64,000 bases of DNA. Source: Lacinutrix mariniflava. GTDB taxonomy: Bacteria > Bacteroidota > Bacteroidia > Flavobacteriales > Flavobacteriaceae. Made by a program: the position numbers and the translations under genes. Below the pieces are notes generated by a model that searched no databases, was not told the origin of the DNA, and worked only from the letters and a program-made list of their open reading frames with translations. Where the stretch lies: the NCBI RefSeq assembly GCF_001418015.1, contig NZ_LIQG01000026.1, forward strand, positions 1,116,001 to 1,180,000, in the 5' to 3' direction. Positions 1 to 64,000 of the stretch are shown here, one piece after another (positions within the stretch are counted from its first letter, which is position 1; each line of letters opens with the position of its first letter).

Positions 1-99
1 ATTTTATTAATGAATGTCTTTGCACCAACTATCGATCATTACGTAGTACAAGGAAATGTAAAACGTAGAATGAAACGTTTAAAAGTTAAAACAGCATAA
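1..99 (+). CDS. nqrB: Na+-translocating NADH:quinone reductase subunit B, 3' end only
   Basis: Only the last 32 codons are in the window; the start lies upstream. The reading frame opens at base 1 and ends in TAA at 97-99. The tail contains APTIDHYVV followed by a basic end (KRRMKRLKVK), which is the usual C-terminus of NqrB, the membrane subunit that carries a covalent FMN and riboflavin. It is followed two bases later by nqrC, the normal gene order nqrABCDEF, so assignment rests on both sequence and context. Confidence 0.85.
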   Translation: MLLMNVFAPTIDHYVVQGNVKRRMKRLKVKTA

Positions 100-101
100 T
101 T

Positions 102-848
102 ATGGCAGTTAATACAGATAAAAACTCATATACTATACTATTTGCTATTGCAATGGTAGTAGTAGTAGGTTCTTTATTAGCCTTTACAGCATCGTCTTTA
201 AAGCCTAATATAGAAGAGAATAAAAGAATGGAAAAGCAGCAGAATATTCTGTATGCAATGGGAGTTAATGGAAATGAAGGCACAGGAGATATTACTTTTG
301 TGTCTACAGATAAAGTTGCAGGTGAATTTGCAACTTACATTAAAGAACAATTAGTAATCGAAAATGGTGTTGCGAAAGCAGATGATCAAGCTTACTTAAT
401 TGATGTTAAAAAAGAACAAGCAAAAGCTAAAAATGGAGGAACAAGACGTCTACCTTTATTTATTGGTGAGAAAGATGGTAAAACATCTTATATCGTACCA
501 ATAAGAGGCAAAGGACTTTGGGATGCTATTTGGGGTTTTGTTGCTTTAGATAAAAACATGGTTGTTCAGGGTGCATTTTTCGATCACGCTGGTGAAACAC
601 CTGGTTTAGGAGCTAACATTAAGCAGCGTTACTTTATGGACGATTTTAATGGTGAAAAACTATTAAATGATAAAGGCGTTTTTAAAGGCATTAAAGTAGC
701 CAAAGGAAATAACGATCCAATCAACAAGATAAAAGATGATAATGAGGTTGATGCCCTTGCCGGAGCAACAATTACAGGAGATGGTGTATCTGCAATGATA
801 AAGAAAGATTTAAAATTGTATTTACCTTACTTTAAAAACTTAAAATAA
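102..848 (+). CDS. nqrC: Na+-translocating NADH:quinone reductase subunit C
   Basis: 248 aa, typical NqrC length. One N-terminal membrane helix (about residues 10-32) is followed by the FMN-binding domain. The flavin attachment motif AGAT lies near residues 220-223, with Thr223 the expected acceptor of phosphoester-linked FMN; in characterised NqrC this is SGAT. ApbE, which attaches that flavin, is encoded 4.3 kb downstream (5154-6137). NqrC is part of the electron path from NADH to quinone coupled to Na+ export across the inner membrane. Gene spacing is two bases from nqrB and one base to nqrD, so it is translated from one operon mRNA. Confidence 0.95.
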   Translation: MAVNTDKNSYTILFAIAMVVVVGSLLAFTASSLKPNIEENKRMEKQQNILYAMGVNGNEGTGDITFVSTDKVAGEFATYIKEQLVIENGVAKADDQAYLIDVKKEQAKAKNGGTRRLPLFIGEKDGKTSYIVPIRGKGLWDAIWGFVALDKNMVVQGAFFDHAGETPGLGANIKQRYFMDDFNGEKLLNDKGVFKGIKVAKGNNDPINKIKDDNEVDALAGATITGDGVSAMIKKDLKLYLPYFKNLK

Positions 849-849
849 T

Positions 850-1494
850 ATGGGACTACTTTCAAAAAAAGACGCAAAGTTAATCACAGATCCATTAGCA
901 GATAATAACCCAATTACTATTCAAGTATTAGGTATTTGTTCTGCATTAGCAATTACGGCAGAGCTTAAGGCTTCGTTAGTAATGGGAATTGCTGTATTGT
1001 TTGTACTTAGTGTAGGTAATGTAGTAATCTCTTTAATGAGAAACATCATTCCTTCAAAAATTAGAATTATTGTTCAATTAATAGTAGTTGCTGCTTTAGT
1101 AATTATTGTAGATCAAGTACTAAAAGCTTTTGCTTTCGAATTAAGTAAAACACTTTCAGTATTTATTGGGTTAATTATTACCAACTGTATTATTATGGGA
1201 CGTTTTGAAGCTTTTGCTTTAGCAAACAAACCGTGGCAATCGTTTTTAGATGGTATTGGTAATGCATTAGGTTACGCAGTTATTTTAATAATTGTTGGTT
1301 TCTTTAGAGAGCTTTTAGGATCAGGAACTTTATTTGGAATTCCTGTATTAGGAGATCCAATTGAAATGACAGGCGTTTATGCTTTAGGTTACGAAAACAA
1401 TGGTTTTATGTTAATGCCTCCAATGGCTTTAATAATTGTTGGATTAATAATCTGGGTACAACGTAGTAGAAATAAAGATTTAATAGAAGACTAA
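850..1494 (+). CDS. nqrD: Na+-translocating NADH:quinone reductase subunit D
   Basis: 214 aa hydrophobic protein with about six membrane helices, as expected of the NqrD/RnfE family. The family segment TNCIIMGRFEAFA (around residues 115-127) contains the conserved Cys that in NqrD/NqrE pairs coordinates an intramembrane iron or Fe-S centre. NqrD and NqrE form the inverted-repeat membrane core of the pump. It starts one base after the nqrC stop. The gap after this gene (80 bp) is unusual for the operon and holds a short repeat. Confidence 0.95.
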   Translation: MGLLSKKDAKLITDPLADNNPITIQVLGICSALAITAELKASLVMGIAVLFVLSVGNVVISLMRNIIPSKIRIIVQLIVVAALVIIVDQVLKAFAFELSKTLSVFIGLIITNCIIMGRFEAFALANKPWQSFLDGIGNALGYAVILIIVGFFRELLGSGTLFGIPVLGDPIEMTGVYALGYENNGFMLMPPMALIIVGLIIWVQRSRNKDLIED

Positions 1495-1497
1495 AAA

Positions 1498-1528
1498 AGT
1501 TTGCAGTATTCAGTTCGCAGTTTGCAGT
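1498..1528 (+). repeat. Short direct repeat between nqrD and nqrE
   Basis: AGTTTGCAGT occurs at 1498-1507 and again at 1519-1528, exactly 21 bp apart, with a related CAGTTCGCAG between them. The other nqr junctions in the window are 1-2 bp, so the 80-bp nqrD-nqrE gap looks like an insertion of a small repeated sequence into a conserved operon. Whether the unit is dispersed genome-wide cannot be seen here. Confidence 0.5.
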
Positions 1529-1574
1529 CTAACTCAAACCAAAAACTGAAGAATAAAACATAAAAAATAAAAAA

Positions 1575-2306
1575 ATGATAGAACATTTAGAATTATTTTT
1601 CAAGTCAATTTTTGTTGACAATATGGTGTTTGCGGTTTTCTTAGGTATGTGTTCATACTTAGCCGTTTCTAAAAAGGTTGCAACAGCAGTTGGACTTGGA
1701 GCAGCCGTAATATTTGTATTAGCGATCACTGTGCCGTTAAACTGGTTATTAGATCAATATTTATTACAACCTGGAGCATTGGCTTGGGCAGATGGAAGTG
1801 CAAACGGAGAAGGTTTCTCTGGTATGGATTTAGGTTTCCTTTCTTTCATTATGTTTATTGCTACTATTGCAACAATGGTACAATTAGTAGAAATAGTAGT
1901 TGAGAAATTCTCACCTTCATTATATAATTCACTTGGTATTTTCTTACCATTAATTGCAGTAAACTGTGCCATTTTAGGTGGTTCATTATTTATGCAATCT
2001 CGTGAAATTGAAACGTTTGGTTTAGCAGTAAATTACGGAGTATCTTCTGGAATAGGATGGTTTTTAGCAATTCTTGCCATTGCAGCTATTCGTGAGAAAA
2101 TTAGATATTCTAACGTGCCAGCACCTTTAAGAGGATTAGGAATTACATTTATCATTACAGGTTTAATGGGAATTGGATTTTTAAGTTTTGGTGGTATGTT
2201 AACAGGTGGAGAAGAAGAAGCTCCAGCTGAGCCAACAGCTCAAGTAGAAAAAGTAAAAACTGAAGACGCTAAGGTATTAGCCGAAAACACTAAAATAGCA
2301 GAGTAA
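1575..2306 (+). CDS. nqrE: Na+-translocating NADH:quinone reductase subunit E
   Basis: 243 aa; about six membrane helices in residues 1-200, homologous in topology to NqrD. Conserved Cys-containing segments are visible at [12 protein letters not shown] (about residue 26) and AVNCAILGG (about residue 134). These place it in the NqrE/RnfA family and mark the residues that ligand the shared iron centre. The family is normally near 200 aa; here residues 212-243 form an extra charged tail rich in Glu, Ala and Lys, seen in some Bacteroidota homologues and probably cytoplasmic and disordered. One base separates it from nqrF. Confidence 0.95.
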
Positions 2307-2307
2307 T

Positions 2308-3621
2308 ATGATTTTAGCAGCAGGAACAGGAGCAACAGTAATAACAACAGTAGTAGCGTTTTTAATAATAGCGTTAGTACTAATAAGTTTATTATTATTT
2401 GTTAAGCAAAAATTATCACCGTCAGGTCCAGTAAAGATCTTAATTAATGGTGAGAGAGAGATAGAAGTGGCTTCAGGAGGTACTTTATTATCTACATTAG
2501 GAAGTAACAAAATTTTCTTACCATCGGCTTGTGGTGGTGGTGGAACTTGTATTCAATGTGAGTGTCACGTATTAGAAGGTGGTGGAGAAGCGTTACCTAC
2601 AGAAACACCTCACTTTTCTAGAAAAGAATTAGCGCATGGTGCACGTTTATCTTGTCAGGTAAAAGTGAAACAAGACATGGAAATTACAATTCCTGAAGAA
2701 GTTTTCGGAATTAAAAAATGGGAAGCAACTGTAGTATCTAACTATAACGTAGCAACATTTATTAAGGAATTTGTAGTAGAGATTCCTGAAGATATGGGTT
2801 ACAAAGCTGGTGGATATATTCAAATTGAAATTCCTAATTGTGAAGTTAAATATTCAGAAATGGATGTTACTGCTCACCCAGATGATCATCCAGGTGAACC
2901 AAATAAATTTGAAGCAGATTGGGACAAGTTTGGCTTAAGACCGTTAGTCATGAAAAATGACGAGCTTGTTGAAAGAGCCTATTCTATGGCTTCTTATCCT
3001 GCTGAAGGAAGAAAAATTATGCTTAATGTGCGTGTAGCAACACCTCCTTTCGATCGCGTTAAAGGCGGATGGATGGATGTAAATCCAGGTGTGGCTTCTT
3101 CATATATATTTAACCAAAAAGTAGGAGATAAAGTAACAATCTCTGGACCTTACGGTGAATTCTTTATTAATGAGTCTGAAGCTGAAATGTTATATGTAGG
3201 TGGTGGAGCAGGTATGGCACCAATGCGTTCTCATTTATATGAATTGTTTAGAACATTAAAAACAGGTAGAAAAGTTACATATTGGTATGGTGGACGATCT
3301 AAAGCAGAATTGTTTTACATCCATTACTTTAGAGCACTAGAAAAAGATTTTCCAAACTTTAAATTCTTTATAGCATTATCAGATCCAACGGAAGCTGATA
3401 ATTGGAAACTTAAAGAGAGTGTTGAAGATCCTAATGGCGATGGATTTACAGGATTTATACATCAAGTAGTAATCGATCAATATTTATCTAAACATGAAGC
3501 TCCAGAAGATTTAGAATTATACTTCTGTGGACCACCATTAATGAACCAAGCGGTTCAGAAAATGGGTGAAGATTTTGGTCTTGATGACGAGAATATCCGT
3601 TTTGATGATTTTGGAGGTTAA
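2308..3621 (+). CDS. nqrF: Na+-translocating NADH:quinone reductase subunit F (NADH entry subunit)
   Basis: 437 aa. Domain order: N-terminal membrane anchor (residues 9-32), a 2Fe-2S ferredoxin domain with Cys75, Cys81, Cys84 and Cys116, an FAD domain with RAYSMASYP, and an NADH-binding domain with GGGAGMAP and a C-terminal CGPP motif. NqrF oxidises NADH on the cytoplasmic side and passes electrons through FAD and the Fe-S centre into the pump. Length and motifs match the family fully. It is the last nqr gene and is followed by an intrinsic terminator. Confidence 0.97.
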
Positions 3622-3670
3622 AATTTAATTTAAAATCTAAATCTCATTATCGAGAAACTATAATAAAATT

Positions 3671-3705
3671 AAAAGCCCAATACGAAAGTGTTGGGTTTTT
3701 TCGTT
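3671..3705 (+). terminator. Rho-independent terminator of the nqr operon
   Basis: Stem CCCAATAC (3676-3683) pairs with GTGTTGGG (3688-3695) across a GAAA tetraloop, with one G-U pair, followed by six T. It lies 55 bp after nqrF and ends just before the next gene. Confidence 0.85.
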
Positions 3706-3714
3706 TAAATTAAT

Positions 3715-4587
3715 ATGAAGAAAACACTATTTATTCTTGTTCTACTTATAGCAGTAGTTGCATTAGCATTTCAATTTAAACCAGTAAAAGAGACGGTAGA
3801 ATATGTTTCTAAAGCTGTGGTGTCAAAACCGAATTTAATTCATAAGGATAGTCTAACTATAAAATCAAGAGTGCAAACGCCAGAAGGATATGTACGTCTG
3901 AAATATGCTAAAGGATCATTTCAAGAGTATTTACGTAACTATAAGTTGAAACCTTTTGGAAGTAAAATAATTAATTACGACGATAGCGAATATTATTGGC
4001 AACAAGGTCATATAGGAATTCTTGATATTCCTGTGCCTAAAAACGGTTTACAACAATGTGCGGACGCTTTAATTAGAATAAGAAGCGAATACCTTTGGGA
4101 TGCTAATAGAAAGGACGAGATAGGCTTTAATTTTACTTCAGGACATTATTGCTCATGGCTTAAATACGCTCAAGGTTTTAGACCAAAAATTAAAGGTAAT
4201 AAAGTTACGTTTAGTAAAACAGCATCAGTAAATACCTCGAAAGAAAATTTTTATAAATACCTGAATTTAATCTATATGTATTCTGGTACTTTATCACTAT
4301 CTCAAGAGTTAAAAGCAGTTACTACAATTAATGATTTAAAGTTAGGCGATATGCTTATTCTTGGAGGAAGTCCAGGACATATTGTAATGCTAGGAGATGA
4401 AGCAATTAATGAAAAAGGTGAGAAGTTATTTTTATTATTTCAAGGTAATACTCCAGCACAAAGTGTACATTTAGTTAAGAATCTTGAAGATTCTGAGATT
4501 TCACCTTGGTATAATTTAAAAATGGATGCAGTAATACCTGTTTCAAACTTCACGTTTTACGATTCTAAGTTTGCTAGATTTAAATAG
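3715..4587 (+). CDS. DUF4846 family secreted protein
   Basis: 290 aa with an N-terminal signal/anchor helix (residues 4-19). The body matches the DUF4846 pattern by eye: GYVRLKYAKGSFQEYLRN near residue 55, LQQCADALIRIRSEYLWD around 110-127, YSGTLSLSQEL, then GDMLILGG.PGHIVMLGDEA, a segment reminiscent of the NlpC/P60 or transglutaminase-like fold. Function is unknown; it is expected in the periplasm. It starts right after the nqr terminator and probably has its own promoter. No reason to link it to the NADH pump other than position. Confidence 0.75.
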   Translation: MKKTLFILVLLIAVVALAFQFKPVKETVEYVSKAVVSKPNLIHKDSLTIKSRVQTPEGYVRLKYAKGSFQEYLRNYKLKPFGSKIINYDDSEYYWQQGHIGILDIPVPKNGLQQCADALIRIRSEYLWDANRKDEIGFNFTSGHYCSWLKYAQGFRPKIKGNKVTFSKTASVNTSKENFYKYLNLIYMYSGTLSLSQELKAVTTINDLKLGDMLILGGSPGHIVMLGDEAINEKGEKLFLLFQGNTPAQSVHLVKNLEDSEISPWYNLKMDAVIPVSNFTFYDSKFARFK

Positions 4588-4593
4588 GTTCTG

Positions 4594-4706
4594 TCATTAA
4601 GCATTTGTTGAGAAATCCACTTTCTATTGATGATGCTTTATTGTATTTTTGTTTTTTAATTAATGAGATACCCGCTGGAGTATATCTTGAGCGTAGTCGA
4701 AAGACG
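4594..4706. repeat. Degenerate dispersed-repeat relics
   Basis: Two pieces resemble intergenic repeats common in flavobacterial genomes. One is GTCATT...TTGAGAAATCC at 4597-4619. The other is a small dyad ATAC/GTAT at 4668-4683 joined to TTGAGCGTAGTCGAA near 4687-4701. They sit upstream of the start chosen for the next gene and argue against starting it further upstream at an in-frame TTG near 4605. Confidence 0.4.
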
Positions 4707-4715
4707 GAAATAAAT

Positions 4716-5093
4716 ATGAGTAAACCTTTAACACCACAAGAACTTCACAACCTTGCCATGAATCACGTTGGTAAGGATCTCGAAAAAAGAGGTTTCGAGT
4801 TTATTGCTATAAATAGTAAGCTTAAAAAACATCCGCAATTTGTTTGTATGGATGCTAATAAAAAACACTTCTTCGTCATTGTTAAGGCCGTTTTATTGCC
4901 AGATAATGCTAATAATTACGATGTGGTTTGGATGGAGTCTTTTAAAGAACATGCTCGCGAACATGATGCTAAAGTACTATATGCTGGCGTTGGTTTAGGA
5001 AACCCAAAAGGAGAGTCTTTACCAATTTTTCTAGATGAAGAATATTTAATAGAGTACAATGGTATTCAAGTTTTAGAGACTAATTTAAATTAA
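4716..5093 (+). CDS. Conserved 125-aa protein, unknown function, between nqr and apbE
   Basis: 125 aa beginning MSKPLTPQELHNLAM. The frame is open 37 codons further upstream, but that part reads through repeat relics and has no conserved look, so the ATG at 4716 is preferred. The protein has no signal peptide, no cysteine cluster and no flavin or NADH motif. Homologues in flavobacteria are, as far as I recall, sometimes labelled as NqrF by position, which the sequence does not support. Features include FVCMDANKKHFFVIVKAV and KVLYAGVGLGNP, suggestive of a small alpha/beta fold resembling restriction-endonuclease-like or DUF-type proteins. Position before apbE suggests a link to NQR maturation, but this is inference. 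Confidence 0.7.
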   Translation: MSKPLTPQELHNLAMNHVGKDLEKRGFEFIAINSKLKKHPQFVCMDANKKHFFVIVKAVLLPDNANNYDVVWMESFKEHAREHDAKVLYAGVGLGNPKGESLPIFLDEEYLIEYNGIQVLETNLN

Positions 5094-5095
5094 TA

Positions 5096-5128
5096 GGTCA
5101 TTACGAGGACGAAGGACGTCGTAATCTC
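5096..5128 (+). repeat. 33-bp dispersed repeat, copy 1
   Basis: The 33 bases beginning GGTCATTACGAGGACGAAGG are found again, inverted, at 19471-19503 with one mismatch (C versus G at the 25th base). It lies directly after the 125-aa gene and before apbE. Confidence 0.85.
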
Positions 5129-5153
5129 TTGAAGAAAGTAAAATGTATTTTAT

Positions 5154-6137
5154 ATGAAGAAACCAATAACTTTATTATTATTATTAATAATAACACTACT
5201 TGTTTCCTGCAAACAAGAACTGAAAAACACTAAAGTTTCAGGTCCAATATTCGGAACATTTTACGAAGTTACTTTCGCTTCAACAAGTAATGAGAACTAC
5301 CAAAAACAATTGGATAGCTTGTTTTTTATCATCAATAAATCGATGTCTAATTATCAGGCAGATTCTGATATTTCCAAATTAAACAGAAATGAAACTGTAA
5401 CTGTAGATGCTCATTTTACTAAAGTATTTAAAGCTTCAAAAAAACTTTACAGAGAAACAGAAGGTGTTTTTGATCCTACAATTGGTAAGTTGGTTAATGC
5501 TTGGGATTTCGGATCAGAAAAACCTATTGCAAAACTCGATAGCGCAAAAATAGATAGCTTAAAACGCTATGTTGGTTTTAATAGAATAGGATTAGTAGAT
5601 AATGTTGTAAAAAAAGTAAATGGCGCTTTTTTAGACTTTAATGCTATAGCAAAAGGTTATGCGGTAGATGTCATTGGAGAATTTTTAGAATCTAAGGCTA
5701 TCAAAAATTACATGGTAAATATTGGTGGTGAGTTAAGAACAAAAGGCATCAATATAGACAAACAAAAAGGTTGGACTGTAGGTGTGGAAAATCCTAATTT
5801 CGATGATACCCAAAGTACTAATATTGTTTTAAATCTTAAAGATCAAGCTATGGCAACATCTGGAACGTATAGAAAGTTTAAACTAGACGAGAATGGAAAC
5901 CGCTATGCTCATATTATCAACACTAAAACAGGCTATCCAAGTAAAACAAATATATTAAGTGTATCGGTAATGGCTGATTCTTGTATGTTAGCAGATGGTT
6001 ATGCAACTGCTTTGCAAGCGATGGGAGTAATAGATGCTAAAATATTTTTATTTAATCATCCAGAATTGAAAGCCTATATTATTTTTGAAAATGAAGCTAA
6101 AGAGTTTGAAGTTTTAAACTTAAATGGGTTTATATAA
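5154..6137 (+). CDS. apbE: FAD:protein FMN transferase ApbE (lipoprotein)
   Basis: 327 aa. Signal peptide with lipobox LLVSC, so Cys19 is the predicted lipidated residue. ApbE family motifs in order: SMSNYQADSDISKLN, VFDPTIGKLVNAW, DFNAIAKGYAVD, VNIGGELRTKG, ATSGTYRKF, HIINTKTGYPS and the metal/FAD-binding ADSCMLADGYATALQAMG. The enzyme transfers FMN from FAD to a Thr or Ser of target proteins outside the inner membrane; NqrB and NqrC encoded upstream are the obvious targets. Length is normal. A bidirectional terminator follows. Confidence 0.95.
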   Translation: MKKPITLLLLLIITLLVSCKQELKNTKVSGPIFGTFYEVTFASTSNENYQKQLDSLFFIINKSMSNYQADSDISKLNRNETVTVDAHFTKVFKASKKLYRETEGVFDPTIGKLVNAWDFGSEKPIAKLDSAKIDSLKRYVGFNRIGLVDNVVKKVNGAFLDFNAIAKGYAVDVIGEFLESKAIKNYMVNIGGELRTKGINIDKQKGWTVGVENPNFDDTQSTNIVLNLKDQAMATSGTYRKFKLDENGNRYAHIINTKTGYPSKTNILSVSVMADSCMLADGYATALQAMGVIDAKIFLFNHPELKAYIIFENEAKEFEVLNLNGFI

Positions 6138-6169
6138 TAATTTATTTAGAATGAGAATATCTTAAATTT

Positions 6170-6205
6170 AAAAAGCCTTTCCATAAATTATGCAAAGGCT
6201 TTTTT
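6170..6205. terminator. Bidirectional terminator between apbE and the HlyD gene
   Basis: AAAAAGCCTTT (6170-6180) pairs perfectly with AAAGGCTTTTT (6194-6204), 13-nt loop. T-rich on both strands, so it can serve apbE (+) and the convergent HlyD gene (-). Confidence 0.85.
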
Positions 6206-6221
6206 GGTTATTGATTAATTG

Positions 6222-7511
6222 CTATTTAAAAATATCTTTTATTTGAGAGAAGAAACGTTCTACAAGACGTAAATCCTCAGTGATGATTTCTGCACTTCCT
6301 CTCATTTCTTGTTTAAAGTCAATTTGTTTTTTATAGGATGTAATTAAATTCTTAGGTAATTGAGCTAGTATTAAATAAAAACCTTCTTCATTAGGAACTA
6401 ATGTTATGTTATTTACTTTCGCTTGTAAGGTCCCAAATTCTGCTTCAGGATAGTTTTCTAATTTAATATTAACGGTTTGTCCTATTTTTAATTTGCCGGA
6501 ATTTGTAGCAGGTGTTTTCAATTTTGCAATATATGTTGAGTTTTCCGTTGGTATAATGGTAAAAATCAAATCGCCTTGATTTACGGTTTCGTTTGTTCTC
6601 CAATAGTTTGAAAATGCTATTTTGCCATTTATATTAGATTTTAAAACATATTGTGTTTCCCAATCTTTAATGGCTTTTTTTAGTTGGTTAAAAGATTGAA
6701 TAACGCTTTTTAAAAGCATCATTTCTTCTTTTGTTCTATTTATTTCTGTGCCTTTTGAAGATTTGTTAGCATTACTTATAGATTCTCTTATTTGAGAGAT
6801 AGAAGATTCAAAACTTTTTAAATTCTGTTCAGCTTGAAGAAATTCTACTTGCTTGTTTTCATATTCTAATCGTGCAATTGTTCCGTTTTTAAATAGACTT
6901 TTATATCTATTTAAGTCTTTTTTCTTTAATGCTAATTGAGATTGGTTTAAAGCTAATTGGTCTTTAGAGCTTTTTAGTCGTCTATGTAATTCTGATATCG
7001 AATTTTTATTTGCTAATGCTTCGTTAGAAAATGGTTGTAAATCTTTATTTAAAGTATATTGTATATAATTGTTTTCGAATAATGCATATTGCGTATCAAT
7101 ATCTCCTAAAAACAAAACAGGTAATTCGTCTATTGGAAAAGTAAAGGATTTTGTATTTACTTTTATAGTATCAATTATATCTTTTAATTTATAAACATCC
7201 TCAAAATTCGAGGTGTTTTCTATAATAGCAAGAGGACTATTTTTAATCACTAAGTCATTATCTTTTATTAAAATAGTTTCTAGTTTTCCAGTAGATTGTG
7301 CAATTAGTTTTTCGGAAGGAATATGTGTAGTTAGTAATGCTTCTGTATTAATAACATCTGGGTATTTTATAAGCCAACTTAAACCAAAAAATAAAATAAT
7401 TAAGCTCAAAAATAAGAGGTTGCCATAACGTATCATCCAATGAGGTACATAAGATAATATGTCTTGTACCTGCTCACTTCTTAATTCTATTTCTTCTAGT
7501 TTTTTTGACAT
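6222..7511 (-). CDS. HlyD-family periplasmic adaptor of peptide exporter
   Basis: 429 aa. A single membrane helix at about residues 29-48 is followed by a lipoyl/barrel-sandwich half motif, a long coiled-coil region (about 160-280, rich in K, Q, L and S), and a second barrel-sandwich half (NGKIAFSNYWRTNETVNQGDLIFTI). This is the layout of membrane-fusion proteins that couple a C39 ABC transporter to an outer-membrane channel. It is the last gene of a minus-strand export locus with two double-glycine peptides and the C39 transporter (7956-10148). An outer-membrane factor gene is not seen nearby. A hairpin precedes the gene. Confidence 0.88.
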   Translation of the reverse strand: MSKKLEEIELRSEQVQDILSYVPHWMIRYGNLLFLSLIILFFGLSWLIKYPDVINTEALLTTHIPSEKLIAQSTGKLETILIKDNDLVIKNSPLAIIENTSNFEDVYKLKDIIDTIKVNTKSFTFPIDELPVLFLGDIDTQYALFENNYIQYTLNKDLQPFSNEALANKNSISELHRRLKSSKDQLALNQSQLALKKKDLNRYKSLFKNGTIARLEYENKQVEFLQAEQNLKSFESSISQIRESISNANKSSKGTEINRTKEEMMLLKSVIQSFNQLKKAIKDWETQYVLKSNINGKIAFSNYWRTNETVNQGDLIFTIIPTENSTYIAKLKTPATNSGKLKIGQTVNIKLENYPEAEFGTLQAKVNNITLVPNEEGFYLILAQLPKNLITSYKKQIDFKQEMRGSAEIITEDLRLVERFFSQIKDIFK

Positions 7512-7524
7512 TTAATTTTTTTTA

Positions 7525-7552
7525 AAATAGAGGGAAATTAATCCCTCTATTT
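7525..7552 (-). terminator. Hairpin between peptide gene and HlyD gene (attenuator-like)
   Basis: AAATAGAGGGA (7525-7535) and TCCCTCTATTT (7542-7552) form a perfect 11-bp stem with a 6-nt loop. On the minus strand it is followed by only four T, so it may terminate partially or protect the 3' end of the peptide mRNA, letting peptide transcripts exceed those of the adaptor. Confidence 0.65.
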
Positions 7553-7581
7553 ATTTAATAGCTCTTTGTTTTAATGGACTA

Positions 7582-7803
7582 TTAATTCAAAGTATTTCTA
7601 ATTGGTTCAAGACTTACTTGACAATTATTAGGATCACCATTATTAGGAACTCCACAATAACCGTTTCTAGGATCTCTTTCCAATCCTTTACAACATTCAT
7701 TTGAAGCACATTGGTTATGTGAGTTACAATGTTTTCTTCCTCCATTAATAGTTTTCTGTTCAGCTTTTGTTAAAGCTTGTCCTAAGTTTTTTAAATTTTT
7801 CAT
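7582..7803 (-). CDS. Double-glycine leader peptide with six-cysteine core (bacteriocin-like)
   Basis: 73 aa. Residues 1-22 form a double-glycine leader (LTKAEQKTINGG) of the type cut by C39 peptidases. The 51-residue core holds six Cys at positions 26, 32, 37, 38, 50 and 61, i.e. C-x5-C-x4-CC-x11-C-x10-C, a disulfide-rich layout like small toxins or cystine-knot peptides but with longer final loops. The leader is identical to that of the 55-aa peptide at 10299-10466 in 19 of 22 residues. The C39 exporter and HlyD genes flank it. It is probably exported, cleaved after GG and oxidised; its target or signalling role is unknown. Confidence 0.85.
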   Translation of the reverse strand: MKNLKNLGQALTKAEQKTINGGRKHCNSHNQCASNECCKGLERDPRNGYCGVPNNGDPNNCQVSLEPIRNTLN

Positions 7804-7840
7804 AATTAAAATATTTATAAATTAAAATTAAAGTGATCGT

Positions 7841-7881
7841 TTAAAGACAGTCACCATTTCTGTCTATTCCTCGCGAGAGAA
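7841..7881 (-). promoter_or_regulatory. Conserved upstream element of peptide 1 with 6-bp dyad
   Basis: Element of 41 bases, 36 identical to 10503-10543 upstream of the other peptide. AGACAG (7845-7850) and CTGTCT (7860-7865) form a perfect dyad with a 9-nt spacer, next to CTCGCGAG (7870-7877). It ends 37 bp from the start codon. No TAnnTTTG box is visible, so it may be an operator, an alternative promoter or a leader RNA stem. Confidence 0.65.
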
Positions 7882-7888
7882 TTCCTTT

Positions 7889-7951
7889 TATCATTCCTAT
7901 AAAAGCAGGAATTTATTTTATGTTTTCAGAGGCTTCGACAATACTTAGCCA
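7889..7951. repeat. Dispersed-repeat relics downstream of the exporter gene
   Basis: Two degenerate dyads: ATTCCT/AGGAAT (7893-7898 and 7907-7912) and GGCT/AGCC around TCGAC (7931-7950). They resemble common flavobacterial intergenic repeats. The first could also act as a weak hairpin after the exporter gene, but there is no T-run. Confidence 0.4.
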
Positions 7952-7955
7952 AACA

Positions 7956-10148
7956 TTAATTCCCTAATTCTAACTGGTTTTTCACCAAATTATAATAATT
8001 TGCTTTTTTTGCAACTAGCTCTTTATGGCTTCCTATTTCTATTATTTTTCCATTATCTAAAACTACAATCTGATGCGCATTTTTAACTGTGCTTAATCTG
8101 TGCGCTATAACAACTACTGTTTTGTCTTTAAAAAAAACATCTAAGTTTTCCATAATTACTTTTTCATTATTAGCGTCTAAAGCAGATGTGGCTTCATCAA
8201 AAAATAAATAATCTGGATTTTTATATACTGCTCTGGCAATAAATAAACGTTGTTTTTGTCCTGTACTTAATCCAGAACCTTCCGTTCCTATTTTTGTGTT
8301 GTATGATAATGGTAAAGATTCTATGTATTCTCTAATGTTAGCGACATCAATGGCGTGTGCTAACCTTTTTTTATCAATGCTATCTTCTCCAATAGCAATA
8401 TTGTTGGCTATGGTATCATTAAAAAGGTACCCTTCTTGCATAACAACTCCATAATGGTCTCTCCACGATTTTTGAGAGATGTTTTGCAACGATGTATTAT
8501 TTAATAAAATATCACCTTCATTAGGTTTATAATAACCTAAAAGTAATTTCATTAATGTGGTTTTACCACTTCCGCTTGTACCAACAATTGCTGTAGTTTT
8601 GTTTGCAGGAATATTAAGGTTTAAGTTTTTTAAAACTTCAATATCTGATCCTGTATATTTAAAAGAGATATCTCTAATTGATATGTTTGCATTTTTAGGA
8701 ATGTCTTTAATTTTTTGTTGTGGATCGATTTCTTCGTTTTCCATATTATGGATTTCGCTTAAACGATCTAACGATATTTTGGCATCTTGCAATTCTCTTA
8801 CAAAACCAATAAGTTGCATAACAGGAGAGTTTAACTGTCCAACGATGTATGAAATAGCTAGCATCATACCTAAAGTAATATCTCCATCTATAACTAGTTT
8901 TGCAGATAAAATAGTAATAAATATATTTTTAAGTTCGTTTATAAAGGATGAACCAACACTTTGCGTTTGCTCTAATGCTAAGCTTTTTATCGAAACTTTA
9001 AATAGTTTCGCCTGTGTGTGCTCCCAAGCCCAACGTTTTTGTTTTTCTGCATTATGCAACTTAATATCTTGCATGCCATTAATAAGTTCTATAACTGTGC
9101 TTTGTTCTTGGCTTAAGGCTGAAAAACGTTTGTAATCTAAGGTTGCACGTTTCTTTAAAAAGATTTTAATCCATAAAAAGTATAAGAAACTACCAATTAC
9201 AAAAATGGTAAATATTTGAAGGCTATAGTAGCACAGTACAAAACTGAATACTATAAAGTTTACTATAGAAAATAATACGTTTAAGGACGATGTAGTTAGT
9301 ATTTGTTCAATACGTTTGTGGTCGTTAATACGTTGCATTAAATCTCCTGTCATTTTAACATCGAAATAGGAGATAGGAAGTAGCATTAATTTGATAAAGA
9401 AATCGGAAATTAATGAGATGTTTATTCTGGTACTAACATGTAGTAAAATCCAACTTCTAATAATCTCTATTCCTGTTCTACCAATAAATAAAGCAATTTG
9501 CGCAAATAGAATTAGGTATATAAAGTTGAGGTCTCTGTTTTTAATACCAACATCTACAACACTTTGTGTTAAAAATGGTACAACTAACTGAAGTAAGCTA
9601 GCAGCTAGTAAGCCAATACAGAGTTGAATTATAAAACTTTTGTATTTATATAGATATTTTGATAAATAAGTGAAGTTGAATTTTTGCTCTTCGTCTTCAT
9701 CAAATGCATTATTGTAAAACTTTGGAGTAGGATCTAATAGTAATGCAATCCCATCTTGTGTGTTTTCTGTTACATTATTACCAATCCAGAATTTTAAAAA
9801 TTCTTCTTCAGTATAATTTATTAAACCATATCCAGGATCTGAAATATAATAAATGTCTTTTTTTATTTTATAAAGTACCACATAATGATCCTTGTTCCAA
9901 TGTAAAATACAAGGTAGTGGCGCTTTTTTTAACTCTTCTAAAGTTAATTTAACTCCCAAACTTCGAAAGCCCACAGTCTCAGCAGCATCACTTAAATTAA
10001 GTAAACTACTACCTTCTCTTGTGGTTTCGCTTATTTCTCTAATTTGAGTAATAGACAAGTTTTTACCATAATACTTAGCAATAATTTTTAAGCATGTTGG
10101 TCCACAGTCTTTAGATTCTGCTTGTTTGTGTGTTGGGAATTTTTTCAA
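7956..10148 (-). CDS. C39-peptidase-containing ABC exporter
   Basis: 730 aa. Residues 1-130 are a C39 peptidase domain with catalytic Cys15 (KDCGPTCL), His88 (KDHYVVLY) and Asp104 (SDPGYG), so it should be active and cut after double glycine. Six membrane helices follow (about 165-440), then an ATPase domain with Walker A GTSGSGKTT, signature LSTGQKQR and Walker B YLFFDEATSALD. It exports and matures the two cysteine-rich peptides encoded beside it. Translation starts at TTG (10148); no in-frame ATG precedes the catalytic Cys, so the TTG is well supported. It lies between the two peptide genes. Confidence 0.95.
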   Translation of the reverse strand: MKKFPTHKQAESKDCGPTCLKIIAKYYGKNLSITQIREISETTREGSSLLNLSDAAETVGFRSLGVKLTLEELKKAPLPCILHWNKDHYVVLYKIKKDIYYISDPGYGLINYTEEEFLKFWIGNNVTENTQDGIALLLDPTPKFYNNAFDEDEEQKFNFTYLSKYLYKYKSFIIQLCIGLLAASLLQLVVPFLTQSVVDVGIKNRDLNFIYLILFAQIALFIGRTGIEIIRSWILLHVSTRINISLISDFFIKLMLLPISYFDVKMTGDLMQRINDHKRIEQILTTSSLNVLFSIVNFIVFSFVLCYYSLQIFTIFVIGSFLYFLWIKIFLKKRATLDYKRFSALSQEQSTVIELINGMQDIKLHNAEKQKRWAWEHTQAKLFKVSIKSLALEQTQSVGSSFINELKNIFITILSAKLVIDGDITLGMMLAISYIVGQLNSPVMQLIGFVRELQDAKISLDRLSEIHNMENEEIDPQQKIKDIPKNANISIRDISFKYTGSDIEVLKNLNLNIPANKTTAIVGTSGSGKTTLMKLLLGYYKPNEGDILLNNTSLQNISQKSWRDHYGVVMQEGYLFNDTIANNIAIGEDSIDKKRLAHAIDVANIREYIESLPLSYNTKIGTEGSGLSTGQKQRLFIARAVYKNPDYLFFDEATSALDANNEKVIMENLDVFFKDKTVVVIAHRLSTVKNAHQIVVLDNGKIIEIGSHKELVAKKANYYNLVKNQLELGN

Positions 10149-10201
10149 AAAACGTGTAGTTTTTTAGAGTTGAATATTTCTAAAATGAGAGGTATTGTAA
10201 A

Positions 10202-10242
10202 TAAAGAGAGTGAGTTTAGCCTAGGCTAATTCGCTCTCTTTA
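10202..10242 (-). terminator. Long hairpin between peptide 2 and exporter gene
   Basis: TAAAGAGAG (10202-10210) pairs with CTCTCTTTA (10234-10242), and inside it TTAGCC (10216-10221) pairs with GGCTAA (10224-10229). Together with G-U pairs it makes about 19 bp with one bulge. The following minus-strand bases are TTTACAA, a short T-run. Likely an attenuator or mRNA-stabilising hairpin that lets the peptide be made in excess of the exporter. Confidence 0.7.
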
Positions 10243-10298
10243 AAAAAGTAGTATCATTAAAATATTGATTATACTTTATTATACATTGTTGTTAATTA

Positions 10299-10466
10299 TT
10301 AATTACATCTTTCTTGGCAACGATACCAGCCGTATTCAGAGCCAGGTAAGTTAACCTGACACGGTTTTTGACCATCTGGACAAATATTCATGATTGGATA
10401 CCCACCATTAATTGTTTTTTGTTCTGCTCTAGATAAAGCTTTTCCTAAGTTTTTTAAATTTTTCAT
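10299..10466 (-). CDS. Second double-glycine leader peptide, four-cysteine core
   Basis: 55 aa, ATG at 10466, stop TAA at 10299. The 22-residue leader (LSRAEQKTINGG at its end) matches the leader of the 73-aa peptide except for three residues. The predicted 33-residue core begins YPIMNICPDG and has four Cys at 29, 36, 50 and 54, enough for two disulfides. The 24 bases around and upstream of the start codon are identical to those of the other peptide gene. The core is unlike peptide 1, so the pair shares export signals but not function-determining sequence. It is followed by a hairpin and then the C39 exporter. Confidence 0.85.
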   Translation of the reverse strand: MKNLKNLGKALSRAEQKTINGGYPIMNICPDGQKPCQVNLPGSEYGWYRCQERCN

Positions 10467-10502
10467 AATTAAAATATTTATAAATTATATTTGCTATGAA
10501 CA

Positions 10503-10543
10503 TTAAAGACACTCACAGTTTGTGTCTATTCTTCGCGAGAGAA
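10503..10543 (-). promoter_or_regulatory. Conserved upstream element of peptide 2 with 6-bp dyad
   Basis: Second copy of the 41-base element. AGACAC (10507-10512) and GTGTCT (10522-10527) form a perfect dyad with a 9-nt spacer. Compared with copy 1 the innermost pair changes from G-C to C-G, so pairing is kept although both bases differ. TTCGCGAG follows. It ends 36 bp from the start codon, almost the same distance as copy 1. Confidence 0.65.
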
Positions 10544-10555
10544 ATTTTGTTCAAA

Positions 10556-10584
10556 ACGCAAAGCCTTTTTTTAGGGCTTTGCTG
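10556..10584 (-). terminator. Terminator of the VKOR-thioredoxin gene
   Basis: GCAAAGCC (10558-10565) pairs with GGCTTTGC (10575-10582) over a 9-nt loop, directly after the minus-strand stop at 10587. On the minus strand GTTTTG follows. It separates the VKOR gene from the upstream element of peptide 2. Confidence 0.7.
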
Positions 10585-10586
10585 TT

Positions 10587-12203
10587 TTATATAGTGTTTT
10601 GTAATTGCTTTGTTAGTGTATTTACGTGGCAAGACTCGTTTAATTCTTCAATAAAATAAGTTAAGTCGCTTCTTTCGTATGCTTTTGGGTACGATTGTCC
10701 ATTTACTAATATTTCCGGTGTGAAATTGATGTTGTTGTCTAAACACCAATTGTATTCAGCTTCAAGAATCTCTTTGTATATCTCAGCATTGTTAGATTTT
10801 TTCCAAGTCTTTAACCAGGATTTAGCATCTGCATTATTATATATTTCATGCATGGCCTCTAGGCATTTTAGTTCACCTTTAGTATGGAATAATTCTAATA
10901 ATCGACTTGAGACCAATACACCGTCACTTTCTGGATTGCTGGTGTTTATGTTAAAACGAATAGTAATGTTTATTTCTTTATGGTGTGTTTTTAAAAGAGA
11001 TTCAACCATATTGTGTGCGCTTTTACAATGTCCGCAAAATGGGTTGGTAATTACTGTAATGTTTAAAGGAGCATTTTTATTTCCTAAAACTATTTCTGTT
11101 GTATTTGTAAGTGTTGTATCAACAGCTTCAGACTGTTGTAAAAGCGTATTAAATAAGTCGAAGTTTCTTTTAAATTTACTAGACTCAATTTTTAATTTTT
11201 TAAAGCCTTGTTCTTGCTTTAATTTAGAACTGATAAACATCCAAATGTAAGCGATAGTAATAAATGAGAATCCAATTAATAAGATTGAAGTCAAACTTAA
11301 TACTGAAAAACTAAAAGTTGTAAAAAAGAAAGTCGCAGCTTGCAGGACTAAAACAGATGCAATACCTAAACATAAAACACACCAATTTTTAGATACTTTT
11401 ACTTGATAATAAATAGAATATGCAACTATAGGTAAGCCAACTAAACTTATTAGGTACAGTATGTTTAATGACATATTTGTTAAAAGCAATAAAAGAGACG
11501 CTATACATATAGATATAAAGTAAATGAAACTAACATCACTTAGTTTAATGTTTTTATATAATGTTGCACCTTTAGAATTTAAAACCGCATTACAGTTAGT
11601 AGTTTTGCTTTCTTGTGAGCAAATACTATCTACAATTTTAGAATCTAATCCCAAATCATGTTGAATGATTAAATAGGTTATGGTTATTCCTATCGATGTG
11701 GTTAAAAAGTAAAAGGTTTCAGTGAAATTTGGGCTAGACTTAAAAAAAAGCACGCTAAATAATAGTAGTGCTATAATAAATAAAGGTTTTTGTAAATTAG
11801 TAGTATTGGTTTGTATAATCTGTTTTGTGTCGTCTTTTTCTACAGCGACAAGAATTCCTGTAAATTGTTCTAAAAAAATAGTTTCAGAAATAGTTTTACT
11901 TTTTTTGTTGCTAAATATAGTTTTGTAGTTTTTATCTTTTTTGATAACTAGGGCAAAATCTGTATCGTTCTCGGTGTTTAACTGAGCTATAAAACTAGGA
12001 GGTAATTGTTCTAAAGTATCTTTATCTATAGCTACACGAGTAGCTATATTGTCTATATCAAAGTGATTTAGCACTCCAGTTATTGCATGTAAACTCGGAT
12101 AAGATGGGTGACTTTGTATTTGGAAACCTAATTCTTCAGCATCAATTTTGATTTTGTTTTTTTGAAGAAGCGATTGTACTAAAAAGGATAAAGTGTCTTT
12201 CAA
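10587..12203 (-). CDS. C39-like / VKOR / thioredoxin fusion, disulfide-forming membrane protein
   Basis: 538 aa in three parts. Residues 1-125 look like a C39-type peptidase domain that lacks the catalytic Cys (HPSYPSLHAITGVL is the family-like segment). Residues 140-325 are a vitamin K epoxide reductase domain with four or more helices, loop cysteines Cys195 and Cys204 and the active CVLC (275-278). Residues 370-530 are a thioredoxin-like domain with CGHC (390-393) and cis-Pro496. VKOR regenerates the oxidised thioredoxin partner with quinone, so the protein should form disulfides outside the membrane. The two neighbouring exported peptides with six and four Cys are likely substrates. Start is TTG at 12203; no alternative ATG exists nearby. 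Confidence 0.88.
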   Translation of the reverse strand: MKDTLSFLVQSLLQKNKIKIDAEELGFQIQSHPSYPSLHAITGVLNHFDIDNIATRVAIDKDTLEQLPPSFIAQLNTENDTDFALVIKKDKNYKTIFSNKKSKTISETIFLEQFTGILVAVEKDDTKQIIQTNTTNLQKPLFIIALLLFSVLFFKSSPNFTETFYFLTTSIGITITYLIIQHDLGLDSKIVDSICSQESKTTNCNAVLNSKGATLYKNIKLSDVSFIYFISICIASLLLLLTNMSLNILYLISLVGLPIVAYSIYYQVKVSKNWCVLCLGIASVLVLQAATFFFTTFSFSVLSLTSILLIGFSFITIAYIWMFISSKLKQEQGFKKLKIESSKFKRNFDLFNTLLQQSEAVDTTLTNTTEIVLGNKNAPLNITVITNPFCGHCKSAHNMVESLLKTHHKEINITIRFNINTSNPESDGVLVSSRLLELFHTKGELKCLEAMHEIYNNADAKSWLKTWKKSNNAEIYKEILEAEYNWCLDNNINFTPEILVNGQSYPKAYERSDLTYFIEELNESCHVNTLTKQLQNTI

Positions 12204-12244
12204 AATAATTAAGAATTGTTTGTTTTCTTAACTGTTCCTGAAGT

Positions 12245-14890
12245 CTAAGATTTGTTACCCACAATTTTTAATTTTTTTATGCTAAATATTAAGAATAATA
12301 AAAACAAAACACCTAAAATGCTATTTATTAGTAAATTATCATTGAGTTCTATTGCCGAATTATCACCAATTAAAATTAAGGAAGACCAATAATATGGGGA
12401 GGCTTCACTTAAAGAATGCGACTCTATGTAGTCTAGTTTTGCTTGTCTAAGTGCTGCACTTTTTGTTTTTCCTTCTTTTAGGTAACTATAAAAGCTAATA
12501 GTTATCTCTGTATTCGATTTGTCGTTTACATTCCAAAGTGAAGAAACTACACTATTTGCTCCAGAATAGAAGAAAGCACGTGCTAAGCTAAAAACACCTT
12601 CTCCATTATTTATTTTTCCTAAAGAACTATTACATGCGTTTAATACTACTAATTCTGCTTGATTTTTTATTGTATACAACTCGTTTAGGTATAATTTTTC
12701 ATTTTTAAAGGCAATCCATGGTGAAATAGAATCGCTAGCGTTAGAGTGAGTTGATAAGTGTAGTATTTTATATTTTTTAATTTTATTAATAAAATTTCTT
12801 TTGTTTGCTTCTTTATTAATTAATGAAGTACCATTTAATTGTTTACTTATAGTATTCGTTTCTTTAATACTTTGAGGTAGCTTTTGTAGATTGTCGTAAT
12901 CAAAAGAATTGGGAGCAAAGCCTATAAAAGGTAGTTTAGCATTTCTTGCTATTTTAGTATTAAAATTTAAAAAAGATAGAGAATAAACATAAGATAATTC
13001 ATGGTCTTCAATTAAATATTTGTTTTTCTTTCTTAAATTTTCAAATGCGAGGTGCTGTAATGCTTTGTCAGGAACAATAAGTAACTTTTGTTTTGTATTG
13101 ATAATAGATTGGATGTTTTTTGGAAACAAGTTGTTGTATAATTTGTTTGCTAAGGTAAAGCACTCTTTAATATCTGATTTATTAACAAATGGATTAGCGA
13201 TTAGTTTTAAATAGATATTAATGTTTGTATTTGTAATTTCGTGATTGTTTAGCTTGGTTAAAATTATTTCATCCTTAGTTATTAGCAATACGTAGCTTTC
13301 TTTTTTACCTAATATGTATTCTAGAATTGCAGTGTCTCCATCTAAATTACTTTTTACTGTTTCCAGATTAACAAGATTTAATGGTTTATTTAATTTATAG
13401 TGATTTGGATATTTTTTAGACATTGCCTCAATAAAGCTAGTGTATTTTATTTTTAAGCTATAGTATTGATCTAAAATATGGTAATTAGTTTTATTTTCCA
13501 TTTTGTTTTCTAAAGCAGAAATTTTGTTTTTTAAATCTAATTCTTTTTGTAGTAGATGTATAGGTATTGAAGCGTTGTCTGTGTTTTTAACAATGTTTTC
13601 TAATAATAATAATGCTTTATTTTTTTCAATAAAATAAAAACTTTCATCTGTCTTTTTTAATTTAGAACAGGCATCAACTGCGAGCGTATACAGTTGTGAA
13701 GCTTCTTTTTGCCAAAAGAGTTTAGATTTTTTTTCGAAACTTTCAGTTCTTATAAAATCTAATAATTTATCTGTTAATCTAATATTTTTATATGCATATG
13801 TTAATAAATCTTTATTTTTTACATCAGATTCAAGAATATGTCTTGATTTTTCTTTTAAAATTAAGAACGTTAACGTTTTATCATTTGATCTTTTAACGAT
13901 ATTATAGTTAGGTACATAATATAAAGAAGAGTCTATTTTAGTAGAAAGTGTTAATTGTAAAGCTTTGTTTAAATTTGTTAACCCATTTTGTGAATTATTT
14001 TGATTAAAATAGTAATCTGCCTTATTCAAATACGCTTTTGGGATAAATGAGTTATTTAAAGTATAGAATTTTATTGATTTATTTGCATAATAAAGAGCAC
14101 TGTCGTTTTTTTCTATATTAAATAAAGTCGCAATGTTATTTGAAGTGGCGCTAATTCTTAAAGAATCATTTATACCTAAAGCTATTTTTAATGCTTTGAG
14201 GTGATAATTCTTGCTTTTTTTATAGTCATAGTATGAGTTTTCTTTACCGTAATGTCTTCCATATTCATTATTTAAGGAGTAAAGTTCAGAAGTGTTTAAA
14301 GGAATTATTGAGCTAAGAGAATCTACCTTTTTTAGCAATATTGTATTCTCTTGTAAGGAACTATTCGTCTCAATATCTTGATTAAGACTTATTTTTTTTA
14401 GATAAATTAGAGGTAGACGTTTAGTGCTAATTTCATCTGAGTGTGTTAAGCCTTTGTTAAAGTATATCTTAGCTCTATAGTAGTCTCCTAATTTTTGAAA
14501 ATTTAAAGCATTTTCGCAGTATGCGCGATAAGTAAATTCATCTAGATTGAAACTATCTATTACTTTGTTATAGGTAATTATGGATTTTGAGTATTCTTTG
14601 TTTTTAAAAAAAAACAGGCCTAAATTAAATAGGCCGTTTTTATATTTTTCTCTGCTAATATATTTGTGATATTTAACTTCTTTTAATGCATATTCTATAG
14701 CTTTAGTATAGTTTTCTTTATAATAATAATCTAATGAGGTATTATGTGATAAATCAGCATATTCTTTTAACTTATTATTCTTAAGTTCTTTATGTAAAAC
14801 ATGATTAAGGCTGTCTATTTCTATACCCAACTCTTGACTAAAAGATTGGTAGAATAATAAAATAAAGAAACATGCGATTAAGTTTTTCAA
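12245..14890 (-). CDS. CHAT-domain caspase-like protein with TPR region
   Basis: 881 aa, TTG start giving a signal peptide (KNLIACFFILLFYQSFSQ). Tetratricopeptide-like repeats span about residues 25-420. The C-terminal CHAT domain carries the catalytic dyad His715 (HLSTHS) and Cys753 (LNACNSS), with GANSVVSSLWNVND downstream, all typical of this caspase/separase-clan family. A final membrane helix (about 853-872) precedes a basic tail. Thus the protease is predicted to face the periplasm, anchored in the inner membrane. Its lipoprotein neighbour begins 5 bp upstream and the divergent operon encodes a sigma factor, TPR protein and nuclease. The substrate is unknown. Confidence 0.9.
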   Translation of the reverse strand: MKNLIACFFILLFYQSFSQELGIEIDSLNHVLHKELKNNKLKEYADLSHNTSLDYYYKENYTKAIEYALKEVKYHKYISREKYKNGLFNLGLFFFKNKEYSKSIITYNKVIDSFNLDEFTYRAYCENALNFQKLGDYYRAKIYFNKGLTHSDEISTKRLPLIYLKKISLNQDIETNSSLQENTILLKKVDSLSSIIPLNTSELYSLNNEYGRHYGKENSYYDYKKSKNYHLKALKIALGINDSLRISATSNNIATLFNIEKNDSALYYANKSIKFYTLNNSFIPKAYLNKADYYFNQNNSQNGLTNLNKALQLTLSTKIDSSLYYVPNYNIVKRSNDKTLTFLILKEKSRHILESDVKNKDLLTYAYKNIRLTDKLLDFIRTESFEKKSKLFWQKEASQLYTLAVDACSKLKKTDESFYFIEKNKALLLLENIVKNTDNASIPIHLLQKELDLKNKISALENKMENKTNYHILDQYYSLKIKYTSFIEAMSKKYPNHYKLNKPLNLVNLETVKSNLDGDTAILEYILGKKESYVLLITKDEIILTKLNNHEITNTNINIYLKLIANPFVNKSDIKECFTLANKLYNNLFPKNIQSIINTKQKLLIVPDKALQHLAFENLRKKNKYLIEDHELSYVYSLSFLNFNTKIARNAKLPFIGFAPNSFDYDNLQKLPQSIKETNTISKQLNGTSLINKEANKRNFINKIKKYKILHLSTHSNASDSISPWIAFKNEKLYLNELYTIKNQAELVVLNACNSSLGKINNGEGVFSLARAFFYSGANSVVSSLWNVNDKSNTEITISFYSYLKEGKTKSAALRQAKLDYIESHSLSEASPYYWSSLILIGDNSAIELNDNLLINSILGVLFLLFLIFSIKKLKIVGNKS

Positions 14891-14895
14891 ACCTC

Positions 14896-15369
14896 TTAGT
14901 TATCGTTTGTGTAGTTATGTGGAGGTTGATATTCAGGGTTGGTGATTGAAATATCTGGATCTCCATTAACAGCAGTGTCTTTACCTGTAGGTGGTATGCC
15001 AGGTTGTGGTGTTGTACAGGTTATAGAAAGATCATAATAAATATTGGGATCTAAGTGCCAGATTTCTGTAGATTCGGAAATAGAAGTATAGTATAAAAGA
15101 CCAAGACAATAAGACCAATTATTTCTTACTATATCTTTTTGTCGTTTTGAGGTTTCAGGTTCATAAGTTACTAAATAGTTTACTGCTAAGGTATTAATGT
15201 TTACACCTGAATCTATGGGGCCATCTCCTTCAGTACTTTTGTATGCATTGTTTTCCTGCAATTTTTTGTCAAGTAATTGTTCATTTTCTATAAACGAATT
15301 ATCACTAGTGCAAGAATTAAATACAGTAAGACAAAAAGTTAAGAGTAACGTTAATTTAATAAATTTCAT
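14896..15369 (-). CDS. Putative lipoprotein of the CHAT locus
   Basis: 157 aa from the ATG at 15369; the frame extends upstream to 15429 but the lipoprotein signal (KLTLLLTFCLTVFNSC) fixes the start here, with Cys19 as lipid site. The mature part is acidic and Asn/Pro-rich at the end (PQPGIPPTGKD, PEYQPPHNYTNDN) and shows no known domain. It ends 5 bp before the CHAT gene, so the two are cotranscribed. It may be a sensor or substrate of the CHAT protein, which is inference from position only. Confidence 0.7.
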   Translation of the reverse strand: MKFIKLTLLLTFCLTVFNSCTSDNSFIENEQLLDKKLQENNAYKSTEGDGPIDSGVNINTLAVNYLVTYEPETSKRQKDIVRNNWSYCLGLLYYTSISESTEIWHLDPNIYYDLSITCTTPQPGIPPTGKDTAVNGDPDISITNPEYQPPHNYTNDN

Positions 15370-15473
15370 ATTTTTTTTGGTTATTAGTTTATATGTCCTT
15401 GTTCCTAAATAATTATATTTGTTACCCATTCAAATATAAAACTTTATTTGGATTACTTATACATACTTAATTA

Positions 15474-16037
15474 ATGAAAAATCAATCTGTCTACCTTAAG
15501 GCTTTAGTAAAGGGAGATACTAATCAAATTTTAAAAATATATGAAGCTTCTTTTCCTAACGTTAAACGATTTGTTTTTCAGAATAAAGGCAATCAAGCAG
15601 ATGCAGAAGATGTTTTTCAAAAAGCATTAATGCAATTAACAGTGCGTTATAAAAAGGAAAAATTCGAAATTAAATCTAGTTTTGAAGCCTATTTATTTAC
15701 TGTTTGTAAGAATTTATGGCGTAGAAAATTAAATAAATCTAAAAACGAGGTAACAATAGATGGTGTTATAGAACTAAAGAGTGAAGAGCGAGACATAGCA
15801 ATGTCTGTTTTAGAACAAGAACGATGGGAGTTTTTTCAAGAAAAGTTAGAATTAATCTCAGATAACTGTAAAGAAATTTTAAAACGTTTTTTTAAAAAGA
15901 TAGCGTATAAAGATATCGCTAAAGAACTTGGTTATAATGATGAAAACGTTGTAAGACAACGCGTTTTTAAATGTAAAAGTAAATTGTCGCAAATGATTAA
16001 AGAAGATATTAGATTTAAAGAATTAAAAGAATTATGA
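15474..16037 (+). CDS. Sigma-70 family (ECF-type) RNA polymerase sigma factor
   Basis: 187 aa. Region 2 spans about residues 20-80 (ADAEDVFQKALMQL...FEAYLFTVCKNLWRRKL) and region 4 about 120-175 with the helix-turn-helix AYKDIAKELGYNDENVVRQRVFKCKSKL. No sigma region 3 is present. It overlaps the next gene by 4 bp (ATGA), indicating coupled translation. It diverges from the CHAT/lipoprotein operon across 104 bp, so it may control both. No canonical TAnnTTTG box was seen between them. Confidence 0.9.
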   Translation: MKNQSVYLKALVKGDTNQILKIYEASFPNVKRFVFQNKGNQADAEDVFQKALMQLTVRYKKEKFEIKSSFEAYLFTVCKNLWRRKLNKSKNEVTIDGVIELKSEERDIAMSVLEQERWEFFQEKLELISDNCKEILKRFFKKIAYKDIAKELGYNDENVVRQRVFKCKSKLSQMIKEDIRFKELKEL

Positions 16038-16858
16038 ATTTTTCTGAAGACATATTGCAACAAATTGAAGACTATTTAAATGGCACAATGACCAAGGCTC
16101 AAACGTTCGCTTTTGAAACGCAGATTAAAGAGAATGCTGATTTAGCAAAAGCTTTAGGAATTAATAAAAAAATGCGTTTACAATACAGTGACGAAGAATG
16201 GGATTTTGTTAAAGACTATAAAAATAGAAAAAAAATAAACGAGCTAGAAGTGTTATTGAAGTCTAACGAACTTCAGGATAAAAAAAAAGCTATTCAAAAT
16301 GCAGGAGATCTTTATTTTAATAAAGTAAAACCTGAAAATGAAATAAGAAGAAACAAATCACTTCCTTTTTTAGCAATAGCTGCATCAATAGTTTTATTGA
16401 TTGGATATTTTACTTTTTTTAATAATGATTTAACTAATCAGGAAATATACGCGCAGCATAATTCTTGGGAAGAGTTGCCATCTTTAGTATCGAGAAGCGA
16501 AACTAATTCTAGTTTACTTTCTAATGGTGAGTCTGCTTTTATAAACAAAGACTATAAATTAGCCGAAGAACATTTTAATGCTTACGTTTCTAATAAAAAA
16601 GAAGTTAATATTAATGCACTTTTATATCTAGGAGTTTCACAATTGGAACTAGAAAATTATAATAGTGCATTAAAAAGTTTTCAAAAGATAATAGACTCTA
16701 ATACTCTAGATCAATCTAAAGGTTATTGGTACAAAGCTTTAGTGTATTTAAAAATGGATGACGAGAAGAACACTATAAATACATTGAATAGTATTGTAAA
16801 GGATTCTAAAAACTTTAATTTTGTAAAAGCAGAAAAGCTTTTAAAAGAATTAAACTAA
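16034..16858 (+). CDS. TPR membrane protein, putative anti-sigma partner
   Basis: 274 aa. N-terminal about 115 residues are cytoplasmic and charged, with a zinc-less anti-sigma-like start (EDILQQIEDYLNGTMTKAQ), followed by one membrane helix (about 114-132, AIAASIVLLIGYFTFF) and C-terminal tetratricopeptide repeats outside. This topology, with overlap to a sigma gene, is typical of anti-sigma factors in Bacteroidota. The stop TAA overlaps the ATG of the nuclease gene by one base. Confidence 0.75.
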   Translation: MNFSEDILQQIEDYLNGTMTKAQTFAFETQIKENADLAKALGINKKMRLQYSDEEWDFVKDYKNRKKINELEVLLKSNELQDKKKAIQNAGDLYFNKVKPENEIRRNKSLPFLAIAASIVLLIGYFTFFNNDLTNQEIYAQHNSWEELPSLVSRSETNSSLLSNGESAFINKDYKLAEEHFNAYVSNKKEVNINALLYLGVSQLELENYNSALKSFQKIIDSNTLDQSKGYWYKALVYLKMDDEKNTINTLNSIVKDSKNFNFVKAEKLLKELN

Positions 16859-17667
16859 TGTCTAATAAAACAAAATACTCAATCCTTACGGCAATAGTAA
16901 TAATTGCAACATTGCTAACTAAAGAATATTTAAATGCGAACGAAAAGGAAGTCGTAGTAACTAGTGGAACAATTACAAAACAAGACACAAACGAATACTT
17001 TTTACCTACAAGTACCACAGGACAAATTGTACACCACGATGGGTACAGTTTAAGTTATAGTGAACGACACGAACAAGCAGAATGGGTGGCATACGAGCTT
17101 AAGAAATCTCATTTAAGTAGTACTAATTTTAAACGTCCATATTTTGAAATAGATAATGCTGTAAAAACAACAGCAGCACATTGGCGTAATTATAAAAAAT
17201 CGGGTTACGATCGAGGACATTTATGTCCTGCAGGAGACAGGAAATATAGCCAAGAAGCGCATGATGAAACTTTTTTGACTAGTAATATTTCTCCACAAAC
17301 ACACGAGTTTAATGCAGGTGTTTGGAACCGTTTAGAACAAAAAACGCGCTATTGGGCAAGTAAGTACGATGGTGTTTTTGTGGTTTCTGGTGGTGTTTTA
17401 AAAGGGAGTATGAAAACCATAGGAAGCGAAAAAGTCTCTGTCCCAAATCAGTTTTATAAAGTAATTATAGATAATAACTCTGGAAAGACTAAAATGCTTG
17501 CTTTTTTAATGGATCACGAAGCGTCTAAAGAGCCTTTGTATAAATTTGTAGTATCTGTAGATGAAGTAGAAAAACTAACAGGAATAGACTTCTTTTCAGA
17601 ATTAGAAGATGAGAAAGAAAACAGGTTAGAGGCTTCGAATAGTTATAAAAATTGGAGTTTTAATTAA
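16858..17667 (+). CDS. DNA/RNA non-specific endonuclease (NucA family), secreted or anchored
   Basis: 269 aa with an N-terminal hydrophobic helix (residues 8-21) that should export it. The NucA/EndoG signature YDRGHLCPAGDRKYS places catalytic His121, and EFNAGVWNRLE supplies the metal-binding Asn152 and Glu160. The family cuts single- and double-stranded DNA and RNA with Mg2+. Translationally coupled to the TPR protein before it, so it belongs to the sigma/anti-sigma operon. No inhibitor gene is visible next to it; export itself may protect the cell. Confidence 0.9.
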   Translation: MSNKTKYSILTAIVIIATLLTKEYLNANEKEVVVTSGTITKQDTNEYFLPTSTTGQIVHHDGYSLSYSERHEQAEWVAYELKKSHLSSTNFKRPYFEIDNAVKTTAAHWRNYKKSGYDRGHLCPAGDRKYSQEAHDETFLTSNISPQTHEFNAGVWNRLEQKTRYWASKYDGVFVVSGGVLKGSMKTIGSEKVSVPNQFYKVIIDNNSGKTKMLAFLMDHEASKEPLYKFVVSVDEVEKLTGIDFFSELEDEKENRLEASNSYKNWSFN

Positions 17668-17709
17668 GTAGTTTGTAATTTATTGTTTCCGAGAAATCGA
17701 AAAGTAAAA

Positions 17710-18564
17710 TTATTTCCATCTTAATCTCTTGATAAAACCTTGCCAACGCTCCTTTCTTACAAATACACCTTCTTCTTTTGTAATAAATGGTTGAACATTA
17801 CTTTTTTTTGCTTTTAAATAGCCTGAAACAAAATTTTTGAAAGTTTCAAAATCACTTCTTTTAAGACCATTGTAAGTGCCTAAAATAAAAGTAAGTATAA
17901 AACCATAGCGCATTTTGTACATGGCTTCACCTTGTAATAATCGGGCTTGTTTATTGTAGTTTGCTCCAGTTGGTTTTAAGTGTTTTACTTTTAAATTGGC
18001 ATCAAGTAAAATATGCCAATTATTAAATTTAGCTAAAAGCTCGTCGATAGTATCCCAACCCATATCTTTTTTTAGCATACCAATGTCTTTAAAACAGTCT
18101 TTAGTATAAGCTTTTAATGCACCTCGAATATGGTCTTTACCCGTAACTTGCTCTCTTAGCCATTTGTTGTTTTTCTTGACATAACAATAACCAGAAGCCA
18201 TGCCAATGTTTTTGTTAGATTTAAAATGAACGGCTAAAGTTTCAAGATAGTTTTCCTGAAAAATTAAATCTGCATCAAATTTGCAAATAACATCATAGTT
18301 GTTATCTAAAGTTTCGAAACCTTTATAAAAAGCATTAATAATTTTGGAGCCAGGTAAATGTTTATTTGAAGATTTAACATTTACTAGAGATATCCAATGG
18401 TGTTGTTGTATAAATTGTTCTACAATAGTTTGGGTAGCATCAGTAGAATTATCATTAACTACCACAACAGATTTTGGTTGTAAAGTCTGTGCAACTAGCG
18501 AAGATAGAGTCTTAGCAATAAAATTAGCTTCGTTGTGAGCAGGTATGACGATGTAAAAATCCAA
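17710..18564 (-). CDS. Glycosyltransferase family 2
   Basis: 284 aa, start TTG at 18564. GT-A fold: VIPAHNEANFIAKTLSSL, VVVNDNSTDATQ and the metal-binding CKFDADL are visible at residues 4-115. No membrane helix. It transfers a sugar from a nucleotide sugar to an unknown acceptor. It is a tandem paralogue of the next gene upstream, with which it shares motif spacing and the C-terminal pattern KKRRW. Confidence 0.88.
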   Translation of the reverse strand: MDFYIVIPAHNEANFIAKTLSSLVAQTLQPKSVVVVNDNSTDATQTIVEQFIQQHHWISLVNVKSSNKHLPGSKIINAFYKGFETLDNNYDVICKFDADLIFQENYLETLAVHFKSNKNIGMASGYCYVKKNNKWLREQVTGKDHIRGALKAYTKDCFKDIGMLKKDMGWDTIDELLAKFNNWHILLDANLKVKHLKPTGANYNKQARLLQGEAMYKMRYGFILTFILGTYNGLKRSDFETFKNFVSGYLKAKKSNVQPFITKEEGVFVRKERWQGFIKRLRWK

Positions 18565-18586
18565 AGAATACGTTTAAAAATTGAAA

Positions 18587-19438
18587 TTAACCAAAAATAG
18601 CTTCTTTTATACCTTTCCAACGTATTTTTCTAATGAATTGTCCTTCAGCTTCCGAAACTATAAATGCCTTTTTCTTGCGTCGCGCTTTAGAATACCCTTT
18701 TAAATCATTGGCTAATATTGAAAAATCTTGATTGTTAATGCTCTTCTTTAATGCAGCGATTACGCTAATTAGAAAGCCATATCTCATTTTATAAAAAGCT
18801 TCACCTTGAAGCAAAGCGCTTTTTTTTGAATAAGATTTTCCGGTAGGTTTTAAGTGTTTAACGTGTAATGTTTGGTTTGTTTTTACAGACCATCCATAAT
18901 ATTGTGCTAATAAAATGTCCACAGTGTCCCAGCCAATACTTTGTTTTAAGCCTCCAATGGCTTTAAAGCATTCTTTTCGGTAGGCTTTAAAAGGGCCACG
19001 AACATGATTTTTAGAAGATACAGTTTCATAAATCCACTCTCCATTTTTTTCTATGTAAGCTAATCCTCCAGCAATACCAATTTTTTTATCAGATTGAAAA
19101 ATGGATACTATAGATTCTAAGTAATTTTTAGGAAGGATAATATCCGCGTCAAATTTGCAAATAATATCATAGTCGCTATCCAATGTTTCTAAGCCTTTAT
19201 AAAAGGCATTAATAACTTTACTACCAGGAATGTGTTCTATTGAAGATTGAATAGTGATACTTTCTATCCAATTGTTTTTAGTTGAAAATGAATTAATAAT
19301 ATTTTGAGTAGTGTCTGTAGAATTATCATTTACTACAACTACTTTCTTTGGTAATAGTGTTTGATTGGTTAAAGATTCAAGCATTAGAGCAATGCAATCT
19401 TCTTCGTTGTGAGCAGGAATGACAATGTAGATTTTCAA
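18587..19438 (-). CDS. Glycosyltransferase family 2 (paralogue)
   Basis: 283 aa from the TTG at 19438. The frame runs 8 codons further upstream, also from a TTG, but the chosen start gives the same N-terminus as the neighbouring paralogue (K-I-Y-I-V-I-P-A-H-N-E). Motifs VVVVNDNSTDTTQ, CKFDADI and RGPFKAYRKECF mirror the downstream copy. It lies 22 bp upstream of that copy, consistent with a tandem duplication. A 33-bp dispersed repeat lies just upstream (19471-19503). Confidence 0.85.
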   Translation of the reverse strand: MKIYIVIPAHNEEDCIALMLESLTNQTLLPKKVVVVNDNSTDTTQNIINSFSTKNNWIESITIQSSIEHIPGSKVINAFYKGLETLDSDYDIICKFDADIILPKNYLESIVSIFQSDKKIGIAGGLAYIEKNGEWIYETVSSKNHVRGPFKAYRKECFKAIGGLKQSIGWDTVDILLAQYYGWSVKTNQTLHVKHLKPTGKSYSKKSALLQGEAFYKMRYGFLISVIAALKKSINNQDFSILANDLKGYSKARRKKKAFIVSEAEGQFIRKIRWKGIKEAIFG

Positions 19439-19470
19439 TATTTTTAATTTCAAATTTGCCAAATAATAAT

Positions 19471-19503
19471 GAGATTACCACGTCCTTCGTCCTCGTAATG
19501 ACC
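19471..19503 (-). repeat. 33-bp dispersed repeat, copy 2 (inverted)
   Basis: Reverse complement of 5096-5128 with one mismatch. It occupies nearly all the intergenic space between the methyltransferase stop (19508) and the glycosyltransferase start. Confidence 0.85.
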
Positions 19504-19507
19504 CTAA

Positions 19508-20032
19508 TTATTTTATTCTTTCAGCATAAACAATATAATAACGATTAGTAAACCATCTTAAAACTGGACGAATACCAATTTTTTTAGTTGGGTTAGTCCA
19601 TTGTTGACGATCAATTATTTTCCAACCTGCCTTTTCTAAAAGCCAATCGAATTGCCAATCTTCAAACTCATGGTAATGTCTATCCCATTTATCTGTTTTA
19701 CTTCTATATGCCGAAGAAAACCATAAACGCATAGGAATACTAGCAACCAATTTATCTGCTTTTATAGATTTTAAAACAGTATACGGTGAAAGTAAGTGTT
19801 CGAAAATTTCGAAAGCCGTTACCACTGTGGCATCTGAATTTTCAATAGCTGAAGTATCCTCATCTATATCTTCACCAGAAGTATTATTTAAAATATAGCC
19901 ACCTTTTTTCATGACTTCTGTAAACGGATTTTCAACGCCTAAGTCAAGAATAGTTTCATTTTTAGAAATATGTTTTTCTAAAAATTGATATGTTAATTTA
20001 TATCTTTTATGAGGAAATTTACCTTCGTACAA
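19508..20032 (-). CDS. Class I SAM-dependent methyltransferase
   Basis: 174 aa, TTG start at 20032. The glycine motif is ETILDLGVENPFTEVM, atypical but recognisable (DLGvEnP), followed by the acidic GEDIDEDTSA and the motif II-like ATVVTAFEIFEHLLSPYTVLKSI. Short, soluble; a methyltransferase of the type that acts on lipids, glycans or small molecules. It starts 11 bp after the KAS III stop, so it is in one operon with KAS III and two glycosyltransferases. Confidence 0.75.
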   Translation of the reverse strand: MYEGKFPHKRYKLTYQFLEKHISKNETILDLGVENPFTEVMKKGGYILNNTSGEDIDEDTSAIENSDATVVTAFEIFEHLLSPYTVLKSIKADKLVASIPMRLWFSSAYRSKTDKWDRHYHEFEDWQFDWLLEKAGWKIIDRQQWTNPTKKIGIRPVLRWFTNRYYIVYAERIK

Positions 20033-20043
20033 GAAATGCTGTT

Positions 20044-21102
20044 TTAATGTTTATAAACAATACAGTTAATATTCATACCAGCACCAACGCTAGCAAAAAT
20101 AATAACATCACCTTTATTAATTTCTTGATTCTCAAGTTTTTCTTTTAGAATCATATCATACAATGTTGGTACTGTTGCTACACTCGAGTTTCCAAGTTTA
20201 GCAATAGACATTGGCATAATGCCTGCTGGCATTTTCATATTATGAAGCTTATAAAAACGTTTTACAATAGCTTCGTCCATTTTTTCATTGGCTTGATGAA
20301 TCAATATTTTTTTGACATCATTTATACCATATCCACTCTTTTCTAAACACGATTTTAGTGCCAATGGTACATTGGTTAAAGCAAATTCGTAAATTTTTCT
20401 ACCATACATTTTAATGTAACGACGTTGACTTGTATTTTTTGGATCATTAGTTTCTCCAAAATATATAAAATGAGCTTCATCTAGTGCATAAGTTGCAGAT
20501 TCATGAGCTATAATTCCGCCTTCGTCACTGGTTTCTTCTATAATTACTGCACCTGCACCATCACTATAAATCATGGAGTCTCTATCATGCTTGTCTATAA
20601 CTCGAGATAATGTTTCGGTACCAATAACTAAACAGCGTTTTGCTATTCCAGCTTTAATAAATGCGTTTGCTTGAATAACACCTTCAATCCAACCTGGACA
20701 ACCAAAAAGTAAATCGTAACCAACACATTTTGGGTTTTTAATTTGAAGTAAATGCTTTACGCGAGAAGCTAAACTTGGTACAGTGTCACTTTGCTCTGCG
20801 TCAGGTTTTACATCACCATAATTGTGTGCTACAATAATATAATCTAAAGATTCTTTGTCAATTTTAGCATTGGCAATAGCCTTTTCAGCAGCGTAAAAAG
20901 CAATATCAGAATTTAATAATTCAGGCTTTATATAGCGTCTTTCTTCAATTCCTGTTATCGCTTTAAATTTATCAACGATAATTTCATTTGGACTATTTAT
21001 TTTTGAGCCATCTGCATTCAAAAATTCGTGATTATAAAAATCTTCATTTTTTTCAACAGTGCTTGGAATATAACTTCCTGTTCCAGTAATTTTAATATTC
21101 AT
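20044..21102 (-). CDS. 3-oxoacyl-ACP synthase III family enzyme
   Basis: 352 aa. The KAS III triad is present: Cys135 (LLFGCPGW), His near 277 (ILIHQANEKM) and Asn near 310 (LGNSSVATVP). It condenses an acyl-CoA with malonyl-ACP or catalyses a related acyl transfer. Because the operon also has a methyltransferase and two glycosyltransferases, a role in a special lipid or glycolipid rather than bulk fatty acid synthesis is possible. Its promoter (TATCTTTG on the minus strand at 21137-21144) is in the loop of a terminator-like hairpin. Confidence 0.9.
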   Translation of the reverse strand: MNIKITGTGSYIPSTVEKNEDFYNHEFLNADGSKINSPNEIIVDKFKAITGIEERRYIKPELLNSDIAFYAAEKAIANAKIDKESLDYIIVAHNYGDVKPDAEQSDTVPSLASRVKHLLQIKNPKCVGYDLLFGCPGWIEGVIQANAFIKAGIAKRCLVIGTETLSRVIDKHDRDSMIYSDGAGAVIIEETSDEGGIIAHESATYALDEAHFIYFGETNDPKNTSQRRYIKMYGRKIYEFALTNVPLALKSCLEKSGYGINDVKKILIHQANEKMDEAIVKRFYKLHNMKMPAGIMPMSIAKLGNSSVATVPTLYDMILKEKLENQEINKGDVIIFASVGAGMNINCIVYKH

Positions 21103-21103
21103 A

Positions 21104-21167
21104 TAAAAAAGTAATTGCCTTTAATCAATTATCCTACAAAGATAAGGAGTATAAATTAAAGGCAATT
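21104..21167 (-). terminator. gcvP terminator whose loop holds the KAS III promoter
   Basis: AATTGCCTTTAAT (21113-21125) and ATTAAAGGCAATT (21155-21167) form a perfect 13-bp stem around a 29-nt loop. On the minus strand it is followed by AC and six T. It can stop read-through from gcvP, and the KAS III start codon follows the T-run directly. Confidence 0.75.
21137..21144 (-). promoter_or_regulatory. -7 promoter element for KAS III operon
   Basis: Minus strand TATCTTTG fits the Bacteroidota TAnnTTTG element exactly. The start site would fall near 21132, giving a leader of about 30 nt that contains only one arm of the surrounding hairpin. Confidence 0.7.
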
Positions 21168-21203
21168 TATTTGTTAATTCATTTTACGACGTTCAAACCC
21201 GTA

Positions 21204-24053
21204 TTATGCTTCCATATAGGCTTCAATTGGAGCACAAGTACAGATTAAATTTCTGTCTCCATAAGCATCATCAACACGTCTTACACTTGGCCAAAATTTA
21301 GTGTCATGTACGTAATCTAGTGGGAAAGCTGCTTTTTGACGAGAGTATGGTAATAACCATTCATCGCTTGTTACCATTGCCATAGTATGCGGAGCATTTT
21401 TTAAAGGATTATTATCGTCATCTTTATTAGCTTCAGAAATTTCTTTTCTAATAGAAATCATAGCGTCGCAAAAACGATCCATTTCTGCTTTACTTTCACT
21501 TTCTGTAGGTTCAATCATCATTGTTCCAGCTACAGGAAAAGAAACTGTTGGCGCATGAAAGCCATAGTCCATTAAACGCTTAGCAATATCAACTACTTCA
21601 ATACCATTTGCTTTAAATGGACGACAGTCAATAATCATTTCGTGGGCTGCACGACCACGTTCTCCAGAGTACAATGTTTCGAAAGCGCCTTGTAAACGTT
21701 GTTTAATATAGTTTGCATTTAAAATGGCAACTTCGGTAGATTTTTTAAGACCTTTAACACCTAACATTTTAATATAACCATAAGAGATTAAACATGCTAA
21801 TGCAGAACCGTATGGAGCAGAAGAAATTGCTGTAATAGCTTGGTCTCCTCCAGTTTTTATAACAGGATTTCCAGGTAAAAATGGAACGAGTTGTTTTGCA
21901 ACGCAAATTGGTCCAACACCTGGTCCACCACCACCATGAGGAATAGCAAAGGTTTTGTGTAAATTTAAGTGGCAAACGTCTGCACCAATATTTCCAGGAT
22001 TTGTTAAACCTACTTGGGCATTCATATTCGCACCATCCATGTATACTTGTCCACCATTATCGTGAATACATTTAGTAATCTCCTTAATTGCAGATTCGTA
22101 AACACCATGTGTAGAAGGATATGTTACCATTAAAGCAGCTAAATTATCTTTATGTAATTCTGCTTTTTCACGTAAATCGTCTACATCAATATTACCTTCT
22201 TCAGTAGACTTTGTAACCACCACTTTCATTCCAGCCATTACAGCACTTGCAGGATTTGTACCATGTGCAGATGATGGAATTAAGCAAATATTTCTATGGT
22301 TGTCTCCACGAGATTCATGATATGCTTTTATTACCATTAATCCTGCATACTCACCTTGAGCACCAGAATTTGGTTGTAAAGATGTACCAGAGAAACCAGT
22401 AATTTCAGTTAATTGGTCTTCTAATTCTTTTAAAACAGTTAAGTAACCTTTAGCTTGTTCTACAGGAACAAAAGGATGAATACTTCCCCAATTAGGATTA
22501 CTTAATGGCAGCATTTCTGCAGCTGCATTTAATTTCATTGTACAAGAACCTAGAGAAATCATAGAGTGATTTAATGATAAATCTTTACGTTCTAAGTTTT
22601 TTATATAACGCATCAATTCTGTTTCAGAATGATGTGTGTTGAAAACGTCTAAGGTTAAAAAGTCTGTTTTACGTTGAAGTGTTTCAGAAATGTTATTGCC
22701 TTCAGAAATACTATCAATTGTAAATGTTTCTTTACCTAAAGCTTCAGCAAAAATTGAGATCATTTCATTAACGTCTGCAACTCTAGTTGTTTCGTTTATA
22801 GAAATAGTAACGGTTTCTTCATCTGGATAATAAAAATTAACCTGACGTTTTTCAGCTATAGCTTTAATTTGTGAAGCATTCGCTTTTAGTTGAATAGTAT
22901 CAAAAAACGAAGTGTTTATTTGTTCTAAACCTAACTTTACTAAAGCATTTGCTAAAGTAGAGGTTGTGTTATGTACTTGGTTTGCAATAAAAGTTAAACC
23001 TTTTGGACCATGATAAACTGCGTACATTCCAGCCATTACTGCTAGTAATACTTGTGCTGTACAAATGTTTGATGTTGCTCTGTCTCTTTTTATATGTTGC
23101 TCGCGTGTTTGCAAAGCCATACGTAAAGCACGATTTCCATTTTTGTCTTTAGATACACCAATAATACGACCAGGAATATCACGCTTATAAGTTTCTTTAG
23201 TTGCAAAATATGCAGCATGTGGGCCACCATATCCTAATGGAATTCCAAAACGTTGTGTTGTGCCAACTACAACGTCTGCACCAAATTTACCAGGTGCTTC
23301 AAGTTTTACTAAACTTAAAATATCTGCAGCAACAGCAACTTTAATGTCTGCTGATTTTGCTTTTGCTATAAATGTTTTAATGTCGCTAACTTGTCCGTTT
23401 TTTCCTGGATACTGTAAAATGGCTCCGAAAAATTCAGAAGAAAAATCGAAATCATTTTCATTTCCTATTACTAATTCTACACCAATTGGAGTAGAACGTG
23501 TTTGTAATAATGATAAGGTTTGTGGTAAAATAGTTTCAGAAACAAAAAACTTATTGACACCAGCTTTCTTTTGAGCACGCTCGCGAACAGCAAATAATAA
23601 GCTCATTGCTTCTGCAGCAGCTGTGCTTTCGTCTAAAAGAGATGCATTTGCCAATTCCATTCCAGTAAGGTCTGTAACCATAGTTTGGAAATTTAATAAG
23701 GCTTCTAGTCGACCTTGTGCAATTTCTGCTTGGTAAGGTGTATAGGCAGTATACCAACCCGGATTTTCCAAAATATTACGTTGGATAACGGCTGGTAAAA
23801 TTGTTGGGTGGTACCCTAAACCAATATATGTTTTGTAAATATTATTTAACTTAGATAGTTCGTTAATGTGCGACGAATATTCGAATTCGCTCATGGCAGC
23901 ATCCAAATTTAAGTCGGCTTTTAAACGAATATCATCTGGAACAGTTTCGTAAATAAGCTGATCCATACTATCGACACCAATGGCGTCTAGCATTAGTTTT
24001 TGATCATTTTCTCTTGGACCAATATGGCGAAGTGCAAAAGTATTTGTGTTCAT
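21204..24053 (-). CDS. gcvP: Glycine dehydrogenase (decarboxylating), P-protein
   Basis: 949 aa from the ATG at 24053. A longer frame to 24080 exists, but a -7 box overlaps that segment (24078-24085) and homologues begin like NTFALRHIGPRE, so the shorter start is chosen. Both halves of the fused P-protein are present, with the PLP-lysine motif NLHKTFAIPHGGGGPG in the C-terminal half. It decarboxylates glycine and transfers the aminomethyl group to the H-protein lipoyl arm. Other gcv genes are not in the window, which is normal for Bacteroidota. Confidence 0.96.
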   Translation of the reverse strand: MNTNTFALRHIGPRENDQKLMLDAIGVDSMDQLIYETVPDDIRLKADLNLDAAMSEFEYSSHINELSKLNNIYKTYIGLGYHPTILPAVIQRNILENPGWYTAYTPYQAEIAQGRLEALLNFQTMVTDLTGMELANASLLDESTAAAEAMSLLFAVRERAQKKAGVNKFFVSETILPQTLSLLQTRSTPIGVELVIGNENDFDFSSEFFGAILQYPGKNGQVSDIKTFIAKAKSADIKVAVAADILSLVKLEAPGKFGADVVVGTTQRFGIPLGYGGPHAAYFATKETYKRDIPGRIIGVSKDKNGNRALRMALQTREQHIKRDRATSNICTAQVLLAVMAGMYAVYHGPKGLTFIANQVHNTTSTLANALVKLGLEQINTSFFDTIQLKANASQIKAIAEKRQVNFYYPDEETVTISINETTRVADVNEMISIFAEALGKETFTIDSISEGNNISETLQRKTDFLTLDVFNTHHSETELMRYIKNLERKDLSLNHSMISLGSCTMKLNAAAEMLPLSNPNWGSIHPFVPVEQAKGYLTVLKELEDQLTEITGFSGTSLQPNSGAQGEYAGLMVIKAYHESRGDNHRNICLIPSSAHGTNPASAVMAGMKVVVTKSTEEGNIDVDDLREKAELHKDNLAALMVTYPSTHGVYESAIKEITKCIHDNGGQVYMDGANMNAQVGLTNPGNIGADVCHLNLHKTFAIPHGGGGPGVGPICVAKQLVPFLPGNPVIKTGGDQAITAISSAPYGSALACLISYGYIKMLGVKGLKKSTEVAILNANYIKQRLQGAFETLYSGERGRAAHEMIIDCRPFKANGIEVVDIAKRLMDYGFHAPTVSFPVAGTMMIEPTESESKAEMDRFCDAMISIRKEISEANKDDDNNPLKNAPHTMAMVTSDEWLLPYSRQKAAFPLDYVHDTKFWPSVRRVDDAYGDRNLICTCAPIEAYMEA

Positions 24054-24077
24054 TGTAGTTGTGTGTATTTTGAGCAT

Positions 24078-24085
24078 CAAAAATA
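24078..24085 (-). promoter_or_regulatory. -7 promoter element of gcvP
   Basis: Minus strand TATTTTTG matches TAnnTTTG. The start site would be near 24073, about 20 nt before the chosen gcvP ATG. Confidence 0.65.
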
Positions 24086-24160
24086 ATGAAAATTTAAAAT
24101 CTTGTTTCTTAAAAAAATCTAAAGTTTTTAACCATTTAACAGCTTTATCAACAGTTTGTT

Positions 24161-24168
24161 TAACTTTG
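24161..24168 (+). promoter_or_regulatory. -7 promoter element, probably leaderless transcript
   Basis: TAACTTTG fits TAnnTTTG and stands exactly 4 bases before the ATG at 24173, so transcription should start at or next to the start codon. Confidence 0.6.
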
Positions 24169-24172
24169 TTTA

Positions 24173-25003
24173 ATGCGAATAATAAAACAGTTTATCGATT
24201 TTTACTTGAACAGTAGTATTCACGTAGCTTTAGCTGTCTACGCATTAAGTTGGATAACGTTATTTCAGTTCAACATTTCTTACGACGAGGATATTCTTTA
24301 TTTTATTTTCTATGCAACAATAACGGGTTACAATTTTGTTAAGTATTTTGGAATAGCTAAATTTCACCATAGAAGTTTAACCGATGCTTTAAAAATTATT
24401 CAAGTTTTTTCATTTGTTTGCTTTTTGTTATTGTGCTATTATGCAACACAATTACAGCTAAAAACGTTGATTTCTATAGCTGTTTTTGGTGTTATTACTT
24501 TTTTGTACGCCATTCCTTTTATTCCAAAAAGTTTTTATTTGGATCACCAACAAAATCTGCGCGATGTGAGCGGTCTTAAAGTGTATGTTATTGCTTTGGT
24601 TTGGGCTGGTGTTACTGTCTTTTTGCCTTTAATTAATGACGACTTCAATATAAATGTAGATGTTTATATAACCGCTTTTCAAAGGTTTATTTTTGTAGTT
24701 GTTTTAATGTTGCCTTTTGAAATTAGAGATCTAAAATTCGATAATTTAAAGTTGGCTACAATACCACAAAAAATAGGAGTGAAGTATACTAAAGGTATTG
24801 GATTAGTATTATTAATATTTTTCTTTTTTGCTGAATTTTTTAAGAATGAATTAACCCATGGAAGTATAATTAAAACATTAATTGTTGCGTTGATAACATT
24901 CTGTTTTCTAGTTTTTTCAAATAAAAAAAGGAACCGTTATTACAGTTCCTTTTGGGGTGAAAGTATTCCAATATTCTGGTTACTCATTACTTTGTTTTGC
25001 TAA
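24173..25003 (+). CDS. UbiA-like integral membrane protein
   Basis: 276 aa with about eight membrane helices. The spacing of segments resembles UbiA prenyltransferases: an early loop TGYNFVKYFG where the first Asp-rich motif (NDxxD) would lie but without the Asp, and a later EIRDLKFDNLKLATIPQKIG that fits the second motif DxxxD...G. Loss of the first motif suggests a non-canonical or inactive member. Its last 24 bases overlap the convergent anti-sigma gene, and a terminator for that operon is embedded in its coding sequence. Confidence 0.65.
   Translation: MRIIKQFIDFYLNSSIHVALAVYALSWITLFQFNISYDEDILYFIFYATITGYNFVKYFGIAKFHHRSLTDALKIIQVFSFVCFLLLCYYATQLQLKTLISIAVFGVITFLYAIPFIPKSFYLDHQQNLRDVSGLKVYVIALVWAGVTVFLPLINDDFNINVDVYITAFQRFIFVVVLMLPFEIRDLKFDNLKLATIPQKIGVKYTKGIGLVLLIFFFFAEFFKNELTHGSIIKTLIVALITFCFLVFSNKKRNRYYSSFWGESIPIFWLLITLFC
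24923..24955 (-). terminator. Terminator of the sigma/anti-sigma operon, inside the opposite gene
   Basis: AAAAGGAAC (24926-24934) pairs with GTTCCTTTT (24945-24953), 10-nt loop. On the minus strand it is followed by a run of T (24923-24929 complement). It lies 25 bp past the anti-sigma stop but within the C-terminal codons of the plus-strand membrane gene. Confidence 0.75.
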
Positions 25004-25237
25004 TTCTTGCTCGAAAGCAGATTGCATTTTAGATTTCTCTGTAGTATCTAACTTAACAGGTTTTGTAGTAAAAACCTTAGTTAACTTCGCATTATTCTTA
25101 GTGTATTTTCTGCAAGCTGCACAAAAAGCTAAATGAAAAGTTAATTTAATTTTTTCTAAAATAGTAGCGTCGTTATACTGTGTTTTGTCACAAGTGTGAT
25201 TCGCTTCATCACAACTTAAAAATATCTTATTACTCAT
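24980..25237 (-). CDS. Zinc-binding anti-sigma-like protein
   Basis: 85 aa from the ATG at 25237; a longer frame would overlap the sigma gene and is not needed. The motif HLAFCAACRKY gives His-x3-Cys-x2-Cys, the signature of ZAS-type anti-sigma domains, with two further Cys near the N-terminus (FLSCDEANHTCD). No membrane segment, so it is cytoplasmic and may respond to redox or zinc. It begins 2 bp after the sigma gene stop. Confidence 0.78.
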   Translation of the reverse strand: MSNKIFLSCDEANHTCDKTQYNDATILEKIKLTFHLAFCAACRKYTKNNAKLTKVFTTKPVKLDTTEKSKMQSAFEQELAKQSNE

Positions 25238-25239
25238 TG

Positions 25240-25794
25240 TTAAAACCAATTTTTTTCTAAGCACCCAGCCATTGCAGTACGTGCTCTGTGAATGATTACC
25301 CATAGATTAGACGCAGTAATGTTTAATTCATTACAAATAGCTTCAGTTTCATAATTTAAAATTGTTTTCATTTCGAAAACTTGAGCTTGTTTTGCAGGTA
25401 ACTTGTCTAAGCAATTATTTATTGCAGTGCCTAATTCTGTATTCTCGATAGTATCTTCTGCTGTTTTATCGAATGGATCTGCAACGCGTTCTTCTAGCCA
25501 ATCGCCTTCGGTTTCAGTATCGCTATTGTAACTCATTCTTACTTCGGCTTTGCCTTTGTTCGAATTTATTTTACGATAATGATCTATAATTTTTCTTTTT
25601 AATATTGAAATAAGCCATGTACGTTCACTGGCTTCTCCTTTAAAGTTTTTCATAGACTTTAAGGCTGCTAAAAAAGTTTCGGAAACTAAGTCTTGAGCCA
25701 TGTCTCTATCGCTTACACGAGAAACTGTGTAATTAAAAAGATAATCGGAGTACAAAGCAATCCATTGATTAGGATCTATTTTGTGATCTGGCAT
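25240..25794 (-). CDS. ECF-type RNA polymerase sigma factor
   Basis: 184 aa. Region 2 (SDRDMAQDLVSETFLAALKSMKNFKGEASERTWLISILKRKIIDHYR) and region 4 (LPAKQAQVFEMKTILNYETEAICNELNITASNLWVIIHRARTAM) are clear. The linker is acidic (ETEGDWLEERVADPFD). Paired with a soluble ZAS-like anti-sigma immediately downstream, it resembles sigma factors that answer oxidative or other cytoplasmic stress. A -7 box at 25811-25818 suggests housekeeping transcription. Confidence 0.92.
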   Translation of the reverse strand: MPDHKIDPNQWIALYSDYLFNYTVSRVSDRDMAQDLVSETFLAALKSMKNFKGEASERTWLISILKRKIIDHYRKINSNKGKAEVRMSYNSDTETEGDWLEERVADPFDKTAEDTIENTELGTAINNCLDKLPAKQAQVFEMKTILNYETEAICNELNITASNLWVIIHRARTAMAGCLEKNWF

Positions 25795-25810
25795 AGTTGG
25801 GAATTTTCAT

Positions 25811-25818
25811 CAAAAGTA
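25811..25818 (-). promoter_or_regulatory. -7 promoter element of the sigma gene
   Basis: Minus strand TACTTTTG matches TAnnTTTG; start site near 25806, leader about 12 nt. Confidence 0.6.
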
Positions 25819-25840
25819 AAGAAAAAGAATTGCTTTTTAA

Positions 25841-26236
25841 CTATTTAAAAAATATCAACAAAAAGATAATAGCAAAATAAGTCCATAAAATAGAAAATAG
25901 AATATGCATTATTGTTTCGAATAACTTGCCTTTCCACAGTTTAGTAGAATATACAAAGAATTGAAAAAACAATCTAACGCTCCAAAAGATACCAAAACCT
26001 AACGCTATTTTTTGTCCTAAAATGGTTGTGATTAATGCTTTAGAACAGGTTAGGCATAGTAAACCCATAAGAAAAATAGTGAGCGCGATAAAGAATGTAT
26101 GAGTAATCATCATTTGTCTATTAATTAAACTTAGAGTTTTTAACTCTAAGGACCACTTAAAATACTTTGGAAAAGGAATATGTAGTAGTGCTAATAGTAT
26201 TAAAAGAATACCTATTATTTTTAAATGAAGTTCCAT
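25841..26236 (-). CDS. Small membrane protein of the GbsR-linked cluster
   Basis: 131 aa, four membrane helices (about 5-22, 42-65, 73-95, 108-130), no charged catalytic motif. I do not recognise the family. It is the last gene of the minus-strand cluster that starts at 29755 and follows the membrane methyltransferase by 17 bp, so it likely works with those proteins. Confidence 0.6.
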   Translation of the reverse strand: MELHLKIIGILLILLALLHIPFPKYFKWSLELKTLSLINRQMMITHTFFIALTIFLMGLLCLTCSKALITTILGQKIALGFGIFWSVRLFFQFFVYSTKLWKGKLFETIMHILFSILWTYFAIIFLLIFFK

Positions 26237-26253
26237 ATCTAAGGTTGTTGAGA

Positions 26254-27006
26254 TTAAGGTTTGTTAATAATAATGGACATAAATGGAGTGAAATTAATGT
26301 CTTTAAAAGATGAAAAGCCTGCACTTTTATAAACAGATTTCCATGTGGTTTTCGAGAAGAAATGAGTAAAGCCTATTGAGAATGCTAAGAAATTAGGAAA
26401 GTTTCTTAAATGCTCTACCATGATTATTTTTCCCGATGGTTTACAAATGCGGTGACATTCTTTTAAAAATTCTATTTTTTCTAGATTCGATCTTATTTCA
26501 TGAGCTGTAGATAATAGAAAAACAATATCTGTGCTATTATCTTGCAATGGAATATAATTAGTTGTTATCTGTTTTGTGTTAGGATACACTAGGCTTACTT
26601 TTCGAGCTCTTACAATTGCTGGTTCTGTGTGTTTTTTCGGGTTGTAAAAATCGAAAACCTGAAGATTAGATTCTGGAAATTTATTTTTAATGATAAAACT
26701 AGTTTCATCGAATCCTGCATTAATATTTACAATATTTAGTGAGTTTGTATATTCAATGTCACAAGACCTTAGCCAATTTAAATTGTAATACCCGGAATAG
26801 TCATAAACATAAGCAGAAACAATTAATGGCATTATAAGTCCATACATAAAGGCAATTATAATTACCCAAATTATAGCACTAGGCCATTGAAAATAAGAAT
26901 GAACGACTATTAATAGTGCTAAAACTGTTAATCCAATAACATAGAAATGTCTGTTGAAACTTAAAATATTAAGTACGCCTTGTAATTTTTTTCTTTCTAT
27001 TTCCAT
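26254..27006 (-). CDS. Membrane-anchored methyltransferase-like protein
   Basis: 250 aa from the ATG at 27006 (a TTG at 27030 is also possible). Two N-terminal helices (about 18-36 and 42-62) anchor a class I methyltransferase-like domain. The usual glycine-rich SAM loop is replaced by IVNINAGFDETS, but motif II (IVFLLSTAHEIRSNLEKI) and the post-motif segment KPSGKIIMVEHLRNF are clear. The substrate is probably a membrane lipid or hydrophobic compound. The start overlaps the end of the DUF2071 gene by 10 bp, indicating coupled translation. Confidence 0.65.
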   Translation of the reverse strand: MEIERKKLQGVLNILSFNRHFYVIGLTVLALLIVVHSYFQWPSAIIWVIIIAFMYGLIMPLIVSAYVYDYSGYYNLNWLRSCDIEYTNSLNIVNINAGFDETSFIIKNKFPESNLQVFDFYNPKKHTEPAIVRARKVSLVYPNTKQITTNYIPLQDNSTDIVFLLSTAHEIRSNLEKIEFLKECHRICKPSGKIIMVEHLRNFPNFLAFSIGFTHFFSKTTWKSVYKSAGFSSFKDINFTPFMSIIINKP

Positions 27007-27734
27007 AATTCTATACTTCCTTTTTTCCAATGATAGGGAACGTTTTCTATTACAAATGCATTTGCCAATACGTGATTTTTAAGTTTTAAAGTGTTTAGGA
27101 AATTAATGTTGTAAGATTCTATTTTTATTGGTTTTGGTTTCCAGTTTTGTCTCACGCCTTGTATTACTAATACTTCTTTTGTGTTTTCGTTATAGGTGAA
27201 AGTAAATGGTAGAGGTCCTGCAAAACGTCTTGCTTCTTTCCAATTCTCGAAAGGTGAGTTTTTTGGTAAAGGTGCTTCTTTTTCATTTGTGTCTATTGTT
27301 ATTTTAAAGTTTGAATGGTTTGAGGATATTATATTTTTATTACCTGTAATGCTTTGTTTAACATCTGTAGTTGTGTAATTATAGTGTGTGAAAATATTAC
27401 CCATTAGTGCCATTTTCTTTTTATTTGTTTCAGATTTTATAATGTATAAGCCACGTAAGCGCTTTCCTTGGGTATTAGTATAGCGTACAAAAATGCGATA
27501 ACCAATTAAAAAAAAGTCGCTGCCCATAAATTTAGGAAACCCTTTTGGTTTTAAATCCTTGGTTTGTACCATTGCAACTGCAACAAAAGCCCACTTATCT
27601 TTAAAAGTGTCCAGCGTTAAGCATTCTGGAATTAAATTCTCTAACTGTTCTTTAGGCACTGCAAAAGTGAGGACTGTTGAGCTTTCAAAAAAAGCGTCTA
27701 CAGCAAAAGGATGGTTTTTAAGCTTTGCTAACAT
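26997..27734 (-). CDS. DUF2071 (YqjF-like) protein
   Basis: 245 aa. The family pattern is visible: LIPECLTLDTFKDKWAFVAVAMVQTKDLKPKG and the RIFVRYTN...RGLYII strand series. Function is unknown; the family is a beta-rich single domain often found beside DoxX-like proteins. Overlaps both neighbours (17 bp with the DoxX-like gene, 10 bp with the methyltransferase). A second DUF2071 member, clearly diverged, heads the cluster at 29755. Confidence 0.8.
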   Translation of the reverse strand: MLAKLKNHPFAVDAFFESSTVLTFAVPKEQLENLIPECLTLDTFKDKWAFVAVAMVQTKDLKPKGFPKFMGSDFFLIGYRIFVRYTNTQGKRLRGLYIIKSETNKKKMALMGNIFTHYNYTTTDVKQSITGNKNIISSNHSNFKITIDTNEKEAPLPKNSPFENWKEARRFAGPLPFTFTYNENTKEVLVIQGVRQNWKPKPIKIESYNINFLNTLKLKNHVLANAFVIENVPYHWKKGSIELWK

Positions 27735-28113
27735 TGTTTTCTTTTTTATTAAAATGAAAATTATTTAGGTATACTATTGTAACAAATAATAAGGCAAAAA
27801 CGATATTGAATTTTTGCCACAGTAATAAGTCTGGAACAAGAGTAAACTCAATAATATTCATGATTAAAACGATGATAATTTGAATTACTGCATTACATTT
27901 TTGTTTGTATTGTGATAGTATCCAAATAGCCATGCATACCTCTGAAAACCCAATAATTATAGTTAGTGTTCTAGAGTGTTCTGTGTTTAGAATGTGTGCA
28001 ACAATCGCTTCGTGCCTTGGTACTTGATTTAATATTTTACAATACAAACCATTAATAAGCCAGACTAATGCAATTAGTATAGTAATGGTTTTGTGTAATA
28101 TTGGGTTTTTCAT
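27718..28113 (-). CDS. DoxX-like membrane protein
   Basis: 131 aa, four membrane helices. The segment VWLINGLYCKILNQVPRHEAIVAHIL matches the DoxX-like (PF13781-type) pattern W-NG--CK--P-RH-AIVA. The helix 2 Glu (GFSEVCMAIWIL) and the helix 3 N-x-x-E are also family-like. Role unknown. Its 3' end overlaps the next DUF2071 gene. Confidence 0.78.
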   Translation of the reverse strand: MKNPILHKTITILIALVWLINGLYCKILNQVPRHEAIVAHILNTEHSRTLTIIIGFSEVCMAIWILSQYKQKCNAVIQIIIVLIMNIIEFTLVPDLLLWQKFNIVFALLFVTIVYLNNFHFNKKENNVSKA

Positions 28114-28120
28114 TGTTTAA

Positions 28121-28996
28121 TTATTTTGTGCAACTTATAATATAATACCCAAAGCTTTTCATGTGTAATCCAGAAAGTAATGCATAAAAAGAACCTTTTA
28201 GATTATGCAGACTTTCTCGTTTAAGAGTTTTAAATGAAAATATTTTTTTTAGAATAAAAGAAACTATTGTAAAAGGAACATGAAGCACAGAAGGTGCAAC
28301 TCTAAAAGAAATATCTTCTATTTTAATATTTTTAAAACCTATATTTTCTAAGTCCTTCTTTACGTTATTTATAGCGCCTAAATTTGTTAAACTCCAATGG
28401 TCGCAAAGTCTGCGGTGAGAGTAATGTGCGCCATAACATAATTCGCTTTCCTCTTTTTTAAGAAACGCATCTGCAATAACAAAACGTCCTCCAGGATTTA
28501 AAACACGATAAGCTTCTTGTAAAGATTCTTTTTTGTGTCCAGAATGACATAAACTCTCTATTGCTAAAGCAGAATTAAATGTATTTGTTTTAAAAGAGGT
28601 GTTATTATAATTCTCGTTTAAAATAGTCCCATTTTTATCTTTAAGTAAGCTATTGCCTTTTTCTACTTGAAAGCTAGATAGTGTTACTCCAAAAGTAGTG
28701 AGGTTTTTGTTGTTTTTAAGTGCGTAACGCATAGTGCCACCAACACCACAACCTAAATCTATTAAGTTAGATTTGTCTTTAGGGATATTTAAACGTTTTA
28801 ATACTTGGTTGTTCATCTCGTTAAGCATCGTGTTTCGAGCAAACGGACTGTTTTTAAACGGACTATAATATCCAAAATGCATGTTTAAATCTTTACTCCA
28901 AAATTCGTAATCTTCTGTAGCTTCGTTATAGAAATCTATCATTTCTATTTTCGTTTTTTCTACTTTTTCTTGGTGATTTAGTGTTATTGATTTCAT
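28121..28996 (-). CDS. Class I SAM-dependent methyltransferase (tocopherol/sterol methyltransferase-like)
   Basis: 291 aa. SAM motif I is LIDLGCGVGGTMRYAL; the post-motif GVTLSSFQVEKGNSLL is typical of methyltransferases acting on polyprenyl or sterol-type substrates; NSALAIESLCHSGHKKESLQEAYRVLNPGGRFVIAD completes the fold. Soluble, so it may act on the membrane surface. Lies between the two DUF2071 genes, 7 bp before the DoxX-like gene. Confidence 0.85.
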   Translation of the reverse strand: MKSITLNHQEKVEKTKIEMIDFYNEATEDYEFWSKDLNMHFGYYSPFKNSPFARNTMLNEMNNQVLKRLNIPKDKSNLIDLGCGVGGTMRYALKNNKNLTTFGVTLSSFQVEKGNSLLKDKNGTILNENYNNTSFKTNTFNSALAIESLCHSGHKKESLQEAYRVLNPGGRFVIADAFLKKEESELCYGAHYSHRRLCDHWSLTNLGAINNVKKDLENIGFKNIKIEDISFRVAPSVLHVPFTIVSFILKKIFSFKTLKRESLHNLKGSFYALLSGLHMKSFGYYIISCTK

Positions 28997-29050
28997 AATA
29001 CAAACTATTTAATATTGGAATATGAGTTAATCCTTTAATTTTTATACTCT

Positions 29051-29755
29051 TTATAATTTTAGCTTATTTTTTACTGTAATCTGAGAACCAACTGCCACGA
29101 TTACAGAATCTGGAGATTTACTATTTAATATTTTGAAAGGAATTCCATAGTTGGATTCAAAATCGACATCTATTTTATATTTTAAAACGTTGTATTGATT
29201 CCATTTTGGGTGTGTAACTTCGTACTCGTATGTTGTGCTGCCTTTTTTGGTGTAACCAAAATAATGCTCAGTAATAAATGCTTCTTCGCTTTCGGTAGGT
29301 ATAGAACTCGCTGTCTTTTGGGTTTCGATAGACATGGTTTGTGTTCTATTTTTTAATTCCCATGAGTATTCAATAGTTTTAGAATTATCATTATTTAACC
29401 ACTTATGAGACATTTTTCTAGTTTCATAATGCTCATGGTATAAAGTATTTGCTGTGAAAGTTATTAAATGTTTTGGAACAATTTCTTTTATAAAAACAAC
29501 GCCACGTCTCCATTCGTTTTTTACTTTTCTCTTAACATAAAATCTAAGATTTACTTCTTCAAAGTTGATAAGATTAGGAACTTTTATTCCAAGTAGTTTT
29601 GTGTTTTTAAACATGAAACCAACCAAACTTACAAAGCATTTATTATTGTGTAAATCTAATTCGGTTCCTTTTGGAATGTATGATTCTAATAATTTTGGAT
29701 CTATAGAGTAATTTATTAAAACTAAATTTTTCCAATCGGCGTTTATAAGTGTCAT
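29051..29755 (-). CDS. DUF2071 (YqjF-like) protein, first gene of the GbsR-regulated cluster
   Basis: 234 aa with the DUF2071 pattern: LLESYIPKGTELDLHNNKCFVSLVGFMF, then INFEEVNLRFYVKRK and RRGVVFIKEIVPK. It diverges from the second DUF2071 gene downstream. An operator dyad (29786-29813) stands 31 bp upstream of the ATG, between this gene and the GbsR gene, so expression is probably repressed by that regulator. Confidence 0.82.
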   Translation of the reverse strand: MTLINADWKNLVLINYSIDPKLLESYIPKGTELDLHNNKCFVSLVGFMFKNTKLLGIKVPNLINFEEVNLRFYVKRKVKNEWRRGVVFIKEIVPKHLITFTANTLYHEHYETRKMSHKWLNNDNSKTIEYSWELKNRTQTMSIETQKTASSIPTESEEAFITEHYFGYTKKGSTTYEYEVTHPKWNQYNVLKYKIDVDFESNYGIPFKILNSKSPDSVIVAVGSQITVKNKLKL

Positions 29756-29785
29756 AATTATTTTTTTAATAATTTCTAATTATTT

Positions 29786-29813
29786 TAAACTTTCAGAAAA
29801 AATTGAAAGTTTA
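29786..29813. promoter_or_regulatory. Operator dyad O1
   Basis: TAAACTTTCA (29786-29795) and TGAAAGTTTA (29804-29813) with an 8-nt spacer. The arms are identical to O2 at 30352-30379; only the spacers differ. It is placed between the GbsR gene stop and the DUF2071 start. Confidence 0.8.
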
Positions 29814-29825
29814 GTTTAAATTTTT

Positions 29826-30329
29826 TTATTTGAATAATTTTAAAACAGACTTAGTAATCCAGTTTTGTTTTTGGTCTACTAATTTGTTAATCATTACATC
29901 CATGGTTTCTGTTAATTCGTACAGTGCTTTTGTTTGTTTAATAAGTTCTTTACTTTTTTCTGTACCGTCGTTTTTAATAGAGGATACTTCTTCTAAAACT
30001 TTAATAACTGGTTTTATTTCACGTCTGCTTCTTTCTTTAGCAACTATTCGTGCTAATTCTTGTACGTCTTTTTCAGTTGTAAAAAACTCTTTACGTTCGC
30101 CAGCAACCAGTGTTTTTGTTACAATGCCCCAATCCATTAACTGACGTAAATTCATTGAAGTATTACCACGAGAAATTTTTAGTTCCTCCATAATATCTTC
30201 CATAGATAAGGGTTTTGTAGAGATAAAAAGCAATGCTTGAATTTGAGCCATTGCCTTGTTAATTCCCCAAAGAGAACCTAAACTTCCCCAAGTACTTATA
30301 AATTTATCTTTTGCTTCTTGGTATTCCAT
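29826..30329 (-). CDS. GbsR/MarR-family transcriptional regulator
   Basis: 167 aa. Winged helix with SMEDIMEELKISRGNTSMNLRQLMDWGIVTKTL (about residues 41-74), typical of the GbsR branch of MarR-like regulators, then a basic helix AKERSRREIKPVI and a C-terminal dimerisation segment. It most likely represses its own promoter and the DUF2071/methyltransferase cluster through the two identical dyads that flank it. Its start codon is only 4 nt from the -7 box, so the mRNA may be leaderless. Confidence 0.9.
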   Translation of the reverse strand: MEYQEAKDKFISTWGSLGSLWGINKAMAQIQALLFISTKPLSMEDIMEELKISRGNTSMNLRQLMDWGIVTKTLVAGERKEFFTTEKDVQELARIVAKERSRREIKPVIKVLEEVSSIKNDGTEKSKELIKQTKALYELTETMDVMINKLVDQKQNWITKSVLKLFK

Positions 30330-30333
30330 ACAG

Positions 30334-30341
30334 CAAATATA
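30334..30341 (-). promoter_or_regulatory. -7 promoter element of the GbsR gene
   Basis: Minus strand TATATTTG matches TAnnTTTG and ends 4 nt before the ATG. The expected -33 position (near 30362) falls inside operator O2. Confidence 0.7.
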
Positions 30342-30351
30342 TGATAATTTT

Positions 30352-30379
30352 TAAACTTTCAGTAATTATTGAAAGTTTA
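30352..30379. promoter_or_regulatory. Operator dyad O2
   Basis: TAAACTTTCA (30352-30361) and TGAAAGTTTA (30370-30379), 8-nt spacer; covers the -33 region of the GbsR promoter, so binding would block polymerase (autorepression). Confidence 0.8.
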
Positions 30380-30565
30380 ATTATTGTTATACTCTATTTT
30401 TATAAGAAACATAGTTTCGAAATAAAAATTGTTAGTAGCACTAATTTCCTTGTAGAATGGGTTCTTTGGAAATGTATATAAATGTTGTTTTTAGCGAAAG
30501 AAAGGTTGAAATCTTTTACAGATGATTAATTTGATCTATATTAGAAATCTTCAAAGGATATAAAT

Positions 30566-31102
30566 ATGAGAAAATTAAAACTATTTTTATTAATCGTTTT
30601 TATTTATACAAATGCTAGTGCTCAATTAACGGAAGGTAATTGGCTTGTTGGTGGTAGTGGAAACTATTCTAGTCGAAACTCTAAGTTTGACAATGAAGTT
30701 GAAACTAAAATTAATAGAATTGAAATAAAACCCAATATGGGTTATTTTATAAAGGATAAGTTAGCAATAGGTGCTTCATTGAGATTTGAACATCAACAAA
30801 TATTTTATACTTATGGAATTGGTTTGTTTTCAAGATATTATTTTTTGGAACAGGATAGAACTTTTAATTTATTTGCGCAGGCTCATTTTGATTTTGTTGA
30901 TGTGGTCTCAGATGTTGAAGGTGGAAAGCGAAGTCGAACTTCAAATTACTATGGCGTTAGAGTTGGTCAAGTAATATTTTTTAATAGCGTAGTTGGACTA
31001 GAGTTCGCTGTAGAATACGAACGAGGAAATTTACCAGATAATGGTGTAGCTAATAATATAAAAGCTGTACTAGGTTTTCAAATTCATTTAGAGAAAAAGT
31101 GA
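30566..31102 (+). CDS. Outer-membrane beta-barrel protein
   Basis: 178 aa. Signal peptide ending at NASAQ, then alternating strands with aromatic belts (GYFIKDKLAIGASLRFEHQQIFYTYGIGLFSRYYF) typical of small 8-stranded barrels of the porin/OmpW-like class. C-terminus ends in ...GFQIHLEKK, a strand-like end. Function unknown. It converges on the MepA-like gene with a 4-bp gap. Confidence 0.75.
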   Translation: MRKLKLFLLIVFIYTNASAQLTEGNWLVGGSGNYSSRNSKFDNEVETKINRIEIKPNMGYFIKDKLAIGASLRFEHQQIFYTYGIGLFSRYYFLEQDRTFNLFAQAHFDFVDVVSDVEGGKRSRTSNYYGVRVGQVIFFNSVVGLEFAVEYERGNLPDNGVANNIKAVLGFQIHLEKK

Positions 31103-31106
31103 TTAA

Positions 31107-31886
31107 TTATTTCACTTGCAAATGAATATGGTCATCATGCCTAACGGCTTTACAACCTTGAAAACGTATTTTGTTGTAATTACCTAAACCTAAGTTTTGT
31201 TTTAAATAAGGTTCAATAAATATTTTCTGAGTTTCATTTTGAGATAAGAACGAGAGTATTACCTTTTTTGTGTCAATTGCATCAAAATCTACAGTGTTAA
31301 TCTCTCCAAAAGCTAAGTATTTAGTAAAATCATATTGCCAATAGCCTTTTTTTAAACAACTTTTGTTTGAGTAATTTTCTTCGTTTACAAAAATGCCGTA
31401 TCCTGAAAGGCCTGGTTTTTTATCGGTAGTACTTCCTTCTTTCGTTTTATAAATAAAGGAGATGTCTACTTTTTTGCCGTCATTATGACTTCTGTGTGGT
31501 AACAAGGGAAAACCGTTGTAGAAAGGAAAGTTGGCATCTAAATAAGTGATGTTAATATTGTCTTTTTTTAATTCTATAGAAGATTTTTTTAGTAGCGCAT
31601 TTAAATCTGGTGTAACATAATTCCTAAATAGTAATGGGTAAAATAAGTTTCTAGGTTTTAAATTATCATTTAAAATAGGTAATTGTTCACGACCTAATTG
31701 TTTTGCTAAAGGCGGAACGATTAGTAGGTTGGAAATTAAATACAATGTTGAAAAAACGTATCTCTTTTTCCATTGTTTTGCTTTACAAAATAATAATGTG
31801 ACAATCCAAATTAAGCCTCCAACTTGTGTAAAAATAGTTAGAAAGATAATCCATATAATGTGAAGTAATATTTTAACTAGTTTCAT
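31107..31886 (-). CDS. MepA-like (M74/LAS-type) putative murein peptidase with membrane anchor
   Basis: 259 aa. Two hydrophobic stretches near the N-terminus (about 5-35 and 45-62) are followed by a periplasmic domain. The zinc ligands of LAS metallopeptidases can be traced: His134 and Asp141 in HRSHNDGKKVDIS (spacing 7 as in MepA) and the His253-x-His255 pair in DDHIHLQV. Such enzymes cut peptidoglycan cross-links. The overall sequence is divergent, so the substrate is uncertain. Confidence 0.7.
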   Translation of the reverse strand: MKLVKILLHIIWIIFLTIFTQVGGLIWIVTLLFCKAKQWKKRYVFSTLYLISNLLIVPPLAKQLGREQLPILNDNLKPRNLFYPLLFRNYVTPDLNALLKKSSIELKKDNINITYLDANFPFYNGFPLLPHRSHNDGKKVDISFIYKTKEGSTTDKKPGLSGYGIFVNEENYSNKSCLKKGYWQYDFTKYLAFGEINTVDFDAIDTKKVILSFLSQNETQKIFIEPYLKQNLGLGNYNKIRFQGCKAVRHDDHIHLQVK

Positions 31887-31889
31887 TAA

Positions 31890-31926
31890 ATAGAAAAGAC
31901 GTTGGTTTTTAATTCAACGTCTTTTA
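31890..31926 (-). terminator. Terminator after the M3 peptidase gene
   Basis: AAAAGACGTTG (31894-31904) pairs perfectly with CAACGTCTTTT (31915-31925) over a 10-nt loop; T-rich on the minus strand. It separates the M3 peptidase gene from the MepA-like gene. Confidence 0.8.
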
Positions 31927-31979
31927 ATGTGTTTTGTTATAATGTTTAGATTCTTTGCTATACTCTTAATGACAAAACT

Positions 31980-34013
31980 CTACTTTATCAATCCTGCACG
32001 CTTCAATAAAGCTTCAGGTTTTGGTTCTTGACCTCTAAAGCGTTTGTATAAAACCATTGGGTTTTCAGTTCCACCTTGAGACAAGACATTGTCTTTAAAC
32101 TTAGTTGCAATCTCTTTATTAAAAATACCGTTTTGTTTAAAGTAATCGAAAGCATCTGCATCTAATACTTCAGCCCATTTGTAACTGTAGTAACCAGAAC
32201 TGTAACCACCTTGAAAGATGTGTGCAAAAGCGGTACTCATGCAATTCTCTTTAACATCTGGATATAAATTGGTATCTTTAAAAGCTTCGGTTTCAAATTC
32301 CTTTACACTTTTTATAGACTTAGGAGCTTCATTAGCATGCCAAGACATATCTAATAAACCAAAGCTAAGTTGTCTTAATGTTTGCATGCCTTGTTGAAAA
32401 GTAGCAGACTCTTTAATTTTGTTAACTAGATCCATTGGTATTACCTCTCCAGTTTCGTAATGTGTAGCAAATAACTCTAAAGCTTCTTTTTCGTAACACC
32501 AGTTTTCCATAACCTGACTTGGTAATTCTACAAAATCCCAAAATACACTAGTTCCAGACAAACTTGGATAGGTTGTGTTAGCAAGCATACCATGTAAAGC
32601 ATGTCCAAACTCATGAAATAGCGTAGTAACCTCATTAAATGTTAATAAAGAAGGCTTGCTTTTTGTTGGTTTTGTAAAGTTGCAAACTATAGATACGTGT
32701 GGTCTTTCTTCTTTGCCGTCTTTTACAAATTGTGGTTTATAACTCGTCATCCAAGCACCATTTCTTTTTCCTTTTCTAGGGAAGAAATCTGCATAGAAAA
32801 TTGAAACTAAATCACCATTTTCGTTAGTTACTTTGTAAGTTAGTACTTCTTCGTGGTATTTGTCGATGTCGCTTATGTCTTCAAATTCTAATCCGAAAAG
32901 TTTTTTAGCAACTATAAAAGCACCATCGATAACGTTTTCTAATTTAAAGTATGGTTTTAATTGTTCGTCGTCTAAACTGAATAGTTTTTGTTTCAGTTTT
33001 TCAGAATAATAAGCAGAATCCCATTTTTCTAATCTGTCTATTCCATCTAAATCTTTTGCAAAATCTTCAAGATTTTTAAATTCTTTTTGTGCTGCAGGTT
33101 TTGCCTTGGCTAATAAATCATTTGAAAAATCTAAAACAGTTTCAGGAGTTTCAGCCATGCGTTCTTCTAAAACAAAATGAGAATGTGTTTTATAGCCTAA
33201 TAAGTTAGCACGTTCAAAACGAAGTGTAACAAGTTGTAAAACGATGTCTTGGTTGTCTAATTTATCTCCTTTAAAAGCTTTGCTTCCTGCTTCTTTAGAG
33301 AGTTGTTCTCTAAGTGTTCTGCTGTCTGCATAAGTCATAAAAGGAATATAACTTGGGTAATCTAAAGTAATTAACCAGCCTTCTTTCTTTTTGCTTTCGG
33401 CTAATTGCTTTGCAGCTTCTTTTGCGCCATCAGGTAAGCCCGATAAATCATCCTCATTGGTAAGGTGTAATTCGTATTTATTGGTTTCGGCTAAAATATT
33501 TTCACCGAACTTTAATTTTAATTTGGATAGTTTTTTATCTATTTCACGAAGTTTGGTTTTGTCTTCTTCGTTTAAATTAGCGCCATTTCTAGAAAAGCTT
33601 TTGTATTTTTTGTCTAATAATGTTTGCTGCTCTGTAGTTAGTTCTAAGTCGTCTTTTATATCGTAAACGGCTTTTACACGTTTAAATAAATCTTCGTTTA
33701 ATGTAATATCATTCCCAAATTCTGATAGTATTGGTGATATTTCTTGAGCTATCTTTTGAATGTCTTCTGAAGTTTCAGCAGAATTTAAGTTAAAGAAAAT
33801 ACTTGTAACACGATCTAATTGTTGTCCAGAAAACTCTAAAGCTTCAATAGTATTTTGAAATGATGGCGTTTCTGTATTTGAGATTATTGCATCAATTTCT
33901 TTCTTAGTTTCTTCAATAAGAGTCAAAATTGCTGGCTTATAGTCTTGATTTTCAATTCGAACGAATGGCGCTGAATTGTATTTCGTCGAAAAAATAGGTA
34001 TTAATATGTTCAT
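31980..34013 (-). CDS. M3 family metallopeptidase (oligopeptidase A / Dcp-like)
   Basis: 677 aa from the ATG at 34013; a TTG two codons upstream is also in frame. The zinc motif HEFGHALHG is present in the C-terminal half with the third ligand Glu in the following helix (ELPSQVMENW). No signal peptide, so it is cytoplasmic and degrades peptides of limited length. The length fits the family. The final segment with YSYKWAEVLDADAFDYF is conserved in Dcp/OpdA. Confidence 0.93.
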   Translation of the reverse strand: MNILIPIFSTKYNSAPFVRIENQDYKPAILTLIEETKKEIDAIISNTETPSFQNTIEALEFSGQQLDRVTSIFFNLNSAETSEDIQKIAQEISPILSEFGNDITLNEDLFKRVKAVYDIKDDLELTTEQQTLLDKKYKSFSRNGANLNEEDKTKLREIDKKLSKLKLKFGENILAETNKYELHLTNEDDLSGLPDGAKEAAKQLAESKKKEGWLITLDYPSYIPFMTYADSRTLREQLSKEAGSKAFKGDKLDNQDIVLQLVTLRFERANLLGYKTHSHFVLEERMAETPETVLDFSNDLLAKAKPAAQKEFKNLEDFAKDLDGIDRLEKWDSAYYSEKLKQKLFSLDDEQLKPYFKLENVIDGAFIVAKKLFGLEFEDISDIDKYHEEVLTYKVTNENGDLVSIFYADFFPRKGKRNGAWMTSYKPQFVKDGKEERPHVSIVCNFTKPTKSKPSLLTFNEVTTLFHEFGHALHGMLANTTYPSLSGTSVFWDFVELPSQVMENWCYEKEALELFATHYETGEVIPMDLVNKIKESATFQQGMQTLRQLSFGLLDMSWHANEAPKSIKSVKEFETEAFKDTNLYPDVKENCMSTAFAHIFQGGYSSGYYSYKWAEVLDADAFDYFKQNGIFNKEIATKFKDNVLSQGGTENPMVLYKRFRGQEPKPEALLKRAGLIK

Positions 34014-34081
34014 TTTCAATGAGTTATTTTTTATTGTTAGTATATTTCGATTATAAACATGTAAAAAATCGAAATAAGTTA

Positions 34082-34089
34082 TAAATTTG
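34082..34089 (+). promoter_or_regulatory. -7 promoter element of candidate small RNA A
   Basis: TAAATTTG, an exact TAnnTTTG match, preceded by AAGTTA. The same context AAGTT..AAATTTG occurs before element B at 34298-34311. Confidence 0.55.
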
Positions 34090-34094
34090 CATCA

Positions 34095-34180
34095 GATTTT
34101 TTCTTGAGAGTTGGTTACTCTCTTAAAAATTATTGATTAATAGCGATGAAAAGCCTCAAATTTATTTGAGGCTTTTTTTT
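34095..34180 (+). ncRNA. Candidate small RNA A
   Basis: No open frame is present. A -7 box (34082-34089) is followed by a 6-bp stem GAGAGT/ACTCTC (34106-34122), the motif GATTAATAGCGAT (34135-34147), and a terminator with stem GCCTCAAAT/ATTTGAGGC (34153-34172) and eight T. The same order occurs in element B. The RNA would be about 85 nt. Whether it is a known family such as Flavo-1 cannot be decided without a covariance search. Confidence 0.5.
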
Positions 34181-34312
34181 ATGCCTTTAATTATATAAAA
34201 TGATATTCTTCTTCTTTAAACAACCGATTAGCGTTTATTTGTGCTTTTAGTCGATTATAATGATGTTTTTCTCTTAGAATATTAAAATAGGAGACAAAAG
34301 TTGGAAATTTGT

Positions 34313-34392
34313 CTTAAGTTTTTTTGATGTGAGATCTACTCATATATAGAAAGATTAATAGCGATTAAAAGCCCAGGAGACTGGGCTTTTAT
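34313..34392 (+). ncRNA. Candidate small RNA B, paralogue of A
   Basis: Follows a weaker box GAAATTTG (34304-34311). It has a short stem TGAG/CTCA (34330-34342), the motif GATTAATAGCGAT (34353-34365) and a terminator with a perfect 10-bp stem AAAAGCCCAG/CTGGGCTTTT and GAGA loop (34367-34390). Distance from box to motif is 42 nt versus 46 in A. The terminator also serves purE on the minus strand, where it lies right after its stop. Confidence 0.45.
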
Positions 34393-34400
34393 ATTTTACA

Positions 34401-34883
34401 CTATTTTATGTTCTTAGAAGCTGCTTCTACCTTAAGTTTTAATTCTTCTTTATAAGCTACTATTTTTTCTAATATAATTGTATCACTAGATCCAATTATT
34501 TGTGCTGCTAAAATGCCTGCGTTTTTTGCACCATTTAATGCTACTGTTGCTACAGGTACACCTCCTGGCATTTGTAAAATAGATAATATTGAATCCCAAC
34601 CATCTATAGAGTTTCTGCTTTTTACAGGAACTCCAATAATAGGTAAAGGAGATAAAGATGCTACCATTCCTGGTAAATGTGCTGCACCTCCTGCGCCAGC
34701 AATAATTACTTTTATACCACGTGTATGTGCGTTTTTACTGTAATCGAATAATTTTTCTGGTGTTCTGTGTGCCGAAACGATATCTACTTCAACTTCTATA
34801 TCAAAGCTTTTTAAAATGTCTATTGCTTCTTGCATTACTGGAAGGTCGCTATCGCTTCCCATTATTACGCCTACTTTGCTCAT
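34401..34883 (-). CDS. purE: 5-(carboxyamino)imidazole ribonucleotide mutase
   Basis: 160 aa from the ATG at 34883. The frame is open 80 codons further upstream, but the typical start KVGVIMGSDSDLPVM and the -7 box at 34918-34925 place the start here. Class I PurE motifs: GSDSD, SAHRTPEK and AGAGGAAHLPGM. It converts N5-CAIR to CAIR in purine synthesis. Its partner purK is at 41180-42334 and not adjacent. Confidence 0.95.
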   Translation of the reverse strand: MSKVGVIMGSDSDLPVMQEAIDILKSFDIEVEVDIVSAHRTPEKLFDYSKNAHTRGIKVIIAGAGGAAHLPGMVASLSPLPIIGVPVKSRNSIDGWDSILSILQMPGGVPVATVALNGAKNAGILAAQIIGSSDTIILEKIVAYKEELKLKVEAASKNIK

Positions 34884-34917
34884 AATTATTGATAAAAAAT
34901 TATATTTTATATATACA

Positions 34918-34925
34918 CAAAAATA
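34918..34925 (-). promoter_or_regulatory. -7 promoter element of purE
   Basis: Minus strand TATTTTTG; start site near 34913, leader about 30 nt. Supports the PurE start at 34883. Confidence 0.6.
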
Positions 34926-34988
34926 CAGTTTTGAAATGTTATTTTTTGGCTTTTTAAAATATAAAATTTTGATTTTAGTAATGAATTT

Positions 34989-35010
34989 ATTAGGTTCGAT
35001 ATAACCTAAT
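34989..35010. promoter_or_regulatory. 22-bp dyad upstream of the hydrolase-LuxR operon
   Basis: ATTAGGTT (34989-34996) and AACCTAAT (35003-35010) form a perfect inverted repeat with a 6-nt spacer, 10 bp before the hydrolase ATG. Size and symmetry suit a LuxR-type operator, or a 5' hairpin. Confidence 0.6.
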
Positions 35011-35019
35011 CTATTAAAA

Positions 35020-35787
35020 ATGAACTTTAAAGTCGCTATTGGCAATAAGAGAGGTGCATTAATTTGTATACATGGTAATTCCTCTTCCTCTAATATATTT
35101 GATACAATTGTATCGGAATACACTAAATATAGTATAACATTACCAGGGCATGAAGTTGATAAGTATTGTGTTAAAGAAAATGCAGATTACTCACTAACTA
35201 AATATAAAGAACAACTTATTTCATTTATTAACGCATTAAATGTTCCTGTATTTTTAATAGGAAATTCCCTAGGTGGTCATTTAGCTATAGAAATCGCTCA
35301 TGAGATTAATGCTTTGAAAGGTTTAATGATTTTTGGTGCTCCTCCAGTAGAGAAGCCTATTAATTTTGAAGAAGCTTTTTTACCGGTTGAAGCACTACAA
35401 ACGTTCTTAACTCCAAATCCAGATGAAGCCGCTGTACTTGAAGCTTGTAAAGTTACTTTGTCTAATCAAAACCATTTAGAAATAGTAAAGGGTTATTTTA
35501 ATGATACAGATCCATTAGTTAGGTCTCATACTGCTAATGATATTATGAGTGGTAATTGGAGTGATCAAAGAGAATTGTTCGTGAGTTTAAAGTGTAATAA
35601 ATATATAATTCATGGGTTGCAGGATCCTTCGGTTAACATAGAATACTTAAAAAAAGTTGTTAACGCCTGTAGTATACATTGCGAATTAATTACTATCGAT
35701 AAATGTGGACATTATCCTAGTTTGGAACAGCCTAAAATATTAAATACTACACTTAGTAAAGTGTGCGATAATGTATTCGCAATATGA
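35020..35787 (+). CDS. Alpha/beta hydrolase
   Basis: 255 aa, no signal peptide. HGNSSSS oxyanion region near residue 18, nucleophile Ser83 in GNSLGGH, acid region GLQDPSVN, and His231 in DKCGHYPSL. The fold is that of esterases, lactonases and haloalkane dehalogenase-like enzymes; the substrate is unknown. It overlaps a LuxR-type regulator gene by 4 bp (ATGA), so enzyme and regulator are made together, and a lactone or ester ligand shared by both is a possible explanation, though only inference. Confidence 0.85.
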   Translation: MNFKVAIGNKRGALICIHGNSSSSNIFDTIVSEYTKYSITLPGHEVDKYCVKENADYSLTKYKEQLISFINALNVPVFLIGNSLGGHLAIEIAHEINALKGLMIFGAPPVEKPINFEEAFLPVEALQTFLTPNPDEAAVLEACKVTLSNQNHLEIVKGYFNDTDPLVRSHTANDIMSGNWSDQRELFVSLKCNKYIIHGLQDPSVNIEYLKKVVNACSIHCELITIDKCGHYPSLEQPKILNTTLSKVCDNVFAI

Positions 35788-36482
35788 GTGTTTTAAATGA
35801 AAAAGAATTTTTAATAACTAATCAACAATTCGCATTTAAACTACGCGATTTGTTTTTAACTAATCGCGATTTATTTAATGAGCTAGAAGAGTATTTGCCT
35901 TATAGTATTCATGTTAATAATAAAGAAACATTAGACTTAGTTTATTGTAATGATAAGTTGTTGAGTAAAGGTCCAGAAATGGTAACGCTTAAAGAAGTTG
36001 GAGCGACTTACCTGGATAAAATATCGTGTCCTAAACTATTAAACTTAGCTAAGAAAAAAGCAAAACAATTTAAAATTAATCAAGATTTTAATGAAGTAGT
36101 ATCTTATCCTCAACATCTTCAGGTAAGCGATAAAATGACTTTTTTTTATTCTAATAAGCTTCATTTAAATTCAGAATATTTTTTTAATATCTCAAACTTT
36201 ATGGACGATTTAGGTGCTTTGGGGAGTGTTTTTAATTCTATATTTATAGTGTTGCAAAAATCAAATATTGATTGGCAATGTTTTCAGAGTTTAACCAAAA
36301 GAGAAAAAGAAATATTAGATTTATTAGGACAAGGACAATCAACAAAAGTAATCTCAGAACAATTATTTATTTCCGAACGAACAGTGTCTACTCATAGAAA
36401 AAATATTTACTTTAAAACAGGGTGTAAAAATATAGTAGAGTTAATAAATTTTAATTTGGCTTTGAAAGTATTGAAGTTGTAG
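35784..36482 (+). CDS. LuxR-family transcriptional regulator
   Basis: 232 aa. C-terminal HTH (about 175-230) with LTKREKEILDLLGQGQSTKVISEQLFISERTVSTHRKNIYFKTG, the LuxR/FixJ signature. The N-terminal 160 residues are not a receiver domain (no Asp/Lys pattern) and not a clear autoinducer domain. Downstream is a terminator (36512-36539); a dyad that may be its operator lies before the hydrolase start. Confidence 0.85.
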   Translation: MSVLNEKEFLITNQQFAFKLRDLFLTNRDLFNELEEYLPYSIHVNNKETLDLVYCNDKLLSKGPEMVTLKEVGATYLDKISCPKLLNLAKKKAKQFKINQDFNEVVSYPQHLQVSDKMTFFYSNKLHLNSEYFFNISNFMDDLGALGSVFNSIFIVLQKSNIDWQCFQSLTKREKEILDLLGQGQSTKVISEQLFISERTVSTHRKNIYFKTGCKNIVELINFNLALKVLKL

Positions 36483-36511
36483 GTTCTATTTTTGAAAGTG
36501 TTTTTGTAGTT

Positions 36512-36539
36512 AAATACCCTCTAAAGGGTATTTTTTTTG
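36512..36539 (+). terminator. Terminator of the hydrolase-LuxR operon
   Basis: AAATACCCT (36512-36520) pairs with AGGGTATTT (36525-36533), CTAA loop, followed by a T-run. Confidence 0.85.
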
Positions 36540-36613
36540 TTCAATTTTTTCTAAAATTTGTTGTGGAATTTAAACCTCTGCATCAATAATGTTTTTTGCA
36601 ATTATTTAACCAA

Positions 36614-36649
36614 TGCATTTCGTGATATATAACCTGCATTTCGTGACAT
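36614..36649 (+). promoter_or_regulatory. Direct repeats spaced 21 bp, candidate LytTR binding site
   Basis: TGCATTTCGTGATAT (36614-36628) and TGCATTTCGTGACAT (36635-36649) differ in one base and start 21 bp apart, two helical turns. The rest of the 288-bp gap before the T9SS gene shows no gene. LytTR regulators bind direct repeats with this spacing and one is encoded in the same locus (39754-41178). Confidence 0.6.
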
Positions 36650-36770
36650 TTATTTCCATAAGCCTTGATTTTGTTGCAGTTTTGATTTGCTATTAATCAA
36701 TTATTTTAAAGCCCTTTGCTTGAATTTAAGTCGAGGGTTTTAATTAAAAATGTAACTAATAACTATATAT

Positions 36771-37799
36771 ATGAAACTAAAAATTACTTTATTATGTCTT
36801 GCAATTTCTGCAATTTTGAATGGACAAACAACAGATGTTATAACCACAGGATTAAACAATGTTCAAGATTTGTATTTTGTTGGTAACGAACTCTATATCG
36901 CTAATTATCCGGGAGGAATATTAAAAGCGAATATATCTGTTAGTAATCCTACACCAACTGTTGTAGCGAACCACATGAATATTTTAACAGTATTAGAAAA
37001 TTCAAACATATTATATGCTGCCGGAAATGGACCTGGAGTAGAAAATTTCACTTTGGGAGGAGCGAGTAATGGTGGTTTTAGTGTCACTAGTAATGTAAGT
37101 TCAATAGTAATTAATAATAACGATATGTTTATTGCACTTAAAGATCAGATGAAAATTGTTAAAAAAGATTTAACTAATACATCTCAAGTAGTAGATTATC
37201 TAAATGTTACTAGGCCAAACGATTTATGTTTGGTTGGTAGTACATTATATATTGCAGAAGGAGATAGTGAGACTGTTTCTAAAATAGATATTAGTAGTGA
37301 TAATCCAACTTTAACTAATGTAATAACAAATATTGGCCAGCCTACACAAGCCATAGAAGTTTTAAATAATTATCTATATGTAGCAGTTAGTTATCCAAGT
37401 ATTATCTACAGAGTAGATTTATTAAGTTCTAATCCTACTTTAGAGCAAATAGCAACAATGTCAAACGAAATAGGAGCTTTAAGAGCAAACGGGAACGACT
37501 TGTATATTGGGAATTCAAACGTTATAAAAAAATTAGATTTGAATACACTCTCAACAAGAGATAATAATGTTTTAGAAGCTTCAATAAATCTCTACCCAAA
37601 TCCCGTAACAAACACCTTAAAAATTGAAACAGACAAAACTATAATTAGTTTACAGTTAAACGATATAAATGGTAAAACTATTTATAAAACCAACCAAGCT
37701 TTAACGCAATTAGATATGAGTACTTATAATTCTGGTTTGTATTTTATGAAAATAGAAACTGAGGCCGGTGTGAGTGTGAAGAAGGTTGTGAAGGAGTAA
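36771..37799 (+). CDS. T9SS type A cargo protein with beta-propeller-like body
   Basis: 342 aa. Signal peptide (LLCLAISAILNGQ), body of repeated short strand blocks such as NNVQDLYFVGNELYIANY, SSNPTL and IYRVDLLSSNPTL that suggest a beta-propeller, and a C-terminal type IX sorting domain starting near residue 270 (INLYPNPVTNTLKIE) ending in SGLYFMKIETEAGVSVKKVVKE. Likely surface-exposed or secreted. No enzyme motif. First gene after the 21-bp-spaced direct repeats. Confidence 0.85.
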   Translation: MKLKITLLCLAISAILNGQTTDVITTGLNNVQDLYFVGNELYIANYPGGILKANISVSNPTPTVVANHMNILTVLENSNILYAAGNGPGVENFTLGGASNGGFSVTSNVSSIVINNNDMFIALKDQMKIVKKDLTNTSQVVDYLNVTRPNDLCLVGSTLYIAEGDSETVSKIDISSDNPTLTNVITNIGQPTQAIEVLNNYLYVAVSYPSIIYRVDLLSSNPTLEQIATMSNEIGALRANGNDLYIGNSNVIKKLDLNTLSTRDNNVLEASINLYPNPVTNTLKIETDKTIISLQLNDINGKTIYKTNQALTQLDMSTYNSGLYFMKIETEAGVSVKKVVKE

Positions 37800-37865
37800 C
37801 CTAATTTAACAACTAAATTTTATTGCAAATTTTATACTATTAATTAATTTAATACAGCAATACCT

Positions 37866-39359
37866 ATGAAAAATTTAAAAATTTTATTTGTGCTTTGTTT
37901 ATTTGTTTTTAAGGGATTTGGGCAAGATTCTAGTGAAACTATTATCGAATATAAAAAAGCATTATTTAATTACGAACTTTTAGTTTTAAGTGAGCTTCAG
38001 GAATATAATTTTGGAAATGATTCAGGTTATTTTGCTGTGCAGCCTAAATTAATGAATGAAAAAATAAAAGATATATTTAACACTGTAGTTTTGGCTAATA
38101 AAGACAGGGCTACTAATGGTACATCAGTAGGATATCAACAAAATAAAGATAAAGGTACTATTTCTGTTAATGCAAATTTTAATCTTACACAAAATTACAA
38201 CCATTTTTTAAAACTAGGTATAAACGGAAGTGGTAGTTCTACTTTTGGTTTATTCGAAAATGACTCGTGGAATAAAGGTGTTGGAGGTAATATAGGTTAT
38301 TTGTATAAAATTAATAATAGCACAGTTTATTATAGCTCTGAAGATGCAAGAAGTAGTGGTTTAAAAAGAATTGAACATATCTATTCTAAAATAAAATTAT
38401 ACCATAAAGTTTTAAAAGAATTTGAGAAAACTAATAAAGGTGAAAGTACTATCGCTTTTCTTAAGAAATTTAAAAATGTTAATTCTGAAGTTGTAAACGA
38501 TAATATAAGAAATGATATAATAAAATTAACCAAAAAGCTAACAGAATTGAATTCAGATAAAAAAGATTTCTTTAATAAAGTAAATCTTAGTGAAGAATTA
38601 GAAAGTATTTTAGAGAAATATGAAAATGACTTAAGTGATGAGAAACTTGCTGCTGATGATTTTGTGAAAAATCAATTCTATGAATTTGACAAAAAAAACG
38701 ATATAACTTATGGTTATAGAATGAGTTGGTTTGATGTTGATTTATCTTTAAGTAATCAAACATTTAAATTTAATGAAGATAATATTAGTAAAGAAATTGA
38801 CACTGTAGCTTTTAAAAATTTAGCTGTCGATAAAGAGCTCAATAAGTTAAGAGTAGGTTTGTCTGGAAGTTATAATTATACACTTAAATCTCAAAATTAT
38901 ATTTTTTATTTAAAAACAGGAATAGGTTTTAATAGTGGCTCGTTTTTGGGCAGTAATATTATAGATGGAACACCCGAGATTGATAAAAACCTAACTATAT
39001 TCGATGAGTCAAATGATGAGAATGAGGAGGCTAAAGGAAGTTTTGAATCGATAAAAAGAAATTTAGAATATGGAAATTTTGATTTTTATACAGCATTATT
39101 TTTTGGAAAGAATCAAAAGTTTGGAGTAAATATTAATTTACGACATAGTTATTTGGTAAACAAGCCAGAAGATGTGTTTTATAAAAATAATTTTACAGCA
39201 CTCGTTGGGCCAATTTTTAAAGCAATAGGTTCAGATGGTAAAGGAGCTATTTTAGGTATTGATTTTGGATTTGAAGATGCTTTTTATAAAACTAAAATTA
39301 ACGATAATTTTACAGCTAGATTAAGAGTTGGAATTCCATTTAATATTTTCACTAAATAA
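37866..39359 (+). CDS. Outer-membrane barrel-like protein with coiled coil
   Basis: 497 aa. Signal peptide ending FGQD. Residues about 120-300 are charged and helical (KKLTELNSDKKDFFNKVN, coiled coil), flanked by strand-rich segments (SYNYTLKSQNYIFYLKTGIGF and the C-terminal ...ARLRVGIPFNIFTK) typical of barrel edges. I do not recognise a family. It precedes a small protein and the LytTR regulator and probably shares their transcription unit. Confidence 0.55.
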   Translation: MKNLKILFVLCLFVFKGFGQDSSETIIEYKKALFNYELLVLSELQEYNFGNDSGYFAVQPKLMNEKIKDIFNTVVLANKDRATNGTSVGYQQNKDKGTISVNANFNLTQNYNHFLKLGINGSGSSTFGLFENDSWNKGVGGNIGYLYKINNSTVYYSSEDARSSGLKRIEHIYSKIKLYHKVLKEFEKTNKGESTIAFLKKFKNVNSEVVNDNIRNDIIKLTKKLTELNSDKKDFFNKVNLSEELESILEKYENDLSDEKLAADDFVKNQFYEFDKKNDITYGYRMSWFDVDLSLSNQTFKFNEDNISKEIDTVAFKNLAVDKELNKLRVGLSGSYNYTLKSQNYIFYLKTGIGFNSGSFLGSNIIDGTPEIDKNLTIFDESNDENEEAKGSFESIKRNLEYGNFDFYTALFFGKNQKFGVNINLRHSYLVNKPEDVFYKNNFTALVGPIFKAIGSDGKGAILGIDFGFEDAFYKTKINDNFTARLRVGIPFNIFTK

Positions 39360-39401
39360 TAAAATATTATATTTATAAACTAACTAATTAAAACCAAAAG
39401 G

Positions 39402-39749
39402 ATGAAACCATTTAATGCTAAAGTAGAAATTTGTAATGATGAAGCTGAAATAAAAACATTAAAAATTACTTTTTTAAATGTTTCTTCTAAATTGATGGAT
39501 TTTGAAAATTTTGAGATTAAAAATTTTAATGTCAATTTAGAATTAAAATCTATAGTAATTCATATATCAGACACGGTAGGAATTGCAATAGAAGAAGGTA
39601 ATGAAGAATGTGAAATTTTTCGCGATTTTGAAAAGTGTACCGTAGAAGAAGGTTATTTTGCTTTCTTTATAAATGATGATAGTAGTTCTAAAGATATTAG
39701 GCCAAAACAATCAGGAAACGGTGGAGTAGTTGGAGTAACATCTTGTTAA
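39402..39749 (+). CDS. Hypothetical 115-aa protein
   Basis: 115 aa, acidic, no signal peptide, no membrane helix. Ends GNGGVVGVTSC, a glycine-rich tail with a terminal Cys. Strand-rich pattern but no match to a known family that I can see. It is followed 4 bp later by the TTG start of the LytTR gene, so the two are translated together. Confidence 0.55.
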   Translation: MKPFNAKVEICNDEAEIKTLKITFLNVSSKLMDFENFEIKNFNVNLELKSIVIHISDTVGIAIEEGNEECEIFRDFEKCTVEEGYFAFFINDDSSSKDIRPKQSGNGGVVGVTSC

Positions 39750-39753
39750 GTTT

Positions 39754-41178
39754 TTGAAAAAACTAATATTTATACTACTTACACAATTTGTTTTCGCCCA
39801 ACAAATGCCAATAGATTCAATCTCATACGAGTATTTCTACGAGAAAGAGTTGCAACAAATTGTAAAATTAAAACAACAGTTTAAAAGCAAACCATTTAAT
39901 GCCAAAAAGCAGTTTGAAATAGCCGAAACCTACCAACGTATTAACTGCGAAGATTCTGCTTACGCAACTTATTACAAAATATACGAGCACGAAAAAGTTG
40001 CTAGAACATTTAAAACTGAAGAGTATAAAGAACTGCTATTCCAATTACATAAAGTAGAAACAAGTAAGCATAATTACGATAAAGAAACACGTCGTTTTTT
40101 AAACGAATTAATATTACTTTCTAAAAACGATAGTAACGATAAGTGGAGAGCTAAAACAGATCAAGAATTAGCAATTGATTATTTTGTAGATTCTTCTAAT
40201 TACAAAGTTGGTTACTCAAAATTGTTGGCAGTACAACATTCTAATTATTACAAAAATAATAAGGAGTTTAAAGCAGCAACATTATCTACGTTAGGTAATT
40301 TTAGTATTACATTAAAAAATTATGAGACAGCTTCAAGTTTGTTAAATGAGTGTTATCTAATTGCAACACAAAATGAAGATCATCTACATCAATCGTATGC
40401 TAAAATTAACATGGCAGTTAATCAATTGTATCAACAAAATTATTTAGCTGCTATCAATAATTTAAATGAAGTTGAAACGATTCCAAATAAAAAGTATTTA
40501 GTTAAAATAAACAGAATTGTACACAGGCTTAAAAAGCGAGTTTATGATAGTATTAATGATGTTGAGAATGTAAAAATTCAAACATTGTATGTTCAAAAAT
40601 ACGATAGTTTAGTAGATGACTTCAGGAAAAACAGTAATTTCTATGAGATAGATGTTGCCTTTCAAACTAAAGAAAAAGACAAAAAAATTAAAGAATTAGA
40701 TTTGCTTCAAGAGGCTTCAAAAAAGAATAGAATAGTATTTGGTGTTTTGCTGTTTCTGGTTTTCTTATTAGCTTTATATTCATTTGTAAGATGGAAGAAG
40801 TCAGATAGAAATAAGAAGCTTTTAGATGCAGAAAATAGAAATTTAGGGATAGAAAATGAAAAAACGAAAACAGAATTAGAAACGGTAAAGTCCTTAGTAA
40901 CTAACGATTATATTCTACTAAAAAATAAGTCTAAGGTCTATTTAAGTGAGTTGATTTATGTAAAATCCGATGGTCACTATTTGAATTTATTTACAACCGC
41001 CAAAAAGGAATTTGTGAGAGGTAAAGTTTCGGAAATTGAAAAACAACTACCACCAAACTTTGTAAAATGCCATAGGTCTTATATTGTCAATCAAAATTTT
41101 ATAAAACAATTTTCAAGCACAGAAGTTTTTATGGAAAACGGTGAGGCAATCCCATTATCTAGAGGTTTTAAATTCTAA
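39754..41178 (+). CDS. TPR-containing LytTR transcriptional regulator with membrane helix
   Basis: 474 aa, TTG start 4 bp after the previous stop, giving a signal/anchor (KKLIFILLTQFVFAQ). Periplasmic helical TPR-like repeats up to about residue 320, a membrane helix (about 327-348, VFGVLLFLVFLLALYSF), a coiled coil, and a cytoplasmic LytTR DNA-binding domain (about 390-474) with LIYVKSDGHYLNL, KCHRSYIVN and IPLSRGFKF. Thus a one-protein sensor and DNA-binding protein. It converges on purK with a 1-bp gap. Confidence 0.88.
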   Translation: MKKLIFILLTQFVFAQQMPIDSISYEYFYEKELQQIVKLKQQFKSKPFNAKKQFEIAETYQRINCEDSAYATYYKIYEHEKVARTFKTEEYKELLFQLHKVETSKHNYDKETRRFLNELILLSKNDSNDKWRAKTDQELAIDYFVDSSNYKVGYSKLLAVQHSNYYKNNKEFKAATLSTLGNFSITLKNYETASSLLNECYLIATQNEDHLHQSYAKINMAVNQLYQQNYLAAINNLNEVETIPNKKYLVKINRIVHRLKKRVYDSINDVENVKIQTLYVQKYDSLVDDFRKNSNFYEIDVAFQTKEKDKKIKELDLLQEASKKNRIVFGVLLFLVFLLALYSFVRWKKSDRNKKLLDAENRNLGIENEKTKTELETVKSLVTNDYILLKNKSKVYLSELIYVKSDGHYLNLFTTAKKEFVRGKVSEIEKQLPPNFVKCHRSYIVNQNFIKQFSSTEVFMENGEAIPLSRGFKF

Positions 41179-41179
41179 A

Positions 41180-42334
41180 TTACTTTGCAATCACTTTTAT
41201 AGTATTCTTAACTTCTTCAGCAATTTTACGTGCTGTATTTAAATCTTCATTTACAATAGTAACATGTCCCATTTTACGAAACGGTCGTGTTTGCTTTTTA
41301 CCATAAATATGCGGCGTTACACCATCCATTTTCATGATTTCTGCAATGTTTTCGTAAATAACATCACCAGTATAACCTTCTGCGCCAACTAGGTTAACCA
41401 TAATGCCACCAACTTTACTTTCGGTTTTGCCTAACGGTAAATTTAAAATGGCACGAATATGTTGTTCAAATTGAGAAGTATAACTCGCTTCTATAGTTTG
41501 GTGTCCAGAATTATGTGGTCTTGGTGCAACTTCGTTTATTAAAATATCGTCGTTTTGAGTTTGAAACATTTCTACAGCCAAAAGACCAACATGATTAAAA
41601 GCTGCGGATACTTTTAAAGCAATATCTTGTGCTTTTTTAGCAACGTCCTCAGGAATTCTAGCAGGACAAATTACATACTCTACTTGGTTGGCTTCTGGGT
41701 GAAACTCCATTTCCACAACAGGATACGTTTTTACGTCTCCATCTGGGTTACGGGCAACAATAACAGCAAGTTCGTTTTTAAAATCGATAAGTTCTTCAGT
41801 AATACATTCACCTTTAGGTAAATCTTTTAAGTCGTACATCGTGCGTATCATTTTCACACCTGTACCATCATAGCCAAACTGTGCGCTTTTCCAAACAAAC
41901 GGAAATTTTAATCCGCCATTTAAAACAGCATCTTCAATTTCGGAAGCATAAGCAAATCTTGAAAATTCCGAAGTCGGTAAATTCTTATCTAAATAAAATA
42001 ATTTCTGCTTTGCTTTATTCTGAATGATTCTTAAATTTTTAGAACTAGGATATACTTTTACACCTTCCTTTTCTAATTTTTCAAGTGCATCAACATTAAC
42101 GTTTTCAATCTCGAAAGTTAATACGTCTACTTGTTTTCCAAAGTTGTAAACGGTATCAAAATCCATTAAATCACCTTGTGTAAATGCATTGCATGCCATT
42201 TTAGAAGGCGCTTCATCACTAGGGTCTAAAACGTAAGTTTGGATATCGAATTTTCTAGTGTTGTAAAGCATCATTTTGCCTAGTTGTCCACCACCAAGAA
42301 TACCTAATTTAAAATTTGAAGAGAAATAGTTCAT
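41180..42334 (-). CDS. purK: 5-(carboxyamino)imidazole ribonucleotide synthase
   Basis: 384 aa. ATP-grasp enzyme: N-terminal KLGILGGGQLGKMMLY, ATP-grasp core FVWKSAQFGYDGTGV and EVAPRPHNSGHQTIEA. Makes N5-CAIR from AIR, bicarbonate and ATP, the step before PurE. The -7 box at 42379-42386 gives a leader of about 40 nt. Its stop is adjacent to the stop of the LytTR gene, so transcripts from both strands overlap at the 3' ends. Confidence 0.95.
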   Translation of the reverse strand: MNYFSSNFKLGILGGGQLGKMMLYNTRKFDIQTYVLDPSDEAPSKMACNAFTQGDLMDFDTVYNFGKQVDVLTFEIENVNVDALEKLEKEGVKVYPSSKNLRIIQNKAKQKLFYLDKNLPTSEFSRFAYASEIEDAVLNGGLKFPFVWKSAQFGYDGTGVKMIRTMYDLKDLPKGECITEELIDFKNELAVIVARNPDGDVKTYPVVEMEFHPEANQVEYVICPARIPEDVAKKAQDIALKVSAAFNHVGLLAVEMFQTQNDDILINEVAPRPHNSGHQTIEASYTSQFEQHIRAILNLPLGKTESKVGGIMVNLVGAEGYTGDVIYENIAEIMKMDGVTPHIYGKKQTRPFRKMGHVTIVNEDLNTARKIAEEVKNTIKVIAK

Positions 42335-42378
42335 TACGTTGCCACGAAAGTGGTAATCTTTAAGTTAAAAATATCAAA

Positions 42379-42386
42379 CAAAAGTA
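42379..42386 (-). promoter_or_regulatory. -7 promoter element of purK
   Basis: Minus strand TACTTTTG matches TAnnTTTG; start site near 42374. Confidence 0.6.
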
Positions 42387-42451
42387 CAATATAAAACACA
42401 AAAACGACCTAAAATGATAAGTCAAAAATCGTATATCGATTAACAAATACG

Positions 42452-42459
42452 TATCTTTG
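42452..42459 (+). promoter_or_regulatory. -7 promoter element of hpt-adk
   Basis: TATCTTTG matches TAnnTTTG; start site near 42465, about 17 nt before the ATG at 42482. Confidence 0.65.
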
Positions 42460-42481
42460 CCACTTTCATAAAACGAATATA

Positions 42482-43591
42482 ATGATTAAGCTACACGACA
42501 AATATTTTAAGCCTTTTATTTCTGCAAAAGAAATTGATGCTGCTGTGTCTAAAATGGCTGCAGATTTGGCTAACGATTTAGGAGATGAAATCCCTGTTTT
42601 TATTGGTGTTCTTAATGGTTCGTTTATGGTGGTTAGCGATTTTGTAAAAAAATATCCAAAACCATGCGAAGTTACCTTTATCAAACTAGCATCTTATGAA
42701 GGTGTGAAATCTACAGACGATATTCAGCGTTTAATAGGTTTAACTCAAGATTTAACAGGTAGAACAGTTGTTATTATTGAAGATATTATAGATACAGGTA
42801 AAACGCTTCACGAAATACATCGTATTTTTAAAAACGAAGGTGTAAAACAATTGCTAATCGCTACTTTGTTTTATAAGCCCGAAGCATATAAAAAAGATTT
42901 TAAATTACATTACGTTGGTATAGAGATTCCTAACAAGTTTATTGTAGGTTATGGCTTAGATTACGATGGGTTAGGAAGAGATTTACCAGAAGTATATCAA
43001 TTAAAAACAACACAACACATGACAAATTTAGTATTATTTGGTCCTCCAGGAGCAGGTAAAGGCACTCAGGCAAATTTTTTAAAGGAGAAGTATAATTTAG
43101 TTCACATTTCTACAGGAGATGTGTTTAGATTCAATATTAAAAATAAAACTGCTTTAGGGACTTTAGCTAAATCTTTTATGGATAAAGGCGAATTAGTGCC
43201 TGATCAAGTTACTATTGATATGTTAAGTGCTGAGGTTGAAAAGAATGCTGGAGCAAACGGTTTTATTTTTGATGGTTTTCCAAGAACTAATGCACAGGCA
43301 GAAGCTTTAGATAAACTAATGGAAAGTAAAGATTCGCAAATTAATGCAATGATTGCTTTAGAGGTTGAGGATGAAGTTTTAGTTGAAAGACTTCTTGAGC
43401 GCGGAAAATCTAGTGGAAGAAAAGATGATGCAAACGAAGGTATTATAAGAAACCGTATTAAAGAATATTACACAAAAACAGCAATATTAAAAGATTTTTA
43501 TTCTGCACAAAATAAATATTATGGTGTAGATGGTTTTGGTGGTGTTGAGGATATTACAGAGCGTTTATGCGCTAGTATAGATAAATTATAA
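42482..43591 (+). CDS. Hypoxanthine phosphoribosyltransferase - adenylate kinase fusion
   Basis: 369 aa with two complete enzymes. Residues 1-175 are a type I phosphoribosyltransferase with the PRPP motif VVIIEDIIDTGKTL (96-109) and substrate loop LASYEG. Residues 180-369 are adenylate kinase with P-loop GPPGAGKGTQ (187-196) and FDGFPRTNAQA. The first part salvages hypoxanthine or guanine to nucleotides, the second interconverts AMP, ADP and ATP. Met180 begins TNLVLFGPPG exactly where a free adenylate kinase would start, so an internal start at 43019 could also produce a 190-aa enzyme. Confidence 0.93.
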   Translation: MIKLHDKYFKPFISAKEIDAAVSKMAADLANDLGDEIPVFIGVLNGSFMVVSDFVKKYPKPCEVTFIKLASYEGVKSTDDIQRLIGLTQDLTGRTVVIIEDIIDTGKTLHEIHRIFKNEGVKQLLIATLFYKPEAYKKDFKLHYVGIEIPNKFIVGYGLDYDGLGRDLPEVYQLKTTQHMTNLVLFGPPGAGKGTQANFLKEKYNLVHISTGDVFRFNIKNKTALGTLAKSFMDKGELVPDQVTIDMLSAEVEKNAGANGFIFDGFPRTNAQAEALDKLMESKDSQINAMIALEVEDEVLVERLLERGKSSGRKDDANEGIIRNRIKEYYTKTAILKDFYSAQNKYYGVDGFGGVEDITERLCASIDKL

Positions 43592-43592
43592 A

Positions 43593-43820
43593 ATGAATTT
43601 AGTTTTATTACACAGTCACATTGGAGTGTTTCAACTCTTGTTACTGTTAATAATGTTGTTATCTATTGTTTTATTTGTTTTAGCAATTATTAGTGTTATT
43701 TCAAATAATTTTAAGAATAACGATAAATTAATATGGGTATTAGTAATATTACTTGTGCCTTTTTTTGGACCAATTTTATATTTTATTATTGGAAGAAAAA
43801 CGAGAATAAAAAAAGCGTAG
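43593..43820 (+). CDS. Small membrane protein, PLDc_N-like
   Basis: 75 aa, two membrane helices. The second half (KLIWVLVILLVPFFGPILYFIIGRK) matches the short N-terminal domain of phospholipase D-type proteins, here standing alone. Function unknown. One base separates it from the stop of the fused kinase gene and it lies before obg. Confidence 0.7.
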   Translation: MNLVLLHSHIGVFQLLLLLIMLLSIVLFVLAIISVISNNFKNNDKLIWVLVILLVPFFGPILYFIIGRKTRIKKA

Positions 43821-43857
43821 TAGCTTATTAGCAAAAATAGAGTAAAGGATAATAATT

Positions 43858-44856
43858 ATGACAGAAGGAAATTTTGTTGATTACGTAAAAATGCACGTAA
43901 CCTCTGGTAAAGGAGGACAAGGGTCTACACACTTACATAGAGAGAAATATCTTGCTAAAGGTGGTCCAGATGGTGGAGATGGTGGACGAGGAGGTCACGT
44001 AATCTTAAGAGGAAGTACTAATCTTTGGACATTAATACACTTAAAGTTTAAAAGACACGTTCGTGCTGGTCATGGAGGAAGTGGAAGTAGTGGAAGAAGT
44101 ACAGGTTCAGATGGAGAAGATATGTACGTAGATGTACCTTTAGGAACAGTAGTTAAAGATACTGAAACTGATGAGACGCTTTTTGAAATTACCGAAGAAG
44201 GAGAAGAACGTATTGTGGCTTTAGGAGGAAAAGGTGGTCGTGGAAACTGGCATTTTAAAACGCCTACAAACCAAACACCTCGTTATGCACAGCCTGGAAT
44301 TCCTATGGAAGAAAAGGATATTACTTTAGAACTTAAATTATTAGCAGATGTTGGTTTAGTTGGTTTTCCTAATGCAGGGAAGTCTACGCTTTTATCTGTA
44401 ATAACTTCTGCAAAACCAAAAATTGCAGATTACGAGTTTACAACCTTAAAACCTAACTTAGGTATTGTAAAACATCGTGAATTTCAGAGTTTTGTAATGG
44501 CAGATATTCCTGGTATTATAGAAGGTGCAGCCGAAGGTAAAGGACTTGGTTATTACTTTTTGCGCCATATAGAACGTAACTCTATTTTATTGTTTTTAAT
44601 TCCAGCAGATGCACCAGATATTAAAAAACAGTACGATATTTTATTAGACGAATTACGTCGTTACAATCCAGAAATGCTAGATAAAGATCGTTTTATTGCT
44701 ATTTCAAAATGCGATATGTTAGACGATGAACTTCAGGCTGAGTTAAAAGAAGAATTGGATAACGAATTACCGATTCCTTATGTGTTTATCTCAAGTGTAG
44801 CGCAACAAGGCTTACAGGAACTTAAAGATGTGCTTTGGGGAGCGTTGAATCCTTAG
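43858..44856 (+). CDS. obg: GTPase Obg/CgtA
   Basis: 332 aa. N-terminal glycine-rich Obg fold ([31 protein letters not shown]) to about residue 157, then the GTPase domain with [21 protein letters not shown] and SKCD. It lacks the C-terminal OCT domain of some homologues. Ribosome-assembly and stress GTPase. The upstream gap carries no extra gene. A terminator follows. Confidence 0.96.
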
Positions 44857-44881
44857 AATTTTTTAAAATAGAATAATATAT

Positions 44882-44914
44882 AAAAGCTCTTAATTTAATT
44901 AAGGGCTTTTTTTA
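44882..44914 (+). terminator. Terminator of obg
   Basis: AAGCTCTTAAT (44884-44894) pairs with ATTAAGGGCTT with one G-U, then seven T. Confidence 0.85.
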
Positions 44915-44929
44915 TGTATAGTAAAATAA

Positions 44930-45379
44930 TTATTTTTTCATCTTTAATAAGATGCTATGAATTGTTTTAAAGTCTTCTGTGCCTACAAAAAAGGTGCTAT
45001 TGTTAGACTTTATTTTAATAGCATTACCAGTCTTTACATTGTATAACCAGCCATATGGCGTTAGTCTAATACCAATACCATAAAGCATTGGTACTTTTAT
45101 ATTTTCGATAGAGTCGTAATTAATGTCTTTAATTTTTAACGAACGCTTAAGTAAACCGACTCCAAACTTTGCTTCAATTTTATCATTATCAATAGTAATT
45201 GTTAATTTGTAAAAGGTTAAAATTATAAGAAAAAAAAGTAATAAGATAGATGTTAAAAGAACCCAAGAAATTGGGTTGTTTCCAGTTTGTAAAACAAAAA
45301 GGGTTCCTGTAGAAATTGCAATTACACTAATAATAGTGGTGATAAATGTCCCGTATTGTGTCTGTTTATAAAGTGTCAT
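44930..45379 (-). CDS. Small membrane protein, PH-like domain
   Basis: 149 aa. Two N-terminal helices (about 14-30 and 38-60), then a strand-rich segment (NDKIEAKFGVGLLKRSLKIKDINYDSIENIKVP) resembling the bacterial PH (bPH) fold of membrane proteins. I do not recognise a specific role. It converges on obg. Confidence 0.6.
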   Translation of the reverse strand: MTLYKQTQYGTFITTIISVIAISTGTLFVLQTGNNPISWVLLTSILLLFFLIILTFYKLTITIDNDKIEAKFGVGLLKRSLKIKDINYDSIENIKVPMLYGIGIRLTPYGWLYNVKTGNAIKIKSNNSTFFVGTEDFKTIHSILLKMKK

Positions 45380-45511
45380 AAACGATATGGTTTAACTTCT
45401 AAATTCTTAATAGAGAGTGTAAGATACTATTAAAAAGTTAAAATTGTAACGAACAATTGTGTCGATATAATAAACGGTTTAATTTTTGTTACTTTTATAA
45501 AAAAAGCAATT

Positions 45512-46021
45512 ATGAAATCTTTAAAATATTTAATTCTAATTATTTGTGTTACTTCTTGTGCACCAATTTACGTAAACTACGATTACGAAAAAGCGACTAA
45601 TTTTTCAGAGTACAAAACCTATAATTTCTTTAGTAATATAGAGTCTGGTTTAAATGGATTAGACGAGAAACGTTTAATCTCAGCATTAGAAACAAAGCTA
45701 AATGCAATGGGTTTAGAGAAAACTGAAAACGCTAGTTTTTTTATAGATATTAAAAGCGAAGAGTTTGAGTCGAGTTCGAGCAATAGCGTCGGTTTAGGCG
45801 TTGGTGGTGGTTATAGTGGTGTTTCAGTAGGTATTCCTTTTGGTAAACCTAATATTAATAAACAAATTACTGTTGAGTTTGTAGACGAATCTAAAACAGG
45901 ATTGTTTTGGCAAGCCACTAGTGAGTCTGGTTTTAAACAAAATCAAAAACCAGAAAAACGAGAAGCACGTTTTAAAGCCATTGTAGAAAAAATGTTGGAA
46001 GGTTATCCTCCTGAAAAATAA
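45512..46021 (+). CDS. DUF4136 lipoprotein
   Basis: 169 aa. Lipobox CVTSC with Cys16 lipidated. NYDYEKATNFSEYKTYNFF and a C-terminal segment PEKREARFKAIVEKMLEGYPP are typical for DUF4136. Likely an outer-membrane-associated lipoprotein of unknown role. A near match to the -7 element (TACTTTTA) is present about 16 bp before the ATG. Confidence 0.78.
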   Translation: MKSLKYLILIICVTSCAPIYVNYDYEKATNFSEYKTYNFFSNIESGLNGLDEKRLISALETKLNAMGLEKTENASFFIDIKSEEFESSSSNSVGLGVGGGYSGVSVGIPFGKPNINKQITVEFVDESKTGLFWQATSESGFKQNQKPEKREARFKAIVEKMLEGYPPEK

Positions 46022-46108
46022 TAAGTAGTTAACTTACTGTTAATTGCTATTGTTTTTAGGTATTGGTTTTTATTTTTAAATCTTGTTAAAAGCAAAAACC
46101 AACCAAAT

Positions 46109-47392
46109 ATGCAAAACCCAACTACGATTGTTAAATGGTCTGTATTAGAGAAAATAGGCTTTAGATTCAGTTTTGTTTATTGTTCTCTTTTTATCATTTT
46201 ACAAAATAACGGAGCTTATCCCTTTTGGGAATTCATTATGGTTAAGCCAACAGAGTGGATGCAACAGTTCATCCCTTGGTTTGCAAAAATATTTTTAAAT
46301 CTCCCAAAACCAATTACGGTATTTACCAATGGAAGTGGAGATACTACTTACGATTATGTTTGTGTTTTAGTATTTTTTATTCTTGCTTTAATAGCTACGG
46401 TTATTTGGTCAATTGCAGATAGAAATAAACCAAACTATAAGACATTGTATTACTGGATAACATTAGCAATAAGATTTTATATTGCATTTATGCTTATTAA
46501 TTATGGGCTTGCAAAAGTTATAAAGTTACAATTTCCTTCTCCATATTTCTATCGATTATTAGAACCTTATGGAGATTCTTCTCCAATGGGATTAGCATGG
46601 ACTTTTCTAGGTTTTTCTAAAGGTTACAACCTTTTTATGGGAATTGCAGAGTTGCTAGCAATATTGCTTTTGTTTAGACGCACAATGACAGTAGGAGTTA
46701 TTATTACGCTTATGACGGCTTCTAATGTTATGGCTGTAAATTACTTCTTCGATGTGCCTGTTAAAATTATGTCAACACATTTAGTGCTTTTTACTTTGTT
46801 GCTTTTATCTCATGATATTAAAAAACTATTTCAATTCTTTTTTACAGATAATGCTGTTCGATTAACAACTGTTAATCAACCAGTTTATAGTAATAATTGG
46901 TTTAAACCTTTAGCATTAACCTTTAAATTGCTCATTATAGGTTTTGTCTTAATTTACGGAGTTATTGGGGGTGTAAAATCACTGTACAGCAATGGCGACA
47001 TGGCTGCAAAACCTAAAAATTATGGTTTGTATGAAATTACTTATTTTGAAAAAAATAATAAGGCAATTACTGCAGATGAAAATAATACAAAGCGTTGGAA
47101 GTATATAATTATTGAATGGGAAGGTTTAATACAGATTCAAACTATGGATCATTCTAAATTATATTACAAAACAGAAATAGATTCTTTAACCAATAGTCTA
47201 AAATTAAAAAGTTACAATGATGCATCAGATACTTTTAATTTAAAACTAATAAATACAGGCCCAACCTTTAGAGTTGATGCTGTTTTTAAAGGAGATACAA
47301 TAAAAGCTTTTGGTAACACTAAGCAAAAAGAAGATTTCTTATTAATGAATAGAGGTTTTAATTGGATAAACGAGTATCCTTTTAATCGATAG
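46109..47392 (+). CDS. Polytopic membrane protein, DoxX-like core
   Basis: 427 aa. About eight membrane helices; the middle part (IRFYIAFMLINYGLAKVIKLQFPSP and MGIAELLAILLLFRRT) resembles DoxX proteins. The C-terminal 130 residues after the last helix are soluble and hydrophilic (KRWKYIIIEWEGLIQIQT). Function unknown. It is followed by a DinB-like secreted protein; a shared operon is possible. Confidence 0.6.
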   Translation: MQNPTTIVKWSVLEKIGFRFSFVYCSLFIILQNNGAYPFWEFIMVKPTEWMQQFIPWFAKIFLNLPKPITVFTNGSGDTTYDYVCVLVFFILALIATVIWSIADRNKPNYKTLYYWITLAIRFYIAFMLINYGLAKVIKLQFPSPYFYRLLEPYGDSSPMGLAWTFLGFSKGYNLFMGIAELLAILLLFRRTMTVGVIITLMTASNVMAVNYFFDVPVKIMSTHLVLFTLLLLSHDIKKLFQFFFTDNAVRLTTVNQPVYSNNWFKPLALTFKLLIIGFVLIYGVIGGVKSLYSNGDMAAKPKNYGLYEITYFEKNNKAITADENNTKRWKYIIIEWEGLIQIQTMDHSKLYYKTEIDSLTNSLKLKSYNDASDTFNLKLINTGPTFRVDAVFKGDTIKAFGNTKQKEDFLLMNRGFNWINEYPFNR

Positions 47393-47477
47393 CATAAGTT
47401 AAAAAAAAAAAGAAACCGTAACAATATATTACAGATATAGACGTATAGTTTAAATAGTAACATAATTTAACCAACCA

Positions 47478-48608
47478 ATGAAAAAAGTAACAATCCTTTT
47501 TGCAACATTACTATTTAGTATTATGGTAACTGCTCAATCGTCAGTAACAGTATCAAGAGAATGGACTTCTTTTAGTCAATTCCTAGATATTCAATCAAAA
47601 ACAAAAAAGAAATTCAAAGTTACAGCCTCTGTAAAAGTAGAAACAGAAGACGAACAAGCTTGGGCTGGCGTTTGGGCAAGAGTAGATAATAGCGAAGGCG
47701 GGATGGGTTTTTTCGATAATATGGGAGATCGTCCAATTACATCAAATGAATGGCAGTCGTATACAGTTGAAGGTACAATAGATAAAAGCTCAAAAAGATT
47801 AAATTTTGGAGGATTATGTTTAATGAATGGAAAGTTTTATTTCGATGATTATAAACTATTTATAGAAAATGATAAAGGTATTTTAGAAGAAGTATCTGTC
47901 GATAATGCAAGTTTTGAAACTGTTGTAGATAATAATGTCATTCCAAAATGGAGTCAAGGAGTTTCAAAAGGAAAAATAGTTAAAGTGGAAGAGTATAACG
48001 TTACTTCAACTATAGACACAGCCGAAGGTAATTCCGCTTTACTAATAGAAGGAAGCGGTATTGTGCCAGAAATAGTCTCTATAGGAAATATCGAAGGTGC
48101 TTCTCCTCAAATTGGAAATATGATTTCTATGTTAGAAGATTTAAAAAACCGTGTTGAAAGTAGGGTGAAAAATATGTCTATTTATGAACTAGATCATTTA
48201 CACGACGAGAATGCGAATAGAATTGGTGCATTAATTATGCATTTGGCTGCTGCCGAAGCGTATTACCAAGTTGCAACTTTCGAAGGAAGAAACTTTAATG
48301 ATGAAGAAAATGAAAAATGGGGAGCAGCAATGTCTTTAGATCAGGCTGGTAGAGACCAATTTAAAGGTCACGATGCAAAATATTATTTAGATATTTATAA
48401 TGAAGTTAGAGCAAAAACCATTGAAGAATTAAAAAAGCGAGATGATAAATGGTTTGAAGAACAACAGCCAAGTTTTGGTTGGACAAACGAGTACTGCTGG
48501 TTTCATGTTATGGAACATCAATCTAGTCATTTAGGTCAGATATTGTTTTTAGCAAAACGAATTCCGCCAGAAACTAAGATTGAGCTTCCAGAAAATATAA
48601 AAAATTAA
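47478..48608 (+). CDS. Secreted DinB-like protein with jelly-roll-like N-terminus
   Basis: 376 aa. Signal peptide (TILFATLLFSIMVTAQ). Residues 20-150 look like a beta-sandwich carbohydrate-binding module (NEWQSYTVEGTIDKSSKRLNFGGLCL). Residues about 215-370 form a helical DinB-like bundle with the metal-site segments HDENANRIGALIMHLAAAEAYY and WFHVMEHQSSHLGQ. DinB-family proteins are usually cytoplasmic thiol or metal enzymes, so export and fusion are unusual. Confidence 0.7.
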   Translation: MKKVTILFATLLFSIMVTAQSSVTVSREWTSFSQFLDIQSKTKKKFKVTASVKVETEDEQAWAGVWARVDNSEGGMGFFDNMGDRPITSNEWQSYTVEGTIDKSSKRLNFGGLCLMNGKFYFDDYKLFIENDKGILEEVSVDNASFETVVDNNVIPKWSQGVSKGKIVKVEEYNVTSTIDTAEGNSALLIEGSGIVPEIVSIGNIEGASPQIGNMISMLEDLKNRVESRVKNMSIYELDHLHDENANRIGALIMHLAAAEAYYQVATFEGRNFNDEENEKWGAAMSLDQAGRDQFKGHDAKYYLDIYNEVRAKTIEELKKRDDKWFEEQQPSFGWTNEYCWFHVMEHQSSHLGQILFLAKRIPPETKIELPENIKN

Positions 48609-48639
48609 TAAAAAGGTCCGACTTGGAAGCCTTTTTATT
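48607..48639. terminator. Bidirectional terminator
   Basis: AATAAAAAGG (48607-48616) pairs with CCTTTTTATT (48630-48639). It lies between convergent genes and includes the stop of the DinB-like gene. Confidence 0.8.
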
Positions 48640-48648
48640 ATAAGTTAT

Positions 48649-49248
48649 TTACTGCTTTACAAAAATGCCAAAAAACTCCTTTCTATTAGAAATAGAATTA
48701 TAACATGTTTCAAAGGTTTTTATCTTAAAATAAGGTTCTAAGTAAGATAAGTATAGTGCTTTGTCTCCTCCAAAAGGACGCTTTACTAGATCGTCTGTAA
48801 GCGGAATGTCAAACCATAAACCAACAAGTTTTCCATTTGTGTTTAATAATTTAGATATCTGTTTAGCGTAGGCTTTTCGGGTTGCTTCTAAAGAAGGGAA
48901 GGAACAGAAAAAGGTTTGCTCGATAATTAAATCGTAAGTTTTATTATGAGAAAAAAAATCACCTTGTATTAAATGCGAATCAGGAAAATCTGGATTTCTT
49001 TTTTTAAAAGCAACGAGAGGAATTTCAGAAATATCTAAAATAAATACATTTTTAAAGCCATTATTAAAAAGATATTCAGCTTCATAAGCATTGCCAGCTC
49101 CAGGAATTAAAATTGATAATTCCTTATTTTCTAATTGATCGAAATAAATTTTTAAAGGTGTAGAAGGATAGCCAATATCCCAACCGATTCTGTCTTCTTT
49201 GTAACGTTGCGTCCAGTAGTTTTTTGTTTCCAGGTCTTCGTTTTTCAT
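48649..49248 (-). CDS. TPMT-like methyltransferase
   Basis: 199 aa from the ATG at 49248 (a TTG two codons upstream is possible). NYWTQRYKEDRIGWDIGYPSTPL opening and LSILIPGAGNAYEAEYL SAM motif are typical of the thiopurine S-methyltransferase family. The acceptor is probably a thiol or chalcogen compound. Monocistronic and convergent with the DinB gene. Confidence 0.85.
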   Translation of the reverse strand: MKNEDLETKNYWTQRYKEDRIGWDIGYPSTPLKIYFDQLENKELSILIPGAGNAYEAEYLFNNGFKNVFILDISEIPLVAFKKRNPDFPDSHLIQGDFFSHNKTYDLIIEQTFFCSFPSLEATRKAYAKQISKLLNTNGKLVGLWFDIPLTDDLVKRPFGGDKALYLSYLEPYFKIKTFETCYNSISNRKEFFGIFVKQ

Positions 49249-49307
49249 CTTCAATTTTATTAAAATTAAATAATAAAGTCTTTTAAGACTAATTTATTTA
49301 ACTTTTA

Positions 49308-49315
49308 TATTTTTG
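49308..49315 (+). promoter_or_regulatory. -7 promoter element, probably leaderless transcript
   Basis: TATTTTTG lies exactly 4 nt before the ATG at 49320. Confidence 0.6.
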
Positions 49316-49319
49316 CAAT

Positions 49320-49778
49320 ATGGTAGATAACTTTGAAAACGAATATTTTGGAATAGGAATTCAAAATGGTAAAACACCAGAAAACTTAGGTGTCCTCTGG
49401 CGAACGGCTCAAAATTTAGGAGCGAGTTATATTTTTACTATTGGAAATCGTTATGCTAAACAAGCTTGCGACACGCATAATGCAGTAAAATCTATGCCGT
49501 ACTTTCATTATAATACTTTCGAAGAGTTTTATAACAATATCCCTAAAGGCGCAAGATTGGTTGGAGTTGAGTTAGATGATACTGCGGTAGATTTAGAAAC
49601 TTTTCATCATCCAAGACGTTGTGTGTACTTGTTAGGAGCAGAAGATCACGGGTTGTCTAAACAAGCCATAGAGAAGAGTCATTTTTTAGTAAAATTTAAA
49701 AGCGAATTAAGCTTAAATGTATCGGTTGCCGGAAGTATTGTGCTTTACGATAGAGGAATAAATAAACCAAGGTCGTAA
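49320..49778 (+). CDS. TrmH (SPOUT) family RNA methyltransferase
   Basis: 152 aa. SPOUT motifs: NPxNLG-like segment TPENLGVLWRTAQNLGA, YLLGAEDHGLS and ELSLNVSVAGSIVLYDRG form the knotted SAM site. Compact single domain, so the tRNA or rRNA target cannot be told. The -7 box immediately before the ATG suggests a leaderless mRNA. Era starts 26 bp downstream. Confidence 0.88.
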   Translation: MVDNFENEYFGIGIQNGKTPENLGVLWRTAQNLGASYIFTIGNRYAKQACDTHNAVKSMPYFHYNTFEEFYNNIPKGARLVGVELDDTAVDLETFHHPRRCVYLLGAEDHGLSKQAIEKSHFLVKFKSELSLNVSVAGSIVLYDRGINKPRS

Positions 49779-49804
49779 CTTTGCAGTCTATTAAATAGAA
49801 TATA

Positions 49805-50686
49805 ATGAGTCATAAAGCAGGTTTTGTAAATATTATTGGTAACCCTAATGTTGGTAAATCGACATTAATGAATGCCTTTGTAGGTGAAAAATTATCGATT
49901 ATCACATCTAAAGCACAAACTACAAGACATCGTATTTTAGGTATTGTAAATGGTGAAGATTTTCAAGTTGTATTAAGTGATACTCCTGGGATTATAAAGC
50001 CAGCATACGAGTTACAGGCTTCTATGATGGATTTTGTGAAGTCGGCTTTCGATGATGCAGATTTGCTTATCTATATGGTAGAAATTGGTGAGAAAGAATT
50101 AAAAGACGAAGCGTTTTTTAAAAAAATTACTAATGCTAAAATACCTGTTCTATTATTATTAAATAAGATTGATCAATCTGATCAGGCACAATTAGAAGAG
50201 CAAGTACAGTTATGGGCAGAAAAAGTGCCAAATGCTGAAATTATTGCTATTTCGGCTTTAGAAGGATTTAATGTGAAAGAAGTATTCGATAGAATTATTG
50301 AGTTACTTCCAGAATCTCCACCTTATTATCCTAAAGATCAATTAACAGATAAGCCAGAACGTTTTTTTATAAACGAAACCATTCGTGAGAAGATTTTAAT
50401 ACACTATAAAAAAGAAATCCCTTACGCAGTAGAAATAGATACCGAAGAATTTTTTGAAGAAGAAAAAATCATTAAAATTCGTTCTGTAATTATGGTTGAA
50501 CGCGAAACTCAAAAAGGTATTATTATTGGGCATAAAGGTTCTGCTTTAAAAAGAGTTGGAGTAGAAGCTAGAAAAGATTTGGAGAAGTTTTTTGGAAAAC
50601 AAATTCACTTAGAGCTTTATGTTAAAGTAAATAAGAACTGGAGAAGTAACCAAAGGCAATTAAAGCGTTTTGGGTATAACCAGTAA
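49805..50686 (+). CDS. era: GTPase Era
   Basis: 293 aa. GTPase motifs GNPNVGKSTLMN, SDTPGI, NKID, and the C-terminal KH domain with HKGSALKRVGVEARKDLEKFF. Binds 16S rRNA and acts in 30S assembly. Normal length. A terminator is at 50700-50731. Confidence 0.96.
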   Translation: MSHKAGFVNIIGNPNVGKSTLMNAFVGEKLSIITSKAQTTRHRILGIVNGEDFQVVLSDTPGIIKPAYELQASMMDFVKSAFDDADLLIYMVEIGEKELKDEAFFKKITNAKIPVLLLLNKIDQSDQAQLEEQVQLWAEKVPNAEIIAISALEGFNVKEVFDRIIELLPESPPYYPKDQLTDKPERFFINETIREKILIHYKKEIPYAVEIDTEEFFEEEKIIKIRSVIMVERETQKGIIIGHKGSALKRVGVEARKDLEKFFGKQIHLELYVKVNKNWRSNQRQLKRFGYNQ

Positions 50687-50699
50687 TTAAAGTTTAAAT

Positions 50700-50731
50700 A
50701 ACCTTTGCTTAATTTTAAGCCTAGGTTTTTA
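50700..50731 (+). terminator. Terminator of era
   Basis: AACCT (50700-50704) with AGGTT (50723-50727) and inner GCTTAA/TTAAGC, 2-nt internal loops, followed by TTT. Confidence 0.65.
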
Positions 50732-50816
50732 TAAAATACTAATCATTTCTTTATTTTGGCTTGACGTTTAGTTTACGTTGGAGTTTCATTTTTGTTGCTA
50801 ATTAACAAACCAAATA

Positions 50817-52340
50817 ATGAAACTTTTAAAACAAACTACTATTGCGTGTCTAGCGCTATTTGCATTTGCTTGTCAAGACGATGATGGCAATGTTGTAAGC
50901 CAAAACAATAACTTAAATACTGAAGTTAATTTTCAGTACAAAACAACAATCAACGTTGGAGGTGAAGCTTCGGCAGAGATATCTGCATTCGATGCTTTAA
51001 CAAAAAAGTTATTTGTTACCAATAGTGAGTCTAATGAGATTTCTATTTATAATATTTCAGATTTAGACGCGCCTATACAAGAAACTTCAATAAATTTAAG
51101 TGCTTATGGAGCTCCTAATAGTGTTGCGGTTTCTAATGGAAAGCTTGCCATTGCTGTAGAAGCTGATGTTAAACAAAATCCAGGTAAAATTTTAGTTTAT
51201 AATACTTCAGATGCATCTTTAATTAATCAATATACTGTTGGTGCGCTTCCAGATATGGTTACGTTTTCAAACAATGGAAATAGTATTGTTTCAGCAAATG
51301 AGGGAGAACCTAACGATGATTATACGGTTGATCCTATGGGAACAATTAGTATTATCGACCTAAATGACGATTCTGTAACAACATTAGATTTTTCTGCATT
51401 TAATACAGAAGAAGCTTCTTTAGAGGCTCAAGGCTTTAGAGTTTTTGGCCCAAATGCTAATTTAGCAACAGATGTTGAGCCAGAGTATATTGCTATTTCA
51501 GACGATTCTCAAAACGCTTGGGTGTCTTTACAAGAAAACAATGGGATTGCAAAAGTTAATTTAACAACTAAAACGATAGAGGCTATTTATCCATTAGGCT
51601 TTAAAGATTATAGTTTAGCGCAAAACGCTTTAGACGCAAGTGATAAAGATTTTGTAACCGAGCTTAAAAACTGGCCTGTAAAAGGAATGTACCAGCCAGA
51701 TGCTATTGTTTATGTAAATATAGGAGGAATAGAGTATGTGATTTCTGCAAACGAAGGAGATTCTAGAGATTATGATGGTTTTAGTGAAGAAGAAAGGCTT
51801 AAAGATTTAACTTTAGATGAAACAATTTTCCCTACGGCTTTAGAGTATTTAAATGATGAAAACTTAGGGAGATTAAAAACAACTACTGCTTTAGGCGATA
51901 CAGATAACGATGGCGATTTAGACGAAATTTACAGTTATGGAGCGCGTTCTTTTAGTATTTGGAATACCAACGGAACATTGGCTTACGATAGTGGTAATAG
52001 CATTGCAACAGAAACATTAGTATTAACTCCAAATAAATTTAATGATGAAGATGGTAGAAGCGATGATAAAGGAGCAGAGCCAGAAAGTGTAGATGTTTTA
52101 AATATAGGTAACCAACGTTATATACTTTTTGTAGGTTTAGAACGTACAGATCAAGTTATGGTTTATGATATAACAAACCCAACTGCTCCAACTTTTTTAA
52201 CAATTTTGTCGCATAGTGGAGACGAAGCGCCAGAAGGCTTGCTAGTTGTTCCTGCAGAGGAGAGTCCTAATGGAAAAGATTTATTAATTGTGTCTAATGA
52301 AGATAGTGGTACAGTTACATTCTACGAAAATCAGCAGTAG
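50817..52340 (+). CDS. Choice-of-anchor I family lipoprotein
   Basis: 507 aa. Signal peptide with lipobox LFAFAC; Cys19 is lipidated. Repeated YVTN-like/propeller strands with segments SANEGEPNDDYTVDPMGTI and ISANEGDSRDYDGFSEEE characteristic of the choice-of-anchor I family. Likely an outer-membrane-attached propeller protein, possibly with phosphate or calcium binding. A terminator follows. Confidence 0.85.
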   Translation: MKLLKQTTIACLALFAFACQDDDGNVVSQNNNLNTEVNFQYKTTINVGGEASAEISAFDALTKKLFVTNSESNEISIYNISDLDAPIQETSINLSAYGAPNSVAVSNGKLAIAVEADVKQNPGKILVYNTSDASLINQYTVGALPDMVTFSNNGNSIVSANEGEPNDDYTVDPMGTISIIDLNDDSVTTLDFSAFNTEEASLEAQGFRVFGPNANLATDVEPEYIAISDDSQNAWVSLQENNGIAKVNLTTKTIEAIYPLGFKDYSLAQNALDASDKDFVTELKNWPVKGMYQPDAIVYVNIGGIEYVISANEGDSRDYDGFSEEERLKDLTLDETIFPTALEYLNDENLGRLKTTTALGDTDNDGDLDEIYSYGARSFSIWNTNGTLAYDSGNSIATETLVLTPNKFNDEDGRSDDKGAEPESVDVLNIGNQRYILFVGLERTDQVMVYDITNPTAPTFLTILSHSGDEAPEGLLVVPAEESPNGKDLLIVSNEDSGTVTFYENQQ

Positions 52341-52365
52341 TAATATTTAATATATAGATTTTACA

Positions 52366-52394
52366 AAGGCCTTAGTTTTTACTAAGGCTTTTTT
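52366..52394 (+). terminator. Terminator with the stop codon of the opposite gene in its stem
   Basis: GCCTTAGT (52369-52376) and ACTAAGGC (52381-52388), four-T loop, then six T. The minus-strand gene at 52382 ends inside the stem. Confidence 0.85.
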
Positions 52395-52882
52395 AATACG
52401 CCATTCATAAAATTATTTAATAAATGCATTTCGGCATTGCCTTTAGATTTTCCTAACCGACCACTAAAATAAAGTGCAAACCAAATAATAACCATAAAAA
52501 AAGCTAAAGTTAGTTGAATAGAATAGCTATTTTGTAGAGACCAGTTTGCATATGCCCAAGTACCGAAGCCAATAAATAAACAGATAACGATAAAGTGAAG
52601 AAACATAAAAAGCGTCCATATTGTTGGGTTCGGGCCAAATAAACCATGAATAGTACTGGTCTTTTTATCTTCATTTTTATTTATCTCCAAATGTAGTTGA
52701 GGTGACCAAAAGTGTTGTTGTTCTTTAGGAATTCTAATAAATACATGATCATCGACCCTAGAAACTATAAAATCTTTTTGTGTTGTTTTAGAGTACTCAA
52801 AAAGATTTAAAAGCGCCTCGTTATCCTCATTAACCTCATGTTTAAAACGCGGTCTTAAAATTATTTCGTTAGATAATGACAT
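52382..52882 (-). CDS. Small membrane protein, unknown
   Basis: 166 aa. A basic N-terminal half (residues 1-85), two helices (about 90-115 and 120-140), and a short tail. No family recognised. It is transcribed divergently from der and convergently with the lipoprotein gene; its stop codon is within the lipoprotein terminator. Confidence 0.55.
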   Translation of the reverse strand: MSLSNEIILRPRFKHEVNEDNEALLNLFEYSKTTQKDFIVSRVDDHVFIRIPKEQQHFWSPQLHLEINKNEDKKTSTIHGLFGPNPTIWTLFMFLHFIVICLFIGFGTWAYANWSLQNSYSIQLTLAFFMVIIWFALYFSGRLGKSKGNAEMHLLNNFMNGVLKKP

Positions 52883-52932
52883 TTTTAATGTTTTTAAAAA
52901 TTCAATTTACATTTTTTTCTATTACTAAACAC

Positions 52933-52940
52933 TACCTTTG
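52933..52940 (+). promoter_or_regulatory. -7 promoter element of der
   Basis: TACCTTTG matches TAnnTTTG; start site near 52946. It excludes an upstream in-frame start at 52938 and supports the ATG at 52983. Confidence 0.65.
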
Positions 52941-52982
52941 CAGGCGCTTACAGGATATGTAATGCAGACTAAAACGAAAAAT

Positions 52983-54290
52983 ATGAGTAATATAGTAGCA
53001 ATTGTAGGAAGACCAAACGTTGGAAAATCAACATTTTTTAATCGTTTAATTCAACGTCGTGAGGCCATTGTAGATGCCGTTAGTGGTGTTACAAGAGATC
53101 GTCATTACGGTAAAAGTGACTGGAATGGAAAGGAATTTTCTTTAATAGACACAGGAGGTTATGTGAAAGGAAGTGATGATATTTTCGAAGCAGAAATCGA
53201 TAAGCAAGTAGAATTGGCTATCGACGAAGCAGATGCCATTATATTTATGGTAGATGTTGAAGATGGAATTACTGGAATGGATGAGGATGTTGCTAAACTA
53301 TTACGTAAAGTTACAAAACCTGTTTTTTTAGTTGTAAATAAAGTAGATAATGGAAAACGTGCCGAAGATGCTGTAGAATTCTACAGTTTAGGTTTAGGAA
53401 ATTATTTTACAGTTGCAAGTATTAATGGTAGTGGAACTGGAGATTTATTAGATGCTTTAGTTGAAGCACTTCCAGAAAAAGAACAAGAAGAAGAAGTAGA
53501 CGAATTACCTAGATTTGCAGTAGTTGGAAGACCAAATGCAGGGAAATCTTCTTTTATAAATGCTTTAATTGGTAAAGAAAGATATATAGTTACAGACATT
53601 GCAGGTACAACTAGAGATTCTATAGATACCAAATACAATCGTTTTGGTTTCGATTTTAATTTAGTTGATACTGCTGGGATTAGAAAAAAATCTAAAGTAA
53701 AAGAAGATTTAGAATTCTATTCTGTAATGCGAAGCGTTCGTGCTATAGAACATGCAGATGTATGTTTAATTGTTGTAGATGCTAATAGAGGTTTTGACGG
53801 GCAAGTGCAGAACATTTTTTGGTTAGCCCAAAGAAACAGAAAAGGGATTGTGATATTAGTTAATAAATGGGATTTAGTAGAGAAAGACCATAAAACTACT
53901 ATTGCATTCGAAAAGCATATTCGCCAACAATGCGAACCATTTACAGATGTTCCAATTGTATTTATTTCGGCATTAACAAAGCAACGTATCTATAAAGCAA
54001 TAGAAACTGCTGTTGATGTTTATAAAAATAGAACTAAGAAAATTAAAACAAGTGTTTTAAATGACACCTTCTTACCAATAATAGAAAATTATCCACCGCC
54101 AGCTTATAAAGGTAAATTTGTTAGAATTAAATACATTATGCAGTTGCCAACAGCGCAACCGCAATTTGCATTTTTCTGTAATTTACCACAATATGTTCGT
54201 GAGCCTTATAAACGTTTTTTAGAAAATAAATTACGTGATATATTCGATTTTAAGGGAGTGCCAATTAGTGTTTATTTACGTAAAAAATAA
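52983..54290 (+). CDS. der: GTPase Der (EngA)
   Basis: 435 aa from the ATG at 52983 (the frame opens 15 codons earlier, within the promoter). Two GTPase domains: [12 protein letters not shown]...DTGGYV...NKVD and [12 protein letters not shown]...DTAGIR...NKWD, then a KH-like domain. Essential for 50S assembly. Followed by a long palindrome and an eroded gene. Confidence 0.96.
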
Positions 54291-54308
54291 GCATTAAAAA
54301 AGGTGTGT

Positions 54309-54349
54309 TAACAGCGATAATTATTTTAAAAGTATAATTATCGCTGTTA
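54309..54349 (+). repeat. 16-bp perfect palindrome downstream of der
   Basis: TAACAGCGATAATTAT (54309-54324) and ATAATTATCGCTGTTA (54334-54349), 9-nt spacer. There is no T-run, so it is not a standard terminator; it could be a processing or protein-binding site. Confidence 0.7.
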
Positions 54350-54429
54350 TTATATGGGCTTTAAGTAGATATTTCTATAAAGAAGTGATTGCTTTTTTTG
54401 GGATAATCAATAAAAAGTTTTAAGAGAAT

Positions 54430-54925
54430 ATAACTGCCTCTTTAATTAACTTATCGCATTTGAAGCTGCGCGTTTCAAGATTCCAAAACAATTCAAAATC
54501 AAGCAAAAACGATTAAAGAGCTTCTGTTTATTTACTCGATTTTTTAGAAGATACAAAAGAGCGTATACTATCCGAAGTTAATTTAACGAAGGATAGAATT
54601 CATTTTGCTTTAAAGGATAAAACACGTCAATTATTTTTGAAGAATAATAGATTTGAGGGTAATGCTTTTGTACTTCAATAAAAAAAATATAGAGTAGAAA
54701 TAACAAACCAAGTTACTGGTTCTTCAAATGAAGAATTATATAAAAAACGGAATAGATTCTTAAAGGTCAATAAAAGAAATTTGACCGTTTGGTTCAAGTC
54801 TAAATTTAATATTTTCCAATTATAGCAGCATATACGGAGTTAATAGGGTTTCATGATGATATAGAAGAAGTAAAGGTTTTAACTTATAAAAACGATACTT
54901 CTCGAAATGAAATAAAGCAATAAAT
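54430..54925 (+). pseudogene. Eroded protein-coding remnant, family unknown
   Basis: In the 774-bp gap 54291-55064 no long frame exists, but three short runs with protein-like sequence follow one another in different frames, each ended by a stop. One is DFLEDTKERILSEV... (54538-54681), the next contains YRVEITNQVTGSSNEELYKK (from about 54690), and the last AAYTELIGFHDDIEE (ending near 54922). Frame shifts and stops suggest a decaying gene. No family was recognised. Confidence 0.4.
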
Positions 54926-55064
54926 TCAACTGTTTTGTATCCTTAAAAATAACATTTCAAACTAAAACTTTATAATTTCTTTAAGATTTCCATACTATAA
55001 CTGTAGTACTTTCGTTTTTTTATTTTACGCTAAAATAACCATCAATCACTAAACCAATCAAACC

Positions 55065-57845
55065 ATGCGCAAACTACTTTTTTTTGCAACACTCTTCTGT
55101 GTATCACTCTCATTTTCTCAAACCAAAGATTTTATTGTTACCGGTAAATTGGTAGATATAGAAGATCAATACCCAATGGAAGCTGCTACAGTTTTTTTGC
55201 AACGTGTAAAAGACAGTTCTTTAGTAACTTATACTATTTCAGACAAAGATGGGAGGTTTTCATTAGAAAATACAACTTCAGATGAATATTTAAATTTGTT
55301 TGTTTCTTATGTAGGATTTAAAACCTATTTCAAGAAAGTTAAAATGGATAAAAAAACACAAGATATTGGCACAATTGAGTTAGAAGGATCCAATGCTTTA
55401 GACGAGATTGTTTTAAAATCTACAGCTCCCGTAACTATAAAAAAGGATACGTTAGAGTTTAATGTTAAGTCTTTTAAAACGAAAAAAGATGCGAATGTTG
55501 AAGACTTGCTAAAAGAATTGCCTGGTGTTGAGATAGATGAGGAAGGTAAGATAAAAATAAACGGTAAGGAAGTAAATAAAATTTTAGTAAATGGAAAGCC
55601 TTTTTTTGGGAATGATCCTTCAATAACTACTAAAAATTTAACTAAAGATATTATTGAAAAAATTCAGATTGTTGATACAAAAACTAAAGCTGAAGCCTTT
55701 TCAGGTGAGGCTGGAGATAAAGAGAATAAAACTATAAATCTTACTATTAAAGAAGAAAATAACAAAGGTGTATTTGGTAGAGTATCTGCAGGAGGAGGAA
55801 CAGACGAGCGTTATGAGTTTGCTGGTATGGTTAATTTATTTGACAACGACCAGCGTATAAGTGTATTGGCTGGAGGAAATAATACCAATTCACCTGGTTT
55901 TAGTTTTGGAGAAATTTCTAAAATGTTTGGACGTAGTGGAAATACATCATTTAATGGTAATGGTTCTTTTTCAATTGGAGGACGTTCTTTTGGTGGTGGA
56001 GCAGGTATTACTACTTCGCAAAATGTAGGTTTAAATTATGCAGATAAAATAGGTGAGAAAACAGATGTTTCTGGAGATTATTTCTATGCTTCTAGTAATT
56101 CAACAAACGAATCTTCTTCACAACGTGAAACGATATTATCTGATTCTAGATTCTTTACAAATTCGTCTTCAAATTCAGATAACGATACAGATAGTCATAC
56201 CGCAAACTTAGATTTTGAAATTGAAACAGATTCAACATTTCAAATTAATATAGCGCCATCATTTAACTATTCTAAAAGTCGAACGTTATACAATAGTAAC
56301 GATGAGACATTAGATGAAGATAGAGTGCTTACTAATCAATCTGCAGTAAACTCTAATGTAGAAAGTGTTGGAAGAGAATTTTCAAACCAATTAAGTATGA
56401 CTAAGCGTTTTGGAAGTAAAGGAGCGTTTTTACGTTTTGAATTAGAAAATAGTATTAATAAGAATGAGAGTGACGATTTTCTTAATTCTAATACCGAAAT
56501 ATTTGGTTCTAGTCCAGAGACTATTAATAGAAATCAATTTACCGATGGTGAGAAAAATAGTAATGGTATAAGTGCCGAATTAACTTACAGATTACCATTA
56601 GTTGATAAGAAGTTATTCTTAAATTTCGAATATGAATATGCACGAGATAAAGACAAAAACAGAGAGAGTACATTCGATTTTAATGAAACATCTCAAGAGT
56701 TTGCAGATTTCAATACCGATTTAAGTACGGATTTCGAGTATACCGATTCTAGAAGCATTCCTGGAGTAGCTTTAAGTTATAGAGGTGAGAAGTTTTCAAG
56801 TCGTTTTAAGGTTAGTTATAATATGCGTACGCTTGAGAATCAAGATTTGCTAAGGTCTCAGTTTAATGTAGAACGTGATTTTAATAATATGCAAATTAGT
56901 TCTTATGTAAATTACCGTTTTAGCCCAAAATCTTCTATTTATGCTAATTATAGATTAAGTAATAATCCTCCTGCATTAAGACAGTTACAAGCATTTACGG
57001 ATGTTTCTAATCCATTAAACACAATTATAGGTAATTCTAATTTAGAGCCAGCAAATAGTCATAGAATATACATTGGGTATAATGGTTTCGATTGGCAAAA
57101 GAAGACGGGTCTGTATTTAAATGGAAATGCGGAAATTACAAATAATCAAGTAATATCTAAAACAACAGTAGATCCAGAAACACTAAAAAGGGTTACTACG
57201 TATGAAAATGTTGATGGTAATTATAATGTAGGTTTATACGGGCGTTATAGTAAGGATTTTAAGTTAGATTCAATTAGAAAAATAAAGGTTAAAGCGGGTG
57301 CTTGGACTAATTTATCAAAAAACATAAACTTTAATAATGATGTGCAATATGCGAGTAAGGTAACTTCGCTTACACCAAATATAGGTGTTGATTTTATTTG
57401 GGATAAAGTTTTAGAATTTAAACCATACTACCGAGTTACTTTTACTAGAAATAACTATGATATCGAGGCTTTCGAGGATAGAAACTTTACAAGCCATGAT
57501 GCAGGAATAAGAACAGCGACTTTTTTACCTGAAAAATTAGAGTGGAGAAACGATATTAGTTTTAATTACAATCCAAATATCGCAGACGGTTTTCAAAAAA
57601 CGGCTTGGTTTTGGAATGCTACTTTAGCGTATTCTGTATTAAAAGATCAAGGAGCAGTAACTTTAAAGGTGTACGATTTATTGAATCAAAATACAAATGC
57701 TAGACGTGTGGCAACACAAGATTATATTCAAGATTCCCAAAGTACAGTGCTAGAGCAATACTTTATGTTAAGTTTCAGTTGGAAGTTTAATAGCTTAGGA
57801 TCTAAAGGTGAGTCTAAAGACAATGGTGGATATTACTTTGATTAA
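55065..57845 (+). CDS. Large outer-membrane beta-barrel (TonB-dependent-receptor-like, OMP_b-brl_3)
   Basis: 926 aa. Signal peptide (LLFFATLFCVSLSFSQ), then a carboxypeptidase-D-like regulatory domain (residues 25-115), a plug-like region (KELPGVEIDEEGKIKINGKEVNKILVNGKPFFGND), and a long barrel rich in strands that ends in KFNSLG...GGYYFD. It lacks an obvious TonB box. Such proteins transport or anchor substrates in the outer membrane; the ligand is unknown. A near -7 match (TACTTTCG) is found about 55 bp upstream. Confidence 0.82.
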   Translation: MRKLLFFATLFCVSLSFSQTKDFIVTGKLVDIEDQYPMEAATVFLQRVKDSSLVTYTISDKDGRFSLENTTSDEYLNLFVSYVGFKTYFKKVKMDKKTQDIGTIELEGSNALDEIVLKSTAPVTIKKDTLEFNVKSFKTKKDANVEDLLKELPGVEIDEEGKIKINGKEVNKILVNGKPFFGNDPSITTKNLTKDIIEKIQIVDTKTKAEAFSGEAGDKENKTINLTIKEENNKGVFGRVSAGGGTDERYEFAGMVNLFDNDQRISVLAGGNNTNSPGFSFGEISKMFGRSGNTSFNGNGSFSIGGRSFGGGAGITTSQNVGLNYADKIGEKTDVSGDYFYASSNSTNESSSQRETILSDSRFFTNSSSNSDNDTDSHTANLDFEIETDSTFQINIAPSFNYSKSRTLYNSNDETLDEDRVLTNQSAVNSNVESVGREFSNQLSMTKRFGSKGAFLRFELENSINKNESDDFLNSNTEIFGSSPETINRNQFTDGEKNSNGISAELTYRLPLVDKKLFLNFEYEYARDKDKNRESTFDFNETSQEFADFNTDLSTDFEYTDSRSIPGVALSYRGEKFSSRFKVSYNMRTLENQDLLRSQFNVERDFNNMQISSYVNYRFSPKSSIYANYRLSNNPPALRQLQAFTDVSNPLNTIIGNSNLEPANSHRIYIGYNGFDWQKKTGLYLNGNAEITNNQVISKTTVDPETLKRVTTYENVDGNYNVGLYGRYSKDFKLDSIRKIKVKAGAWTNLSKNINFNNDVQYASKVTSLTPNIGVDFIWDKVLEFKPYYRVTFTRNNYDIEAFEDRNFTSHDAGIRTATFLPEKLEWRNDISFNYNPNIADGFQKTAWFWNATLAYSVLKDQGAVTLKVYDLLNQNTNARRVATQDYIQDSQSTVLEQYFMLSFSWKFNSLGSKGESKDNGGYYFD

Positions 57846-58387
57846 TTCTATTTCTTAATGTTAAAGTTGTTGTCGGTATTCTCAACTCTTCAATAAGTAT
57901 TATTTATAAATTTTAGAACAAAAATTACTCTTGCAACTGGTTTAATAATGGTTTTGTCATTATTAAAATTGGTTGCAATTTTTGTATTATGTCCTTATTT
58001 ATAAATATTATTGTTAATCCATTAGCCTCTATTAATAATGAAATCGTGTTAGCTAATTTATTAGTTAGATATAAAATTCATTTTTCAGGAAAGGAATAAG
58101 GCGTTTTAGTATAGGTTTATGTAGACCGTGATGTTTTACTAAAATTTGTTCTTTAGTATTAGTAAAAGATACTAATTTTTTAAATTTTAGTACTTGAAAT
58201 TGATGTTTTTAATCTCTCTTTCTGGTTAGAAAAAATGTTAAAAGGCAAATTTGAAAGCTGTTAAATGAAATTTAAAAATGGTTTAAAACGAATCTATGGA
58301 CTCGTTTTATGAGAGAATGTAAATGGATTAAAGTTGTTTAAATGGGTGTTTTTTTAGTAAAACTGTTAACAGAATAAAGGTTGTAAC
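57846..58387. other. 542-bp gap without a gene, with two two-tier hairpins
   Basis: Only short frames (the longest plausible is 36 codons from about 57990) and no conserved protein. Hairpin 1 (57931-57978) joins TTGCAAC and TTTAATAATG to matching arms and ends before a T-run, a likely terminator of the barrel gene. Hairpin 2 has outer arms TACTAAAATTT (58137-58147) and AAATTTTAGTA (58182-58192) and inner arms TTAGTAT/ATACTAA. A third small dyad AAAACGA/TCGTTTT lies near 58284-58306. Confidence 0.5.
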
Positions 58388-59272
58388 CTACCAACCACCT
58401 GAAGCACCACCACCTCCAAAACCACCTCCGCCGAAGCCGCCTCCAAAGCCACCTCCACCAGAAGAACCGCTTCCGCCAAATCCACCACCAAAACCTCCAG
58501 TGCCACTTCGGTAACCTCCACGGCCAGAATTGCTTAGAATTATAGCTTCCAGTATATCCCTTGTTGTATTTCTACCACTCATTCCATTTCCATTATTTCC
58601 TCCACTTCGACGGTTTTTGGAGAAAGACATTAGTATAATTATGAAAACTAGAAATAGAAATAAAGCAACACCAAGTGGAAACTCGCCACCATCGTTTTGT
58701 CTAGAGCCTTCGTATTCACCTTGCAAGACTTCAAATATGGCATCTGCTCCACGATTAAGTCCTCCGTAGTAATCATTTTGTTTAAAAAAAGGAATGATGT
58801 CACGCTCAATAATACGGCGAGACATAGCGTCGGTCATTAAGTGCTCGGTTCCGTAACCAGTACTTATACCAATTTTTCTATCGTCTCGGGCCAAAAGTAT
58901 AAATATGCCATTGTCTTTGTCTTTGTCTCCAACGCCCCATTTGTCAGCCCATTGCGCTCCTAAATAGTTAATATATTCACCGTTGGTTGAAGGTATGATA
59001 GCCACTACTATTTGTGTAGAGGTAGTGTCAGAGTATTTAATAAGTTTATTTTCTAGGGCTGATTTTTGATTAGATTGAAGTAATCCAGCGTAATCATAAA
59101 CACTAGTTTGCCCACCATTAGCTTTAGCGGGCTTATTTGGGATTTTAAATTGAGCAATAGAAATTTGAGTACCAAGAAATAAGAATCCAATTAACAGATA
59201 TAACAAATTACGACTGAGAACAGCTGAGGTACTTTGACTGCTATTGCTAGGAGATTGTTTACTCAAATTCAT
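58388..59272 (-). CDS. TPM-domain protein with glycine-rich C-terminus
   Basis: 294 aa. Signal/anchor (NLLYLLIGFLFLGTQISIAQ), TPM domain (about 58-190, VYDYAGLLQSNQKSALENKL, GVGDKDKDNGIFILLARDDRKIGISTGYG), a membrane helix (about 200-217), and a Gly/Ser/Phe-rich tail. TPM proteins are of uncertain biochemical role (acid phosphatase in plant). Its start overlaps the previous TPM gene stop by 4 bp. Confidence 0.85.
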   Translation of the reverse strand: MNLSKQSPSNSSQSTSAVLSRNLLYLLIGFLFLGTQISIAQFKIPNKPAKANGGQTSVYDYAGLLQSNQKSALENKLIKYSDTTSTQIVVAIIPSTNGEYINYLGAQWADKWGVGDKDKDNGIFILLARDDRKIGISTGYGTEHLMTDAMSRRIIERDIIPFFKQNDYYGGLNRGADAIFEVLQGEYEGSRQNDGGEFPLGVALFLFLVFIIILMSFSKNRRSGGNNGNGMSGRNTTRDILEAIILSNSGRGGYRSGTGGFGGGFGGSGSSGGGGFGGGFGGGGFGGGGASGGW

Positions 59273-59709
59273 CCTTTAGAAATGGTATTGCTTAACTCAT
59301 TTTTGTCATTCTTAGAGACTGGGAAATAGTCTTTTAATTGCTGTCCAGCAAGTAGAATACCATCTACCAAAGCTTGTTTGTTATTTCCTTGTTTAAGATG
59401 ACTTTGTATTGTGTTTTTTGTATCGTCCCAAAAGGAATCGGAAACAACAGCATTAATACCTCTATCTCCATAGATAGCAAAAGCTTTATCCTTTACTGCG
59501 AGATATATAAGTACTCCATTATGCAGCTCTGTGTTTTGCATTTTTAAAATAGAAAACACTTCTAAAGCCCGCGTTTCTATATCGCCTTTAAAAGTGTTTT
59601 CAATATGTACTCTTATTTCACCAGAAGTTTGTTGTTCTGCCTCACGAATGGCTGCTACAATCTCTTGTTCTTCAATGGTGGTTAAAAATGCTTCTACAGA
59701 ATCTTGCAT
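59269..59709 (-). CDS. TPM-domain protein, short form
   Basis: 146 aa from the ATG at 59709; the frame extends upstream into the LemA gene but this start is 4 bases after the LemA stop. TPM-like segments ISGEIRVHIE-type (SGEIRVHIENTF) and HNGVLIYLAVKDKAFAIYGDRGIN. No signal peptide or membrane helix. Works with the LemA and second TPM protein in a conserved trio. Confidence 0.85.
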   Translation of the reverse strand: MQDSVEAFLTTIEEQEIVAAIREAEQQTSGEIRVHIENTFKGDIETRALEVFSILKMQNTELHNGVLIYLAVKDKAFAIYGDRGINAVVSDSFWDDTKNTIQSHLKQGNNKQALVDGILLAGQQLKDYFPVSKNDKNELSNTISKG

Positions 59710-59713
59710 AGGT

Positions 59714-60301
59714 CTATTTAAAGTCAAACTCCACATCTGGTGCTTTTTCACTACCTTCTTCAGCTTCAAAATATGCTTTTTGGTTAAACCCAAAAAAGCC
59801 CACAAGCAAGTTGTTTGGGAAGGTTCTAATGTGACTGTTGTAAGGTTTTACAGCCTCATTAAAACGGTCTCTTGCTACATTTATTCTGTTTTCTGTACCT
59901 TCTAATTGAGATTGTAACTCTAAGAAATTCTGATTTGCTTTTAAATCAGGATAGCGCTCTACGGTTACTAAAAGTCTAGATAGTGAACTTGTTAATCCAC
60001 TTTGAGCCTTATTAAATGCTGCTAATTGTTCTGGTGTAATGTTAGATGGGTCTATGTTTATAGATGTTGCTTTTGATCTTGCATTAATTACAGCTTCTAA
60101 AGTTCCTTTTTCGAAATCTGCTGCACCTTGCACAGTTTTTACTAAATTACCAATAAGGTCATTTCTTCTTTGGTAAGAGCTTTCTACTTTGGCCCAAGCT
60201 TCATTTGCGTTTTCATCTAAACCTATAGTAGAGTTATATGTTTTTATTGATAATAAAGCAAGTGCTGCAATTACAATAACTGGAATTATCCATTTCTTCA
60301 T
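59714..60301 (-). CDS. lemA: LemA family protein
   Basis: 195 aa from the ATG at 60301, where an N-terminal helix (KKWIIPVIVIAALALLSI) starts; an ATG at 60349 is also in frame. LemA pattern: ENANEAWAKVESSYQRRNDLIGNLVKTVQG and the NVARDRFNEAVKPYNSHIRTFPNNLL ending. Anchored helical protein of the cell envelope; function unknown. It is first of the lemA-TPM-TPM set. Confidence 0.9.
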   Translation of the reverse strand: MKKWIIPVIVIAALALLSIKTYNSTIGLDENANEAWAKVESSYQRRNDLIGNLVKTVQGAADFEKGTLEAVINARSKATSINIDPSNITPEQLAAFNKAQSGLTSSLSRLLVTVERYPDLKANQNFLELQSQLEGTENRINVARDRFNEAVKPYNSHIRTFPNNLLVGFFGFNQKAYFEAEEGSEKAPDVEFDFK

Positions 60302-60338
60302 AGTACTTGATTTTTTAGTTGTGTCTCCAGGTAGTTGT

Positions 60339-60668
60339 TTATAGTTCATTTTTAAGTTTTATAAGTTGAGCTTTTACGCCTTCTAATTTACTAATAATTT
60401 CGAAATTAGTAAGGCTTTTCTGTCTTTCTTCTTTAATATGGATTTTTGCACCTTCTAGAGTAAATCCTCGTTCTTTTACTAAATGATATATAAATTGAAG
60501 ATTTTTAATGTCTTCTGGTGTAAATTTACGATTGCCTTTAGCATTCTTTTTAGGCTTGAGCGCATCAAATTCTTTTTCCCAAAATCTAATTAATGAGGTG
60601 TTAACACCAAAAGCTTTTGCTACTTCGCCTATGGCGTAATAACGTTTTTCTGGAAGATTGATTTGCAT
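60339..60668 (-). CDS. MerR-family transcriptional regulator
   Basis: 109 aa. Winged helix YAIGEVAKAFGVNTSLIRFWEKEFDALKPKKNAKGNRKFTPEDI, followed by a dimerisation helix (LVKERGFTLEGAKIHI). Lacks a ligand-binding C-terminal domain. Overlaps the M23 peptidase stop by one base; the two genes are probably one unit with lemA. Confidence 0.9.
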   Translation of the reverse strand: MQINLPEKRYYAIGEVAKAFGVNTSLIRFWEKEFDALKPKKNAKGNRKFTPEDIKNLQFIYHLVKERGFTLEGAKIHIKEERQKSLTNFEIISKLEGVKAQLIKLKNEL

Positions 60669-61639
60669 TAATCTAAAGATTGATTTTCTATAGAAGAACG
60701 GTCAAGCAGTTTGCTATATTCTTCAGCAGTTAAACTACCATAATAGAAGTCTATAGGGTTTATACGTTGACCATCTTTAAAAACTTCATAGTGTAAATGA
60801 GGAGCTTCAGATCGACCTGTGCTTCCAACTAAACCAATTAGGTCTCCACGTTTTACTTTCTGGTTTTTTCCAATTTTATATTGGTATAAATGTGCATATA
60901 GAGAAACATAACCGTAGCCATGGTCTATTCTAATATGGTTTCCGTAACCAGAACTATTACTATCCGCACGTTCAACAACACCATCTCCAGCAGCATAAAC
61001 GGGTGTTCCACGAGGTGCAGTAAAGTCCATTCCCCAATGCATTTTTCTAGTTTTATTAAATGGATCTGTACGCATACCATAACCAGAAGCCATTCGCGTT
61101 AAATCTTCGTTGTTAACTGGTTGAATTGCTGGAATTGTAGCTAAAAATTTTTCTTTTTCTTCAGCTAAAACAGCAATTTCATCTAAAGATTTAGATTGTA
61201 CAACTATCCTTTTTTGAAGAATGTCTATACGTTTGTTACTCTCTTTTATTAGTTTAGAATTATCAAAACCTTCAAAAGCTTTGTATCTATTTACACCTCC
61301 AAATCCGGCTTTTCTTTGTTCTTCTGGAATAGGATTGGATTCAAAATATAAGCGATAGATATTGTTGTCTCTATCCTCTATATTAGCAAGCACAGTCTCC
61401 GCTTCTGTCATTTTTTTATTCAATAAATCGAACTGTAGTTGCATGTTGCTCAATTCACGCTTTAAGGCTTTTTCGTTAGGAGATTCAAAAAACTGACTTC
61501 CTAAAAAGATAAAGAAAAAAGCTAGCAAAGCTGATGAAAATAAAAAGGCTAAAGCGTACTTAAAGGTACGTCGTTTTTTACGTGCTATTTTGCGATACGA
61601 CAAGGTATCAGAATCATAATAATATTTTACCTTACTCAT
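60668..61639 (-). CDS. M23 family metallopeptidase (LytM-like)
   Basis: 323 aa. One membrane helix (about 27-48), coiled coil (60-170), and a LytM domain with HWGMDF and HLHYEVF zinc motifs, so it is predicted active on peptidoglycan or as divisome regulator. Length normal for the family. The start lies 15 bp from a -7 box on the opposite strand. Confidence 0.9.
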   Translation of the reverse strand: MSKVKYYYDSDTLSYRKIARKKRRTFKYALAFLFSSALLAFFFIFLGSQFFESPNEKALKRELSNMQLQFDLLNKKMTEAETVLANIEDRDNNIYRLYFESNPIPEEQRKAGFGGVNRYKAFEGFDNSKLIKESNKRIDILQKRIVVQSKSLDEIAVLAEEKEKFLATIPAIQPVNNEDLTRMASGYGMRTDPFNKTRKMHWGMDFTAPRGTPVYAAGDGVVERADSNSSGYGNHIRIDHGYGYVSLYAHLYQYKIGKNQKVKRGDLIGLVGSTGRSEAPHLHYEVFKDGQRINPIDFYYGSLTAEEYSKLLDRSSIENQSLD

Positions 61640-61653
61640 TATGTAAATTATAC

Positions 61654-61661
61654 TATTTTTG
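61654..61661 (+). promoter_or_regulatory. Possible -7 element upstream of alaS
   Basis: TATTTTTG matches TAnnTTTG but is 200 bp from the alaS ATG, implying a long leader (about 195 nt), or it belongs to a small transcript. No structure in the leader was clear. Confidence 0.4.
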
Positions 61662-61860
61662 CAGTTAAATGAAGCTCAATATTAAGCTACATTATAAAAA
61701 AACGTAAAACAAATATATAAATTGTTTTCTAACGTTAGTGATTAGTTAAAGTAAGATTATTAACAATAGTATATAAAAGGCATTCTATCAAAAGTTTAGT
61801 GTTAGCTAAAGTTTGAAGTTTATGCATTTTAGCAAACAATAAAATAATAAATAAACAGAT

Positions 61861-64000
61861 GAAATCTCAAGATATTCGCTCTACATTTTTAAGTTTTTTC
61901 GAAAAAAAGAAACATAGCATTGTGCAGTCTGCACCAATGGTTTTAAAGGATGATCCAACGTTAATGTTCGTAAATGCAGGAATGGTGCCTTTTAAAGAGT
62001 ACTTTCTAGGAAATGGAGAACCTAAGAATACACGATTAACAGATAGTCAAAAATGTTTGCGTGTTTCTGGTAAACATAATGATTTGGAAGAAGTGGGTTA
62101 CGATACGTACCATCATACTTTATTCGAAATGTTAGGGAATTGGTCTTTTGGAGATTACTTTAAAAAAGAAGCAATTGCTTGGGCTTGGGAGCTGTTGGTT
62201 GATGTTTATAAAATAGATAAAGATATTTTATATGTTACTGTTTTTGAAGGTAGCGATGATAACGATAACCTTAGTATGGATACCGAAGCTTACGATATCT
62301 GGAAGCAATTTATTTCTGAAGATCGAATTCTAAAAGGAAATAAAAAAGATAACTTCTGGGAAATGGGAGAGCAAGGGCCTTGTGGACCTTGTAGTGAAAT
62401 CCATGTAGATATTCGTACTCCAGAAGAAAAAGCAAAAGTAGATGGTAAGGATTTAGTAAATATGGACCATCCGCAAGTTGTAGAAATATGGAACTTGGTA
62501 TTTATGGAGTATAACCGAAAAGCTAATGGATCTCTTGAAAACTTACCAAACAAACATATCGATACAGGTATGGGATTCGAACGTTTGTGTATGGTAATGC
62601 AAGATGTAAAGTCTAATTACGATACCGATGTTTTCACGCCAATTATTCGCGAGATAGAAACTATTACAGATAAAGAATATAATAAAGACGAGAAAATAGA
62701 TATTGCTATTCGTGTTATTAGCGATCATGTTCGTGCCGTGGCTTTCTCAATTGCAGATGGACAATTACCTAGTAATACAGGAGCAGGGTATGTAATACGC
62801 AGGATTTTACGTCGCGCTGTACGTTATGGTTTTACCTTTTTAGATAAAAAAGAGCCATTTATTTACAGGTTGGTAGATGTGTTGAGTAATAAAATGGGAG
62901 ACGCTTTTCCAGAATTAAAATTACAAAAGCAACTTATAGAAAATGTTATTAAGGAAGAGGAAACGTCTTTTTTAAGAACTTTAGATCAAGGATTATTATT
63001 GCTTGATCGTATTATTGAAACAACAAAAGGGAAAGAAGTTTTAGGTGCTAAAGTTTTCGAATTAAAAGATACTTATGGTTTTCCTGAAGATTTAACCGAT
63101 TTAATACTTCGTGAAAAAGGATACACTTATAATGTAGCTGAATTTAATAAAGAGTTAGAGAAACAGAAAAGTAGAGGTAGAGAATCGTCTTCGTTACAAT
63201 CTGATGATTGGACTAATTTAATAGACGATGCAGAACAAGAATTTATTGGTTACGATGCTTTAGAGGCTAATGTTAAAATTACAAGATACAGAAAAGTAAC
63301 CTCTAAAAAAGATGGTGAAATGTATCAATTAGTCTTTAGCTTAACACCATTTTATGCTGAAGGAGGAGGTCAAGTAGGAGATAAAGGTTATTTAGAAGAT
63401 GAGCATGGAGATGTTGTTTACATTTTGGATACTAAAAGAGAAAACAACGTAATTATTCATTTTGCAAAAAACTTACCTAAGCATATTAACGAAACTTTTA
63501 AAGCTGTTGTAGATACTAAACAACGTTCTAGAACAGAATGTAATCATACAGCAACGCATTTATTACATCAAGGATTACGTGAGGTGTTAGGTACACACGT
63601 TGAACAAAAAGGTAGTGCTGTGCATTCAAAATATTTACGTTTCGATTTTTCTCATTTCTCTAAAGTAACTGCAGAGCAATTACAAGAGGTAGAAAACTTT
63701 GTAAACCGTAGAATTGAAGGTAAATTACCATTAGAAGAAAATAGAAATGTCCCAATGGATAAGGCTATTGCAGATGGAGCAATGGCGTTGTTTGGTGAGA
63801 AATATGGAGATACAGTGCGTACCATTCGTTATGGACAATCTATAGAATTGTGTGGAGGAACACATGTTAGAAATACAGGTGATATCTGGCATTTTAAAAT
63901 AAAATCGGAAGGTGCGGTTGCTTCTGGGATAAGAAGAATTGAAGCGATTACTAGTGATGCTGTTAAGGATTATTACACAGAAAACAGTAAAGTGTATTCT
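61861..64000 (+). CDS. alaS: Alanyl-tRNA synthetase, 5' part (truncated by window edge)
   Basis: 713 codons are present and the frame continues beyond 64000. Class II motifs at the N-terminus: [49 protein letters not shown]; the editing domain has HxxxH (NHTATHLL) and CGGTHV. It charges tRNA-Ala and clears Ser/Gly mischarging. The ATG at 61861 matches the family start ([11 protein letters not shown]). Confidence 0.95.

Follow-up and report, generated by a model that had tools for sequence, protein, structure and literature searches.

A C39-like/VKOR/thioredoxin oxidase and a candidate pseudoknot RNA accompany double-glycine-leader peptides in Lacinutrix mariniflava and related loci

Organization of the locus

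We analysed a 64,000-nucleotide stretch of the Lacinutrix mariniflava genome (the window). Five genes lie on its minus strand at 6222-12203, as a first-pass annotation had recorded, and encode an HlyD-type adaptor, a C39 peptidase-ABC exporter (PCAT), two small peptides and a VKOR-thioredoxin protein (Table 1). The matching double-glycine (GG) leaders that it described on both peptides, with cores of six and four cysteines, were likewise borne out. Beyond that description, we found an N-terminal C39 domain on the VKOR protein and an RNA element before each peptide gene. The PCAT is of the active type, with all of the catalytic Cys, His and Asp motifs, and the HlyD gene scored 101 bits against NCBIfam TIGR01843, under the cut-off of that model.

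For comparison we used related loci, the best 79 of 432 matches; they are mostly from Flavobacteriaceae, and their genomes and peptides are not independent. The terminator-like stretch had a folding energy below -8 in 34 of the 41 related loci measured, counted without a shuffle control. The transcription unit may extend to the CHAT protein and the divergent sigma factor (12245-16858). Among those of the best 79 of 432 loci with at least 4 kb upstream, a CHAT homologue lies within 200 bp upstream of VKOR in 21 of 71, always with the sigma factor, which itself recurs upstream in 25 of 71. The TPR protein that accompanies the sigma factor is possibly an anti-sigma factor, and the 177-aa open reading frame (ORF) has a homologue at E<=1e-6 in L033 alone among the 79 loci. 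In 11 of the 71 loci another gene lies upstream of VKOR, at a distance of less than 400 bp; we dropped the name response regulator for it, as it had no Pfam match at E<=0.01. Neither this gene nor the CHAT/sigma unit is present in 35 of the 71.

Table 1 Features of the locus in window coordinates
Feature	Position	Strand	Details
HlyD-type membrane fusion (adaptor) protein, 429 aa	6222..7511	-	Pfam HlyD_3 45.3 bits
GG-leader peptide 1	7582..7803	-	Leader 7738-7803 (22 aa); core 51 aa, 6 Cys, order C-C-CC-C-C
RNA element 1, predicted hairpin and H-type pseudoknot, before peptide 1	7826..7883	-	R1 64.3 bits (copy in model)
PCAT (C39 peptidase-ABC exporter), 730 aa, TTG start	7956..10148	-	Pfam Peptidase_C39 123.6 bits, ABC_membrane, ABC_tran
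GG-leader peptide 2	10299..10466	-	Leader 10401-10466 (22 aa); core 33 aa, 4 Cys
RNA element 2, predicted hairpin and H-type pseudoknot, before peptide 2	10488..10545	-	R1 69.6 bits (copy in model)
Terminator-like hairpin GCAAAGCC/GGCTTTGC	10558..10582	-	Between VKOR stop and RNA element 2; from sequence
Whole C39-like/VKOR/thioredoxin oxidase, 538 aa, six hydrophobic segments, TTG start	10587..12203	-	
DsbA-like thioredoxin domain, residues 367-519, active site C390-GH-C393	10647..11105	-	Pfam Thioredoxin_4
VKOR domain, residues 166-290, C195, C204, C275xxC278	11334..11708	-	Pfam VKOR PF07884 45.3 bits, cut-off 27.5
N-terminal degenerate C39 domain, residues 9-125	11829..12179	-	Pfam Peptidase_C39 24.4 bits, cut-off 22
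TPR-CHAT protein, 881 aa, probable upstream unit member	12245..14890	-	Pfam CHAT 183 bits
177-aa lipoprotein-like ORF (by eye) before CHAT	14896..15429	-	No Pfam match at E<=1
Sigma-70 family factor, divergent	15474..16037	+	Pfam Sigma70_r2 36.1 bits
TPR protein paired with sigma factor	16034..16858	+	Pfam TPR_6; recurs with sigma factor

A shared leader precedes diverse cysteine-rich cores

The leaders of the two peptides (MKNLKNLGQALTKAEQKTINGG and MKNLKNLGKALSRAEQKTINGG) both have the GG-leader features, with hydrophobic residues at -4 and -12 and GG before the core. Peptide 2 barely passes NCBIfam NF047798, 'leader_Chryseo, bacteriocin-like protein' (23.6 versus a cut-off of 23.5 bits), and peptide 1 falls below that cut-off. 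With the best 79 of 432 loci oriented so that VKOR is on the plus strand, a strict leader pattern with at least two cysteines in the core matched 346 of 3518 small plus-strand ORFs and 0 of 4428 on the strand opposite VKOR; the matches are therefore not due to chance. The leader consensus is L-12, E-8, Q-7, I/V-4, G-2, G-1 (340 pattern-selected peptides from the same best 79 of 432). These peptide counts rest on leader patterns of our own making. GG-leader Cys peptides lie downstream of VKOR in 65 of the 69 such loci with at least 5 kb downstream, more commonly than a PCAT (46) or HlyD (45) within 10 kb; a PCAT is absent from that interval in 23. Thus the VKOR gene goes with the peptides here, as the first-pass annotation had assumed, rather than occurring mostly without them.

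Cysteine numbers were even in 318 of the 340 peptides and odd in 22, and remained so when cores were clustered at 40% identity (137 of 144 even, 7 odd; both from the best 79 of 432 loci), which favours the disulfides originally proposed for the peptides. We did not count cysteine conservation (99.2% versus 59.8%) as evidence because pairs were required to match in cysteine number. In the same best 79 of 432 loci, up to 19 peptides were counted near one VKOR gene. Peptides in arrays carry 4, 6 or 8 cysteines. Positive selection on the cores was rejected, with dN/dS of 0.17 in 302 similar pairs and 0.23 in 32 close pairs; leaders gave 0.22 and 0.31, and the cores were no higher. The order C-C-CC-C-C, found in 37 distinct peptides of these best 79 of 432 loci, is that of knottins; this cysteine order hints at a possible knottin fold for peptide 1.

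The peptides are most likely antibacterial, an assignment to which we give about an even chance. A smaller but appreciable chance is that they are signals, or target organisms other than bacteria, consistent with the many cysteine orders, the dissimilar cores within arrays (random-pair identity of 0.13 with cysteines excluded) and the lack of a visible immunity gene at the locus. For peptide 1, structure prediction gave a low-confidence AF2 model (pLDDT 65) with a weak best Foldseek match (E 3.6). However, bacteroidetocin loci also have no obvious immunity gene, yet their peptides kill Bacteroidales (PMC6671954).

The oxidase carries a degenerate C39 domain

Among the oxidases of the best 79 of 432 loci, the window included, Pfam searches at E<=0.001 found VKOR in 79 of 79, Thioredoxin_4 in 74 and Peptidase_C39 in 63, and six redox cysteines (C195, C204, C275, C278, C390 and C393) were invariant in all 79. 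In sampled VKOR-fused C39 domains, the catalytic Cys was present in 0 of 25, the His in 2 of 25 and the Asp in 1 of 25, whereas sampled PCATs retained Cys, His and Asp in 25/25, 25/25 and 25/25. The catalytic motif patterns also occurred in most of the 49 PCAT-like ORFs of the best 79 of 432 loci (Cys 48, His 46, Asp 43). Foldseek matched the modelled fused domain to PCAT1 and to the PCAT1 peptidase domain, and placed the modelled thioredoxin domain closest to BdbD and ScsC, which act outside the cytoplasm. We infer that the degenerate C39 domain serves to dock the peptide leaders.

Charge distribution points to a probable cytoplasmic active site

The six hydrophobic segments of the oxidase are of similar strength (peaks 1.54-1.94). 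Lys and Arg amount to 0.13-0.27 per residue on the active-site side versus 0.03-0.05 on the opposite side. This bias held in 79 of 79 oxidases by sums, and in 78 with one tie over stretches of similar length (best 79 of 432). Positive charge in these 79 proteins suggests that the docking domain, the VKOR active site and the thioredoxin domain are all cytoplasmic. Five control VKORs carried 2-3 K/R around TM2-3 and 2-6 around TM4-5, with loop limits drawn by hand since automatic alignment misplaced the control VKORs; the oxidase family means in those loops are 0.38 (15 residues, TM2-3) and 0.34 (24 residues, TM4-5). The charge rule is not decisive, because two of seven control VKORs (L111 and L121, short and without thioredoxin) have no positive charge in those loops. 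Because the six segments and the positive charge appear to place all three oxidase parts on the cytoplasmic side, we regard oxidation ahead of export as probable, and likelier than folding in the periplasm. The first-pass proposal of periplasmic folding is thus disfavoured, although not decisively.

It is possible, although we think it less likely than not, that PCAT cuts and exports the peptide and the VKOR-thioredoxin part then oxidises it in the periplasm, the first segment not crossing the membrane and the C39-like domain remaining cytosolic as an exporter tether. Bacterial VKOR active sites, including those of canonical VKOR-thioredoxin proteins, are on the periplasmic side, and DsbA-type proteins, which the thioredoxin domain resembles, act beyond the cytoplasm. 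In the AF2 model (pTM 0.52) the first segment (138-155) has just 18 residues and could be re-entrant, which would bring back the usual VKOR orientation. By contrast, the similar strength of all six segments and a charge bias that runs contrary in every one of the 79 oxidases argue for a cytoplasmic active site. Aeropyrum pernix VKOR and engineered inverted DsbB/VKOR indicate that an active site can work facing the cytoplasm, as proposed here; unlike the oxidase here, they are not known to be tied to a peptide system. The cytosol is reducing, which counts against cytoplasmic oxidation.

Relationship to known systems

Bacteroidetocins (class IIf), also from Bacteroidota, are the closest known relatives. 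They combine a GG peptide with four cysteines, a PCAT and a thiol oxidoreductase required for full activity (Coyne 2019, PMC6671954); they share with our locus the phylum, these components and the lack of an obvious immunity gene. The four-gene unit comprises a separate 5-TM protein, the peptide, the thiol oxidoreductase and the PCAT, with 36 peptides in 35 regions, and the two founding members have a 15-aa GG leader and a 42-aa mature peptide with four cysteines (PMC6671954). The first-pass description of the combination as little described was therefore overstated, and a dedicated oxidase is not new, because bacteroidetocins already pair a GG peptide, PCAT and thiol oxidoreductase. We nevertheless consider it unlikely that the locus is a mere bacteroidetocin variant, a class IIf bacteriocin with the TM protein and thiol oxidoreductase fused into one gene. 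This reading accounts for the common logic (PMC6671954), but the locus has 22-aa rather than 15-aa leaders, one core of 51 aa bearing 6 Cys and another of 33 aa bearing 4, an HlyD protein, and one C39-like/VKOR/thioredoxin protein with an added C39 domain. Arrays of peptides with varying cysteine numbers, reaching the maximum counted above in one locus, and the RNA element are further differences from bacteroidetocins.

The oxidase has in common with bacterial VKOR-thioredoxin fusions (PDB 3kp9/4nv6, from Synechococcus) the VKOR and thioredoxin-fold domains, the loop cysteines, the CxxC and the thioredoxin CxxC, but adds the N-terminal dead C39 domain and the first hydrophobic segment, and its charge is inverted. 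PCAT1, LahT and ComA are of the same C39-bearing PCAT type as the exporter of the locus; the fused domain, although it matches the PCAT1 fold, is without the catalytic Cys and is carried on an oxidase. HlyB has a comparable C39-like domain. Microcin V and other class II microcins have a C39 ABC exporter, an HlyD adaptor, a GG-leader disulfide peptide and an immunity gene; exporter, adaptor and disulfide-bearing GG peptide are alike in the two systems, whereas class II microcins are not known to have an oxidase of their own or an RNA element. A literature search, with most subscription papers outside its reach, found no paper describing either a C39-VKOR fusion alongside GG peptides or the RNA element, and a VKOR phylogeny paper had no occurrence of C39, peptidase or Bacteroid. 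The fused enzyme, its orientation, the peptide arrays and the RNA element appear to be new.

A predicted RNA element precedes the peptide genes

The 58-nt RNA element also stands before many leading peptide genes in other loci. The copies in alignment A3 were chosen by a pattern in which part of stem S1 is fixed. Of 348 upstream regions 159 fitted it; 156 of these were kept by position, and 90 once similar ones were removed. Model R1 was built from 90 copies, those of the window among them. Alignment A5 is free of the S1 pattern; its rows came from R1, which models the hairpin and S1 but not the pseudoknot, and comprise both copies from the window together with 43 of 49 loci, leaving out L136, L139, L141, L144, L145 and L146 for odd length or context. 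RNA counts likewise rest on our own patterns. In the element, 93.5% of cells were paired, 15 of 17 pairs changed on both sides, and both-side changed cells numbered 99 versus 24.8 in shuffles. This covariation supports a hairpin plus pseudoknot structure, for which the pseudoknot hexamer scored 4.5 of 6 in RNA element 1 and 5.5 of 6 in RNA element 2. At E<=1, no Rfam 15 match spanned the element within window 6000-17000, and six other loci gave two chance-level matches, far under cut-offs; one chance-level match, U2 (23 bits, cut-off 46), touches the element in L130, on the opposite strand.

Among 299 family genomes, 27 had RNA and oxidase, 4 RNA alone, 13 oxidase alone and 255 neither, so that 13 of 40 oxidase-bearing genomes had no RNA match. 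The next gene after the element had a GG leader in 24 of 28 genomes (best match per genome, judged by eye); an automated pattern gave 26 of 28, and L150, L157, L171 and L176 were not accepted by eye. The element also occurs ahead of solitary peptide genes at other places in the genomes, and the search revealed peptide genes dispersed over several contigs of one genome. In 27 copies that have no gene close upstream, we found no promoter at a fixed distance before the element; TAnnTTTG occurred upstream six times in these, at scattered positions.

That the repeat is instead a DNA site for recombination or cassette exchange, as an integron attC is, seems very improbable: it recurs in arrays and before lone genes, but 216 of 219 R1 matches in the best 79 of 432 loci are on the oxidase strand, the stem mostly starts 58-67 nt ahead of the start codon (upstream regions alone searched), another peptide gene lies within 60 bp upstream of none of the 159 element-bearing genes but of 102 of the 189 others, and covarying crossed helices, as in an H-type pseudoknot, are not needed by duplex or attC-like DNA.

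Proposed function

We think it fairly likely that the locus as a whole takes disulfide-bonded peptides from synthesis through oxidation and cleavage to export, with RNA-set output. The active-type C39 domain of PCAT would cut the common leader after GG, and the dead C39 domain of the oxidase may hold that same leader. By analogy with their families, the thioredoxin domain would oxidise the core cysteines and the VKOR domain hand electrons to quinone. Precursors would probably fold before or during hand-over to the PCAT-HlyD exporter, because the topology suggests that all three oxidase parts face the cytoplasm. The 5' RNA element before leading peptide genes would set peptide output, with processing or stability, translation and sensing as candidates.

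More tentatively, at somewhat less than an even chance, we propose a leader-guided cytosolic disulfide factory, in which an inverted VKOR-thioredoxin oxidase docks the one common leader through its fused dead C39 domain and oxidises many unrelated Cys-rich cores before export, together with a new pseudoknot RNA class controlling peptides, largely GG-leader-specific in Bacteroidota. Prochlorosin synthetase is a one-enzyme, many-core analogue for lanthionines. If this is true, a private leader-reading enzyme makes disulfide-rich peptides at the cytoplasmic face of the membrane, where disulfides would not be expected, and one enzyme takes many unrelated cores, which would help to find and make disulfide peptides. 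The RNA element can be used to search for GG-leader peptides that may escape gene callers, and poses a testable question: what does a pseudoknot before a secreted-peptide gene sense or protect?

Linkage of the oxidase gene to arrays of double-glycine peptides

The genes named in the first-pass annotation, for an HlyD adaptor, a C39 peptidase-ABC exporter (PCAT), double-glycine (GG) leader peptides with six and four cysteines and a VKOR–thioredoxin protein (hereafter, the oxidase), are all present on one strand (see the table below). A genome-wide domain search found two C39 domains, which belong to the PCAT and the oxidase, and a leader-based search of the genome returned only these two peptides.

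Features of the locus and its flanks, in window coordinates
Feature	Position	Strand
Genes resembling Na+-NQR subunits and an ApbE-like flavin transferase (by eye)	102-3621 and 5154-6137	
HlyD, 6-Cys GG-leader peptide, PCAT, 4-Cys GG-leader peptide, VKOR–thioredoxin protein	6222-12203	-
RNA element, two 58-nt copies, upstream of both peptide genes	7826-7883 and 10488-10545	-
Terminator-like hairpin between VKOR stop and RNA element 2, then GTTTTGAACAA	10558-10582	-
CHAT version of the upstream unit: TPR-CHAT, lipoprotein-like ORF, divergent sigma-70/TPR pair, adjoining the oxidase	12245-16858	

We collected related loci by scanning named genomes and took the best 79 of 432 matches. Within this set, the top oxidase matches came from Lacinutrix and Bizionia, except for one Saprospiraceae MAG and one Flavobacteriaceae. 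The test set by the first-pass annotation, that VKOR genes should co-occur with the peptide genes, had a positive outcome: GG-leader cysteine peptides lay downstream of VKOR in 65 of the 69 loci with at least 5 kb of downstream sequence. PCAT was found downstream in 46 and HlyD in 45 of the same loci, so VKOR is tied to the peptides no less closely than to the exporter. Among the matches listed, the common gene order was VKOR, peptides, PCAT, peptides, HlyD, peptides, with 0 to 19 peptides counted per locus. Lacinutrix neustonica has, beside an intact oxidase, broken versions of a PCAT and of a second oxidase copy, which suggests duplication and decay of the cluster.

Across these 79 loci, 318 of 340 distinct strict-leader peptides had an even number of cysteines and 22 an odd number, and the parity persisted after cores were clustered at 40% identity (137 even, 7 odd). 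One leader is common to many different cores: between random pairs of peptides, identity was 0.60 in the leader and 0.13 in the core, with cysteines left out of the count. We found no sign of positive selection on the peptides. Disulfides in these peptides would be formed by the oxidase.

Domains and membrane orientation of the oxidase

Pfam assigned residues 9-125 of the oxidase to Peptidase_C39 (24.4 bits, cut-off 22), 166-290 to VKOR and 367-519 to Thioredoxin_4. Of the 79 family members (window included; best 79 of 432), at E<=0.001, all 79 contained VKOR, 74 Thioredoxin_4 and 63 Peptidase_C39, and six redox cysteines were invariant throughout. With an AF2 model (pLDDT 85, pTM 0.52), Foldseek matched the thioredoxin part to BdbD and ScsC, and the C39 part to PCAT1, including a structure of the PCAT1 peptidase domain alone (7n87; TM-score 0.64 by target, E 1.8e-4). 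The catalytic cysteine, histidine and aspartate were each retained in 25/25 sampled PCATs of related loci, whereas VKOR-fused C39 domains retained them in 0/25, 2/25 and 1/25 cases, respectively. Because these residues are kept in the PCATs and nearly absent from the fused domains, the fused domain counts as catalytically dead; it may serve to dock the leader. Fusions of this kind are fairly frequent among Bacteroidota VKORs: 9 of 15 VKOR matches above the cut-off in 198 class genomes, our own included, had a C39-like N terminus (by eye).

Six hydrophobic segments are present in the oxidase family, where Synechococcus VKOR has one fewer, and the AF2 helices of the oxidase span residues 138-155, 160-183, 221-241, 247-271, 276-294 and 304-342. 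If all six segments cross the membrane, the C39-like domain and the thioredoxin domain share one side of it. Lysine plus arginine made up 0.13-0.27 per residue in the loops of that side, against 0.03-0.05 in those of the opposite side; this bias had the same sign in 79/79 members by sums, and in 78, with one tie, when stretches of similar length were compared. Five control VKORs (four from Bacteroidota and PDB 4nv6), with loop limits set by hand, had 2-3 K/R around TM2-3 and 2-6 around TM4-5, and the oxidase family averaged 0.38 in 15 residues and 0.34 in 24 residues, respectively. No signal peptide was seen by eye in the N-terminal domain of about 135 residues, and a domain of this kind without a signal peptide is expected to remain inside the cell.

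Segment count, charge bias, controls and the N-terminal domain together lead us to lean towards oxidation on the cytoplasmic side. The first-pass annotation had suggested folding in the periplasm. Oxidation outside the cytoplasm, although less favoured, would agree with the kinship of the thioredoxin part to BdbD and ScsC, with the short first hydrophobic segment and with two short control VKORs, L111 and L121, that deviate in resembling the oxidase family (0-1 K/R around TM2-3, 0 around TM4-5); it is opposed by the sign of the charge bias in 79/79 members by sums. L111 and L121 are without thioredoxin, and their loops opposite the active site also carry no positive charge; these two could possibly be further cytoplasm-facing VKORs. 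In our reading, the oxidase is somewhat more likely to face the cytoplasm. A VKOR able to act facing the cytoplasm is on record: one paper, citing Hatahet and Ruddock (2013), mentions that DsbB or VKOR in inverted form has served to make disulfides in the cytoplasm, and the title of a study of Aeropyrum VKOR names two compartments.

A pseudoknot RNA element before the peptide genes

Pattern and model searches of the genome found just two copies of the RNA element. It opens with a hairpin (AUUCU, loop, AGAAU). An H-type pseudoknot comes next, with a stem AGACAC/GUGUCU, a 3-nt loop and a hexamer (for example CCUUGA or CUGUGA) within the hairpin loop, whose complement (UCAAGG or UCACAG in these examples) lies about 9 nt past the pseudoknot stem. 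The stem starts mostly 58-67 nt upstream of the ATG. In 90 dissimilar copies, the hexamer matched its own downstream partner at a mean of 5.53 of 6 positions, compared with 4.47 (sd 0.07) when partners were re-dealt, and 0/500 re-deals reached the observed value.

Covariation supports the structure. In an alignment of 45 rows, 43 of them found in other genomes by a search model from which the pseudoknot pairs were absent, 93.5% of cells were paired, compared with 80.1% in shuffles, and pairing fell to 33-52% when partners were slid. Both-sided changes occurred in 15/17 pairs, with 99 such cells and 24.8 in shuffles; by helix, 84% of cells were paired in the hairpin, 98.5% in S1 and 96% in the pseudoknot. 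Rfam 15 gave no credible match, and the available text of a 2010 survey of 104 structured RNAs includes Bacteroidetes motifs and does not contain the word bacteriocin.

By pattern search, the element preceded 159/348 peptide genes. None of these 159, compared with 102/189 genes without it, had another peptide gene within 60 bp upstream, so the element heads peptide groups. Among 209 plus-strand model matches in related loci (E<=0.01), a GG-leader ORF, recognized by the leader pattern, came next in 188; the remaining 21 comprised five before clear leader variants (L034, L050, L055, L079, L086), 12 without an ATG ORF of 28 aa within reach, another three with an unclear ORF and one at a contig edge. 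At E<=0.5 there were 221 matches, two being the window's own, and 3 of the other 219 lay on the strand opposite to the orienting oxidase, two of these in L079, which bears a second oxidase on that strand. The element lay at most 200 bp past the stop in 62/78 VKOR genes. Copies after VKOR were of hexamer class GTGA in 30 cases, TTGA/TTGG in 3 and others in 7; copies elsewhere were TTGA/TTGG in 75, GTGA in 19 and others in 20.

In the class sample, 5/295 genomes, our own included, contained the element; the 21 matches outside our genome preceded a GG-leader peptide in 19 cases, an oxidase in one and a 379-aa ORF in one (by eye). Both RNA and oxidase searches drew 299 family genomes, taken as an identical set: 31 had the RNA (E<=0.001) and 40 the oxidase (E<=1e-20), own included, with both in 27, RNA alone in 4 and oxidase alone in 13 (Fisher p 1.6e-24, species not being independent). 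A GG-leader peptide came next in 24/28 loci read by eye from this search.

A weak copy with good pseudoknot pairing (L147:1501-1558 (-), E 0.0014) precedes a lipoprotein-like ORF of 379 aa instead of a GG peptide. A shortened element (L136:1501-1551, genome G192) sits directly before an oxidase gene and would thus be able to act on the enzyme too. In one genome, G330 (L135, L140-L148), GG-leader peptide genes with the element are scattered on several contigs, so the element can guide searches for peptides encoded away from the main cluster.

Comparison with bacteroidetocins

Bacteroidetocin loci (Coyne 2019, PMC6671954) comprise a four-cysteine GG peptide, a PCAT and, both needed for full activity, a thiol oxidoreductase and a 5-TM protein; the oxidoreductase was proposed to form disulfides, and there is no obvious immunity gene. 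The combination here had looked little described to the first-pass annotation, whose main idea is thus already in print for a related system. What is new, as far as our searches reach, is the three-domain enzyme that carries a dead C39 domain in a peptide setting, the orientation it probably has, the arrays of cores behind one common leader, and the RNA element. Like the first-pass annotation, we saw no immunity gene, here among those recurrent neighbours in related loci that are 90 aa or longer.

Distant oxidase relatives, annotated by NCBI as 'vitamin K epoxide reductase family protein', also occur in other Bacteroidota clusters. For instance, one on a Parabacteroides distasonis plasmid (L182, NZ_OY725766.1) has a PCAT, glycosyltransferases and a LanC-like protein as neighbours, and another accompanies PCAT and HlyD on a plasmid of Aureibacter.

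Possible modes of regulation

The stretch from the VKOR stop to the RNA folds below -8 kcal/mol in 34/41 related loci, a count without a shuffle control. Among RNA copies from the genome searches, 21/48 begin at most 60 nt after an upstream ORF ends; before the other 27, no fixed-distance promoter was found. Our first choice is that the RNA would act as a processing and stabilizing element, which would let a single operon yield more peptide than exporter or oxidase. It may instead switch translation, or sense a ligand or a protein; either way, it would regulate the genes that it precedes.

Among 71 loci with at least 4 kb of upstream sequence, a TPR-CHAT gene lay at most 113 bp before VKOR in 21, always with a divergent sigma-70 factor; in four more the sigma factor was present but no CHAT gene was close by, and 35 had neither this unit nor the other recurrent upstream gene. 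These arrangements hint that CHAT and sigma serve the peptide cluster as a regulatory or protease unit, and a response to stress or rivals is plausible.
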